Assembly (NCBI RefSeq): GCF_004353825.1
Contig: NZ_SMNA01000020.1
Span: 1 to 41,592 of the forward strand
DNA from: Occultella glacieicola
Lineage (GTDB): Bacteria; Actinomycetota; Actinomycetes; Actinomycetales; Beutenbergiaceae
Direction of reading: 5' to 3'
Length of the DNA stretch: 41,592 bases
The notes under the pieces were generated by a model that saw nothing but the letters and a program-made list of their open reading frames with translations, was not told the DNA's origin and searched no databases. Of the stretch, positions 1 through 41,592 are shown in pieces; positions within the stretch are counted from its first letter, which is position 1; every line of letters begins with the position of its first letter. The translations under genes and the position numbers were made by a program.

Positions 1-119
1 CTGGTCATCGCTGCTCACCACCGTCGAGGTCGGTGATGGTCAGGTCGAGTTGCGGCTGGATCCAGTCGATGGCCGCCTGGGCGGCCGGACGTTCGGCTGG
101 CAGCTGTTGTTCGATGGCC
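1..119. repeat. Left copy of the 119-bp terminal overlap (circular join)
   Basis: The first 119 bases are identical to bases 41474-41592. A gene on the minus strand reads cleanly through the join: the small CDS at 5-145 ends with a TGA that overlaps the ATG of the DUF4192 gene (start 41481) when the circle is closed. This is an assembly overlap, not a biological repeat, and it shows that the molecule is circular with 41,473 unique bases. Confidence 0.95.
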
Positions 120-145
120 TGTTCGATCGGTGATGGGTGAGACAT
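5..145 (-). CDS. Small protein translationally coupled to the DUF4192 gene
   Basis: This is a 46-residue acidic, Gln/Ala-rich protein that I do not recognise. The ATG at 145 is preceded by AAGGGAG at good spacing on the minus strand, which favours it over the longer reading from 190. In the closed circle its TGA overlaps the ATG of the DUF4192 gene as ATGA, so the two are almost certainly co-translated. It has no cysteines, no membrane segment and no signal peptide; the middle (EQAIEQQLPAERPAAQAA) should be helical. It probably forms an operon with the 285-578 gene upstream and the DUF4192 gene downstream, pointing away from the oriT/mob side. Function is unknown; a small partner of the DUF4192 protein is a guess from coupling alone. 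Confidence 0.7.
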   Translation of the reverse strand: MSHPSPIEQAIEQQLPAERPAAQAAIDWIQPQLDLTITDLDGGEQR

Positions 146-211
146 GTCGGGCTCCCTTGGGTTGGTGGCGTGGATGGTCCCCGCCGGCATTCCCGATAGG
201 CGGACAGCCCT

Positions 212-277
212 GCCCGCGGCGTGTGTGTCAAGGGCGCCGGAGGCGCTTGCGAAGCCCTTGACTCACGCGCCGCGGGC
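212..277. repeat. Large imperfect palindrome with two internal hairpins
   Basis: Arms 212-235 and 254-277 are 24 bp each and pair with one G-T wobble and one mismatch. The 18-nt loop itself holds two small hairpins (GCC-GGA-GGC and GCTT-GCG-AAGC, sharing a base), giving a branched fold. The inner arm GTCAAGGGC followed by GCC matches the core of the four ~200-bp elements at 21.9-28.7 kb. It lies between the 285-578 gene and the 145-5 gene on the minus strand, where it could be an intercistronic terminator or leader or a folded single-strand site. Confidence 0.75.
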
Positions 278-284
278 TGGAGGA

Positions 285-578
285 TCAATGCTCGGGATTC
301 GACGTCTCGGATTGACCGGAGTCGGTCTTGGATGTGCGGCGCGTGCGCGCCGCCGTTGGGCGGCTGAGGCCGACCTTGCGCAGTTCTGCTTCGGTCCAGC
401 CGCGCTGGATCGCCTGCATCCAGGCTTTGCGGTGTTCGCTGCGGGCAGCGGTCAGGTTGGCTTCGGCGTTGGTGACGTTCTGGCTGCGGCGAACGAGTTC
501 GCGCACGGCCTCGACGCGCTTGTCCAGGAGCGACTGGATCTGGCTCTCGATGGCTGATGGAAGTTGGTCGTTGTCCAT
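285..578 (-). CDS. Small coiled-coil/HTH-like protein divergent from mobC
   Basis: The product is 97 residues. Residues ~5-50 form an amphipathic helix (SAIESQIQSLLDKRVEAVREL onward), followed by a short helix-turn-helix-like segment, AWMQAIQRGWTEAELRKVGL, and a basic tail rich in Arg, Thr and Ser. That segment is familiar from small actinobacterial plasmid and phage proteins, but I cannot assign a function. The ATG at 578 lacks a clear Shine-Dalgarno; a leaderless start is possible. The gene faces away from mobC across the inverted-repeat-rich probable oriT, a position where relaxosome accessory DNA-binding proteins are often found. That role is inference only. Confidence 0.7.
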   Translation of the reverse strand: MDNDQLPSAIESQIQSLLDKRVEAVRELVRRSQNVTNAEANLTAARSEHRKAWMQAIQRGWTEAELRKVGLSRPTAARTRRTSKTDSGQSETSNPEH

Positions 579-590
579 CGTCTGAGCCTA

Positions 591-764
591 GGTCTCCGCG
601 ACCGACAGTCGCCGGACCTACGCACCTGTGGTGCGCGCCCCGTGTCGGAAGGCGACGTGCAGTATGCGGAGACCCAGACGGAGCAAGCTATACACTTAGC
701 ACGGCTAAGTGGCTCGTCCTCTCGACAGGTCGAGGCGGCCGGGACACACTGGTGGTGTGGTCCC
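591..764. other. oriT: Probable oriT: cluster of inverted repeats between divergent genes
   Basis: The intergenic space upstream of mobC and the relaxase holds several perfect or near-perfect inverted repeats: GGTCTCCGC 591-599 with its complement 666-674 (enclosing 6-bp pairs 602-607/643-648 and 608-613/651-656), CGCACC 621-626/630-635, CACTTAGC 693-700/704-711 with loop ACG, CTCGAC 721-726/729-734, and a 9-10-bp hairpin 741-749/755-764 with one bulge. oriT regions of mobC-relaxase systems are typically short, rich in inverted repeats and adjacent to these genes. No known nic consensus was recognised, so the nick site is not assigned. Some repeats may instead be MobC operators. Confidence 0.6.
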
Positions 765-809
765 CGCGTTGGGCGGGTTCGCTGCGCTGGGCTGAGGGGC
801 GGTGTAGGG

Positions 810-1208
810 ATGGGTGAGGAGTCGCCTGGTGGGCGCAGGTTCACGCGCCGTCGGCGTGCGAACGCGCCCGGTGGTCGGCAGCACCGTCACGAGGTGAAGG
901 TGACCCCGGAGGAAGAGGCGGTGCTGTTGCGCCTAGCGTTGGCGCAGGAGGTCACGGTGCCGCGGCTGTTGGTGGAGTCGGCGCTGGCGTCGGAGACGGG
1001 GGAGACGGCGACCGAGCGGCGCAACGCGATCGCGGAACTGTTCCGGGCGCACCGGTTGTTGGCGGCCATCTCGAACAATGTGAACCAGATGGCGAAGGCG
1101 ACGAACGCCACCGGTGAGGTGCAGGAGGACCTGGTGGAGACGCTGCGCGCGGTTCGTCGCACCGCTGGCCGTATTGACGAGGCGATTGACGGGTTGAGCC
1201 TGTCGTGA
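810..1208 (+). CDS. mobC: MobC-like relaxosome accessory protein
   Basis: This is a 132-residue basic protein. MobC-family proteins bind oriT, help open the strands and recruit the relaxase. Residues ~30-60 (HEVKVTPEEEAVLLRLALAQ onward) resemble a ribbon-helix-helix DNA-binding region, and residues ~85-130 carry the MobC signature NNVNQMAKATNATGE followed by a helical tail (LVETLRAVRRTAGRIDEAI). I chose the ATG at 810 rather than the far upstream in-frame start because the upstream part reads through the inverted-repeat region and lacks family similarity. The TGA overlaps the relaxase start. The gene probably regulates its own promoter through the neighbouring inverted repeats. Confidence 0.85.
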   Translation: MGEESPGGRRFTRRRRANAPGGRQHRHEVKVTPEEEAVLLRLALAQEVTVPRLLVESALASETGETATERRNAIAELFRAHRLLAAISNNVNQMAKATNATGEVQEDLVETLRAVRRTAGRIDEAIDGLSLS

Positions 1209-2911
1209 TGCCGAACGTCACGCGCGGTGACCGGATGGGTGGGCTGCTGGTCTACCTGGCCGGTCCGGGTCGTAGCAACGAGCACACGGAGCCGCACCTG
1301 GTGGGTGGTGACGCGGCGTTGATGGCGTGGCACAGCGAGGACGAGTTGAACCGTGATTCGGCGCTGGCGATCGCGCAGCATCTGGACCGGCCGCGGAAGG
1401 CGTTCGACGTCGAGGTGCCCCAGGGGCACGTGTGGCATTGCTCGTTGTCGATCCGGGCCGACGAGGGCCAGCTGACCGACGAGCGGTGGGGCGCGATCGC
1501 GGACGACTTTGTCCGCGAGATGGGTTTCGACGACAACGAGGGCACGAAGGCCCCGTGCCGGTGGGTTGCGGTGCGCCATGGCTTGTCCGCCGGCGGGAAT
1601 GATCACGTGCACCTGGCGGTGCAGCTGGTGCGTGAGGACGGCACGAAGGCGTCGGTGCATAACGATCACCAACGGGCGCAGCGGGCGGCCCGCGCGCTCG
1701 AGGTGCGGCACGGGTTGGAGCAGCTGGAGTCGGTCAAGACCGAGCGGGCCACCCGTGGCTTCGACCCGGCCGAGCGGGAGGCGCAGGGCCGGGCGCGAGC
1801 CCGGGCGAAGTACGAGCGCGACCGCACCCGGGGCGGGAGCCGTGGCCCGGCGTGGGCGTCTCTGCCGGCGGGGGAGCGGTCGGCGCTTGTGAGTGCACAG
1901 GCGCGCGCCGACGAGCCGCGACTGGCGCTGGCTCGGACGGTGCGCGGGTGCGCCACCTCGAGCGCAGATGAGGCGGAGTTCGTGCGACGGGTCCGGCGTG
2001 CCGGTGCGTTGCTGCGGCCGCGATTCGCGCAGGGGCGCACCGACGTCGTCACCGGGTACTCGGTGGCCGCGAGGCCCGAGCATGGGGAGCGCCCGATTTG
2101 GTACGGCGGCGGGCAGCTGGGCCGGGATCTGACGTTGCCGCGGTTGCGGTCCGAGTGGCCCGACAGCCCGACGAGCGCGAGCGATGCGGCCGCAGAGTGG
2201 ACTGCGGCTGGTCGCGGCCGGCGGGTGGTCGCACCGGGCCGGGAGAGCACCGCGCCGGACCCAGAACTGTGGGGTCGGCAGAACCAGGAGCTCAGCGCTC
2301 TCGTCGAGTGCTTGCGGTCGGTGCCGGTTGACGACCGGGACACATGGGCGACCGTCGCCCGTCAGACGGCGGGCGCTCTGGCGGCGTGGTCGAACGCCAC
2401 CGAGGAGGTGCCCGGCGATCTTGCTGCAGCGTCGGAGGCGTTGTCGCGGTCGGCGCAGACGTACCGGCGGACCGTGGCTCCTCAGAAGGCCGGCACAGTC
2501 GCGATCTCCGGTGCGGCGATGCTCCTGGCCAGCGCAGCCCGCGGCGGCCAGGGCACCGCAGCGCAGGCGGTGATGATCCGCCAGTTCCTACGCCTAGCTC
2601 AGGCCGTCCACGCGGCGTCTGTGGCAGCGCAGCAGACCAGGCAGGCGCAACTCCTGGCAGAAGACACCCGCGGGCGCCTGATGCGGATACGGGACGCGTT
2701 GCCGCGGCCGCAGGGGCAGGCCGGTGCAGCCACAGCGACCATCGAGACCGCGCCACCGCTCGCCCTCGAGGTCGAGGCCGTCGCGGCCCGCCAGCGCGCG
2801 AGCCAGGGTCACGACGCGACCAGGGCGACGTCGCCCCTGCCGAACAAGATCGAACCGAGCAGAGCACGTCAGAGCACAAAGCCGGGCGCAGATCGCGGAC
2901 CGGAACGATAG
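1208..2911 (+). CDS. Relaxase / mobilization nuclease
   Basis: The relaxase nicks one strand at oriT through a tyrosine, stays covalently bound and pilots the strand through the coupling protein. The N-terminal ~180 residues form the relaxase domain: LLVYLAGPG with a candidate catalytic Tyr, the motif GHVWHCSLSI, and the metal-binding histidine motif NDHVHLAVQLVREDG (H-x-H near residues 133-135). This matches Relaxase/Mobilisation nuclease (PF03432-like, MOBP-type) proteins. The remaining ~380 residues are Ala/Arg-rich helices, probably for TraG interaction. The start is ATG 1208 (567 aa), overlapping the mobC stop as TGATG; a GTG at 1205 is an alternative. No helicase domain is visible, in contrast to TraI-type relaxases. 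Confidence 0.9.
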   Translation: MPNVTRGDRMGGLLVYLAGPGRSNEHTEPHLVGGDAALMAWHSEDELNRDSALAIAQHLDRPRKAFDVEVPQGHVWHCSLSIRADEGQLTDERWGAIADDFVREMGFDDNEGTKAPCRWVAVRHGLSAGGNDHVHLAVQLVREDGTKASVHNDHQRAQRAARALEVRHGLEQLESVKTERATRGFDPAEREAQGRARARAKYERDRTRGGSRGPAWASLPAGERSALVSAQARADEPRLALARTVRGCATSSADEAEFVRRVRRAGALLRPRFAQGRTDVVTGYSVAARPEHGERPIWYGGGQLGRDLTLPRLRSEWPDSPTSASDAAAEWTAAGRGRRVVAPGRESTAPDPELWGRQNQELSALVECLRSVPVDDRDTWATVARQTAGALAAWSNATEEVPGDLAAASEALSRSAQTYRRTVAPQKAGTVAISGAAMLLASAARGGQGTAAQAVMIRQFLRLAQAVHAASVAAQQTRQAQLLAEDTRGRLMRIRDALPRPQGQAGAATATIETAPPLALEVEAVAARQRASQGHDATRATSPLPNKIEPSRARQSTKPGADRGPER

Positions 2912-2925
2912 GGGAGGGGTCGACC

Positions 2926-3729
2926 ATGTCCGAGGCCAACGATGGAATCGACGAGGCATTCGAGGGCCAACTTCGGGTGCTGGTCACAGCAGCGGGCCAG
3001 GTGGCCGAGCGGCTGAGTCGTTCACGGGAGAGCGAGCTCCGGCGAGCCGAAGCTGGGAGCGAGCAGGAGGCCCGCGAGCTGCAGTCGCGGCTCGAGGCTG
3101 AGAACCAGGTTGCTCGCGCCCAGGCGGGCGCCGTGCACAGGTCGGAATGGTGGGATACAGCCACCCCGGAGCAGATCGGCGACACCTACCAAGTCGCCCG
3201 GGCGTGGGCGAACGAGGATCCCGAACTCGCCCGCGCCGAGCAGCGAATCCGCGAAGAGTTGCGCACCAGGTACGGCGTCGACGTCGCCGGCACGAACGCA
3301 GACTCAGGTGCAGTGCGCGAGGCGATCGCTCGCGCCGAGCAGCGTCGCGTGCGGGCCGAAGCCGAGCGCCAGGGTGCTCGCGCCGACAGTGCCGAGGCAC
3401 AACGACTGATGGCCGTAGCTAACACCGCCGACAGGCTGCCCGAGCGCGCCGCGGTGGTCGGGGATGAGGCAGAGCGGCAGGCGCAGGCCGAGGCCGCCCG
3501 GACGGCGTCCGAGCCGCTGTATGACTCTGCCGAGCGCCGGACCACGACCGCTGCGGATCTTGAGGCTCATGGGGTCGGCCCCGAGCTCGTGGCCACGAGG
3601 ATGCGCGCCGACGTCAGCCAGGCCAAGCCTGCGACCGAGACGACCCGGGGCGCCGGAGGCAAGGCACCGAAGGCGCGCAAGTCCCGCGGCCGCGGGTCCC
3701 AGGTACAACGAACCGGACTTGAGCGATAG
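2926..3729 (+). CDS. Coiled-coil protein of the mobilization operon
   Basis: The product is 267 residues, extremely rich in Ala, Glu and Arg, with long predicted coiled-coil stretches (residues ~20-65 and 125-190) and a lysine/arginine-rich C-terminal tail (KAPKARKSRGRG). The ATG at 2926 has a strong GGGGAGGGG Shine-Dalgarno six bases upstream; the longer open frame back to 2344 is an antisense-free overlap of the relaxase and should be ignored. It lies 14 bp downstream of the relaxase, so it is probably co-transcribed. I do not recognise a named family; a structural or accessory role in DNA processing is inferred from position. Confidence 0.75.
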   Translation: MSEANDGIDEAFEGQLRVLVTAAGQVAERLSRSRESELRRAEAGSEQEARELQSRLEAENQVARAQAGAVHRSEWWDTATPEQIGDTYQVARAWANEDPELARAEQRIREELRTRYGVDVAGTNADSGAVREAIARAEQRRVRAEAERQGARADSAEAQRLMAVANTADRLPERAAVVGDEAERQAQAEAARTASEPLYDSAERRTTTAADLEAHGVGPELVATRMRADVSQAKPATETTRGAGGKAPKARKSRGRGSQVQRTGLER

Positions 3730-3810
3730 CGGACCCCTCGGCTTGCAGGCGGCATCCTGTCCCAGACCAGGGGGCGCAGCCCAGGCTCGGCCGTGCCGCT
3801 TGGTCGAGGG

Positions 3811-4710
3811 TTACGGCGTGTTCCTAATCGCGCGCAGTCGCTTCCTCGAGGCGGGGGCGGGCGTCTTGGGGTTGGGGCTCGGGTTGGCGCGTCCGATGAG
3901 CTGGTACAAGTTGCGCACGCGGTCCCGCTCGTCCGCGTTGGCGCCTCGAGGCGTATCAAGCTTCTGCTTGGTGACACGTAGGAGCCGAAGGTCGATGAGC
4001 TCAGTCGTGCCTTTGGCTCGCATGGATGGGCTGATGCCGTACCAGGCGGGAAAGTTGGTGACGGACCACCATGCGCCACGTGTGGTGCTCTCCGGTTCGG
4101 CCAGGAGAATCAGCAGCATGGCGAGCGCGGGTGCGCTCATGCTCTGGATGTAGCCACGCCAGAGTCGGTCCGGAATCTGCAGGTACCAATCTTCGCGCTT
4201 TACACGCGGTCCGCTCGGAGGGGCATACGGGAGACCCGAGCCGTCTTCACGAAGCAACGTGATGACCGAGGCCTCCCCCCGGTTTGTCTCGACTTCGATC
4301 AACTTCATCTCTCTCAGACGCGCCATGGCATCCGTCACGCGTCGAGCGCCGAGGCGGGAGGGATCATCAAGGTCGAGCAGCTCAGCCCACCGTCGAGCCG
4401 ACAGGTCGGTGGTGTACGGCTCCGCTGAGCTGCGCCGCAACAGACCCAGGTACACCTTCAGTGCTACACGGCCACCACGCCCGCGCGTTGAGACAATCCG
4501 AGTCAGCGGAGGAGGGGTCATGGGATCGTCGGTCCGCACGAAGGCCTTGCGAACGGGGGTGGTGGTACGGCGTGTACTTGAGCCGAGCAGCCATTGGACC
4601 TCTTCCTGTGCCCGCGGACGCAAGGCCGGCGCGACCTCTTTCGCCCTTGTTCGCGCGACGGTCCCTTTGTGTCGTCGCGATGAACTTGATGCCCTCTCTA
4701 CTTCGCTCAT
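3811..4710 (-). CDS. Tandem winged-helix DNA-binding protein, RepA-like (replication initiator candidate)
   Basis: The product is 299 residues with two predicted winged-helix domains: residues ~75-155 (VALKVYLGLLRRS, then WAELLDLDD, VTDAMARLREMKLIEVE) and ~165-265 (YLQIPDRLWRGYIQSMSAPA, WWSVTNFPAWYGISPSMRAK, ELIDLRLLRVTKQ). The tails are basic. Tandem winged helices are the architecture of many plasmid replication initiators, and similar proteins are common in actinomycetes, usually unannotated. The ATG at 4710 is preceded by AGAAGGG at normal spacing and is preferred over a GTG at 4719. It is a single transcription unit opposite the mob operon, with a strong hairpin in its upstream region (5059-5095). 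It could instead be a plain transcriptional regulator; the second rep candidate is at 23054-24334. Confidence 0.6.
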   Translation of the reverse strand: MSEVERASSSSRRHKGTVARTRAKEVAPALRPRAQEEVQWLLGSSTRRTTTPVRKAFVRTDDPMTPPPLTRIVSTRGRGGRVALKVYLGLLRRSSAEPYTTDLSARRWAELLDLDDPSRLGARRVTDAMARLREMKLIEVETNRGEASVITLLREDGSGLPYAPPSGPRVKREDWYLQIPDRLWRGYIQSMSAPALAMLLILLAEPESTTRGAWWSVTNFPAWYGISPSMRAKGTTELIDLRLLRVTKQKLDTPRGANADERDRVRNLYQLIGRANPSPNPKTPAPASRKRLRAIRNTP

Positions 4711-5188
4711 CTGAGGCACACCCTTCTAGTTGACTGTGACGTACCGTCCACTCTACTGACACTAACCCAGGTCAGCATCAGCCACGAGGGTGGCAGCAAC
4801 CATGTACGGGACATCCTCACATTTTCGCAGGTCAGTGCTGGTATTGAGCCGTTCCGGCGGCTAGGCTCGGGCGCAGGTCCTGAGGGAGAGTGACTTCTCG
4901 ACTGGGGTTTCCGTGGCCCAGTTGGTTGCGCCGAACGAGGGGCCTAGTCAGTAGTCGGCCTACGCGTACGCGATGCGCGAGAGGTCGGGGTGATGAGGCA
5001 GAACCCGCCAGGTGTTGGGCCGGGAGAAGGGCTGTCGACCGTAGTCGCCCGTGCTGGCCGGTGGGCCCTTGGCTTGGGAAGCCAGGGGCCCACCGAACCA
5101 TGCTGGTTTTGGTAGGTCTGCCGATCGAAGGTGGATCGAGTCCTAGAACTGTCTCGGTTCCCGCCGGGCCGGGGCTACTCTTTCGAAG
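4711..5188. other. 478-bp intergenic region upstream of the RepA-like gene and the HEPN-like gene
   Basis: No coding sequence is supported here. The side next to the RepA-like start (4720-4760) holds a near-palindrome GACGTACCGTC and TGAC-type half sites that could be promoter/operator sequence. The middle is featureless to my eye. The right side holds a very strong hairpin (5059-5095) and a TACTCT -10-like hexamer ending nine bases before the ATG at 5189. If the winged-helix gene is the initiator, the origin may lie here, but I see no iterons. Confidence 0.5.
5059..5095. terminator. 17-bp hairpin, terminator or counter-transcript end
   Basis: Bases 5059-5075 pair with 5079-5095 over 17 positions with one G-T wobble and a GGG loop. 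A T-rich tract (GGTTTTGG) follows on the plus strand within about 15 bases. It may insulate the defence cargo from the RepA-like unit. Because it lies in the rep upstream region, it could also end a regulatory antisense RNA. Confidence 0.7.
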
Positions 5189-5812
5189 ATGAGCCCGATC
5201 TTCGACCAGGCCAGCGGCGACGACTGGAAGCAGAACGCGGTCGCCGATCGCTACCACGAGACCGATTCGAAGCTCGCTGAGGGGTACAAACGCGCCGCCG
5301 AGCTTGTCGTTGCCGCGTGGCCGGAAGAGCGCTTCGACGCCCTACTGCCACCGGTCATCTTGTTATACCGACACGCGATGGAACTCCAACTCAAGACCGC
5401 GATTGGCGTCGCCGAACGGGCCAAGCCCTATGCGAATCTGACATCTCGGACGAGCGACGACTTGGCGAAGTGGTTCAAGAACACGGCCGGGCACCGTCTC
5501 GGTGTGCTCCGTGACGAGCTCAACCACTCGCTGGTCGCCCTGGGTGCCCAAGCGATGGACTCCTCGGTGGTGGGTGTGATCGACGAACTCGACCAGGCCG
5601 ACGACCGCGGTGAGACCTTCCGATACTCATGGACACTTCAGAAGGATCCGTCGGGCGCGTGGGGGAAGGTGCAGACGCCTCGACCAGGACAGACGAGCGG
5701 CGGGCGCGTCAACATCGTCGAAATGGGCCAGGCTCTATCTGAAGCGGTCAACCACATCGGGGCGATCTGGAGTCAGCTCGAAGCAGAGCGGGTGGACCCG
5801 TTCGAGCAATGA
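5189..5812 (+). CDS. HEPN-like protein upstream of the type III R-M system
   Basis: This 207-residue, mostly helical protein is related to the product of 35186-35800 on the same plasmid. Shared motifs are LPPVILLYRHAMELQLK (residues ~54-70; the paralogue has LPFLLLYRHAYELRLK), HRLGVL, and D..G..FRY. The central helix with Arg-His resembles HEPN-type proteins, several of which are RNases in abortive-infection or toxin systems; the assignment is by fold-like pattern only. The ATG at 5189 follows a TACTCT -10-like box by nine bases and lacks a Shine-Dalgarno, suggesting a leaderless mRNA. It stands before mod/res in the same direction, so a defence role or auxiliary role is plausible. Confidence 0.6.
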   Translation: MSPIFDQASGDDWKQNAVADRYHETDSKLAEGYKRAAELVVAAWPEERFDALLPPVILLYRHAMELQLKTAIGVAERAKPYANLTSRTSDDLAKWFKNTAGHRLGVLRDELNHSLVALGAQAMDSSVVGVIDELDQADDRGETFRYSWTLQKDPSGAWGKVQTPRPGQTSGGRVNIVEMGQALSEAVNHIGAIWSQLEAERVDPFEQ

Positions 5813-5897
5813 CCGGGGCGTAGGCGCCTCGTCCGCGATTCCACCCAAGCCGCATCTGAGTGCTGGATGACGCACCAACCTGTAAGCAGGTCTCGGC

Positions 5898-6086
5898 GTG
5901 CCCGCGCGGGCCTGGGTGGGGGGGACCTACCGGCAGTCGCTGCGGCCGTACCCGCTTGGCGGGCATCCGAACGAGCACATCGGTCCGCTGTCGTCGGGCC
6001 TCGCGGACCAGGATGACCGGTCCGACGCGTGGGCGCTCACCGTATGGCTGGCAGCACGTTCGATCTTGCTTGTCGGGCCTTCATGA
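5898..6086 (+). CDS. Possible small ORF or gene remnant before mod
   Basis: A 62-codon frame starting with GTG reads like natural protein (YRQSLRPYPLGGHPNEHI, then DDRSDAWALTVWLAARSILL) rather than shadow composition, but there is no convincing ribosome-binding site and I know no family. It could be a fragment left by the insertion of the R-M cargo. The rest of 5813-6152 shows nothing I can name. Confidence 0.25.
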   Translation: MPARAWVGGTYRQSLRPYPLGGHPNEHIGPLSSGLADQDDRSDAWALTVWLAARSILLVGPS

Positions 6087-6152
6087 TTGGCTCCGGTGCG
6101 CGCTTCCGAGCAGGTAGCGTGCTTGACGACCCGCAAAGACGACGAGGATGCA

Positions 6153-8117
6153 GTGGATAACCTGGACGACTTGGAACTTCTGAGCAAGGACGAGCTCATC
6201 GCGATGCTCCACGAGCGGGCTGAGGCCGGTGTCAAGTTGTCTTTTCCGGGCAAGGCACTGGCGAGGCGCATCTCGCGCAAGGTTCGCCCCCATGTCCAAC
6301 GGACTGTGGCGAAGTACAGCGCCGGCTCCGAGGCCGAGCAGGCCCGCAACCTCTTGATCGAGGGCGACAACCTACAGGCGCTGGTCACCCTTTACCGCGA
6401 GCGTGGTCACGTCGACCTGATCCTGACCGATCCGCCGTATAACACCGGCAACGACTTCCGGTACAACGACAAGTGGGATCACGACCCCAACGACGCCGGG
6501 ATTGGTGACATCGTCTCGGCCGACGATCGGGCCAAGCACACCAAGTGGATGAAGTTCATGTTCCCTCGTCTACGGCTGATGAAGCAGATGCTCAAGCCGA
6601 GTGGGGTCCTCGCGATCTGCATCGACCATCGTGAGCTCTTCCACCTGGGCCAGATGCTCGACGAGATCTTCGGTGAACAGAACCGCCTCGCGATCATCAA
6701 CTGGCAGAAGATCACCTCGCCGAAGAACCACGATCAGGGCGTGTCGACGGCGACCGAGTATGTGCTCGTCTACGCCAAGAACGACGAGGCCGTCAGCACC
6801 GGCAGGATCCGTCGCTCGGACAAAACTGCCGCCGGCTACGTGAATCCCGACTCTGATCCTCGAGGGGCTTGGGCGCCTTCGGACTCCACTTTGATGGGCG
6901 CCTCAACCCACCCAGGACAGGTCTACGGGATCCAGAACCCTTTCACCGGACGGCTCCACTATCCCCAGGAGGGGCGGTGTTGGCGCAATGAACGCAGAAA
7001 GATGAAGGCCGCGGTTGAGGAGTGGGGTGTCACCTACGAGGACCGGGATCTGGACGATGGGCTACGGCCGGCGCTGCTGATCAAGGGTGCCCGCAATCCG
7101 CTCACTGAGGACTACGCGAGCGACGCGGTCGTCGCGGCCGCGCAGGAGAAGGCTCTTGCCGTCCGATCCCAGGACTGGCCCCGTTACTTCTGGCGCAACG
7201 ATCAGCGTCGCAGGCCTGGTCATGGTGAGCTCCGGTACAAGACCTACCTCGAGGAGGTAGCGGGCGGCGTCGTGCCCACGACTTTCTGGGCCTCCACCGA
7301 GGAGACCCAAGAACTCGAGCTCGGATCGATTTCTTGGCCACACAAGGAATCAGGTACCAGCGAGATTGGCGTCCGTGAACTCAACGCCGTCGTCGGCCGT
7401 GGCCATGGCTTTGACACCGTCAAGCCGATGAAACTCATCCAAAAGATCGTGCAGCTCTGGTGCCCGCCGGACGGCACCGTGGTCGACCCCTTCGCAGGCT
7501 CCGGGACGACCGGCCATGCCGTCTTGGCTCTAAACCAGACCGAGGGCGCGCGTCGACGCTTCATCCTCATCGAGCAGGGGCGCCCCGAGAAGGGCGATTC
7601 CTACGCCCGCTCGCTCACCGCCGACCGGCTCGCACGGGTGATCAGCGGTGATTGGGCCGACGGCAAGGGCAGCCCGCTGCCCGGCGGGTTCGAGTTCCGG
7701 CAACTCACGAAGCGTGTCGATGCACAGGCACTGCTCCAGATGGAACGTGAAGAGATGGTTGACACCGTCGTGTCCTCCTACTTCGACTCCTCAAGGCGTC
7801 GCGGACCAAACCTCGAGCGATGCGCCGACCGCAGTTACTCGTACTTGGTGGCCAAGAACGCCGACGATGAGGGGTTCTACCTGGTCTGGGACGGGCCCGA
7901 CCAGAACACCGACTTCACCGAGGATGTGTGGGAGGCATGCGTCCAGGAGGGCGAGCAGGCCAACCTGAAGCCTAAGTACCACGTGTACGCCCGGTTCAAC
8001 CTGTTTCCGACAACGGGTGTGCATTTCTACCAGATCCCGGACCGGATCCTGGCTGACTTTGGACTCGACGTGCGAACGGACTCCTACGCCGAGGATGACG
8101 AGGAGGACCAGGAGTGA
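6153..8117 (+). CDS. mod: Type III restriction-modification DNA methyltransferase (Mod)
   Basis: Mod recognises the target sequence and transfers a methyl group from S-adenosylmethionine to adenine; it is also required for cutting by Res. Motif IV, TDPPYNTGNDF, is near residue 92, and motif I, VDPFAGSGTTGHAV, near residue 443. This order (catalytic motif first, SAM motif late) defines the beta class typical of type III Mod enzymes. The length, 654 residues, is normal. The GTG at 6153 has AGGA eight bases upstream and is preferred; an in-frame TTG at 6087 would add 22 residues of unconvincing sequence. The stop overlaps the GTG of res as GTGA. The long region between the motifs should carry target recognition. 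Confidence 0.92.
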   Translation: MDNLDDLELLSKDELIAMLHERAEAGVKLSFPGKALARRISRKVRPHVQRTVAKYSAGSEAEQARNLLIEGDNLQALVTLYRERGHVDLILTDPPYNTGNDFRYNDKWDHDPNDAGIGDIVSADDRAKHTKWMKFMFPRLRLMKQMLKPSGVLAICIDHRELFHLGQMLDEIFGEQNRLAIINWQKITSPKNHDQGVSTATEYVLVYAKNDEAVSTGRIRRSDKTAAGYVNPDSDPRGAWAPSDSTLMGASTHPGQVYGIQNPFTGRLHYPQEGRCWRNERRKMKAAVEEWGVTYEDRDLDDGLRPALLIKGARNPLTEDYASDAVVAAAQEKALAVRSQDWPRYFWRNDQRRRPGHGELRYKTYLEEVAGGVVPTTFWASTEETQELELGSISWPHKESGTSEIGVRELNAVVGRGHGFDTVKPMKLIQKIVQLWCPPDGTVVDPFAGSGTTGHAVLALNQTEGARRRFILIEQGRPEKGDSYARSLTADRLARVISGDWADGKGSPLPGGFEFRQLTKRVDAQALLQMEREEMVDTVVSSYFDSSRRRGPNLERCADRSYSYLVAKNADDEGFYLVWDGPDQNTDFTEDVWEACVQEGEQANLKPKYHVYARFNLFPTTGVHFYQIPDRILADFGLDVRTDSYAEDDEEDQE

Positions 8118-10438
8118 TCACCCTCTTCCAATTCCAGGAGAGTGCGGCGGCCCAGATCGCCCAGCGGGCCTCGGAGTACCTGGATGACCCCGTGGCCGCC
8201 GGCCGCCGTGCGAACAAGCACGTGGTGCCGTATTTCCAGGCACTCTCAGCACTTACCGGTGCAGGCAAGACCGTCATCCTCGCGGCTGCGGTGGCACACA
8301 TCGCTGGCGAGCTCCCCGTGCCGCCGGTCATCCTGTGGCTGTCCAAGGGCAAGGTCGTGGTCGAGCAGACGTTCGCCAACCTCTCCCCAGGCGGCAAGTA
8401 CCACCAGTTGCTCGACAACACCGCCGTGGCGGCGCTGGCCGACTACTCCCCCGATGACGTGGCTAGCTCAGACCGACCGCTGGTGTACTGCGCGACGGTG
8501 GGCACGTTCAACCAGAAGGACAAGGAGGACGGCAACCTCCGGATCTACAAGAGCGATGTGGACACCATGGAGCAGTCGGTGTGGACCGCGCTGACCCAGC
8601 GCCTCGACGCCGACGGCAACCGGCGACCCCTGATCGTCGTCTACGACGAGGGGCAAAACCTCTCGGACCAACAGACCGACCTGCTGCTCGACCTCGAGCC
8701 CGACATCTTCCTGCCAGCCTCAGCGACGATGAAGATTCCCGCTCGACTCGACCGCGAGATCCAGTTCCTCAAGAACGCCGACTGGAGTGACCACGAGTTG
8801 GTGACCAAGGTGCCCACCAGCCAGGTGGTCGACGCCGGACTCGTGAAGTCGACAGTCCTGCTTGAGGGCTACAACTCGCCTATGGAGGAGACCGTCTCCT
8901 CACTCCTAAAGGCTCTACGTGAGACCGAGGAAGAAGCCCGCGCCCATGGTGTGGACTTCACCCCCAAGGCGATCTACGTCAGCGACACCAACGTCGTAGC
9001 CGACACTCCCAACCAGACCGAAGACCCCAAGCAGCCCTTCCTGCAGCGCCAGGCTCCGCCGATCCAGATCTGGCGCTACCTGACCGAGCACTGTGACGTC
9101 GATCCGGCCACCATCGCCGTCTACGCCAACCTCAAGGTCGACAAGGACTATCCGTTGCCGGAGGAGTTCGTGTTGTTCAGCGGCGCTGACCAGGACTACG
9201 CAGACTTCACCGCCGGTGACTACCAGCACGTCATCTTCAACTTGCGGCTGCAAGAAGGCTGGGATGACCCGTCGGTCTACTTCGCCTACGTCGACAAGTG
9301 CATGGGATCGCGCGCTCAAATCACCCAGGTCATCGGACGAGTACTCCGTCAGCCAAGCGCCACGCACTACCCGTCCGATCTCCTGAATACCGCGCACTTC
9401 TACGTGCGGGTGGACAAGAACGAGGTGTTCACCTCTGTCGTCGCCGAGGTGGAGAAGGAGCTTGGCAGCGAGCCGGGAGGAATCCGCATCGCGGTCTCGT
9501 CCCCGGGGCGGCCGCAGATGGAGACCTATCCTCCGCGCCTCGCGGTCACGGTCCCCGAGACGGGCATCGACAGCAGATTCGCGATGCAACGCGTGCAGGA
9601 GCTCATGGAAGCCTTTCCAGACTTCCGCGAGGACTTGACCAACACGAAGGGCGAAGGCAGCCGCCGGGTCGTCCGCCAGAAGGTCGGGGCAGCCGCCAAC
9701 ACCAACGAATGGGAGGCGTTCGAGCAGTCCAGCACCGCGTCCGCGCGCTGGGTCTTCCACCGCGAGGTGCAACGCCAATTCAGCAGCGCCCTCGGTGTCG
9801 TCCACCTGGCCGATCGCAAGCTCGACGCCATCATCGGCATCGGGAGCCCGGCCTACGCCGCAGTATGCCGACTTGCCCAGGACATCGTCGACGCGTTCGT
9901 GACGAACGTGCGCCTGAACCAACGGCGCCTCAACCCGTACAAGGTCGGCTCCCTACTTGCCCGACCTGACCAGGTAACTCCGTACAAGCACGCGGTGCAC
10001 GAGGGGTACGCAGGTCTCAATGGTGAAGAGGCGCGGTTCGCCCGGGCCCTTGACGACTTCGGCGCTTGCTGGGCGCGAAATCCCGACCGGTCCGGCTATG
10101 GCATCCCCTTGATCACGGCCGGACCCACCCGCAACTTCTACCCGGATTTCCTTCTCTGGACCGAACACCGTGTCATCTGCATCGACACCAAGGGGTCGCA
10201 CCTCATCCAGGAAACAGCAGCGCGTAAGTTGCTCAGGGTGAACTACCCGGGCGAGGGCCCGCGGCTGGACATCCAATTCGTCTCGACCGGGCGATACAAC
10301 GACCAGCTGGAGCGCCGCGACTCGGAGGGTTACACGGCCTGGTCGCTGACAGACGACGGAAAGGTCACCGCGCAGCCCTTCTCAGAACTGTCACGATTGG
10401 TCGAATACCTCGCGGATGACGGACTGCACGTTGCCTGA
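8114..10438 (+). CDS. res: Type III restriction enzyme subunit (Res), helicase-nuclease
   Basis: Res is a superfamily 2 translocase fused to a nuclease that cleaves unmodified DNA together with Mod. The 774-residue product has Walker A LTGAGKT (~48-54), a Walker B variant YDEGQNL (~178-183) in place of the usual DEAH/DECH, motif VI QVIGRVLRQ (~405-413), and a C-terminal PD-(D/E)xK nuclease core PDFLLW...CIDTKG (~677-693). The GTG start lies in a GTGA overlap with mod and has an AGGAGG-type Shine-Dalgarno (8101-8106), so the two are made together. All key residues are present, so the system looks intact. The gene ends 24 bp from the convergent conjugation operon. Confidence 0.92.
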   Translation: MITLFQFQESAAAQIAQRASEYLDDPVAAGRRANKHVVPYFQALSALTGAGKTVILAAAVAHIAGELPVPPVILWLSKGKVVVEQTFANLSPGGKYHQLLDNTAVAALADYSPDDVASSDRPLVYCATVGTFNQKDKEDGNLRIYKSDVDTMEQSVWTALTQRLDADGNRRPLIVVYDEGQNLSDQQTDLLLDLEPDIFLPASATMKIPARLDREIQFLKNADWSDHELVTKVPTSQVVDAGLVKSTVLLEGYNSPMEETVSSLLKALRETEEEARAHGVDFTPKAIYVSDTNVVADTPNQTEDPKQPFLQRQAPPIQIWRYLTEHCDVDPATIAVYANLKVDKDYPLPEEFVLFSGADQDYADFTAGDYQHVIFNLRLQEGWDDPSVYFAYVDKCMGSRAQITQVIGRVLRQPSATHYPSDLLNTAHFYVRVDKNEVFTSVVAEVEKELGSEPGGIRIAVSSPGRPQMETYPPRLAVTVPETGIDSRFAMQRVQELMEAFPDFREDLTNTKGEGSRRVVRQKVGAAANTNEWEAFEQSSTASARWVFHREVQRQFSSALGVVHLADRKLDAIIGIGSPAYAAVCRLAQDIVDAFVTNVRLNQRRLNPYKVGSLLARPDQVTPYKHAVHEGYAGLNGEEARFARALDDFGACWARNPDRSGYGIPLITAGPTRNFYPDFLLWTEHRVICIDTKGSHLIQETAARKLLRVNYPGEGPRLDIQFVSTGRYNDQLERRDSEGYTAWSLTDDGKVTAQPFSELSRLVEYLADDGLHVA

Positions 10439-10462
10439 GCGCCCACGACCTTTGCGCGAGGC

Positions 10463-10906
10463 CTAGAGCTCACGCACGTCCGGGAACATGCCTTCCGGAG
10501 GCGCTTTGTAGGGCAGTGGCGCGCCGATCTCGGATCTGTTCTCGTCGCCCTTGGCGCCCATGAACGGGCCGTCCGGGTCCAGGAGGACGGCCATGTGGTG
10601 ATCTGCGTGGTCGCGCCACCAGACGCTCATCCCGGTGGCCGCGTCGAGGCGCAGGTGCTCCCACGCGCGCCAGAGGGCTTCGAGGCGGATCACCGCTTCG
10701 TCGTACTCCCACCACCGCGCGGCCCAGACCCGGCCGCTGCCGGTGCCAGGGATTCGCCGGCGGTAGACATTCCGTAGGTGTTCGCGGACGAACTCGTCGA
10801 CGGAGCCGTAGTAGAGGGTGGGCGTGGCCTCCGCCTGGATGTCCGCGGAGGGCTCGGCCTCAACGGTGGGTTCTTCGACGTAGTCGTCGTCACCCCAGTC
10901 GTTCAC
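10463..10906 (-). CDS. DUF4913 family protein, last gene of the conjugation operon
   Basis: The product is 147 residues. The core VWAARWWEYDEAVIRLEALW, then MSVWWRDHADHHMAVLLDPDGPF, matches the DUF4913 pattern seen at the end of actinobacterial conjugation clusters. The N-terminal third is acidic and disordered. No catalytic motif is known to me. The GTG at 10906 sits in a GTGA overlap with the traG stop, which fixes the start and shows translational coupling; the longer frame into traG is a shadow. A cytoplasmic accessory to the coupling protein is plausible but unproven. Confidence 0.85.
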   Translation of the reverse strand: MNDWGDDDYVEEPTVEAEPSADIQAEATPTLYYGSVDEFVREHLRNVYRRRIPGTGSGRVWAARWWEYDEAVIRLEALWRAWEHLRLDAATGMSVWWRDHADHHMAVLLDPDGPFMGAKGDENRSEIGAPLPYKAPPEGMFPDVREL

Positions 10907-12684
10907 AATGCGTCCTCGACGGTCGGGGTCGCCTCGACGGTGTCGAGTTCCTGTTCCGCTGCGGCGATGGTGCGCTCCGCTTGGGGGTCGTGGGCGGTGA
11001 TGGAGGCTCGCACGTCTTGGGCGTGTGGGCCGGTCATCCAAGGTTGGGTGCGGATCAGGGTGGGGCGCGAGCCGGCGCCCAGTACGACCGCTCGGCCCTT
11101 GGGCAGCGCGGCGAGTTCTGCGACGTCGAGAATGCGTTCACGGTGAAGTTGGTAGTTCACGCCGCGGCCACCGCGGCCGGTCGACAGGGTCGAGCCTTGA
11201 CGGTCGTAGTCACCGATCAACCGGGAGAGATCCTCGAGGAAGGCGACCTCGGAGACGTTGCCGCCGTAGACCTTCACGTTCGCCGCCGACCACAGTTTCT
11301 TCATGCCGGACTCGCCCCAAACGTCGACGCCCTGCGACCAGGATTGCAGGACGGTGTCGAGGACGATCCCGCGGGATCCGTAGTGGGAGTACAGGTTCGG
11401 CAGCTCGCGCCAGCGGCAGACGTTCGCTGCCTCGTCGAGCACGCCGACCAGGGGCGTCGCGAGGCGGCCGCCTGGTGAACGCGCGGCGAGTTCTTCTGCG
11501 GCTTCCACGACCGCCACGGTGAGGGCAGTGACGAGCGGTCCGGCGGTGCCGCGGCCCTCCTTGGACAGTGAGTACAGCGTGCCGCCGTCGCGGACGAATG
11601 CTGCTGGGTCGAAGTGCGGGCGTACGCCCTGCCGGGTGACCCAGGCTGCGACGGCGCGGTTGGTCAGGCAGGAGGCCATCTGCTGGGCCGTGCCGTAGAC
11701 CCCGCCGCGCTGCTTCTCCGGCGCTGCGATGACCCCGGCCACCTGGTGGGCTGTGAGGGTGAAGTCGTGTCGGCGGAGGATGTCGACGGCCTCTTCGTCG
11801 GTCGGGCTGGTGAGCCATGCATAGACGTCGGTGATGGGCCGTTCGTCGAGCGCCGCGGCGAGGAGGAGGCCGGCCAGGAGGTCCAGGCCGGCGGAGTCGA
11901 AGTAGGCGTCGGCGCGTGCCCCGGGATCGCGCGAGCCGGCGGCGAAATGCTCGGCCAGTTTGGCCGCCTTCACCTCGTCGGTGACGTAGCTGAGTGGGTC
12001 CCACCACCAGGTGGGTTCCTCGTTGACGATGCCCTGTGGGTCGAACACCCAGACAGGGCCGCTGTCGGCGCGGACGTCGCGTGTGGCATCGACGACGTCG
12101 CGCTTGTTGGACGTCGCGAACACCGCTCCGGGGGCGGCGAGGATCTCGGGCACCACGATCGAGGTGGTCTTTCCCGTCCGAGGTCCTGCGATGGTGAACC
12201 GCATGTCCTCCCACGAGCTCAGGAGCGGCTGACGTGTCGAGACGGTGATACCGATCGGCAGACCGGGCGACGAGACCGCCCCGAGCCGATTGGCGGTCGA
12301 CCGCGCACTCTTGAGACTCAGGGCCTCGACGTCGCGGCCGCGGCCCATGTACGTGGCCTTCTCGTCGCCGCGCGCGCGCCGGCGCCTCGAGCGGGCAACG
12401 AGGGTCAATACGAAGATCGCCACGGTGATCAGGACCGCGCCGAGCGCGATCGCCACGGCGGTGCCCTGCTCTGGCCAGGTCACCTCGCCGTTGAGGAGGC
12501 CAAAGAGCACGGCGAAGGGGTTCGCCGGCAACCCGGTCGCCGTGCCCGCGATCCGGTGGCCCAGGTGCACCCCGGCGTACACAACGGCCGTCGCGACCAG
12601 GACGAGGATGATCACGACCCAGAGCAGGGTCGTCTCGGCGCTGAGGCCGCCGGGATCGCGGCGGCGATTCGTTGGGGTGCTCAT
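10903..12684 (-). CDS. traG: TraG/VirD4-type coupling protein
   Basis: This membrane ATPase connects the relaxosome to the secretion channel and drives DNA transfer. The 593-residue product has two N-terminal membrane segments (~20-42 and ~75-97), a basic cytoplasmic linker (RSRRRRARG), Walker A GPRTGKTT (167-174), Walker B VGVLDEAA (413-420) and the downstream VLQSWSQG region typical of VirD4 proteins. The start is ATG 12684, overlapping the previous stop as ATGA; the open frame upstream to 13230 is out of register with the VirB4-like gene and is ignored. It is expressed with the whole minus-strand operon. Confidence 0.92.
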   Translation of the reverse strand: MSTPTNRRRDPGGLSAETTLLWVVIILVLVATAVVYAGVHLGHRIAGTATGLPANPFAVLFGLLNGEVTWPEQGTAVAIALGAVLITVAIFVLTLVARSRRRRARGDEKATYMGRGRDVEALSLKSARSTANRLGAVSSPGLPIGITVSTRQPLLSSWEDMRFTIAGPRTGKTTSIVVPEILAAPGAVFATSNKRDVVDATRDVRADSGPVWVFDPQGIVNEEPTWWWDPLSYVTDEVKAAKLAEHFAAGSRDPGARADAYFDSAGLDLLAGLLLAAALDERPITDVYAWLTSPTDEEAVDILRRHDFTLTAHQVAGVIAAPEKQRGGVYGTAQQMASCLTNRAVAAWVTRQGVRPHFDPAAFVRDGGTLYSLSKEGRGTAGPLVTALTVAVVEAAEELAARSPGGRLATPLVGVLDEAANVCRWRELPNLYSHYGSRGIVLDTVLQSWSQGVDVWGESGMKKLWSAANVKVYGGNVSEVAFLEDLSRLIGDYDRQGSTLSTGRGGRGVNYQLHRERILDVAELAALPKGRAVVLGAGSRPTLIRTQPWMTGPHAQDVRASITAHDPQAERTIAAAEQELDTVEATPTVEDAL

Positions 12685-14147
12685 GCTGGCCGCCTTCCCA
12701 GGTTCCACCGCTTGTTGGTGTTGTGCAGGCCCTGCTCGACCGAGGTCAGTGCGACGTTCAACGGGATCCCGGGGCGACCACCGACTTTGATGAGGAACTT
12801 CCCGCGGCCAGGAGGGGGTGAGGCTTCCGTGTCGGCCGAACTGCCCCACGACGTTGGGGTTGTCCAGGAGGTGAGCAGGTCCTGCTCGGCGCGGGCGAGT
12901 TTGATCGCGCCGGAGAGCCTGGGCATCTCGTCCTCGGGCAACGCCCCGAGGATCACCATGCCGGAGCGTTCGACGAAGCCGCGCGCCTTCTTCTGATCGA
13001 GCTCGGGCAGAGCGGCGAGGTCGGACATGGTGTGGGAGATCATCACTTGGCCGACGCCCTTCTGGCGGTTGAGCCGGGTGAGGGCGTCGACGCGGTCGAC
13101 CATGCCTTCGCCGGCGCGCAGCGCCTGCCACAGCTCGTCCATCACGATGAAGTAGTGCCGCTGCGGTTCCAGGCCGGCGTCTGCGAGGGCGTTGGCGATG
13201 TTCACCGCGCCGAAGCCGTAGGACCAGCACGACAGCAGTGCTGCGGCTTTGACGTCTGCCTGTGCCTCACCGAGTGAGGACACGTCGAACACGGCGGGAC
13301 GGTCCAGGTGCAGTGGTGTCGTGGTGTGGCCGGAGAACATGTCCCCGAACGCGGCACCGGAGGTGAACCCGACCAGGTCCACCTCGATGTCGCGGGTGAT
13401 CTCCTGGTAGCGGTTTTTGTCGCCGCGGTCGACGGCGACCGCGCGCACCGATTCGGGTCCGTCCTGGATGACTTTGAGTAGGTCACCGAGGACTGGGATC
13501 CGGTCGGTGGTGTCGTCGAGTACGTGGAGCGCGCGGTCGAGGATCTGCACGGAGATGGACTCTGGCGGCCGTTTGCGCCAGATGTTGGAGAGGGCTACGA
13601 CCATCTCCAGGCGGCGCTGGTGCGCGTCAGCGAGGACCTCGATCCGGGCTTGCCCGGTCAGTCGTGCTGCCGCGGCGGTGGCCTCTCCGGGGTCGAGGAT
13701 GTTGATCTTGGCCCTGCCTGGCCCGTAGCGGACGACCTGCCCGCCCAACGCTTCGACCAGGTCGACGTAGTCGGGTTTGAGGTCGCCCAACACGAGCGGC
13801 ATGACTCCGTAGCCGGTGAGGCCGAGCACCATCCGGCGGACCAGGGTGGACTTGCCGTAGGCCGGCAAGCCCATGACGAACGCGGAGGGGTTGTTGATGA
13901 GGTTGCCCCGCTCGAACCAGCTGATCGGGTCGCACCCGACCGTGGCGCCGGTGTGCAGGTGATGCCCGAGGGGCACGCCCACGACGGGCGCCCCCGATCC
14001 GGCTGCGAAGGGCCAGAGTCCGCACACCTGCACGGAGGTTCCGCGCCACTCAGCGGGGGCTTGCACGTAAGTGGAGGCGCCGCCACCGCGGCCGCGCCAG
14101 CCCCGCGGACCGGGCCTGCGGGTGGGTGTAGTGCTGCTCTTAGCCAT
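12681..14147 (-). CDS. VirB4/TraC-like conjugation ATPase
   Basis: This is a cytoplasmic AAA+-type motor that powers assembly of the type IV secretion channel. The 488-residue product has Walker A GLPAYGKST (93-101), Walker B YFIVMDELW (near residue 335), and a conserved VGQVMISHT segment followed by SGMVILGALPEDEM. It is shorter than proteobacterial VirB4 (~800 aa) because in actinobacteria the N-terminal part is a separate protein, here the SCO6880 product encoded just upstream. The ATG at 14147 shares one base with the preceding TGA. The N-terminus (residues 1-30) is basic, Gly-rich and probably disordered. Confidence 0.9.
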   Translation of the reverse strand: MAKSSTTPTRRPGPRGWRGRGGGASTYVQAPAEWRGTSVQVCGLWPFAAGSGAPVVGVPLGHHLHTGATVGCDPISWFERGNLINNPSAFVMGLPAYGKSTLVRRMVLGLTGYGVMPLVLGDLKPDYVDLVEALGGQVVRYGPGRAKINILDPGEATAAAARLTGQARIEVLADAHQRRLEMVVALSNIWRKRPPESISVQILDRALHVLDDTTDRIPVLGDLLKVIQDGPESVRAVAVDRGDKNRYQEITRDIEVDLVGFTSGAAFGDMFSGHTTTPLHLDRPAVFDVSSLGEAQADVKAAALLSCWSYGFGAVNIANALADAGLEPQRHYFIVMDELWQALRAGEGMVDRVDALTRLNRQKGVGQVMISHTMSDLAALPELDQKKARGFVERSGMVILGALPEDEMPRLSGAIKLARAEQDLLTSWTTPTSWGSSADTEASPPPGRGKFLIKVGGRPGIPLNVALTSVEQGLHNTNKRWNLGRRPA

Positions 14148-15664
14148 CAGCGGGCCGCCTCTCGTACGAACGTCGGCATCGACAGGTGAGCCGGCAAGAT
14201 CAGGCCGAGCGGGAGAGCGGCAGCGAACGCTGAATCCTGCGACCCGTAGACCGGGCGCAGGGTCAGGCGTGCGGTCGCGGTGAGGTTGTCGATGGCGGCC
14301 TTCGCGTCTTGGATCCGCGTCTCGAGCTCTGGCCCGTCCTCGACGGTCGCGGTGAGGATCATGCCGAAGTTCACCAGGCCAGCCCCGGCAGCCTCCTCGA
14401 CGGCGACGATGTCGGCGATGCGCTTGTCGACAGCGGCGCGGGCGGAGGGCCGCGCTCCTGAGGCGCGGACGTCGGCGTTGCGCTTGTCGGCCTCGACCAG
14501 GCGCGCTGCGGTACCTGGGTCGACGGGCCGGTAGAGCATGGTCACCCGCTTGCGCGCGATCCCCGCGTGCGGGCCGATGAGACGCGCCAGAACGGAGGAC
14601 TGCACCACGCCACGAGGCGCAGAGGTCATCGACCACGACACCGACACTGATCCGTCGTGGCGGTAGTAGTCCCACCCGGCCTGCGCCGCGGACGGGCCGA
14701 CATCGCTCCAGCGCAGGTCATGCTCCTCGCCAGCGTCGCGGGCCTGGTCCAGGAGCCGCTCAGCCGGAGGGTCGTAGGCGACCCGGACCACTTCGCACAG
14801 GCTCTTGGCCGAGACCGGGCGGCAGATACCCGCACCGGTCGCGGAGAGCAGCTGCGTGAGGCCGGGAACGCGGGCCGCGAGTTCACGGCCCATGTCGTCG
14901 GCGCTGCGACGACGGCCACCAGGGCGCGGGGAGGCGGTAAAGGTGAGTGCGACCCAGGCTCGGATCGTGGCCGATCCGAGCGGCCAGGTCTCGGCTACCT
15001 CACGCAGCATCGCCTGCGCGATCGCGGGGGCGTTCGGGTCGAGGTTGCTCGAGACCTCATGACGCAGCCGGTACCCGGAGTCCGGGGCGGACTCCACGGT
15101 CACCGATGCTCCGACGAGGCCCGGCTCGTCGCCCAGGGCCGCCAGCCACACGCCCCACTGAGCGACCCACTGGTCGACGTCGCCGGTGTCGACGAGGGCT
15201 GCACCGTCGGGCTCTGTGGAAATCACGATGGTGTAGTGCCCCGTCGCGGGCACGTACAGGAGCCCGAACGGGCGCCCGTAGGAGTCGGTGTGCTCGCTCA
15301 ACCTCGACGCTGCGGCGAGTCCGGGAAGCTGTGCGGTGCCCCACGGCACCCTGCCGAGCGGGCCGGAGCGGTACAGGTGGGAGCCGAGGCGGCGTGTGCG
15401 CCACCAACCGAGCCGCACAGCCAGGCGCTGCGCGGGCGACATCCCGTGCCGGTCCCGGAACGCGAGGACGATCACGGCCAACAGGACGGCGGCTCCCAGC
15501 GGCAGGGCTACCTGCCATCCGCCGACCATCATCGCGACGATGATCGCGATCAATCCACCGAACAGGACGAACGTGGCCAACAGGCCGAGAGTGCCAAGGC
15601 CGGCGGTGCTTGGTCGGCGCCAGTTTCCGTACGTCCGGGCGGTCTGAGTCTCAGCGGCTGCCAT
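14147..15664 (-). CDS. SCO6880 family conjugation protein (PrgI/VirB4 N-terminal-like)
   Basis: The product is 505 residues. It begins with the hallmark RTYGNWRRPSTAGLGTLGLL, followed by two closely spaced membrane segments (~20-70) and a long soluble domain containing SEHTDSYGRPFGLLYVP, the family signature for SCO6880. Such proteins stand next to VirB4-like ATPases in actinobacterial type IV secretion clusters and supply the membrane anchor and N-terminal domain. The ATG at 15664 has a GGGGGA element upstream and overlaps the end of the TrbL-like gene by 14 bp; the longer frame to 15748 lies inside that gene's low-complexity tail and is unlikely. Confidence 0.9.
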   Translation of the reverse strand: MAAAETQTARTYGNWRRPSTAGLGTLGLLATFVLFGGLIAIIVAMMVGGWQVALPLGAAVLLAVIVLAFRDRHGMSPAQRLAVRLGWWRTRRLGSHLYRSGPLGRVPWGTAQLPGLAAASRLSEHTDSYGRPFGLLYVPATGHYTIVISTEPDGAALVDTGDVDQWVAQWGVWLAALGDEPGLVGASVTVESAPDSGYRLRHEVSSNLDPNAPAIAQAMLREVAETWPLGSATIRAWVALTFTASPRPGGRRRSADDMGRELAARVPGLTQLLSATGAGICRPVSAKSLCEVVRVAYDPPAERLLDQARDAGEEHDLRWSDVGPSAAQAGWDYYRHDGSVSVSWSMTSAPRGVVQSSVLARLIGPHAGIARKRVTMLYRPVDPGTAARLVEADKRNADVRASGARPSARAAVDKRIADIVAVEEAAGAGLVNFGMILTATVEDGPELETRIQDAKAAIDNLTATARLTLRPVYGSQDSAFAAALPLGLILPAHLSMPTFVREAAR

Positions 15665-17000
15665 CGGGTCCCCCACTCTCGATCGTGTTGTTGATTGCCC
15701 CGCTTGCTGCCGAGGCGGCTTGTGCCGCAGATCCGGCTGCGGATGCACCGGCGGCTACCTTCTCGCCGCCCGACTTGCCACCTGACGAACCACCCGCCGA
15801 CGATCCGGTGGGGCTACCACCTGACCCGCTCCCCTGGCCTCCGGGAGGTGCGGAGGCCCCCTGCGGTTGCCCCTGTCCTCCACCTCCGGAAGTGCCACCG
15901 TTTCCGCTACCGGAGGGTGATGTGCCCGCCGCCCCCTGCGGCCCACTGGAACCAGAGCTGCCCGAGCTCGCTGACGCTGCACCACTGGCCGCCGTCGTTG
16001 CCGTACGGGCGGCCCCCGAGGCGCCCGCCGCAACTGCCCCCGTTGGCATGACCGCGAGAGCGGCCGAGCCCAACCCAGCTAGAGCTGCGCCACCCCCACC
16101 ACCACCTGCGACTGCCGATACGGCCGGTGCGACGAACCGCATCAGCGCAGGCATGGCGACCAGCGCAAGAGCCATCAAGGTGATGCCCTGGACGAGGGTC
16201 ACCACTCCGGACTCATCGGCTGCCAGGTCGATGCCCATCAGCTGGAACGCGGTCGCGTAGATGAGCGCAGCGATCGGTTTATAGAGAATGAACGCGATCG
16301 TCCAACCGACGTACTTCTTGAACCACTGCGACCCCGTCGGGGTGTTGGTGAACGCCGCTGCCGTCGGCAGCATCCCCGCCAAGAGCACCAGCATCGCGCC
16401 GCGGAACACCAGCAGCACGATCTGGACAAGGCTCAGCAGCAGCAGGCCGGTACCGGCCGCGATAACCATCACGGCGCCCAGGGCATCGTTACCCGTGAGC
16501 CTGCCGCCGAGCATGACGATGTTCTGCCCGAAATCAGTCCCCTCGGGGGAGCGGGCGATCACCCACACGGAAAACTCGTCGCCAGCTGTGACCAGCAAGC
16601 CGATCGCAGCGATGCCTGCGCCCGAGACTACGACCAAGGTGACAAGGGCCTTCAGCACGTCTGCCAGCGGCTGTCCTCGACGTTCCCACGCCATTCGGAG
16701 CGCGCCGATCAAGACGGCAACCACGGCCAATGCCAGCGTGTACCACCACACACTGTCTCTGATGAAGGCCACCGCCTCCGAAGGTATGTAGTTCTCGCCA
16801 TCGAACGCGGCAAGAGTCGGCGTTGGCATGTGCACCCACGCTGTGGCCATCGCAACGACCGCCTGACCAACCGCCTCATTCACGCTGTCTGCGAGATTCT
16901 GCAGAGCATTTCCGGCAATCGCCCCACCGACTGCCCCGGCGCCGGCGTTAGCGGCGCAAGCTAGTGCGTTGACTGCGGTACCCAGGCACTCGGGGCCCAT
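15651..17000 (-). CDS. TrbL/VirB6-like channel protein with Gly/Ser-rich tail
   Basis: This polytopic inner-membrane protein should form part of the conjugation channel. The 449-residue product has about six hydrophobic segments (~85-105, 118-140, 175-200, 205-225, 240-262, 275-295). The last ~130 residues are low-complexity Gly, Ser, Ala and Pro, probably extended outside the membrane. The first ~50 residues are Ala/Gly-rich and could be a hydrophobic leader. The start is ATG 17000, sharing one base with the upstream TGA; a GTG at 17003 directly before it gives the same GTGATG junction seen at mobC-relaxase. The tail is easily mistaken for coding on the other strand. Confidence 0.88.
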   Translation of the reverse strand: MGPECLGTAVNALACAANAGAGAVGGAIAGNALQNLADSVNEAVGQAVVAMATAWVHMPTPTLAAFDGENYIPSEAVAFIRDSVWWYTLALAVVAVLIGALRMAWERRGQPLADVLKALVTLVVVSGAGIAAIGLLVTAGDEFSVWVIARSPEGTDFGQNIVMLGGRLTGNDALGAVMVIAAGTGLLLLSLVQIVLLVFRGAMLVLLAGMLPTAAAFTNTPTGSQWFKKYVGWTIAFILYKPIAALIYATAFQLMGIDLAADESGVVTLVQGITLMALALVAMPALMRFVAPAVSAVAGGGGGGAALAGLGSAALAVMPTGAVAAGASGAARTATTAASGAASASSGSSGSSGPQGAAGTSPSGSGNGGTSGGGGQGQPQGASAPPGGQGSGSGGSPTGSSAGGSSGGKSGGEKVAAGASAAGSAAQAASAASGAINNTIESGGPDGSR

Positions 17001-17761
17001 CACACACCTGCCCAGGCGACATAGCCGGCAAGCGAGTCGACTTCACGGAATCCGGGGTCACCGGTCGCTGGGTAGAGGAACTTCCAGTCGCCGGCCTCCC
17101 AACGAAGGGGTGCGGGCCACAGGAGCAGGCCGCCCTCGGGGAGCCTCATGACTAGCTCCACAACTACGGAACCCGGGGTGTAGTCACGAATCTGGAAGCC
17201 CGCCAACTGCATCGAAGTTAGTTCGACGAGAGGCTCATCAGGGTGGGCGTCTCGGTACTCCTGCCGATCCCGGGTCTCGGGAGTGTCCGCCACTACTCGC
17301 TCATCGAGCGAGTTGATCGGGTCGACGAACTGCAGGGCGACGTAGTTGACGGCTGCGAGGAGCGCACCCGTTGGTGAGTGGGCGAAGCAGTGCCGGACCT
17401 CGTCATCGGCGACCAGGCCGGGACCGACGCCTTCGATGGATGGGGCTGCGAAGGTGCCGAGCAGTTCCCACTCGGCGCCTTCGGGAGCCGTGGCGGGGAT
17501 TGCTTGCGGGCCCGCCTCGAGCCCGCACACGCTCTCGTCGTCCGACTCCGGGGTGGGAGTGCTGGTTGTCGGAGTCGTCGCGGGGTCGCTTGTGGTGCTG
17601 GCAGTCGGAGGTGGGTCCTCGGAGGAGGACCCTCGTGGCCACAGGACTACCGCGAGACCGACCACCAGGACCACGGCGATGAACGCTGCGGCGGCGACGA
17701 ACGCTGGTCGTCGCCACGGCGACCGGTCCTCGCCCGTGTCTTCGTCAGCTCTGGTCCTCAT
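17000..17761 (-). CDS. Bitopic membrane protein with Pro/Thr linker, VirB8/TcpC-like role suspected
   Basis: The product is 253 residues: a charged cytoplasmic N-terminus, one membrane segment (~20-42, FVAAAAFIAVVLVVGLAVVL), a Pro/Ser/Thr-rich spacer (~45-75), then a ~175-residue extracytoplasmic domain ending with RWEAGDWKFLYPATGDPG. A single membrane helix plus an external NTF2-like globular domain is the plan of VirB8/TcpC proteins, but primary sequence similarity is not evident to me. The ATG at 17761 has an AGGAGAGG Shine-Dalgarno. Two cysteines in the external domain may form a disulfide. Its position fits a channel component. Confidence 0.8.
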   Translation of the reverse strand: MRTRADEDTGEDRSPWRRPAFVAAAAFIAVVLVVGLAVVLWPRGSSSEDPPPTASTTSDPATTPTTSTPTPESDDESVCGLEAGPQAIPATAPEGAEWELLGTFAAPSIEGVGPGLVADDEVRHCFAHSPTGALLAAVNYVALQFVDPINSLDERVVADTPETRDRQEYRDAHPDEPLVELTSMQLAGFQIRDYTPGSVVVELVMRLPEGGLLLWPAPLRWEAGDWKFLYPATGDPGFREVDSLAGYVAWAGV

Positions 17762-17807
17762 CTGTCCTCTCCTCTTCGTGGATCGGTTCGAAGGTCGGTT
17801 GGGTTGT

Positions 17808-18083
17808 CTAGGAGGTCAGGAATGCCACAAGGCCGGAGGCCATGCCGATGAGGATTGCGCCGCCCATCACCCAGCCGAGTCGGCTGGCGTGCTCGCCTCC
17901 CTCGCCGCGGCGGTGCGACAGCGCCATAAAGATCGCGGTGATGATGATCCCTGCGACGCACGCGATCATCGCGGCCCAGGCGAGCCAGTTGATGATGTCC
18001 AGAACCCTCTCTGATCCCGGTGGCGCGGTCGGATTGACGTCAACGGCGCCGATGGTGGCAGCCAGGCTCATAACGATGTTCAT
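17808..18083 (-). CDS. Small two-helix membrane protein, VirB2/TrbC-like pilin candidate
   Basis: The product is 91 residues with two membrane segments (~34-58 IINWLAWAAMIACVAGIIIT region and ~70-90 LGWVMGGAILIGMASGLVAFL) linked by a short basic, His-containing loop (SHRRGEGGEHASR). This size and topology match VirB2/TrbC-like pilins and the small integral proteins of actinobacterial conjugation clusters. The ATG at 18083 has a TAAGGAG Shine-Dalgarno nine bases upstream. Short gaps on both sides (14 and 46 bp), each with its own good ribosome site, suggest independent high-level translation, as expected for a subunit needed in many copies. Confidence 0.82.
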   Translation of the reverse strand: MNIVMSLAATIGAVDVNPTAPPGSERVLDIINWLAWAAMIACVAGIIITAIFMALSHRRGEGGEHASRLGWVMGGAILIGMASGLVAFLTS

Positions 18084-18097
18084 TGCGGTTGTTCTCC

Positions 18098-18682
18098 TTA
18101 GGGTTGGTACAGCTCGTTGGGGACCGCGGCACGGAGAGCGCGCACGGCCGGGTGGTCGAGGGTTGGCGTCTCGCCTTGGCGCCAGGGTTCGACCCAGGGC
18201 ATCGACCAGGTCGCGGGGAGGCCTCCCGAGATGACTTGCGCCAGTTCGCGTAAGGGTCGCGGGAGCCGGCCGGGAGCATCGGCGACGAGGACCAGGCCGA
18301 GCAGCTGGGCGGTCCCGGCTTCGCCGGCCGCCCATTGCCGCGCCGCGGCCTGCGCCTTCATGAGGCCATAGGCGCTCGTGCGGGCGATGAGGATGACGCG
18401 GGCGGGCGCAGTCCCGGTCGGGGTCTGCGGCCAGGTGCGGTCGGTGGTGCGGGCACCGAGCGCCAGGGCGACGGTGCTCTCACCCGCGCCTCCGTGGGTG
18501 CCCACGCACCAGAGCGCGGGTCCGGGCGGCACGTCGCGCCACCGCAGCCGGTCCGCGGCGTCGGTGGCGGGTACCCCGCCGATCTGGGGCGACCACACCC
18601 TCCCAGCCGGCCGGGCAGGCTCAGGAGGCTCCTCGGGAGAGGGCGCCGGCGCGATCGGCTGCTGGATCCAGGGGTTGCTCAC
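18098..18682 (-). CDS. DUF6668-like protein with degenerate P-loop
   Basis: The product is 194 residues. A P-loop-like motif, GTHGGAGESTVALALGA (~62-78), has Glu where the nucleotide-binding Lys should be, so ATP hydrolysis is doubtful. RVILIARTSAYGLMKAQ and LVLVADAPGRLPRPLRE follow, matching the pattern of the DUF6668 proteins that sit in actinobacterial conjugation operons. The GTG at 18682 overlaps the upstream TGA as GTGA, fixing the start. It may pair with the ParA-like ATPase encoded just before it as an inactive partner subunit; this is inference from gene order and the shared fold. Confidence 0.82.
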   Translation of the reverse strand: MSNPWIQQPIAPAPSPEEPPEPARPAGRVWSPQIGGVPATDAADRLRWRDVPPGPALWCVGTHGGAGESTVALALGARTTDRTWPQTPTGTAPARVILIARTSAYGLMKAQAAARQWAAGEAGTAQLLGLVLVADAPGRLPRPLRELAQVISGGLPATWSMPWVEPWRQGETPTLDHPAVRALRAAVPNELYQP

Positions 18683-20052
18683 AGTCCACCTGCCACAGCA
18701 GCTCCGGCACGTAGCCACGCGCGTCTTGTGGCGGGTTGGAGTGCGTCGAAGTGCAGGGCCGACTCGACCATCGCCCGGTCGTAGGGGATGGTCACGACCT
18801 CGCGCACCCACTCGCCAAAGCCCTTGGCGATCTGCCCGGCCGTGGGGTTGGTGTCCTTCTCCCGAGCTTGTGAGACAACGACGACGGCGCTTTGGGCGAG
18901 TTGGGCGGCTCGGCCACCGCGTTGGTACAACTCCTCGAGGAGGAGGGCACCGGCTTCGGCGTGCTCGTTCTGAGCGACGGTAGCGACCACCAACTGGTCT
19001 GCCTTGTTGATCATGCGCAGCCAATGCCCTGCCGACTCATCGTTGCCCGAGTCGACGAAGACGAGCCGGTAGTACCGGCCGGCGACGTCATGGACCGCGT
19101 CGACGTCCTCAGCGCTGATCCGTTGGTCTGCGGAGATCAGGTTCGGGTTCGAACGGAGCACGTCGTACTTGTCGGCCGGCTGGTGGTGCACGTAGTGGGA
19201 GATGTCGCCGGCCTTCGCACCTGGGGCGAGGAGCCTGCCCGCCTGAGGCAGCAGGTCCAGGATGGTGGCGGTGTGAGAGCCCTGGTCGGTGCGCCATCCC
19301 AACGTCCCGCGGGTCTCGTTGTTGTCCCACGCCAGCGTCGCGGCGCCGGAGTTGCGGGCGAACACGGCCGACAGCAGTGCTGTCGTGGGGGTCTTGTTCG
19401 CCCCGCCCTTGCCGTTCACCACGGCGATCGTGCGAACACCTGGCCAGTGCTGGGACACCGCTTCCACGTCGGCGCGGTAGGCACGCTCGGCCGCGCTCGG
19501 AGACGTGCGAACCCCGACGCGGGTCAGGAACCCGCGCAGGCCGGTGGCCGCGGGTGCTTCGACCTGCTCCGTGGTCAGGAATGAGGCGCGCAGCTCACGT
19601 CGCGACGGCGGCGCCACCGGCGCGCTCGGCGTCACGACAGCCGTCGCGGAGAAAGCGTGGGGGGCGGCAAAGCCAGCTGTCACCGGCGCCTCAGGTGCGA
19701 AGGGAGGGGGTTCCGCGGGAGGAGCGGGTGCAGCGGCCGCAGGAGGCCCGAGGGCGGGCTCGTGTGCTGGCGTGGTGTGCTGTTCGGTGATCGACCCGTC
19801 CGGATGGATCACGAGGTCAAAGCGCCCTTCGGGGTCGGTCACGGTCGCACGGACCGCGCGGCCGAGTGTCTCGCCGGCTCGGTAGGCGACGTAGGCCGAG
19901 ACTGCCTCCCGGGCGCCGGGAATGGTCTCGGCGGTGAGGACGTGTGAGACCCCGTTGAACACGACCTCAGCGGAGGCGTCCGGTCGCACCGTGGCAGTGA
20001 CCGCGGGAAACGCCGGTGGGAGTTCAGTCATCGGTTCCGCTTCTTTCTTCAT
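18679..20052 (-). CDS. ParA/MinD-like ATPase of the conjugation operon
   Basis: The product is 457 residues. The N-terminal ~70 residues form a small domain, a Pro/Ala-rich linker spans ~80-150, and the C-terminal ~280 residues are a ParA-type ATPase: variant Walker A VVNGKGGANKTPTT (normally KGGVGKTT), a LAWDNNETRGTLGW switch and FVDSGND Walker B-like strand. ATPases of this type position conjugation machinery or DNA at the membrane. It is distinct from the partition ParA at 29676. The start ATG 20052 shares one base with the upstream TGA; an internal ATG at 20031 with a purine-rich upstream tract is an alternative. Confidence 0.85.
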   Translation of the reverse strand: MKKEAEPMTELPPAFPAVTATVRPDASAEVVFNGVSHVLTAETIPGAREAVSAYVAYRAGETLGRAVRATVTDPEGRFDLVIHPDGSITEQHTTPAHEPALGPPAAAAPAPPAEPPPFAPEAPVTAGFAAPHAFSATAVVTPSAPVAPPSRRELRASFLTTEQVEAPAATGLRGFLTRVGVRTSPSAAERAYRADVEAVSQHWPGVRTIAVVNGKGGANKTPTTALLSAVFARNSGAATLAWDNNETRGTLGWRTDQGSHTATILDLLPQAGRLLAPGAKAGDISHYVHHQPADKYDVLRSNPNLISADQRISAEDVDAVHDVAGRYYRLVFVDSGNDESAGHWLRMINKADQLVVATVAQNEHAEAGALLLEELYQRGGRAAQLAQSAVVVVSQAREKDTNPTAGQIAKGFGEWVREVVTIPYDRAMVESALHFDALQPATRRAWLRAGAAVAGGL

Positions 20053-21227
20053 CAGGGCATCGCGATGCCGACGGTGGGCAGGTAGTTCATGGGGTCGACG
20101 TCGTCGCCGTCGATCCATATCTCGAAGTGCAGGTGCGCGCCGGTGGACTGGCCGTTGGAGCCGACGGCGGCGATGTGGTCCCCGGCGCTGACGGTCTGGC
20201 CGACCTGGGCGAAGACACCGTCGGGGTACATGTGCACGTACAGGCTCATGATCCGGCGCCCGGAGGCGTCGAGTCCGTGGTCGATCTGCACGTTGCACGG
20301 GGAGCGGCCTTCCCACCGGTCACAGGAGACGTGCACGACCACACCATCGGTGGCGGCGTAGATCGGCGTGCCGGCTGGGGCGGCGAAGTCGCTGCCCGCG
20401 TGTTCGGTGAAGGCCCCGGTCACGGGGTTGATGCGCATGCCGTACTCGGAGCTGTAGGAAGCGCCCGCGACGGGCTTGACCCAGCCTCCGGCCGAGACGG
20501 TGCCGGGGTACTGACCGCACTCGCCGCGAGTGACCTCGACGTCGACCAGGGCCGCGACCACGTCCAGGGCCGGCTGCCAGTCCTCGGTGTAGGCATCGGG
20601 AAATGCCGAGCGCTGGACCGTCTGCGCCGCAACCGCAGGAAGCATGTTCTCCCACCCCGGTACCGCCACCAGGGCGTCGAGGAACCGGCCCGCGGTGTAC
20701 GTGGGGTTGAGAAGATTCTGGATCTGCTCTGCCGGCTCACCATCGCCGCCCCACCCCTGAGATGGGCGACCCTGGAACAGGCCGACCGAGTCCCAGTCGC
20801 CGTCAGCCACGCCATCGTTGGGATAGTCCACCGACAGAATCGCGACCGAGCGCTGCGCGGCCCAATCCCCCGTCCACGAGGCCGGCGGGGTGTAAGTCCC
20901 AGCATTCGCCAGGTTCAGCAGGGTCGACTCCCGCATCGCCGTCATGACCGCGATCGCGGCCGCGCGCTCACTGAGGCCACGCGAGGCGGCCACGTCAATG
21001 ATGATCGCGGCGTTCTCGAGCTGGCGACCCGAGTAGCCGGCAACCTCACCAGGCAACGCCGAGGTGTCGACCAGTGTGATCTGTCCCGACAGATCGCACG
21101 AACCCGCCGCCGCCGCTGCATCAGATGAGTCCTCATCGAGGATCACCACGACCAGGAGCAGGCCGAAGATCAGTGCCAGAGGTGCGGCGATGATCGCGGC
21201 AAGGCCAACCCCGGCGCCGCGATTCAC
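20052..21227 (-). CDS. Secreted cell-wall hydrolase: lysozyme-like domain plus M23 peptidase
   Basis: This 391-residue bifunctional wall hydrolase should open peptidoglycan for the conjugation channel (VirB1-like role). It has an N-terminal membrane anchor (~5-29), a transglycosylase-like region (~55-215) with MRESTLLNLANAG, DSVGLFQGRPSQGWG, and VQRSAFPDAY, then a LytM/M23 zinc peptidase (~250-385) with HAGSDFAAPAGTPIYA (H-x3-D zinc ligands), SLYVHM and GAHLHFEIW. All metal ligands are present. The GTG at 21227 lies in a GTGA overlap with the lipoprotein gene. Anchoring plus two catalytic domains is the standard design in Gram-positive conjugation systems. Confidence 0.92.
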   Translation of the reverse strand: MNRGAGVGLAAIIAAPLALIFGLLLVVVILDEDSSDAAAAAGSCDLSGQITLVDTSALPGEVAGYSGRQLENAAIIIDVAASRGLSERAAAIAVMTAMRESTLLNLANAGTYTPPASWTGDWAAQRSVAILSVDYPNDGVADGDWDSVGLFQGRPSQGWGGDGEPAEQIQNLLNPTYTAGRFLDALVAVPGWENMLPAVAAQTVQRSAFPDAYTEDWQPALDVVAALVDVEVTRGECGQYPGTVSAGGWVKPVAGASYSSEYGMRINPVTGAFTEHAGSDFAAPAGTPIYAATDGVVVHVSCDRWEGRSPCNVQIDHGLDASGRRIMSLYVHMYPDGVFAQVGQTVSAGDHIAAVGSNGQSTGAHLHFEIWIDGDDVDPMNYLPTVGIAMP

Positions 21228-21781
21228 GAGATCTCCTCGATCCGTTCCACCAGCCACGGGCCATCCGCAGCGGTGCGACTCAGCAGGACCCGCAGCACCC
21301 CGGCGTCGGTCGGTACCTGCACCCACGCCAGGTAGGGCGTCTCCTCGCCTTCCAGGACCGGGTCGCCGGTCACCGCTGATGCGGTGAGATTCGCCGGGTC
21401 GACCGTTCCGTAGGTGCCGCGGGCCATGTCAGTCAGGAACGGGGAGAACCCCTCCCACCACGCCGCATAGTCCAGATCGGGTCGCGCGAACGCGGCCACC
21501 GCAGCTGACGCTGTTTGCCCGGCTGAGATCCTCGCGGCCTCATCCCACACCGGGGGTTCTGGATCCGTCGGGGCCGTCTCCAGATCCGCGTCATTGGCCC
21601 CCGGAACCGTCTGCGCTTGGGCTGAGGAAGGGCTCGAGCCAGCAGGCGTCTGCGAGGAAGGCTCTGGTGCTGGATCGCCCTGCCGGGCGCACCCAGCGAG
21701 AGCCACCGCTACCAGCAAAACGACAGCGGCAGTCCTCGCCCGCACTGACCGCCGGCCACTGCACCCGGCCACTCCGCCCAT
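21224..21781 (-). CDS. Lipoprotein, first gene of the conjugation operon
   Basis: The 185-residue product has an Arg-rich N-region, a hydrophobic stretch and a lipobox VALAGC (~25-30), so it should be lipid-anchored outside the membrane. After a Ser/Pro-rich spacer comes a ~115-residue domain (AFARPDLDYAAWWEGFSPFL, LAWVQVPTDAGVLRVLLSRT) that resembles the small extracytoplasmic domains of Gram-positive conjugation lipoproteins. The ATG at 21781 with a G-rich upstream tract is chosen; a longer reading to 22165 would translate the repeat element and is rejected. Transcription should start in the region shared with the HTH gene at 22271. Confidence 0.85.
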   Translation of the reverse strand: MGGVAGCSGRRSVRARTAAVVLLVAVALAGCARQGDPAPEPSSQTPAGSSPSSAQAQTVPGANDADLETAPTDPEPPVWDEAARISAGQTASAAVAAFARPDLDYAAWWEGFSPFLTDMARGTYGTVDPANLTASAVTGDPVLEGEETPYLAWVQVPTDAGVLRVLLSRTAADGPWLVERIEEIS

Positions 21782-21835
21782 GACAACCCCCCGGCCCCGT
21801 CGTCGCATACAACCACACCGCCGCGACACCCCACA

Positions 21836-21871
21836 GTGGCGGGCATTTGCGTCTCGGGCGCCGTGCGCGTA
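21836..21871 (-). repeat. Degenerate 9-bp array in the conjugation-operon leader
   Basis: On the minus strand four consecutive 9-bp units (TACGCGCAC, GGCGCCCGA, GACGCAAAT, GCCCGCCAC) keep the phase of the clearer arrays found at 25.2-29.2 kb, and the first unit matches their common opening TACGCGCAAC. It lies between the structured element (21908-22111) and the lipoprotein start. Confidence 0.4.
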
Positions 21872-21907
21872 CCGAGTGATCAAGGTGAGCCTCCCTGGTA
21901 GGTGCGA

Positions 21908-22111
21908 GGTGATCGTTCTGCCCCCGTCACTTCCGATAGCCGGAGGCAGCCAGCGGGTCCGAGGGCCCTGTCCAGGGTCGAGCGGAGCTCGATCACGCAG
22001 TGACGCCGCAGGCGCCCTTGACTGGGCCCTCGGACCCGTTGAACCCTCAAAGGCCGGATGACGGGGGCAAAGCCCCCGGGACAACACAGCACCGGCCCAC
22101 AGGGCCGGTAC
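21908..22111 (-). repeat. Structured leader element, copy 1 (inverted), upstream of the conjugation operon
   Basis: These 204 bp are identical to 25403-25607 in reverse orientation except for two substitutions and one 1-bp indel. The order on the minus strand is: a GC hairpin (CCGGCCC-TGT-GGGCCGG), a GGGGGC-TTT-GCCCCC hairpin, a 13-bp long-range stem enclosing three small hairpins (core 21968-22022), a TCCG-GCTAT-CGGA hairpin, and CCCCCGTCA complementary to TGACGGGGG near the end. It has the same orientation relative to its downstream gene as the other three copies. Confidence 0.9.
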
Positions 22112-22154
22112 CGCCGTCTCCCCCGTCCCATCCATGTCGGCCACCCCCAGAACC

Positions 22155-22179
22155 CTGAAACACAATCAGTGTGTTTCAG
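22155..22179. promoter_or_regulatory. Operator palindrome between the conjugation operon and the HTH regulator
   Basis: CTGAAACAC (22155-22163) and GTGTTTCAG (22171-22179) form a perfect 9-bp dyad with a 7-bp spacer. A second half site, AGTGTGTTT, repeats at 22168 and 22204, 36 bp apart. The position between the two divergent units, next to a helix-turn-helix gene, suggests that the regulator controls itself and the conjugation operon. Confidence 0.7.
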
Positions 22180-22270
22180 ACAGTACCCCAACGAAGCACA
22201 TTAAGTGTGTTTAGATGAGGTGAGGCGGGATGCCAGGACTGTCAGAGGCCGACTCGGGCAAGATGGGCAC

Positions 22271-22600
22271 GTGCCTGCCTACGTCCAACCGCCGCTGCCG
22301 GAGACCGTGGAGATGGCCATTGAAGCGTTCGGGAACCGCGTGCGAGTGGCGATCCTTGCCCATCTCGCCAAGACCGACGCGGCAACCAGCCGAGAGATCG
22401 CCGATGCCCTCGACCTCTCCATCCGGCCGGCACAACGGCACGTGTGGTACCTCGAGGAGATCGGGCTGGTCGACGTCGACCAGCCGGGCGGTGACCGCCG
22501 CGGGACGCGGCCGCGGTACTCACTCAACCGGCGCGCGGCGACACGGCTCTACGAGGAGCTTGGGCAGTACATCGGGCTCAGCGAACCCCCACAGCGCTGA
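22271..22600 (+). CDS. Winged-helix (ArsR/MarR-like) transcriptional regulator
   Basis: The product is ~109 residues. MAIEAFGNRVRVAILAHLAK, SREIADALDLSIRPAQRHVWYLEEIGLVDVDQPGGDRRGTRPRYSLN is a textbook winged helix: helix-turn-helix, recognition helix (RPAQRHVWYLEE) and a wing with Gly-Asp-Arg-Arg. No metal-binding cysteines are present. It faces away from the conjugation operon across the 22155-22179 dyad, so it is the likely repressor of transfer. The start is uncertain: GTG 22271 is taken, GTG 22205 lies inside the putative operator, and ATG 22313 has GGAG upstream and would give a compact domain. Confidence 0.78.
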   Translation: MPAYVQPPLPETVEMAIEAFGNRVRVAILAHLAKTDAATSREIADALDLSIRPAQRHVWYLEEIGLVDVDQPGGDRRGTRPRYSLNRRAATRLYEELGQYIGLSEPPQR

Positions 22601-22685
22601 CGCGCGGATTAGAGCGCGCATAGGGCGACACGCCGCCAGTCTGCGCCTCCCGCGACGTAACAGTTTGATTCGCCAGGATGTACCC

Positions 22686-22928
22686 ATGGTGCGCAAACGA
22701 CATGGCGGCGGGCAGCCGCACAAGGGTGATCGTCGCCTCCTGGCCGCTCGAGTGCCGCGGTCCCAGGCGGATGAGGTCGAGAGACGAGCCGATGCGCTCG
22801 GACTCTCCATCAGCGAGTACATCGCGAGCGTCCTGGTCCAGCACGTGGCCACCACGGACTCCCCTGCCAACGCGCAGGGCGAACTACTGACGATCCGAGA
22901 GGAGATGCGCCTGAACCAAAGCGCATAA
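22686..22928 (+). CDS. Small ribbon-helix-helix-like protein
   Basis: The product is 80 residues: a basic N-terminus (MVRKRHGGGQPHKGDRR), a strand LLAARVP, then two helices SQADEVERRADALGLSISEYIASVLVQ, the pattern of CopG/Arc-type DNA-binding proteins, and a short acidic tail. AGGA precedes the ATG at 22686 by seven bases. No toxin gene is adjacent, so an antitoxin label is not justified. A copy-control or relaxosome role is possible because it stands between the regulator and a replication-protein candidate. A perfect terminator hairpin follows. Confidence 0.7.
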   Translation: MVRKRHGGGQPHKGDRRLLAARVPRSQADEVERRADALGLSISEYIASVLVQHVATTDSPANAQGELLTIREEMRLNQSA

Positions 22929-22945
22929 CTCCACACAAAAGCGAA

Positions 22946-22967
22946 GGCCGGCCCTTACGGGCCGGCC
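22946..22967 (+). terminator. Perfect 9-bp hairpin after the RHH gene
   Basis: GGCCGGCCC (22946-22954), loop TTAC, then GGGCCGGCC (22959-22967). There is no T-run, which is common for high-GC actinobacterial terminators. It separates the regulator/RHH unit from the rep candidate. Confidence 0.75.
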
Positions 22968-23053
22968 CGGTATCCGAAGCTATTCACCCTCTTTGCTTGG
23001 CGGCGGGGCGGTGAGTAGCTCAGACCGACACACCCTGAGGCGTGTCCTAACGC

Positions 23054-24334
23054 TTGGAGCACACCATACCTCCCGCGTCAGCATCCCCGCTAGTTTCCGG
23101 CGACCCCACGCGCCCGCGTGTCGCGGCGCCCTCGCGGCGCCGGCGAACAAGCCGACTCCGCGAGCGTGCACCGTTGGCGATCGCTACAGCCGTGCCCCAC
23201 GGCTCGCACAGACTGCGCCGCCTCAGCCAGTTTGTGGCCCTCGTCGACCAACGGGCCGACGAGGCCAACGTGCGCGTCGACCGCGCCCAGACGCTCCACC
23301 GAGTCGCCCTGGCGCTCCTCGAACGTGCCCGCGCCGACGGCACGTCAATGCCGACCTGGGCACACCTACAGGCTCGAGCCGGCCGCTCCCGAGCGACCGT
23401 AGCTCGAGCCCTCGCCACACTCGAGGCCTGGGGCCTACTAGGCGTCGTCTCCACCGGACGACGCGGCGTATGCGCACCCGGAGGATCCCTGAGCCGCCGC
23501 AAGGTCCCCGCCCGCGCAGTCCCAGCCATGAACGGACCCAACGACCCCCGCAACGAGGCCGCGGTCTACGTCCTCTGCGAGGTCTCACCCCTGCACCTGG
23601 TCACCGACGACGACCAGGTCAACCCGCACCCGCCCCACCTGCCTGTGAATACAAATGAGACCCCTCCCCCGGTAGGGGTTGGTCTTGCCCCCCGCACACA
23701 CGCGCGCGAAGACTCTCGAACCCAAACGGAGCCGCTCCGCGGCACCGACCCTCTGGCCGCTCCGCGGCCGCCACAGCGAGCCGCTTGGCGACACGTCCCA
23801 CTGTGGCCAAGCTCCGTAACGCCAAGCGGCAAGGACAACATGCTGCGCGCTGCCGCCGAGCTGCAACGCCGCCTCCCGGCGTTACGCACCATCACCGACC
23901 GCCACATCCGCTCCATCCTGCGCGAATTCTTCCTCGCCGGCTGGACCGTCGGAGACGTCATCCTCGCCATCGACCAACGCCCCAACAACGCACACTGGCA
24001 CCACGACGGCGCCACCGGAGTCGGCAACACCGGCGCCTGGCTCACCCACCGACTACGCCCCTGGCGCACCACCGACGGCGTCGTGCGAGTCTCCCCCAGC
24101 CAACGCGCCGCAGCCACACACGCGGAGAACCGCGCCAGGCAGGCAGCTCGGCGCCAAGCCGAAGCAAACGACCGGGCACTACGTCACGCAGACGGCCGGC
24201 ACGACCAGGCCCGAGACCGAGTCAAGGCCTGGTGGGACGCCTTCCGAACCGGACGCACCAACGCCCGCTCCCCCGAGGAATACCTCGACGCTGAACAACA
24301 AACCGAAGGCTGCGGCGATGCGCAACAGAACTGA
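23054..24334 (+). CDS. HTH protein, plasmid replication-protein candidate
   Basis: The product is up to 426 residues. Residues ~52-145 form a winged-helix domain (HRLRRLSQFVALVDQRADEA, PTWAHLQARAGRSRATVARA, LATLEAWGLLGVVSTGRRGV). A disordered Pro-rich linker follows, then a second helical domain (~265-345) with ITDRHIRSILREFFLAGWTV, GDVILAIDQRPNNAHWHHDG and a TGAWLTHRLRPW motif, and an Arg/Ala-rich tail. This two-domain pattern recurs on actinobacterial plasmids in proteins thought to act in replication, though I cannot prove it here. The TTG at 23054 is the earliest start; no good ribosome site is visible, and GTG 23192 is possible. An imperfect 8-bp dyad (23027-23046) lies just upstream. 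Confidence 0.7.
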   Translation: MEHTIPPASASPLVSGDPTRPRVAAPSRRRRTSRLRERAPLAIATAVPHGSHRLRRLSQFVALVDQRADEANVRVDRAQTLHRVALALLERARADGTSMPTWAHLQARAGRSRATVARALATLEAWGLLGVVSTGRRGVCAPGGSLSRRKVPARAVPAMNGPNDPRNEAAVYVLCEVSPLHLVTDDDQVNPHPPHLPVNTNETPPPVGVGLAPRTHAREDSRTQTEPLRGTDPLAAPRPPQRAAWRHVPLWPSSVTPSGKDNMLRAAAELQRRLPALRTITDRHIRSILREFFLAGWTVGDVILAIDQRPNNAHWHHDGATGVGNTGAWLTHRLRPWRTTDGVVRVSPSQRAAATHAENRARQAARRQAEANDRALRHADGRHDQARDRVKAWWDAFRTGRTNARSPEEYLDAEQQTEGCGDAQQN

Positions 24335-24338
24335 TACC

Positions 24339-24521
24339 TCACGCCCGCTCGACCGCGTTCGCCCACACCCACACCTCCTCGGTCCGGTCGTGCTCATCGA
24401 CCAGGCGCACCCGCACCGCCCGAGGCGTCCACGCCGTCGCCAGGCCATCAGTGCGCACCACACCCACGCGGGGCCGGCTCACCCAGACCTGCACCGCGAT
24501 CGGAGCCCGAGGCTCGGTCAT
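24339..24521 (-). CDS. Small conserved actinobacterial protein
   Basis: The product is 60 residues, IAVQVWVSRPRVGVVRTDGL, ATAWTPRAVRVRLVDEHDRTEEVWVWANAV. It looks like a small beta-barrel with regularly spaced strands and conserved Trp/Arg, a pattern I associate with short actinobacterial plasmid and chromosomal proteins without known function. The ATG at 24521 is preceded by GGGGGG; an in-frame ATG at 24605 would add 28 residues and has no ribosome site. It converges with the rep candidate, ending four bases from it. Confidence 0.6.
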   Translation of the reverse strand: MTEPRAPIAVQVWVSRPRVGVVRTDGLATAWTPRAVRVRLVDEHDRTEEVWVWANAVERA

Positions 24522-24729
24522 AGGCCCCCCAAGCGCCCCCATCGGAAGCGACTCAGCCGCAGCCCGCAGCGGCACCCGCTCCGGATGCCTACCCTCCCCA
24601 GTCATCCAACAAGTCTAGAACATCCGTTCGTGCGACCGGTCCGAATCAGCATTCTCCCCCCGCCGCTCAACCGGCAACTATCCACAGACCATCACCAGGG
24701 CATGGCGCCCCCTGGCGCCACGGACCAAG

Positions 24730-25224
24730 ATGGATCGCGTGGAAACAAACCACCGGCCACCCGCCGAACCTCAAGGACGAGGCAAGTCGTGCGCCGTGAT
24801 CGACTGCGACCGCAAACTCTTCGCCCGAGGCCTATGCCAAATGCACTGGCAACGCACCCGCCGCGGCCGCCCGCTCCTCGCCCCCGTCCAGATGCACCAC
24901 GCCGGCGAGATCCAGGAATGCACCATCTGCGGCGCCCAATGGTGCCGAATGCCCGCCAACACCTCCACCAGACGCACCTGCTCGAGCACCTGCCGCGCCC
25001 AGCTCATCTCCCAGAAAGCCCAGCAGCGAAGCGACACCAGCAGGGACACCGCGATCCTCGAGCTCGCCCGCCAAGGAATCCCCTACCCAGTCATCAGTGC
25101 GCAATACGACATCGGCGCCGCGCGAGTCCGACAGATCGCCACCGCCGCGGGGATCAGGCGATACCAAGAACGACAACAAGACGACGAACGCGGGGACCAC
25201 ACGGAACACCCGCAACACCAGTAA
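24730..25224 (+). CDS. Zinc-finger plus HTH DNA-binding protein
   Basis: The product is 164 residues. A first zinc site, CAVIDCDRKLFARGLCQMHW (~21-40), is of the C-x4-C...C-x2-H type found at the N-terminus of phage HNH endonucleases. A second, CTICGAQW...CSSTCR (~64-89), resembles a treble-clef site. A helix-turn-helix, LARQGIPYPVISAQYDIGAARVRQIATAAG, follows. No HNH catalytic motif is present, so I read it as a DNA-binding regulator. Its last ~14 codons lie inside a 9-bp repeat array (25181-25252), so the C-terminus DDERGDHTEHPQHQ is set partly by the array. Confidence 0.72.
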   Translation: MDRVETNHRPPAEPQGRGKSCAVIDCDRKLFARGLCQMHWQRTRRGRPLLAPVQMHHAGEIQECTICGAQWCRMPANTSTRRTCSSTCRAQLISQKAQQRSDTSRDTAILELARQGIPYPVISAQYDIGAARVRQIATAAGIRRYQERQQDDERGDHTEHPQHQ

Positions 25225-25252
25225 TGCACGCAACACACGCAACGAAGCGAAC
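25181..25252 (+). repeat. 9-bp array A, overlapping the end of the zinc-finger gene
   Basis: AAC (or AAT/ACC) recurs at exactly 9-bp steps, ending at 25189, 25198, 25207, 25216, 25225, 25234, 25243 and 25252. The best units are ACACGCAAC-like. No gene follows directly, but copy 2 of the structured element begins 150 bp downstream. Confidence 0.75.
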
Positions 25253-25402
25253 GGCAGAAGCGGAAGCATCATCAACGCGACGTCGCGGCTCCCGCGGCCA
25301 GGCGAACTACGCGCACAGCCGCCATAGGCGCCAGCGTCTGCGCACTCCGACCCAAGCCCCGTAGCCGGTCACCAAGGCGCGATCGAACCCGAAACCCGAG
25401 TA

Positions 25403-25607
25403 GTACCGGCCCTGTGGGCCGGTGCTGTGTTGTCCCGGGGGCTTTGCCCCCCGTCATCCGGCCTTTGAGGGTTCAACGGGTCCGAGGGCCCAGTCAAGGG
25501 CGCCTGCGGCGTCACTGCGTGATCGAGCTCCGCTCGACCCTGGACAGCACCCTCGGACCCGCTGGCTGCCTCCGGCTATCGGAAGTGACGGGGGCAGAAC
25601 GATCACC
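25403..25607 (+). repeat. Structured leader element, copy 2, upstream of the ParB-like gene
   Basis: Visible pairings: 25405-25412/25416-25423 (loop TGT); 25437-25442/25446-25451 (loop TTT); 25478-25488/25550-25560 (11 bp perfect), enclosing GTCAAGGG 25493-25500 with 25538-25545 and three successive hairpins at 25501-25511, 25513-25521 and 25524-25536; 25571-25574/25580-25583; and a competing long-range stem 25448-25456/25586-25594. Forty-eight bases separate the element from the ATG, filled by 9-bp units and the Shine-Dalgarno. Confidence 0.9.
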
Positions 25608-25618
25608 CCAAAGCAGTT

Positions 25619-25645
25619 ACGCGCAACGCACGCAACACACACAAC
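25619..25645 (+). repeat. 9-bp array B, directly upstream of the ParB-like ribosome site
   Basis: Three units end in AAC at 25627, 25636 and 25645 (ACGCGCAAC, GCACGCAAC, ACACACAAC). AGGAGG begins at the next base, so the array is the 5' untranslated segment immediately before the Shine-Dalgarno. Confidence 0.8.
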
Positions 25646-25655
25646 AGGAGGAACC

Positions 25656-26996
25656 ATGACCGACACCGGAACCCTCACCCACGTGGCCCCGGCCACGCTC
25701 ACCATCGAGACGAACGTCCGCAGCGACGCCGACCTCGACAAAGCATTCGTGGACTCGATCCGCCAGCACGGCGTGCTGACACCCATCATCGCGATCGCCC
25801 ACGAGGACGGAACCCTGCACGTGCGCGCAGGACAACGCCGGACCCTCGCAGCCATCGAGGCAGGCCTCGACACCATCCCCGCCTACATCGTCCCCGCAGG
25901 CGACGACGCAGACCGGCTCGTCGAGCAGATCGTCGAGAACGACCAACGACGCACGCTCAGCGACGCAGACCGCACCGCAGCCTGGGAACAACTCGCAGTA
26001 CTCGGACTCAGCGCCGCGCAGATCGCAAAGCGAACCGGACACGGCCGCAAAGACGTCCAAACCGGCCTCACCGTCGCCGAGAGCGCCGCAGCCAAGCACG
26101 CACTCGCCACCCATGACCTGACCCTCGCCCAGGCCGCCGTCCTAGCCGAGTTCGAGGACGACACCGACACCCTCGAGGCCCTGACCAACATCGCCATCAC
26201 CGAACCCGGGCAGTTCGACCACACAGCCCAACGCGCCCGCGACGACCGCGACGCGCAAGCGGCCGCGCAAGCCGAAACGGCCAGGCTCACCGAGGCAGGC
26301 GTCACCCTCCTCACCGAACGCCCCGCCTGGGACTCCGAGTTGAAGGACCTCAGCGGCTACCGCCCCGCAAAGAGCGAATACGGAGCAGCGATCGACCCGG
26401 CCGACTACTACGACAACCCCGACCTACGCGCCCACGTGCGAGCAGGATGGCGCGGCGAGGTCGAAGTCACCTACTACCTGCCCACGCCCAAGAAGCACGG
26501 CCTCATCGACCGGCACGCCACCTCCAACGCGAGCACCACCGGGCCGATGACCGAGGAACAGAAGGCCGAACGTCGCGAACTCATCGCCAACAACAAGGCC
26601 TGGAAATCCGCCGAAACCGTCCGGCGCGAGTGGCTCACCACGTTCGCCACCCGCAAGACCAGCCCCAAGGACGCAGCCCAGTTCGTGGCCAACAGCCTCG
26701 TCAGCAACAACTACGCGCTCGACAAGGCTGCAACCCAAGGCCACCGACTCGCCCGCCAGCTGCTCGGCCTGGCCGAGTCCACCGGATACGGCGACCGGAG
26801 CCTCAACGACACCATCGCCAAGGCCTCCCCCGCCAGAGCCGCGCACATCACCCTCGTCCTGGTGCTCGCCGCCATCGAGGACAACACCGGAGTACACACC
26901 TGGCGCAACGCCACCGACACCGACTACTTCGCCGCACTCACCCGCTGGGGCTACACCCTCAGCGACGTCGAGCAACTCACCCAACAACCCCACTGA
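25656..26996 (+). CDS. ParB/Srx-fold nuclease-domain protein, first gene of the leading-type block
   Basis: The product is 446 residues. A ParB N-terminal domain spans ~15-105 with the GxRR box RAGQRRTLAA (57-66), then HTH LSAAQIAKRTGHGRKDVQTG (~113-132). The C-terminal ~280 residues are unlike chromosomal ParB. ParB-fold proteins can use CTP or act as nucleases or adaptors. Stand-alone, ParA-less ParB-like genes are common in plasmid leading regions; the ParA here has its own RHH partner elsewhere. The ATG at 25656 has a perfect AGGAGG, preceded by array B and element copy 2. A 12-bp terminator hairpin follows. Confidence 0.85.
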   Translation: MTDTGTLTHVAPATLTIETNVRSDADLDKAFVDSIRQHGVLTPIIAIAHEDGTLHVRAGQRRTLAAIEAGLDTIPAYIVPAGDDADRLVEQIVENDQRRTLSDADRTAAWEQLAVLGLSAAQIAKRTGHGRKDVQTGLTVAESAAAKHALATHDLTLAQAAVLAEFEDDTDTLEALTNIAITEPGQFDHTAQRARDDRDAQAAAQAETARLTEAGVTLLTERPAWDSELKDLSGYRPAKSEYGAAIDPADYYDNPDLRAHVRAGWRGEVEVTYYLPTPKKHGLIDRHATSNASTTGPMTEEQKAERRELIANNKAWKSAETVRREWLTTFATRKTSPKDAAQFVANSLVSNNYALDKAATQGHRLARQLLGLAESTGYGDRSLNDTIAKASPARAAHITLVLVLAAIEDNTGVHTWRNATDTDYFAALTRWGYTLSDVEQLTQQPH

Positions 26997-27004
26997 CACG
27001 CGCA

Positions 27005-27031
27005 GGTGACCGGCCCGACGGGCCGGTCACC
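27005..27031 (+). terminator. Perfect 12-bp hairpin after the ParB-like gene
   Basis: GGTGACCGGCCC (27005-27016), loop GAC, GGGCCGGTCACC (27020-27031). It means that the ArdC-like gene downstream needs its own promoter, which is where element copy 3 lies. Confidence 0.85.
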
Positions 27032-27076
27032 CCGCCCCATCGGCGGCCGGCTGGCGCCGGCCCGGGCCAAGCGCGG

Positions 27077-27277
27077 AACCGGCCCGTGGGCCGGTGCTGT
27101 GCTGTGCCGGCGGCTACGCCCCCGTCATCCGGCCTCTGACCATCCAACGCGTCACCCGCACGGTCAAGGGCGCCTACGGCGTCACTGGCGTGATCGAGCT
27201 CCGCTCGACCCTGGACAGTGCGGCCGCCACGACGGCTGCCTCCGGCTATCGGAAGTGACGGGGGGAACGCGATAACC
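27077..27277 (+). repeat. Structured leader element, copy 3, upstream of the ArdC-like gene
   Basis: It has the same order of motifs as copy 2 (core 27163-27218) but is diverged between them. The long-range stem has a different sequence yet still pairs in part (CCGCAC with GTGCGG, CGTC with GACG). Loop changes (TAC for TGC, TGGC for TGC) leave the small stems intact, and the terminal CCCCCGTCA/TGACGGGGG pair is kept. This pattern suggests that the fold is selected. Confidence 0.85.
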
Positions 27278-27286
27278 CAACCAGTT

Positions 27287-27322
27287 ACGCGCAACACACG
27301 TAACGCCCGCAACGTACGCAAT
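27287..27322 (+). repeat. 9-bp array C, directly upstream of the ArdC-like ribosome site
   Basis: Four units end at 27295, 27304, 27313 and 27322 (ACGCGCAAC, ACACGTAAC, GCCCGCAAC, GTACGCAAT). CCGGAGGAACC and the ATG at 27334 follow at once. Confidence 0.8.
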
Positions 27323-27333
27323 CCGGAGGAACC

Positions 27334-28227
27334 ATGGCCCGCAAGATCAAGAACACCAAGAGCACCGAAGAACGCCAGGCCGAAGCCGCCGCACTACACG
27401 CCTTGATCGTGGATCAGGTCGAGATCCTGCGTGACTCCGAGGCATGGACCCGCTTCCTCGACTTCGCCCAGGCATTCCACCGCTACAGCATCAACAACTT
27501 GTTGTTGATCCTCGCTCAGAAGCCCCACGCAACCCACGTCGCCGGCTACGGGACGTGGCAGAAGCTCGGACGCCAGGTCCGCAAAGGAGAAGGCGGCCCC
27601 AACGCCATCCGGATCTACGGCGGCCGCGACATCGTGACCACCGAGGAAGACGCGAACACCGGCGAGCAGAAGGAGCAACGCCGAACACGGTTCTTCCCCG
27701 TGTCGGTGTTCGACATCTCCCAGACCGAGGCCAAGGACCCCGAGGCCGAGGAGCCCGGCACCATCGCCCGCCGCCTCACCGGGGACGACCCGCTAGGCAT
27801 CGCGGACGCGGTCACCGACTACCTCACCGACCGTGGGTGGACCGTCGAGCGCGAGCCGATCCCCGGCGAAACCAACGGCTACACCACCACCGACGGCACC
27901 CGCCGCGTCGTCATCGACGCAAACCTCTCCCCCGCACAGGCTGCCAAGACCGCCCTGCACGAAGCCGCGCACGTCATCATGCACGCCGACCAGGACCCGG
28001 CCGAGATCGCACAGCACCGAGGCATCAAAGAGACAGAAGCCGAGAGCGTCGCCTACATCGTGGCCGGGATCCACGAACTCGACACCAGCGCCTACAGCAT
28101 CGGCTACGTCGCCCGATGGAGCAACGCAGACGCCGAGACCATCAAGGAGACCGCCTCACGCGTGCTGCGCACCGCACACACCCTCGCCGAAGCCATCACC
28201 GAACCGGCCCAAACCGAAGCCGCCTGA
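27334..28227 (+). CDS. ArdC-like antirestriction protein with M78-type metallopeptidase domain
   Basis: ArdC-type proteins bind single-stranded DNA and protect incoming plasmids from restriction. The 297-residue product has the N-terminal ssDNA-binding domain (~20-130: FAQAFHRYSINNLLLILAQK, ATHVAGYGTWQKLGRQVRKG, FFPVSVFDISQT) and a C-terminal zinc metallopeptidase-like domain with TALHEAAHVIMH (HEAAH at 209-213) and a downstream ETEAESVAYIV supplying the third ligand Glu. All motifs are intact. The ATG at 27334 has GGAGG. The gene is preceded by a terminator, element copy 3 and array C, so it is probably its own transcription unit, consistent with early expression on entry. Confidence 0.88.
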   Translation: MARKIKNTKSTEERQAEAAALHALIVDQVEILRDSEAWTRFLDFAQAFHRYSINNLLLILAQKPHATHVAGYGTWQKLGRQVRKGEGGPNAIRIYGGRDIVTTEEDANTGEQKEQRRTRFFPVSVFDISQTEAKDPEAEEPGTIARRLTGDDPLGIADAVTDYLTDRGWTVEREPIPGETNGYTTTDGTRRVVIDANLSPAQAAKTALHEAAHVIMHADQDPAEIAQHRGIKETEAESVAYIVAGIHELDTSAYSIGYVARWSNADAETIKETASRVLRTAHTLAEAITEPAQTEAA

Positions 28228-28240
28228 CGATGTCGGCATT

Positions 28241-28276
28241 ACACACAACACCCGTAATGCGTGCAACACACACAAC
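28241..28276 (+). repeat. 9-bp array D, directly upstream of the 28287 ribosome site
   Basis: Four units end at 28249, 28258, 28267 and 28276 (ACACACAAC, ACCCGTAAT, GCGTGCAAC, ACACACAAC), followed immediately by AGGAGGAGCC and ATG. Confidence 0.8.
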
Positions 28277-28286
28277 AGGAGGAGCC

Positions 28287-28547
28287 ATGCTCACCACCGA
28301 CCAGATCATCGAGCGCATGCGAAGCAACCGGCTCGGCCGGGCCTACCTCGCCGAACATGGCGCCGGCCCCGGGGGAGAGCGCTTCGCCGCCTGGCTCTTC
28401 GAACTCGACGCGCGCCTGGCCCGCACCCTGCGCATCGCACGAGGGCACCAGCAGCTCGCCGACCGCGACTGGCTCGCCGAGTTCGAGGCCGGCACCGCTC
28501 CAGCCCAAGCAGCAACGAACGCCCTCAGCGAAGAGTTCGGCCCTTGA
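28287..28547 (+). CDS. Small conserved-looking protein of the leading-type block
   Basis: The product is 86 residues, predicted helical, slightly acidic. It begins LTTDQIIERMRSNRLGRAYL and contains a Trp-Leu-Phe-Glu-Leu-Asp core. I do not recognise a family. A perfect AGGAGG precedes the ATG at 28287, and the 9-bp array precedes that, which strongly supports the start over the longer overlapping frame. It lies 59 bp after the ArdC-like gene, probably co-transcribed. Small helical proteins in this position are often anti-SOS or anti-defence factors; there is no direct evidence here. Confidence 0.75.
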   Translation: MLTTDQIIERMRSNRLGRAYLAEHGAGPGGERFAAWLFELDARLARTLRIARGHQQLADRDWLAEFEAGTAPAQAATNALSEEFGP

Positions 28548-28614
28548 AGCGCCCCACCGGCGGTCGGGTGGCCTGAACAAGGACCAAGGCCCGGCGGCCT
28601 CGCCGCCGTGGCGG

Positions 28615-28808
28615 AACCGGCCCGGTGGGCCGGTGCTGTGTCTTCTCGGTGGCTACGCCCCCGCCATCCGGCCTTTGAGGATCCATCACGGACCGTCCGC
28701 GCGGTCAAGGGCGCCTGCGGCGTCACTACGTGATCGAGCTGCGCTCGACCCTGGACAGCACTACCGGCCGCAACGGCTGCCTCCGGCTATCGGAAGTAAC
28801 GGGGGAGG
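28615..28808 (+). repeat. Structured leader element, copy 4, upstream of the first redoxin gene
   Basis: The core (28704-28758) is nearly identical to the other copies, with loop changes only (TAC, TGC). The 5' GC hairpin and the 3' TCCG-GCTAT-CGGA hairpin are conserved, but the terminal long-range stem has two C-A mismatches and the 11-bp stem is poorly kept, so this copy may be the weakest. A small GC hairpin at 28592-28608 just upstream may terminate the preceding gene. Confidence 0.82.
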
Positions 28809-28850
28809 AGAAGCGGCCCACCCCAACCACACATCCCGTAGGAGGTCGCC

Positions 28851-29072
28851 ATGATCACCATCTACACCAGGCCGAACTGCCAAGCCTGCCGCCTCACACG
28901 CGGCCCGCTCGATCGCGAAGGAATCACTTACTCTGTCGTGAACCTCGACGAACACCCCGACGTCGCCGAGCAGCTGCGCGAAGCCGGACATCAAGCCCTA
29001 CCCGTCGTCGTCACCGAGACCCACACCTGGGCCGGCTTCCAACCCGACAAGATTCGGCAACTCACACGATAG
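28851..29072 (+). CDS. NrdH-like glutaredoxin, copy 1
   Basis: This is a small thiol-disulfide redoxin, 73 residues, with the active site RPNCQACRLT (Cys10, Cys13) near the N-terminus and the NrdH-type C-terminal signature THTWAGFQPDKIRQL. NrdH proteins reduce class Ib ribonucleotide reductase or other thiols; no reductase is encoded here. AGGAGG precedes the ATG at 28851. A second, diverged redoxin is encoded at 30861, and both belong to the same plus-strand block. Supplying deoxynucleotides during complementary-strand synthesis, or redox protection on entry, are possible roles (inference). Confidence 0.88.
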   Translation: MITIYTRPNCQACRLTRGPLDREGITYSVVNLDEHPDVAEQLREAGHQALPVVVTETHTWAGFQPDKIRQLTR

Positions 29073-29074
29073 AT

Positions 29075-29155
29075 ACGCGCAACGCACGCAATGCACTCGC
29101 CACGCGGGACACGCGCAACACAAGCATTGTGTGTAACCCAAGCAACGCACATAAT
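29075..29155 (+). repeat. 9-bp array E, upstream of ssb
   Basis: Nine units in unbroken 9-bp phase end at 29083, 29092, 29101, 29110, 29119, 29128, 29137, 29146 and 29155. They begin ACGCGCAAC, GCACGCAAT and include several degenerate members. This is the longest well-phased array. It ends 66 bp before the ssb ATG. Confidence 0.78.
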
Positions 29156-29221
29156 GAAGGTACGGGGGCAGGCCGTGACACCGCGGTCAGCTCGGAACGG
29201 ACACCGAGAAGGGGAGACACC

Positions 29222-29602
29222 ATGAGCACCATCACCATCGCCGGGAACCTCACCGAGGATCCCACCATCCGCTACACGCCGAGCGGGCGCGCGGTCGCCA
29301 ACCTACGCGTGCTAGAGAACACCGGACACTACGACCGCGACGCCGGCAAGTGGGTCGAAGACCCCGAGCCAAACGCATTCAACGTGACCGTCTGGGGCGA
29401 CCAGGCCGAGAACGTCGCGGAGTCCCTACACAAGGGCGACGCCGTCGTCGGATACGGCACGATCACCACCAACTCCTACGAGACCGCACAGGGCGAACGA
29501 CGCACCAGCCAGGTCATCACCGCAGATGTCATCGGAGCGAGCCTCAGGCGCGCCACAGCGACCGTGACCCGCAAGCCACGCAAGAGCGAGAACCAGGACT
29601 GA
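29222..29602 (+). CDS. ssb: Plasmid single-stranded DNA-binding protein
   Basis: SSB coats the incoming strand and limits SOS induction. The 126-residue product has a clear OB-fold (MSTITIAGNLTEDPTIRYTP, FNVTVWGDQAENVAESLHKG, VVGYGTITTNSYETAQGERR). It is shorter than chromosomal actinobacterial SSB and lacks the usual acidic C-terminal tip that recruits partner proteins, ending instead in RKPRKSENQD. This truncated form may bind DNA without hosting the host partners. AAGGGGAG precedes the ATG at 29222. Array E lies upstream and a 14-bp terminator follows. Confidence 0.88.
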   Translation: MSTITIAGNLTEDPTIRYTPSGRAVANLRVLENTGHYDRDAGKWVEDPEPNAFNVTVWGDQAENVAESLHKGDAVVGYGTITTNSYETAQGERRTSQVITADVIGASLRRATATVTRKPRKSENQD

Positions 29603-29607
29603 CACGT

Positions 29608-29646
29608 CCCCGGGGCGGAGGCGAACACACACCCTCCGCCCCGGGG
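29608..29646 (+). terminator. Perfect 14-bp hairpin between ssb and parA
   Basis: CCCCGGGGCGGAGG (29608-29621) pairs completely with 29633-29646 around an 11-nt loop. It separates the ssb unit from the partition operon, although parA begins only 29 bases later, so part of the transcript may read through. Confidence 0.82.
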
Positions 29647-29675
29647 CGCACCACCCACGAGACAGGAGCACCAAC

Positions 29676-30461
29676 ATGACGCATCCGCTCGTCGCGGCCA
29701 TCTGCAACCAGAAAGGGGGAGTCGGCAAGACCACCGAGACCTTCCACCTGGCTCGAGCGGCAGCCCGAGCGGGCCGCCGAACGCTCGTCATCGACGCTGA
29801 CCCCCAGGGCAACCTCACCACCGTCCTCAGCGCCGAACCGCTGCCCGAAGACAGCGTCGGCCTGGCCGACGTCCTCTCAGCACGGTCCCGCGAGGGCATC
29901 AGTGACGTCACGGTGCCCACCGTGTGGGAAGGCGTCGACCTGGTCCCGACCGTCGGCTCCACCCTCGAGCTCGTCCGAGACGAACTCGTCACCGCCGGCG
30001 CCGGACGCGAGGGGCGCTTACGCAGCGCAATCGAGACGGTGGGGGAGCGGTACGACCTGGTCCTCATCGACTGCCCGCCCAGCCTGGACCAACTGACGAT
30101 CAACGCACTCGCCGCCTCAGAGGTGGTCGTTGTCGTCAGCGAATCCAAACTGCTGTCCGCCGAAGGCATCGCGAAACTCACCCGCACCGTGGAGACCGTG
30201 CGCGAACATTACGCACCAACGCTGCGGATCGCCGGCGTCGTCATCAACAAGCACGAGGACCGCACCATCGGTGGGCGCGAATGGTTCGAACAGATCGCCA
30301 GCGCGCTGCCGATGATCGAGCCCGCGGTGCCCAAGCGGGCTGCGATCGCCGATTCGCTCGAGGCCGCCACGGGCCTGGACCAGTGGCCCTCACGGCGATC
30401 CGAAGAGCTCGTCGTCATCTACGACCAACACCTCGCAACGATCGAAGGAGTTAAGCCATGA
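29676..30461 (+). CDS. parA: Partition ATPase ParA
   Basis: ParA moves plasmid copies apart before division. The 261-residue product has a canonical deviant Walker A NQKGGVGKTTETFH (~11-24), Walker A' VIDADPQGNLTT (~38-49) and Walker B VLIDCPPSLDQL (~130-141). It is compact, without an N-terminal regulatory HTH, which is the type Ib pattern. ACAGGAG precedes the ATG at 29676. Its ATGA overlap with the RHH gene at 30458 makes that protein the centromere-binding partner. It is clearly different from the ParA-like conjugation ATPase at 18679-20052. Confidence 0.93.
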   Translation: MTHPLVAAICNQKGGVGKTTETFHLARAAARAGRRTLVIDADPQGNLTTVLSAEPLPEDSVGLADVLSARSREGISDVTVPTVWEGVDLVPTVGSTLELVRDELVTAGAGREGRLRSAIETVGERYDLVLIDCPPSLDQLTINALAASEVVVVVSESKLLSAEGIAKLTRTVETVREHYAPTLRIAGVVINKHEDRTIGGREWFEQIASALPMIEPAVPKRAAIADSLEAATGLDQWPSRRSEELVVIYDQHLATIEGVKP

Positions 30462-30829
30462 CCAGGCCAGCACGGCGGACCTCGAGCCTGGGCACCGCCC
30501 ACCCCGCGGCGCCGTCCCCGATCGAGTCCGTCCCGGCACCCGCAACCCCGCCAACGGAGGCGCCCACGAAGAAGAGCGAACCGGCGCCCGAGGGCGGTAA
30601 GAAGAAGCGGGCGAACACCGCCACGTTCTACGTCGACCCCGAGATCGTCGCCAGGGCGCGGGGAGCCTACCGCTACACCCAGGGCCCGGAGGGATACCGG
30701 TCCTTCAGTGACTTCATCGTCCGGGCACTGGAGGCCGAAACCGCCCGCGTCGAGGCCAAGTACAACGACGGCCGACCCTTCGACGCGCTGGAAGCCGGGA
30801 CCCTCTCCCCGGGACCGCAAGCCAACTAA
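30458..30829 (+). CDS. ParB-equivalent centromere-binding RHH protein
   Basis: The product is 123 residues: a disordered Pro-rich N-terminus (~1-45), a basic patch GGKKKRAN, then a ribbon-helix-helix-like segment TATFYVDPEIVARARGAYRY and FSDFIVRALEAETAR. Small RHH proteins of this size serve as the centromere-binding partner of type Ib ParA. The ATG at 30458 overlaps the parA stop (ATGA). I could not identify the parS repeats with confidence; the 9-bp arrays or the sequence around 29600-29676 are possible sites. Confidence 0.8.
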   Translation: MTRPARRTSSLGTAHPAAPSPIESVPAPATPPTEAPTKKSEPAPEGGKKKRANTATFYVDPEIVARARGAYRYTQGPEGYRSFSDFIVRALEAETARVEAKYNDGRPFDALEAGTLSPGPQAN

Positions 30830-30860
30830 AAAGCGAACGACCGGGGGGAGGGATACGTCA

Positions 30861-31154
30861 GTGTTCACCGCGATCGTGTACAGCACTCCCGAGTGCATGC
30901 CATGCAAGATGACCTACCGCGCGCTCGACAAGGCCGGCATCACCTACCGGATTGTCGACGTCGCCGAAGACGCCGCTGCGCGTGAATACGTCACCGACGA
31001 GCTCGGCTACAGCCAAGCCCCCGTGGTCGTCATCGATGACCAGGACCACTGGAGCGGATTCCGCCCAGATCAGATCAGCCGCATCGCACAAGCCAACAGG
31101 ACACCGGCGAGCGGAACGAGTGTCACACCCACCCGGAAGGATCAGCAGACATGA
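30861..31154 (+). CDS. NrdH-like glutaredoxin, copy 2
   Basis: The product is 97 residues: FTAIVYSTPECMPCKMTYRA with active-site Cys12-Met-Pro-Cys15, and the signature DHWSGFRPDQISRIAQ, aligned with the WAGFQPDKI of the 28851 protein. A ~20-residue hydrophilic tail is added. The GTG at 30861 follows GGGGGGAGGG and is chosen over longer overlapping frames. The stop overlaps the next ATG as ATGA, so it starts a four-gene coupled operon (30861-32453). Possession of two different redoxins on one plasmid is unusual and suggests distinct targets. Confidence 0.85.
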   Translation: MFTAIVYSTPECMPCKMTYRALDKAGITYRIVDVAEDAAAREYVTDELGYSQAPVVVIDDQDHWSGFRPDQISRIAQANRTPASGTSVTPTRKDQQT

Positions 31155-31519
31155 GCCCTGAGGACGACGTCACCCAACTCGCTGACCAGGCCTACGAGGC
31201 GATCCGTGGGCTCAACCACGCCACGATCACCACCGCCTACCCGGCGCCGACCGTCTACAACGTCCTCGGCAATCTCAGCCACGCCGGCGGGCACGGCCTA
31301 CAACAAGCCCTCACCCAGATCGCCGGAGGGCTCAGGCGCTCGCTCGAGGAGTACGACGTCCACCAGGACGACGGAAGCGATCCGGCCATCGCAGTGGAGG
31401 AGGCGGCACAGCACCTCCAACAGGCCTCCGAGCTGGCCCGCGAGGTCGGCCGACTCATCGACCAAGCCCAGGCGGCCATCAGCCGGCAGAGCTACCGCCC
31501 ACAGGACGGCGCGGAGTAG
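31151..31519 (+). CDS. Helical protein of the redoxin-ART operon, unknown
   Basis: The product is 122 residues, acidic, nearly all helical: YNVLGNLSHAGGHGLQQALT, then LRRSLEEYDVHQDDG and a long helix EEAAQHLQQASELAREVGRL. The Leu-Gly-x-Leu and Gln-Ala-Leu pattern looks like a conserved actinobacterial family of plasmids and conjugative elements, function unknown. It is coupled by ATGA to the redoxin gene and lies two bases before the ART-like gene. It has no cysteines, so it is not an obvious redoxin substrate. A partner or inhibitor of the ART-like protein is possible from gene order only. Confidence 0.75.
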   Translation: MSPEDDVTQLADQAYEAIRGLNHATITTAYPAPTVYNVLGNLSHAGGHGLQQALTQIAGGLRRSLEEYDVHQDDGSDPAIAVEEAAQHLQQASELAREVGRLIDQAQAAISRQSYRPQDGAE

Positions 31520-31521
31520 TC

Positions 31522-31932
31522 ATGGATCTATACCACCGCACCACGGAGGAAGCAGCACGTGCGATTCTGGCGAGCGGACGATTCCTCACCCGCGAGAACA
31601 CCCCCGAGGCGTTCGCCTCAACACACTTCGACAGCGAGGCCGCAGCCGGCTACGGCGACGCCGTCGTGCACGTGCGCGTCGACGATGTCGACGCGCAACT
31701 CGACGACGAGTTCCCGGACGGCGAGCAGCACTACCGGATCCCGCTCGATCGCGCTGAGATCATCGACGCATTCACTATTGCGGAGGACGGCACCCGCGTC
31801 CCTCTTGCCGGCGCCGTGACGGACGCCAGGGAGGCATCATTCCCGACGCCACCTCAGACCCGCACCGTCACGGCGAACGCTGCACGGCCCGCGGCCGCGC
31901 AGCCCAATCGCGGGCCGCAACTGAGCCGATGA
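31522..31932 (+). CDS. ADP-ribosyltransferase-fold protein (ART-PolyVal-like)
   Basis: The product is 136 residues. MDLYHRTTEEAARAILASGR, AFASTHFDSEAAAGYGDAVV, HVRVDDVDAQLDDEFPDG matches the start-Tyr/His-Arg, Phe-x-Ser and later acidic strands of small ADP-ribosyltransferase-like domains, particularly those found inside 'polyvalent' proteins of conjugative plasmids and phages that are thought to disarm host defences. Here it is a stand-alone protein. The catalytic acid is not certain from sequence alone. The C-terminal ~35 residues are disordered. The start has GGAG five bases upstream and overlaps nothing; the stop overlaps the next ATG (ATGA). It could alternatively be a toxin. Confidence 0.65.
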   Translation: MDLYHRTTEEAARAILASGRFLTRENTPEAFASTHFDSEAAAGYGDAVVHVRVDDVDAQLDDEFPDGEQHYRIPLDRAEIIDAFTIAEDGTRVPLAGAVTDAREASFPTPPQTRTVTANAARPAAAQPNRGPQLSR

Positions 31933-32453
31933 CACGCCCGCCGGCGCTGGAGGGTCTGCCGAGTCCACGCGCACGCGACTGTGTGCGGTTCGTCTGGTGG
32001 GCTCAGCGAGGCTACTGGCACGGCGTACGCAAAGGCCGCGGCTTGGGACGGGCGCTCTCGCTCGTGCTGGCGGTCCTGTGGTGGCCGGCAGTGCCGCTCC
32101 TGCTCCCGGTGCAGCTCGTGCTCGTCGCCCGCCCGCGCGCGAGGTACTACATGAGCCCAGAGCGAGACGCAGTACTCGCCATCGTTGCTACGCGCCACGG
32201 CTGGCATGTCGAGGACCACGCCACCACGCAGGCTGGCACAGGTCGAGGGCGCGCGCTCCGGTCCCTCGTGCTCCCTGGGTTGGTGGCGATCGCGGACGAG
32301 CAGCAAGTGGCGATTCTCGCCACCGCAGCGACATCCGACCTGGCGGCCGCGTACGTGGCCGAGCTGCCGGGACTCGTCGACGCGGGCCGCGGATGGCCAC
32401 GTGGCCGGCGCCTGCGCCGCAGTCCCCTTGGGCGGCCCGGTGTAAACCCCTGA
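31929..32453 (+). CDS. Membrane protein, last gene of the redoxin-ART operon
   Basis: The product is 174 residues. After a basic cytoplasmic N-terminus there is one hydrophobic stretch (~42-68, LSLVLAVLWWPAVPLLLPVQ), followed by a ~100-residue soluble domain, YMSPERDAVLAIVATRHGWH, then ATAATSDLAAAYVAELPG, and an Arg-rich tail. The pattern of the soluble domain faintly recalls acetyltransferase-like folds but lacks recognisable motifs. The ATG overlaps the ART-like stop, so it is co-translated with it. I do not recognise a family. Anchoring of the ART-like protein is a guess from coupling. Confidence 0.7.
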   Translation: MTRPPALEGLPSPRARDCVRFVWWAQRGYWHGVRKGRGLGRALSLVLAVLWWPAVPLLLPVQLVLVARPRARYYMSPERDAVLAIVATRHGWHVEDHATTQAGTGRGRALRSLVLPGLVAIADEQQVAILATAATSDLAAAYVAELPGLVDAGRGWPRGRRLRRSPLGRPGVNP

Positions 32454-32573
32454 GAACTGAGGCGCGGAGAACGACGAAGTTCGCACCCGGTGGCAGCCCC
32501 TCACTCATCCGCACGAGTGGCTCCGAGGGCAACAGACGGTTGACCTCAGAGTTCAGGTCGTCGGCCTCGACTG

Positions 32574-33713
32574 TCAGAAGAGGGACACGTAGCCGAACTC
32601 CGCGATGGACTGGATCAGATGCTGAAAGCCCTCGACATCTTCCAGGCGGTGCGAGATGGAGAAGAGGGCCTCCTCGTTGCCGCTTGCTCGGTCCGCCTCG
32701 AAAAGGTCGTCGAGGACGCCCGGGGCGTCCTCGCCCGCCAGGTAGAGAAAGATCGCGGCGGCCCAGAACCGGTTGGAATCCGGAAGGGCACGATCGAGCG
32801 CCGCCTTGAATAGCTTTGGCTGGAGGTCCTGGTCTAGCGCAAGTACGTGAAAGACGGTCTGGCCGATACTGCCGCGGGTGATGCCGGTCTCGTCCACCTC
32901 GTCGAGGAGTGCGGCGATATCGATTGCGGTCCACCGGCACCTCTCCCGGACGGTAGTGCTCACCTGCTCCGGAATCCAGTTCTGCTTCGTCCAGAACACG
33001 TCCGGGTGTGGTGTTGTCATGGCAAGTACTACGACCGCCAAGCGGCGGCAAGCTTTCGGTAAGCGATGGAAGAGAGCAGCGAGAAGGAGAAACGCAGTCG
33101 CATCGTGACGACCAACGGCGGACGTATCCGCGATACCGACCTCGACGGTCTCGGCGTCCTCTGCGAGAAGGGCAGCCGCTGGCGAGCCACTTCGACGGCG
33201 TAACGAGGTCCTGGCGGCGTCCAGAAACGGCGAGATGTCGACGTCCAAGCGGTTCTCCGCTGGGACCGGTACAGATGGTTTGCCATAGGGGCCAGGAATG
33301 ACCGGTGACAGATAGGCATCGCCGGCCAACGTGGCCGCCTGAGAAAGGTCAACCCACCTGAGCGCGTCGTCTTCCGGGTCGTGGACCGCCCCGAAGAAGG
33401 GAACCGTGCTCTCACGCCACAGTCTGAAGTCTGCAGCCGCACCAGGCACGACCCACTGCCCCTCGTGACGGAAGCTCGTCCCAGACTTCACCTGGACGCA
33501 GATTACTCCGCCGGTGACGTCCGTCCCATCCACGATGTCCACGAATGCATCGCGCCCGATGTCGTTCTCGGTCTCGACGCGCTGCACGACGAGGTTGGCG
33601 GCCTCGAGAATGGCTTCGAGCCGCCTGTAGCCAGCCCTTCCGCGCGCCCGAGTCGGGCGCGATTGCTTGCGCGGACCACGGTCGTCGTCGATGCTGCCTA
33701 CCTCATGATTCAC
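32574..33713 (-). CDS. DUF4365-type nuclease-like defence protein
   Basis: The product is 379 residues. The N-terminal ~150 residues carry a PD-(D/E)xK core of the DUF4365 kind: a helix with Glu (RRLEAILEA, ~30-38), ETENDIGRDAFVDI (catalytic Asp near 55) and ICVQVKSGTS (Gln74-x-Lys76), then the family motif FRLWRESTVPFFGAVHDPED. DUF4365 nucleases occur alone or fused to other domains in defence systems. The remaining ~230 residues are helical, with no motif I recognise, and may sense or regulate. The ATG at 33713 is the only sensible start. It opens the mixed-strand cargo and has no obvious operon partner. Confidence 0.75.
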   Translation of the reverse strand: MNHEVGSIDDDRGPRKQSRPTRARGRAGYRRLEAILEAANLVVQRVETENDIGRDAFVDIVDGTDVTGGVICVQVKSGTSFRHEGQWVVPGAAADFRLWRESTVPFFGAVHDPEDDALRWVDLSQAATLAGDAYLSPVIPGPYGKPSVPVPAENRLDVDISPFLDAARTSLRRRSGSPAAALLAEDAETVEVGIADTSAVGRHDATAFLLLAALFHRLPKACRRLAVVVLAMTTPHPDVFWTKQNWIPEQVSTTVRERCRWTAIDIAALLDEVDETGITRGSIGQTVFHVLALDQDLQPKLFKAALDRALPDSNRFWAAAIFLYLAGEDAPGVLDDLFEADRASGNEEALFSISHRLEDVEGFQHLIQSIAEFGYVSLF

Positions 33714-33854
33714 CTGTGTAGCGTCGCACTTGCCGGGGACGGCACGGCCAAAACGGCGCGACCACTGTCCCGCGAATGGGTGCGGCCCGCTCTGCCGACT
33801 CGTGCGCGACTACCCCGGGAAGGGGGAGTTTCGTTGCCACCGCCCGGCGGATCC

Positions 33855-34157
33855 CTACTCGACTTGAAAGTGCCCGTCTCGTTCAGATGCCGCGCGCGAA
33901 CTGGATGCGCGGTGCCTCAACCGCCTCCGCAGCTGACTCTTGAACCGTCGTTGCGCAGTCTCAATCATCACGAACCGTGGGTCGTTCGCGCTCTCGAAGT
34001 AGGAGTTCTCAGCGGCGTCGCGGCCGCAGTCGACATCGATGAGCCGAGCCAGGCTTTCCCGCATCGGCGGTCCGTCAGAGAACTGCCTGGCCCATGCGGC
34101 CTTCGGCGCCTCCGGCTCGATCCCTCCTTCGGTCATGAACCCAAGTGTGAACCCCAA
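33855..34157 (-). CDS. Possible small basic protein or gene remnant
   Basis: A 100-codon frame begins with TTG (alternative ATG 34136). The middle (MRESLARLIDVDCGRDAAEN, then ANDPRFVMIETAQRRFKSQL) reads like protein, but there is no ribosome site, no known family, and the C-terminus is Arg-rich in a way that shadow frames often are. It may be a decayed remnant beside the resolvase. Confidence 0.3.
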   Translation of the reverse strand: MGFTLGFMTEGGIEPEAPKAAWARQFSDGPPMRESLARLIDVDCGRDAAENSYFESANDPRFVMIETAQRRFKSQLRRRLRHRASSSRAASERDGHFQVE

Positions 34158-34280
34158 GCAACCGCGACCGCCAGCCCCGCTTCCGCGACCGGTACGTCAT
34201 GGCCCGGCCAGCCCACAATCGATCGTTATCGGGCCAGAGCTCGACGGTGCGTACTCCGAGGTCGGCATGCCGTCTTCAGG

Positions 34281-34325
34281 TGACCGAAACCTCTGACCGA
34301 AACTTGTTCGCCCGAAATCTGACCC
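34281..34325. repeat. Short direct repeats resembling a transposon end or resolvase sites
   Basis: TGACCGAAAC occurs at 34281-34290 and 34294-34303, followed by CCCGAAAT and TGACCCC ending at 34325. Read on the minus strand the segment begins GGGGTCA, as Tn3-family terminal repeats often do. No matching opposite end was found, so this may be the scar of a Tn3-like element that carried the adjacent resolvase. Confidence 0.35.
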
Positions 34326-34385
34326 CTGAGCCTTTTCGGGAAGCCTCGCGAGGGTAGACACGCTGCAGGTGCTCAGGCGACCCCG

Positions 34386-34976
34386 TCACTCGTTGCCCTG
34401 CGTGACGCCGGCGCGCTGGACTGCCCGGTAGACGGTGGAGCGGCCGACGTTGAACAGCTCGGCCAGTTCGAGCGTGGTGTGCTCGCCGGCGCGCACCAAG
34501 GAGACCAAGTGTGCTTCCTGGCGGGGCGTGAGCTTGGGCTTCTTGCCTCGCAGCCGGCCCTTCGCCTTCGCGACGGCCATGCCCTCGCGGGTGCGGGCAC
34601 GGATCAGGTCGGCCTCGAACTCGGCCACCATCGCCAAGACGTTGAACAGCAGCCGGCCAACGGGATCGGTGGGGTCGTGAACGGAGCCCCCGAGCTGTAG
34701 GCGGACGCCGCTGGCGGTCAGTTCGGCAACGATGTCACGCGCGTCAGGAACCGAGCGGGCAAGCCGATCGAGTTTGGTCACGACGAGGGTGTCGCCGGAC
34801 CGGCATGCGGCCAGGGCCTCGCGCAGGCCAGGACGGGCTCGCGTGGTGCCGGTCAGGCCATGGTCGACGTAGATGCGATCGGCCGGCACACCGAGGGCTT
34901 CCAGGCCGATGCGTTGGGCTGTGAGGTCTTGTTCGTTGGTAGAGACGCGGGCGTAGCCGATCTTGAGTTCACTCAC
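34386..34976 (-). CDS. Serine recombinase of the resolvase/invertase family
   Basis: The 196-residue, full-length protein should catalyse site-specific recombination through a phosphoserine intermediate. The catalytic domain has GYARVSTNEQDLTAQ (active Ser ~11), YVDHGLTGTTRARPGL, VVTKLDRLARSVPDA (conserved Arg) and GRLLFNVLAMVAEFE, followed by the E-helix and a C-terminal HTH (TTLELAELFNVGRSTVYRAV). All key residues are present. It could resolve plasmid multimers, or it may be left from a Tn3-like transposon. A 96-bp region with an 11-bp inverted repeat lies just upstream. Confidence 0.92.
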   Translation of the reverse strand: MSELKIGYARVSTNEQDLTAQRIGLEALGVPADRIYVDHGLTGTTRARPGLREALAACRSGDTLVVTKLDRLARSVPDARDIVAELTASGVRLQLGGSVHDPTDPVGRLLFNVLAMVAEFEADLIRARTREGMAVAKAKGRLRGKKPKLTPRQEAHLVSLVRAGEHTTLELAELFNVGRSTVYRAVQRAGVTQGNE

Positions 34977-35001
34977 TCCTCAAGTGTCGCCGGTTAGGGC
35001 C

Positions 35002-35097
35002 CCTTCACCGGGCATTTTCGCGGGCGGGTCTTACGGGACGATCCCTTCCGCGTAGATGCTGACACAGAGCGGGCGCCATACAGCGTCCCGGTGAAGG
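35002..35097. other. Candidate res region upstream of the serine resolvase
   Basis: CCTTCACCGGG (35002-35012) is perfectly repeated in inverted orientation at 35087-35097. Between and around them TACGGGAC occurs twice (once past 35100) and GGGACG pairs with CGTCCC. Resolvase genes typically lie next to such multi-dyad res sites. No crossover site is assigned. Confidence 0.45.
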
Positions 35098-35185
35098 TTC
35101 GGCATACGGGACAGCAAATCACCGCACATCGGCCCAGAGCGAGGTTAAGTCCACACAGGCTCCCGGGGACCCGCTACGGCAGGTC

Positions 35186-35800
35186 CTACGCAAGTTCGGT
35201 GAGTGTCGGCATGGGCAAGTAGCAGCCTTCGACGTAGTCCTCGACCACTGACAGGGTGTTGTATTGCTCATCGAGGAGCTTCGCCAAGTCCGGAAAGTCA
35301 GTGTGCTCCTGCGTCTCCGGCAGCTGACCTGCATATCGGAACGCCTGACCTGTGCCGTCTGCCTCATGCAGCATCGCGATGACCGTTTCAACGGCCGGAG
35401 GGAACGCGTCGGGAAGGTTAAGTGCGGCATAGTGCGTCTTTGACTCGTTGAGCAGCTGGTACAGGCGGTGCTCGAACTCCTGCTTGAGCCGCTCGTCCGA
35501 ACCTGCCTCGGTCAGCTCAGGTGTGACGCCCTCCCGGTAGGTCATCCGCGTCTGGACGAGGAACTGGATCAGGCTCTTCAGCCGAAGTTCGTAGGCGTGG
35601 CGGTATAGCAGGAGAAACGGCAAGAGGATGAGATCGTCCTCTGGCTGGCTGGAGAACGTCCCTGCCAGGCGCTTGGCCGCAAAGTGGTAGGCGTGCGCGT
35701 AGTCGCTGTTGGTCTGGTACGGGTACCTCACGACGCTGCGGGAGTACATCTTCGCCGGGATGGCCAGGAGCCGTAGCGGCTTGGACTGAGGACTCGACAT
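35186..35800 (-). CDS. HEPN-like protein, paralogue of the 5189 gene
   Basis: The product is 204 residues. It shares with the 5189-5812 protein the signature LPFLLLYRHAYELRLK (near residues 65-80), HRLYQLLNE, and G..FRY (GQAFRYAGQ), in the same order and at similar spacing, although overall similarity looks low. The HEPN-like reading is by helical pattern, and catalytic activity is not established. The ATG at 35800 is chosen over a TTG at 35815; neither has a ribosome site. It is a single gene between the resolvase and the DUF3800 gene, so the two paralogues sit in different cargo islands. Confidence 0.6.
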   Translation of the reverse strand: MSSPQSKPLRLLAIPAKMYSRSVVRYPYQTNSDYAHAYHFAAKRLAGTFSSQPEDDLILLPFLLLYRHAYELRLKSLIQFLVQTRMTYREGVTPELTEAGSDERLKQEFEHRLYQLLNESKTHYAALNLPDAFPPAVETVIAMLHEADGTGQAFRYAGQLPETQEHTDFPDLAKLLDEQYNTLSVVEDYVEGCYLPMPTLTELA

Positions 35801-36006
35801 GCTCGAAGTCAACACGAGTCCAGCCTCCGCCGTGCGGCATCCAAGTTGAGTTGTGGCTCTGCCACCGGTCCTCCCCGCGGTCCCAGGTCACGAACTCGCT
35901 GTGTCGCAGTTGACGATCGGCTTACGGAACGTCACCAGCGGCAGCACCACCGTTGCAGGTTGGTGCCGTCACGGTGGCCGAGCGCACATGAGCCGCGGCG
36001 CCATTT

Positions 36007-36026
36007 CGTTGCGCGTACGCGCAACG
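36007..36026 (+). promoter_or_regulatory. Perfect 20-bp palindrome inside a putative promoter
   Basis: CGTTGCGCGTACGCGCAACG is fully self-complementary. Its right half contains TACGCGCAAC, which is also the opening of the 9-bp arrays upstream of the ParB-like, ArdC-like and ssb genes. TTGCGC (36009-36014) and TAGGAT (36032-36037) are spaced 17 bp, so the palindrome covers the -35 and spacer of a plausible plus-strand promoter, as an operator would. Confidence 0.6.
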
Positions 36027-36043
36027 TTGCTTAGGATGGGCGA

Positions 36044-36112
36044 AGCTCGCTGCAGTAGCGGTGGGAAGTGAACCCGAGACCCTTCCGGACGGTTGTGGCG
36101 CTCGGGTTTCGC
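36044..36112 (+). ncRNA. Candidate short RNA from the palindromic promoter
   Basis: A start near 36044 is predicted from the -10 box TAGGAT. A hairpin AACCCGAG (36071-36078) with CTCGGGTT (36101-36108) follows, then TTCGCGCTTTCT, resembling a terminator. No open frame is convincing here. It would run toward the 3' end of the DUF3800 gene on the other strand. Confidence 0.3.
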
Positions 36113-36117
36113 GCTTT

Positions 36118-36675
36118 CTACAGTCGGATGTGGTTGGTCACGAGGGGTTCGGCGCGTCGTCGCGCGTCGCCGCCCCGAGCCCAGGCCCACGCGATTGCGT
36201 CTGGGATTGCCAGCAGCGGCTCACTTGCGGCAGTGGCGTGGCCGTAGGACAGGCTGTCGCGGCAGCCGTGCTGATCGGTTTGGCGGTACAGGATGCGACG
36301 GTCGCGGGCCTCTTCCCCCTGCTCGCTCTCAAGCAGTAATCGGGTGTGGCCGGCCGCGGCGATGTCCTCGACCAGTCGTTCAAGGCATGCACCACGGCGC
36401 TCGACATGGCTCCGGAAACCCGCACCGGCCTGGTAGATGGTGACCTGGGCTCCGAGGGTGGCGATTGTAGACAGGATGGTGTGCTGGCGAGCGGGGGACT
36501 CCTTGACCATGTGTAGGCGACGCTGGCCTGGCTTCTGGAGTATGCGCATCGTCTGGCGCGCGTGGGCCAGTCCGCTGGGGATGACGACCGCGGCAACGAG
36601 TAGATAGTCACGTTTCTTGCTCTCGTCGACGAAGACGTGGCCGCTGGTTGGGCGGCGGGTCGAGGAGGTCGGCAC
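36118..36675 (-). CDS. DUF3800-like (RNase H-fold) protein
   Basis: The product is ~185 residues. HVFVDESKKRDYLLVAAVVI at residues ~13-32 is the DUF3800 hallmark: an early Asp-Glu-Ser in the first strand followed by a second hydrophobic strand, as in RNase H-fold nucleases. LQKPGQRRLHMVKESPARQH follows, with a typical His/Lys/Glu motif. Late in the protein YGHATAASEPLLAIPDAIAW supplies another acidic position. DUF3800 genes are frequent in mobile and defence islands; function is unsettled. The GTG at 36675 lacks a ribosome site, so the start is uncertain. It is divergent from the DUF2188 gene. Confidence 0.72.
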   Translation of the reverse strand: MPTSSTRRPTSGHVFVDESKKRDYLLVAAVVIPSGLAHARQTMRILQKPGQRRLHMVKESPARQHTILSTIATLGAQVTIYQAGAGFRSHVERRGACLERLVEDIAAAGHTRLLLESEQGEEARDRRILYRQTDQHGCRDSLSYGHATAASEPLLAIPDAIAWAWARGGDARRRAEPLVTNHIRL

Positions 36676-36825
36676 GCAAATGAGAGTACGTGGCCGGCGC
36701 GACAAACCCCGACGTTCCACACAACCGTCGCCGATATGGAGATCGGCTGGGGGTCTCTGCCATGCTGGGTGGCGGTACGTCGAGGTACCGGGCCTCGCCG
36801 CCCAGGAATGGGGAGTCGAAGAACG

Positions 36826-37056
36826 ATGACAGCGAACAGGAACGTGGTCCCTAACCCCGAGGGTGGATGGGATGTGACCGGGGGCGGCAAGCGGGCTTCT
36901 GCGCACACCGATACACAGGCTGAGGCGATCGACCGCGCGAAGCAGATCGTGCGTAACCAGGGCGGTGGCGAGGTGAGCGTCAGCGGCCGTGACGGGAAGA
37001 TCCGGGCGAAGGACACGGTGGAACCGGGCAACGACCCCCGGAAGATCCCGGGCTGA
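36826..37056 (+). CDS. DUF2188 protein
   Basis: This small 76-residue protein has the DUF2188 pattern NRNVVPNPEGGWDVTGGGKR, ASAHTDTQAEAIDRAKQIVR, GGEVSVSGRDGKIRAKDTV: three short strands and a helix with conserved Trp and Gly. DUF2188 proteins are widespread single-domain proteins without known activity. GGGGAG lies 11 bases before the ATG at 36826. It is divergent from the DUF3800 gene across ~150 bp that must hold both promoters. Confidence 0.82.
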   Translation: MTANRNVVPNPEGGWDVTGGGKRASAHTDTQAEAIDRAKQIVRNQGGGEVSVSGRDGKIRAKDTVEPGNDPRKIPG

Positions 37057-37442
37057 ACGGCCGGGCGGGCGCTGCGGCCCTGAGTTCTCCCCCTCCGGCT
37101 ATCCAGTTGGCATCGTCGAACGTGGCCAACATGCAAGGGGGTGGTGCCGCGTTGCTCATGCCCGTTGCAGAAGTCGACTCAACCGGTCCGGTGGGCGCGC
37201 CTAGAATCGTGCTGACTTGTGAGCCATAGCCCTGACGTCGATCACGTGCTGTCGTCCCGTCTCACCAGTGGTGCTCAGAACCAAGGTTGCGGATGGTTGG
37301 AGGAACTCAACAACGACGTGCGAGCAATTGCCCGCTTGAGCACCTGTCGTTGCGGGCGGGCTTCGATGACGACGGCTTCGAGGCTCGACGGGCTCTCAGT
37401 CGGTGGTTTCTAGAAGGTGAGTGGCATCTGCAAGGAGCGTTC
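37057..37442. other. 386-bp region, possible leaderless small ORF
   Basis: I cannot support a gene firmly. CCTAGAATCGT at 37200-37210 looks like an actinobacterial -10 box (TAGAAT), and a GTG at 37219, 11 bases later, opens a 64-codon frame (to 37413) that could be leaderless. The frame has no family I recognise and turns shadow-like after ~45 codons. The same CCTAGAATCGT recurs at 39338-39348. Confidence 0.35.
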
Positions 37443-38162
37443 CTATCGCGTGTCTGGCGGTTGCTGGACGACGGTGATGACGTCACCCTCGCCAACGGCG
37501 CGGGGTCCCTCGACGATCGTGAAGCGAGAGCCAGGCAGCAGTGGTGAGTAGTCGACGAGGGGGTACAGCAGGAGCACGCTGCACTTGGTCGCGACCTCAG
37601 GCGTGAGCCGGATTCCCGGCTCCATACGGAACTGCACTCCGAGTCGCTCGCCATCTCCGCCGTCCACCACGACATGGGGCCGGTACGGACTGTTGATGCC
37701 GAGATCGACAACGGAACGGCGGCCACCCCGATCGGCGGCGAACATCGTCACTCGCACCCGAAGGACCTGCCGTGGCACAGGGGATCGCAGACCCGAGTCC
37801 ATCCCGAACTTCAGTTCTACGAACTTCCAGAACAGAGCGACGGCCTCCTCTTGGGGTCGCTCGATCGACTCCTTCGTCCCGGACATCGCCTCATGCTCGA
37901 TCACGACCCGGCCTGCGGGGGCGGGTGCCATCGAGACATGACTCCGGACCACGATCACCTCGAAGGGTGGTTCCGTTCCAGGGGCGACGCCGACCACCAG
38001 GTCATTGAGTGAGGTGCCGCCTACGAGTTCTGATGCGGTGGGCGAAGCCAGGATCGATCGGACGATCGCAGCAGCGGGGCCGGTTCGTGAGTCGTCCAGG
38101 TCACGGAGGATCTCGCTCCACGTGCGCTGTCCCAAGGGGTGCTGCCAGCCGTACGGCGTCAT
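37443..38162 (-). CDS. Hypothetical protein, cargo region
   Basis: The product is 239 residues, well-composed alpha/beta sequence without low-complexity, signal peptide or membrane helix. It contains SLNDLVVGVAPGTEPPFEVI, ALFWKFVELKFGMDSGLRSP and a C-terminal beta-rich half ending LLPGSRFTIVEGPRAVGEGD. No known family or catalytic motif was recognised. The ATG at 38162 has no ribosome site. It faces the DinB-like gene head to head across ~110 bp. Immunity-like or regulatory roles cannot be judged. Confidence 0.65.
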   Translation of the reverse strand: MTPYGWQHPLGQRTWSEILRDLDDSRTGPAAAIVRSILASPTASELVGGTSLNDLVVGVAPGTEPPFEVIVVRSHVSMAPAPAGRVVIEHEAMSGTKESIERPQEEAVALFWKFVELKFGMDSGLRSPVPRQVLRVRVTMFAADRGGRRSVVDLGINSPYRPHVVVDGGDGERLGVQFRMEPGIRLTPEVATKCSVLLLYPLVDYSPLLPGSRFTIVEGPRAVGEGDVITVVQQPPDTR

Positions 38163-38275
38163 GCGCTGAGGATCGCAGATAGCGGCCCTGCAGAGGGCCG
38201 CTCAGTACCGCGTCCTCCTGGATGGTGCCCGCCGGTTCTCGCCCCGGACTGGGCCGCTTGTCTATGCTCCGGGGG

Positions 38276-38764
38276 ATGAGTTACGGCTGGCGCGATCTTG
38301 GCAATGGTCGTCGAACGGAACTGTGCGACGAGTGTGGTTTCGATGCGCGTCGCTCGCTACCCGATCGTGATCTGGACAGGGTCCTCGTCCGGCTCGGCGC
38401 AGAGGCCAGCAGAGACCGTGCCGCCGAACGCCCGAGCCCCGAGACCTGGTCGGCGCTGGAGTACCTCACCCACTGCATGGAGATGGTTGGCGAGACCATT
38501 GTGGTGATCCGAGAAGGCCGCGTAGAGCCGCGGGCGCGGGTGCGCGACGTCGAGGATGCGGCGGCACAACTGCGTGAACTCCTCCGGGAGGTCGCCGACG
38601 GTGACGCGGACCGCGCGATCGAACTGGGCGGGCCTGGTCCAGTGACACCAGCCTGGATCCTCGCGCATCTTCAGCACGACCTCGAGCACCACCTCCTGGA
38701 CATGCGGCGGGGACACGCGCGGCTTGAACTCGAAGGAGCCGAAGGAGCGACTGTCCAGCGATAG
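38276..38764 (+). CDS. DinB superfamily protein
   Basis: The product is 162 residues with a four-helix-bundle DinB/maleylpyruvate isomerase-like pattern: SPETWSALEYLTHCMEMVGE (first metal-binding His near residue 68) and PAWILAHLQHDLEHHLLDMR (two further His near residues 130-136). An N-terminal CDECGFDAR may form a small extra site. Such proteins use metal-dependent thiol chemistry or remain uncharacterised. The ATG at 38276 follows TATGCT by about nine bases without a Shine-Dalgarno, suggesting a leaderless transcript; an in-frame ATG at 38264 overlaps that box. It appears to be chromosomally derived cargo. Confidence 0.8.
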   Translation: MSYGWRDLGNGRRTELCDECGFDARRSLPDRDLDRVLVRLGAEASRDRAAERPSPETWSALEYLTHCMEMVGETIVVIREGRVEPRARVRDVEDAAAQLRELLREVADGDADRAIELGGPGPVTPAWILAHLQHDLEHHLLDMRRGHARLELEGAEGATVQR

Positions 38765-39594
38765 CCAGGCCTGATGACGTGGCGTGGCGTAGGAGTGCGG
38801 GAGTAGCCGGGACAGCGACGTCGACTAGCTCCTCGCCGGCTCCCCTTGCGGTCTGTTGTTGGTGATGGAGAACATCGATGGCTCTGAAGATCACAACCAG
38901 CAAACTGTTGGAAGGACTTCATCAACCTGGGGCGAAGTCTTGAGGGTCTGTCCGTTGGCACAGGTGGTCAGACGGGGTCCCAAGAGCCGCCGTTCCACGG
39001 ATTCTGTGGGATGGCTGCACTAGCGCAGGCGCCCGGCGTAGGGGCGCGTACCGGGCCGCCGGCATGTCCGAGCGGCCTGGCTCTCTGGCAGTCTTCTTGC
39101 CCGACGGGTGGGCGGGTTGAGGTAATGCGTGAAGGACGTCATCAACCGGCGCCCCGTCACGCGAGAACGACTCGTTCGTTCCGCCTGGCGGCGCTGCATG
39201 AGAACGGCTACTTCGAGTCAGCAGGGGCGGGGCTTCTTTGGTTCACCAGGGCCTGGCGAACCGGGCGCCACGCCGGGTGCGGCGCGCCGACGGCGACAGG
39301 CCACGCCGCACCGCCTACCCACACTGTCCATGGCTCGACCTAGAATCGTCGCCAGGAAGCAGGAACCTCTTGCAACCTGAAGCGGGCCGAGTAGCCGGGA
39401 GTGGTTGCACACTCAGACCATCTCGACCCGCTTCGATGACACATGACCAAACGAGATCAGTCGCGCTTGTGGGTGTCGGTTCAGTTCTTGGGAGAACTTC
39501 GTACCGCATCATTGCACGGCCCAGTGGGCAAGGAGCACCGGACGTGCCGAGAGTGACTGCTCTCACGGTCGCAACCCCTGTGGAGGGATCGACA
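38765..39594. other. 830-bp region without a supported gene
   Basis: I see no convincing coding sequence. GAAGGACTTCATCAACC (38911-38927) recurs with one change at 39130-39146. CCTAGAATCGT (39338-39348) is a -10-like sequence shared with 37200. The end (39580-39594) carries the GGAGGG ribosome site of the 39595 gene. Translated frames here look like shadows or decayed sequence. Confidence 0.5.
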
Positions 39595-40209
39595 GTGAAC
39601 ACACCTCGAATTAGCCTCGGTGAGTACATCGGGTACATCACCACGCCGGACTCACGGCTCCGGAACCGGGCCCGAATGCTGCGCGATGTCTCGCCCTACG
39701 ACCCAGCCAAAGAGTACTGGCGCCATGTTCGACTAGGGGTGGAGAAGGACCGTCGAACGACGCGCGATGGTCAGGCCGTGTACGCCGCGGCGCTCAGCGC
39801 GCGTAGGGGGCGTGAGGAGAACTTCCGGCACGTCGCCGAGGTGTGGGAGCGAATCGTCAGGCGGTGGCGCCGTCACCAGCGCGTTGTCGTCGACCCGGTC
39901 ACGATCAACATCGGCGGTGCCGATGTGGTCGTTCGGCCGAGGTTCGCCGAACGGGATCCCTCGGGTCAGCGGGAGATCGTGTTCGTCCGGTTTTCCGTGA
40001 CCGCGCCGCTTGACGTTGAGAAGGCAAACAAGATTCTTAGGATCGCTCAGCGCGCGTACCCGCGCGACACCGTTGTGATCGTCGATCTACCGTGCGGCGA
40101 GAAGGCTTACGTGGCCGGGCCGGCTCGCAACCTCTCGCGCTACGACGAGGCGCTGGAACGTGATGGCCTGCACATCGCCAGCATCCTCGCAGTTGACGAC
40201 GTTGCCTAG
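39595..40209 (+). CDS. Hypothetical protein near the oriT side
   Basis: The product is 204 residues. The N-terminal half is helical and basic (TPRISLGEYIGYITTPDSRL, DPAKEYWRHVRLGVEKDRRT, VAEVWERIVRRWRRHQRVVV); the C-terminal half is beta-rich (GGADVVVRPRFAERDPSG, VFVRFSVTAPLDVEKANKIL, YPRDTVVIVDLPCGEKAYV). I do not recognise a family. The GTG at 39595 has a strong GGAGGG eight bases upstream, so the long in-frame extension to 39238 is rejected. It ends before a strong terminator shared with the convergent DUF4192 gene. Its start ISLGEYI matches the ISLGEYL of that DUF4192 protein, perhaps by chance. Confidence 0.72.
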   Translation: MNTPRISLGEYIGYITTPDSRLRNRARMLRDVSPYDPAKEYWRHVRLGVEKDRRTTRDGQAVYAAALSARRGREENFRHVAEVWERIVRRWRRHQRVVVDPVTINIGGADVVVRPRFAERDPSGQREIVFVRFSVTAPLDVEKANKILRIAQRAYPRDTVVIVDLPCGEKAYVAGPARNLSRYDEALERDGLHIASILAVDDVA

Positions 40210-40330
40210 GTGAAGCACAGGCCCGTGACCCGGCGGCAGGCAGCAGGGGAAGGTCGCCGTCGGGCGCGGGCACTGGGGCCCGGAGAGTGCAGCGGCGGCA
40301 TTCGCTCGTCGGACAGATCCGTCGACGCCG

Positions 40331-40373
40331 GCCTGACCCGCTCTACCAGGCCGTCGGAGTAGAGGGGTCAGGC
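40331..40373. terminator. 15-bp bidirectional terminator hairpin
   Basis: Bases 40331-40346 pair with 40359-40373 over 15 positions with a single bulged G, around a 12-nt loop. It sits between the convergent genes ending at 40209 and 40393, so it can serve both. Confidence 0.85.
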
Positions 40374-40392
40374 CACAGCACGGTCCCGGGGG

Positions 40393-41481
40393 CTACAACT
40401 CGGGACTGCTGCCCTTGTCCCTTGTGGGCGACCTGCGGGAGGCCGGTTGTGCCGTGACGGCGGTTGTCGTTGTTGCTCGCCCTGGGAAGGCCGCGGCACG
40501 GAGTCTGTCGGTGAGTTGGGATTCGTGTTGGTGGTCTGCTTCGGCGAGGCCCTGGACGACGCTGGCGCTGAGGCCGGTGAGGAGTTGTTCTGCTGGTGCG
40601 CCGGTCTCGATGGCGGCCTTGGTCAGGTAGGCGAGGCGGTTCGGTGGGTCGGCGTGGGCGAGGACTGCGGTCGGCTCGAGGGTGGTTGAACCGGACAGGT
40701 ACAGCGCGGTTGCCGCGGTAGCGGCCAGTTCTGGCCGGAGCTCCTGTGGTGCGGAACGGTAGAGCCGGATCAGGGTGTCTGCGCGAGCGGGGGGTCGTGC
40801 GGCGTCGACGATGATGGCGTCGCGGACGGCCCGGTCTCCTTGGATGAGGTGGGCGATGGTCGCGAACGCCTTGGGGTCGTGGATGGTGGGGTCGTCGGTG
40901 AGCCGGCTCAGGGTCCGGGTGGCGATCTCTGCTCGGAGGGAGGGGAGGAGGTCATCGAGTCGCCGCGCTTCGGACGGGGCGAGTGTGGTGAAGGTGGGTT
41001 GTGGCAGGGGTGCGTAGCGTTCCATCACCTCCTCTCGAGTCGCGGCTGGCGCCGGCCAGCCGCCCTCGACGATGAGCTCTATCGGGGGAGGCGAGACCGT
41101 GCCCCATTTGGACCAGTCCGGATCGAGCTCGTCTCGGACGCGGAACCGGTCGTTGTCGACCTCGACCAGGGTGATGGCCGGCGGGGTTGCTGAGCTGGCG
41201 GTGATGGCGTCGGCGAGTGCTTCTACTCGGGTGGCACCGTCGTTGCCGTACCCGATGAGCATGAGTCCGGTGGCGCCGTTGCGTTGCATGACGGGTAGGA
41301 GTTGGGCGGCGAGGCCTTCGGCCTGGTGCACGTCGCTGCGGTCGCTGTGCCACTCGATCGAGGCACTGACTACGGGTGTGTCACCGATCTCGCCAACGAG
41401 CATGACGTGTTGGTCGGTGAGTTCGTAGCCGACTTGGTAGGGCAGTGTCGCGAGGTACTCGCCGAGGCTGATGCTGGTCAT
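40393..41481 (-). CDS. DUF4192 family protein
   Basis: The product is 362 residues. The opening ISLGEYLATLPYQVGYELTD, then HVMLVGEIGD, LLPVMQRNGATGLMLIGYGN and DWSKWGTVSPPPIELI match the DUF4192 pattern of actinomycetes (an alpha/beta domain of unknown function that begins with 'L-x-P-x-x-x-G-Y/F'). The C-terminal part (~190-330) is helical, resembling the tail region of other family members, and the last 25 residues are disordered. The ATG at 41481 overlaps the TGA of the 46-aa gene at 5-145 in the closed circle (ATGA). This operon runs away from oriT and is thus likely the first DNA to enter a recipient. Confidence 0.85.
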   Translation of the reverse strand: MTSISLGEYLATLPYQVGYELTDQHVMLVGEIGDTPVVSASIEWHSDRSDVHQAEGLAAQLLPVMQRNGATGLMLIGYGNDGATRVEALADAITASSATPPAITLVEVDNDRFRVRDELDPDWSKWGTVSPPPIELIVEGGWPAPAATREEVMERYAPLPQPTFTTLAPSEARRLDDLLPSLRAEIATRTLSRLTDDPTIHDPKAFATIAHLIQGDRAVRDAIIVDAARPPARADTLIRLYRSAPQELRPELAATAATALYLSGSTTLEPTAVLAHADPPNRLAYLTKAAIETGAPAEQLLTGLSASVVQGLAEADHQHESQLTDRLRAAAFPGRATTTTAVTAQPASRRSPTRDKGSSPEL

Positions 41482-41592
41482 CGCTGCTCACCACCGTCGA
41501 GGTCGGTGATGGTCAGGTCGAGTTGCGGCTGGATCCAGTCGATGGCCGCCTGGGCGGCCGGACGTTCGGCTGGCAGCTGTTGTTCGATGGCC
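41474..41592. repeat. Right copy of the 119-bp terminal overlap
   Basis: It is identical to bases 1-119 and contains the start of the DUF4192 gene plus the truncated second copy of the 46-aa gene. It should be removed when the circle is closed. Confidence 0.95.

Follow-up and report, generated by a model that had tools for sequence, protein, structure and literature searches.

What the repeated, structured element on this plasmid does, and in which of its two strands, is the question raised by the locus. In the window, i.e. the whole stretch of 41,592 nucleotides analysed here, a sequence-only reading had described four copies of approximately 200 bp upstream of early-expression genes, and had offered either a structured leader RNA or a DNA element that folds when single-stranded as explanation. 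Our analysis suggests that the element is most likely a start point for the copying or reading of single-stranded plasmid DNA, because its relatives across actinobacteria keep the folding strand in a constant orientation to the genes of rolling-circle replication.

The plasmid and its element copies

The 41.6-kb contig has identical ends of 119 bp, which indicates that the plasmid is circular, with a length of about 41,473 bp. All four copies were located at the positions first assigned to them and are real, and each has the same orientation to its downstream gene, as had been noticed (Table 1). In a search of the whole genome at the DNA level, copies 1 to 4 were the only matches, all on this contig. 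Copies 1 and 2 share 96-100% identity over about 204 bp, and the identity to copy 2 is 82% for copy 3 and 84% for copy 4. A fifth copy, missed in the earlier reading, was detected by the covariance model, which weakly prefers the plus strand (28.2 vs 22.5 bits). We read it on the minus strand, with a GGA loop on the plus strand, the CTATCGGG motif on the minus strand and a position as in Glutamicibacter.

Table 1. Element copies and neighbouring genes in the window.
Feature	Position	Core	Strand	Remarks
Copy 5	189..300 (about 209-280)	227-262	- (read)	Divergent two-hairpin form near mobC
MobC-like mobilisation protein	564..1208		+	PF05713, E 1.8e-6
Relaxase	1205..2911		+	PF03432, E 7.6e-13
M23 peptidase	20052-21326		-	First recognised gene of the transfer operon downstream of copy 1
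Copy 1	21908..22111	21970-22022	-	5' of the minus-strand transfer operon; GNA-loop fold on the + strand
Copy 2	25403..25607	25493-25545	+	5' of the ParB_N gene; GNA-loop fold on the minus strand
ParB_N-domain protein	25656..26996 (ATG 25656)		+	PF02195 in ORF 25422-26996; downstream of copy 2
Copy 3	27077..27277	27163-27216	+	TGGC tetraloop in hairpin 2; 5' of the ArdC-like gene
ArdC-like anti-restriction protein	27334..28227		+	PF08401, PF06114; downstream of copy 3
Copy 4	28615..28808	28704-28756	+	5' of the NrdH-like gene, then SSB
NrdH-like gene	28851-29072		+	Name from the earlier sequence reading; downstream of copy 4
Single-stranded DNA-binding protein (SSB)	29222..29602		+	PF00436 in ORF 28730-29602; second gene after copy 4

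Architecture and predicted folding

The core has three consecutive mini-hairpins closed by GTCAAGGG/CCCTGGAC, together with an inner stem that is variable and the outer stem CCCCCGTCA/TGACGGGGG. Much of the architecture first described was recovered: copies 1 to 4 have the three successive mini-hairpins, changes between their four cores fall on the middle loop base, apart from an additional base in a loop of copy 3, and the inner stem of copy 3 is of a different sequence that pairs in part. The two competing long-range stems of the earlier description appear in the predicted folds as nested inner and outer stems, while a local GGGGGC...GCCCCC hairpin, seen by eye, would indeed compete with the outer stem. 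Predicted DNA folding gave z-scores of -8.20, -6.35, -4.80, -1.61 and -5.09 for copies 1 to 5 on the strand with the GNA loops (the template strand) and of -7.27, -7.25, -3.34, -0.92 and -3.60 on the opposite strand, which thus folds well too and on which copy 2 scores better; the predicted energies are lower for the GNA strand in all five copies, by a margin of 0.5-6.8 kcal/mol. For copy 4 the energy by itself gives weak evidence, with 13 of 200 shuffled sequences folding equally well, and the fold predicted for copy 5 retains the long stem and not both mini-hairpins. By eye, no convincing -35/-10 pair was noticed in the fold; in a 98-row alignment, the GNA strand has an almost invariant TTGA, and no constant -10 stands out. 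The element had been said to match no known ncRNA class, and Rfam indeed returned no match at the gathering score and only four sub-threshold matches (E 0.21-3.9), all to unrelated families.

Covariation and the folding strand

A covariance model built from the copies had been proposed as a check, and homologues collected in this way show strong covariation. In the alignment of 98 distinct rows, 91.9% of the cells are paired and double changes occur in 18 of the 26 pairs; the covariation score is 0.249 vs 0.077 after shuffling and at most 0.068 after sliding. The initial alignment of 20 sequences, of which four come from the window, gives a consistent result.

The loops differ between the strands. 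Among the hairpin loops of 120 elements, 313 of 360 read TNC on one strand, equal to C(GNA)G on the other, and the reverse was found once in 360. All three loops are TNC in 75 of the 120 elements and mixed in one; the loop types of one strand are GNA and CTTG. Wobble-type pairs, of which the hairpins contain few (12 of 605), point to the same strand: in clean helices A.C on the TNC strand, i.e. G.T on the GNA strand, was counted 37 times vs 16, with a control of 5.8 vs 6.4. Counted by sequence clusters, the GNA strand is favoured 20 vs 4 (p = 0.0015). These clean-helix counts replaced a count over loose outer alignments, which was uninformative (403 vs 399). The GNA strand is thus the strand marked as folding.

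Orientation to downstream genes

Across the family, the element has the same orientation as its downstream gene in 58 cases and the opposite one in 69, which is random. The placement upstream of early-expression genes therefore holds for this plasmid and a few others and not for the family as a whole. Random position relative to genes had been named as the outcome that would speak against the element, and for a gene-linked regulator this is nearly what we see.

These counts bear directly on the possibility that the element is a single-strand or supercoil-extruded promoter, in which C(GNA)G hairpins of the template strand recruit RNA polymerase for the downstream gene and priming is secondary or absent. 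We regard this as rather unlikely. It draws on the fact that copies 1 to 4, and copy 5 by the loop reading, have their GNA loops on the template strand for the gene downstream, and that ArdC lies downstream of copies in Kocuria. Furthermore, template-strand hairpins of phage N4 depend on a closing C:G pair as well as on the G and the A of the loop (PMC4496689), and the leading region of F has two Frpo copies of 92% identity about 5 kb apart (PMC9849209). Nevertheless, the random orientation rules out a gene-linked promoter as a family-wide rule, and the copies of Glutamicibacter, Gulosibacter and Miniimonas lie between convergent genes.

Polarity to replication and transfer genes

The relation to RepSA is much stricter. 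Of 91 elements that lie no more than 20 kb from RepSA, 89 have their GNA loops on the strand that codes for repSA, as do 43 of 43 within 5 kb; these loci are related, so that a sign test overstates their independence. The elements stand on either side of repSA at distances of 0.1-17 kb. AICE genes are often co-directional, and polarity to RepSA is therefore partly polarity to the whole AICE, although 29 of 60 re-examined loci of the 89 have one or more neighbouring genes that run against rep. Of the 88 element-bearing genomes, 66 have RepSA, vs 146 of 394 in the sample. Two small rolling-circle plasmids carry the element in the same polarity to rep: the Rep_1 plasmid pPA43082 and a 1,579-bp Curtobacterium plasmid, whose Rep_trans match is weak (22.2 bits, short of the Pfam cut-off of 29.6). 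A position directly beside every RepSA is ruled out: the element was absent from all 30 RepSA loci inspected (best match of each of 30 genomes, plus or minus 1.5 kb), hence many AICEs lack the element or carry it farther away. In rolling-circle replication, the displaced strand is generally the coding strand of the initiator, here presumably that of repSA, and the fixed polarity to RepSA is the pattern a single-strand origin (sso/ssi) would show. Together with the covariation, the one-strand loops and the G.T pairs on the GNA strand, it supports the DNA element folding when single-stranded among the two explanations first offered.

The relation to transfer genes is less uniform. From the relaxase and the gene content, the transferred strand of the plasmid is probably the minus strand. 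The GNA fold of copies 2 to 4 lies on this putative transferred strand, 5' of the ParB-like, ArdC and NrdH/SSB genes; leading regions characteristically contain SSB and anti-restriction genes (PMC11541004). The polarity of copies 1 and 5 is the reverse. For copies adjacent to mobC or the relaxase gene, the GNA strand is the relaxase-coding strand, rather than the putative transferred strand, at 11 of the 12 loci on plasmids or contigs, which include close relatives, with Amnibacterium as the exception. The polarity near mobC does not fit simply with the proposed function, and together with copies 1 and 5 it rules out that the GNA strand is always the transferred strand.

Spread of the family

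In overlapping samples of Actinomycetota, the model matched in 39 of 396, 26 of 396 and 88 of 394 genomes; plasmids with a match run to dozens, and a small number of alphaproteobacterial plasmids have one as well. Copies stand 5' of ArdC in Kocuria, and in Nocardia farcinica the element precedes a gene run that reaches a ParB_N gene 1.5 kb on. A phage origin was rejected, since no phage record matched and no viral contig did so with one strict pattern. Among the titles and abstract openings retrieved on AICEs, sso and repeats, none describes such an element.

Many chromosomal copies are dispersed repeats with no recognised initiator nearby. This brings up a self-spreading DNA repeat of the REP/MITE type, mobilised by an enzyme that recognises folded single-stranded DNA, with the plasmid positions as by-products of transposition. 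Several genomes hold many matches (nine loci in Actinokineospora bangkokensis, 26 and nine in two others, G737 and G720, where inverted pairs are frequent), and inverted copies flank a DUF222 gene in Actinomadura. We find this explanation more doubtful still: the stem sequences vary freely with compensation, unlike transposase-recognised ends, the polarity to RepSA is nearly constant, plasmid positions recur, e.g. beside mobC, and by eye no target-site duplication was noticed at the copies of the window or of Actinomadura.

A structured RNA, either a sense leader 5' of the plasmid genes or a GNA-strand RNA within AICE operons, is very unlikely. GNA and CUUG loops are stable in RNA too, the sense-strand RNA fold is stable (z -5.06), and in 47 of 60 loci linked to RepSA the gene that lies upstream with respect to rep is encoded on the same strand as rep, so that read-through would yield GNA-strand RNA; yet in the other 13, by crude gene calls, the upstream gene is opposite to rep while the element keeps its usual polarity, and the scarcity of wobble-type hairpin pairs likewise argues against RNA. 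The strand also speaks against the leader RNA of the earlier reading: the marks of folding are on the template strand for the genes downstream, and a sense RNA of the window would correspond to the TNC strand, contrary to the loop and wobble evidence; with the negative Rfam search and the missing family-wide co-orientation, a leader-RNA or riboswitch family is unlikely.

Proposed function and comparison with known systems

On balance, we lean towards the element being a strand-specific single-strand initiation site of the sso/ssi type, a function we infer from polarity and structure. When the GNA strand is left single, it would adopt a cloverleaf-like fold made up of an outer stem, a variable inner stem, the conserved CAAGGG/CCCTTG stem and, in addition, the three C(GNA)G mini-hairpins. 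Recognition of this fold by a host factor, putatively RNA polymerase or primase, would start RNA synthesis outward, in the direction of the complementary TNC strand. In rolling-circle replicons, i.e. AICEs with RepSA and small Rep plasmids, this start would prime synthesis of the second strand, with the displaced strand as template. The element has multiplied on the conjugative plasmid studied here, and at copies 2 to 4, directly 5' of establishment genes, the same start could serve as primer for the complementary strand and also yield early mRNA, as Frpo does.

The closest known systems are sso such as ICEBs1 sso1 and pIJ101 sti, which likewise are single-stranded DNA folds of several stem-loops, have a fixed polarity to a rolling-circle initiator and are located on rolling-circle ICEs and plasmids. 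Moreover, structure counts more than sequence in both, as reported for the ICEBs1 sso (PMC4595007). The present element, with its still putative activity, differs by a closed cloverleaf that contains three C(GNA)G hairpins, by its multiplication on this plasmid and by its dispersal in chromosomes. The whole of pIJ101, a characterised Streptomyces sso plasmid, gave no significant match (best 14.8 bits, E 0.48) and was rejected as a family member. Single-strand promoters have been described as Frpo/ssi of F, ColIb-P9 and homologues (PMC11541004, PMC9849209). In those leading regions, as in copies 2 to 4, similar copies stand on the (here putative) transferred strand before SSB and anti-restriction genes; unlike them, copies 1 and 5 have opposite polarity, no clear -35/-10 was noticed in the element and its orientation to genes is random family-wide.

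GNA loops are known in Streptomyces telomeres and N4 promoters. Both loop types of these telomeres, GNA and CTTG, occur in the element. Telomeres stand at the ends of linear replicons, whereas the elements are internal, on circular plasmids and chromosomes, and imply no terminal protein; the window copies are internal as well, on a contig that is circular by its identical ends. The early promoters of the phage N4 vRNAP share the C(GNA)G-type loop on the template strand (PMC4496689), but have one hairpin and their own polymerase instead of three hairpins in a cloverleaf.

Implications

Excerpts of the AICE literature describe the RepSA nick site and contain no single-strand origin. We propose, tentatively and with more doubt than for the initiation site as such, a previously undescribed family of internal, telomere-like single-stranded DNA cloverleafs, which host machinery of Actinomycetota may read as a single-strand start: as origin in rolling-circle ICEs and small plasmids, as promoter and origin in conjugative leading regions, and with the GNA/CTTG loop code of linear-replicon telomeres. 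The covariance model of the element can be used for searches, and the proposal makes a sharp, orientation-dependent prediction. If true, the family would supply both a single-strand promoter and a single-strand origin for Actinomycetota, and second-strand synthesis of plasmids would be tied to the loop chemistry of Streptomyces telomeres and N4 promoters.

Structure of the element and its copies in the window

The four copies proposed by the sequence-only reading are present (see table), and a DNA search of the whole 5.34-Mb genome found them confined to this contig. Copy 1 is an inverted, almost perfect repeat of copy 2 (about 204 bp) at a distance of 3.3 kb; copy 2 shares 82% identity with copy 3 and 84% with copy 4. 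A covariance model revealed a fifth copy in a two-hairpin form (28.2 bits, E 1.2e-4), close to the mobilization genes. Its orientation is uncertain: a GGA loop on the plus strand, the motif CTATCGGG and the matching position in Glutamicibacter favour minus, the covariance model slightly favours plus (28.2 vs 22.5 bits).

Coordinates of elements and associated features (window positions unless a locus handle, L, is given)
Feature	Position	Strand	Remark
Copy 1	21908-22111	-	upstream of transfer operon
Copy 2	25403-25607	+	upstream of ParB-like gene
Copy 3	27077-27277	+	upstream of ArdC-like gene
Copy 4	28615-28808	+	upstream of NrdH-like gene
Copy 5	209-280		two-hairpin form
MobC	564-1208		near copy 5
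Relaxase	1205-2911		near copy 5
CGCAAC/CACAAC repeats	25619-25656, 27287-27330, 28250-28289, 29075-29160		imperfect, T-poor
N6/N4 DNA methylase gene, then 774-aa AAA-domain gene	6087-10438		
Alphaproteobacterial-plasmid homologue	L257:11985-12069		
Actinomadura inverted copies	L170:76-2445, L202:5192-7597, L151:2423-4980		2.3-2.5 kb apart, flanking DUF222 gene
Inverted pairs, genome G720	L085:4353-5127, L086:5266-6000		~600 bp apart, no called gene between

From outside to inside, the element comprises an outer stem A, a short conserved loop pair (by eye, AGTGT left and GCTATCG right), an inner stem B of free sequence, a conserved CAAGGG/CCCTTG stem and three contiguous mini-hairpins. Across species, stems A and B have diverged in sequence with pairing kept, for example in Kocuria (CGTCGTCCTGATAG/CTATCAGGACGACG). 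Double-sided changes occurred in 10 of 26 pairs among 20 aligned sequences. Among 98 distinct rows, 18 of 26 pairs showed them and the covariation score was 0.249 (0.077 shuffled, at most 0.068 slid), in an alignment that was fitted to the covariance model, is biased towards it and includes two rows (loci L266 and L150) that are other-strand readings of sites already included.

The covariance model matched 39 of 396 genomes of the order and 26 of 396 of the phylum (both E ≤0.01) as well as 88 of 394 of the class (E ≤0.001), in overlapping samples that each include the window's own genome. When 84,980 species genomes were scanned with one DNA pattern, at least 118 stretches matched; among the matches listed, 78 of 80 belonged to Actinomycetota and two to MAGs labelled Caulobacter(ales). 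Plasmid searches returned overlapping sets of 4, 17, 58 and 30 records. Outside the main phylum, homologues occur on alphaproteobacterial plasmids of Acidiphilium (confirmed at 50.9 bits), Azospirillum and Skermanella. The element was not found in phage records, and viral contigs gave no match to one strict pattern.

The strand that folds

Loops were parsed in 120 distinct elements with three hairpins each, nine ambiguous elements being left out. On one strand, 313 of the 360 loops were TNC (N being G in 107, T in 104, A in 69 and C in 33) and one was GNA, hence the complement, here called the GNA strand, carries C(GNA)G loops; CAAG in nine loops corresponds to CTTG on the complementary strand. 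All three loops agreed in 75 elements and were mixed in one only. Both loop types match those of Streptomyces telomere hairpins, namely GNA (mostly GCA or GGA) and CTTG according to the available text of PMC7205883, and an excerpt of PMC4496689 describes that it is the closing pair, together with G and A of the loop, that allows the template-strand hairpin of phage N4 promoters to form.

Mismatches provide evidence independent of the loop types. In clean outer helices, A·C on the TNC strand, equivalent to G·T on the GNA strand, was commoner than G·T on the TNC strand (29 vs 11, 37 vs 16 and 45 vs 21 at spans of at least 10, 8 and 6); pairing arms of different elements as a control gave 1.0 vs 1.2, 5.8 vs 6.4 and 11.4 vs 12.4. 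The bias was also seen per sequence cluster (20 vs 4 at span 8, p = 0.0015) and within mini-hairpins (9 vs 3). In each of the five window copies the GNA strand had the lower predicted DNA energy, by a margin of only 0.5-6.8 kcal/mol, and copy 2 had the better z-score on the non-GNA strand. Taken together, loops, mismatch bias and energies identify the GNA strand as the folding one, in line with the earlier suggestion of a DNA element folding when single-stranded. In the four window copies this is the template strand of the downstream gene, which makes the other earlier suggestion, a structured leader RNA in sense direction, unlikely.

The uniform orientation relative to downstream genes, also noted previously, holds inside the window (4/4, or 5/5 with copy 5 read as minus), which alone is weak evidence, but not family-wide: of 127 placed elements, 58 had a downstream gene in their own direction and 69 had one in the opposite direction (153 instances minus 26 at locus edges, related copies counted, simple gene caller). 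Because of this split, a gene-linked leader or promoter was rejected as a family rule.

Polarity relative to replication genes

The first clue came from three elements that adjoin the gene for RepSA, a rolling-circle initiator of the pSAM2 type, and separate it from xis/int. RepSA occurred in 66 of the 88 element genomes, compared with 146 of 394 in the sample. All elements and all RepSA genes were sought in these 66 genomes and five known ones; 91 of 206 elements lay within 20 kb of RepSA, and 89 of the 91 were opposite to repSA (43/43 within 5 kb), so that their GNA strand coincides with the coding strand of repSA (sign test 1.7e-24, relatedness ignored). The exceptions are an element on G1060:C303 (genome and contig) and one member of an inverted pair in G1074:C51. 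The conforming elements lay 0.1 to 17 kb away, 54 five-prime and 35 three-prime of RepSA. When 60 of them were re-examined with crude gene calls, at least one neighbouring gene was on the strand opposite rep in 29 and the upstream neighbour in 13 (two loci lacked one neighbour); hence, the polarity is not merely that of adjacent genes. Against the link with RepSA, none of a set of 30 RepSA loci had an element within 1.5 kb.

Polarity also agrees on the very small plasmid pPA43082 (Rep_1), a 1,579-bp Curtobacterium plasmid (weak Rep_trans match) and a 3,459-bp Rothia plasmid (Replicase PF03090), the latter presumably theta-replicating. On the Curtobacterium plasmid (L253), a CopG-like gene accompanies an unannotated Rep_trans-like gene, and a single element follows the latter immediately on its 3' side. 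pIJ101, whose sso (sti) is known from experiment according to part of PMC4170104, is likewise evidence against, as the element model had no significant match on it.

Conjugative plasmids and the transferred strand

At 11 of 12 loci the element lies 0.2-1.5 kb upstream of mob genes and points away from them, Amnibacterium being the exception; carriers include Glutamicibacter, Miniimonas, Xylanimonas, Gulosibacter, Cutibacterium, Micromonospora, Rhodococcus and others. Where the window has a DNA methylase gene followed by an AAA-domain gene, the related Glutamicibacter nicotianae plasmid has a methyltransferase and DEAD-helicase pair near its mob region. In Miniimonas, Xylanimonas and Gulosibacter, the genes for ParA, SSB, NrdH/glutaredoxin and ArdC are directed toward the mob region, the layout expected of leading regions read from the transferred strand (passages of PMC11541004). 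If this layout holds, the mobC-proximal GNA fold would be on the strand kept in the donor; one guess is that it primes the replacement strand.

The window's genes for SSB, NrdH, ArdC and the ParB-like protein lie on plus, so the transferred strand is probably minus, and the GNA fold of copies 2-4 would lie on that strand. Between about 22.6 and 32 kb the plus strand, which codes the recognised genes there, is strongly A/C-rich (1-kb windows over 22600-32000: AT skew reaching +0.43 and GC skew falling to -0.24). This would be consistent with the minus strand having been exposed over long periods, with other causes possible. Three of the CGCAAC/CACAAC repeats immediately precede ribosome-binding sites, irrespective of whether an element lies upstream.

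Possible role of the element

The unit also multiplies, as its dispersed chromosomal copies and the inverted pairs enclosing a DUF222 gene show, so the element may alternatively be a mobile repeat. The Actinomadura pairs resemble mobile-unit termini, and the inverted pairs of G720 recur at several chromosomal sites.

The simplest account is that the element is a candidate single-strand start site. It would serve as an sso in AICEs and small plasmids. On the window plasmid, starts at three copies may also yield early transcripts of establishment genes, by analogy with Frpo of the F plasmid as presented in part of PMC9849209.
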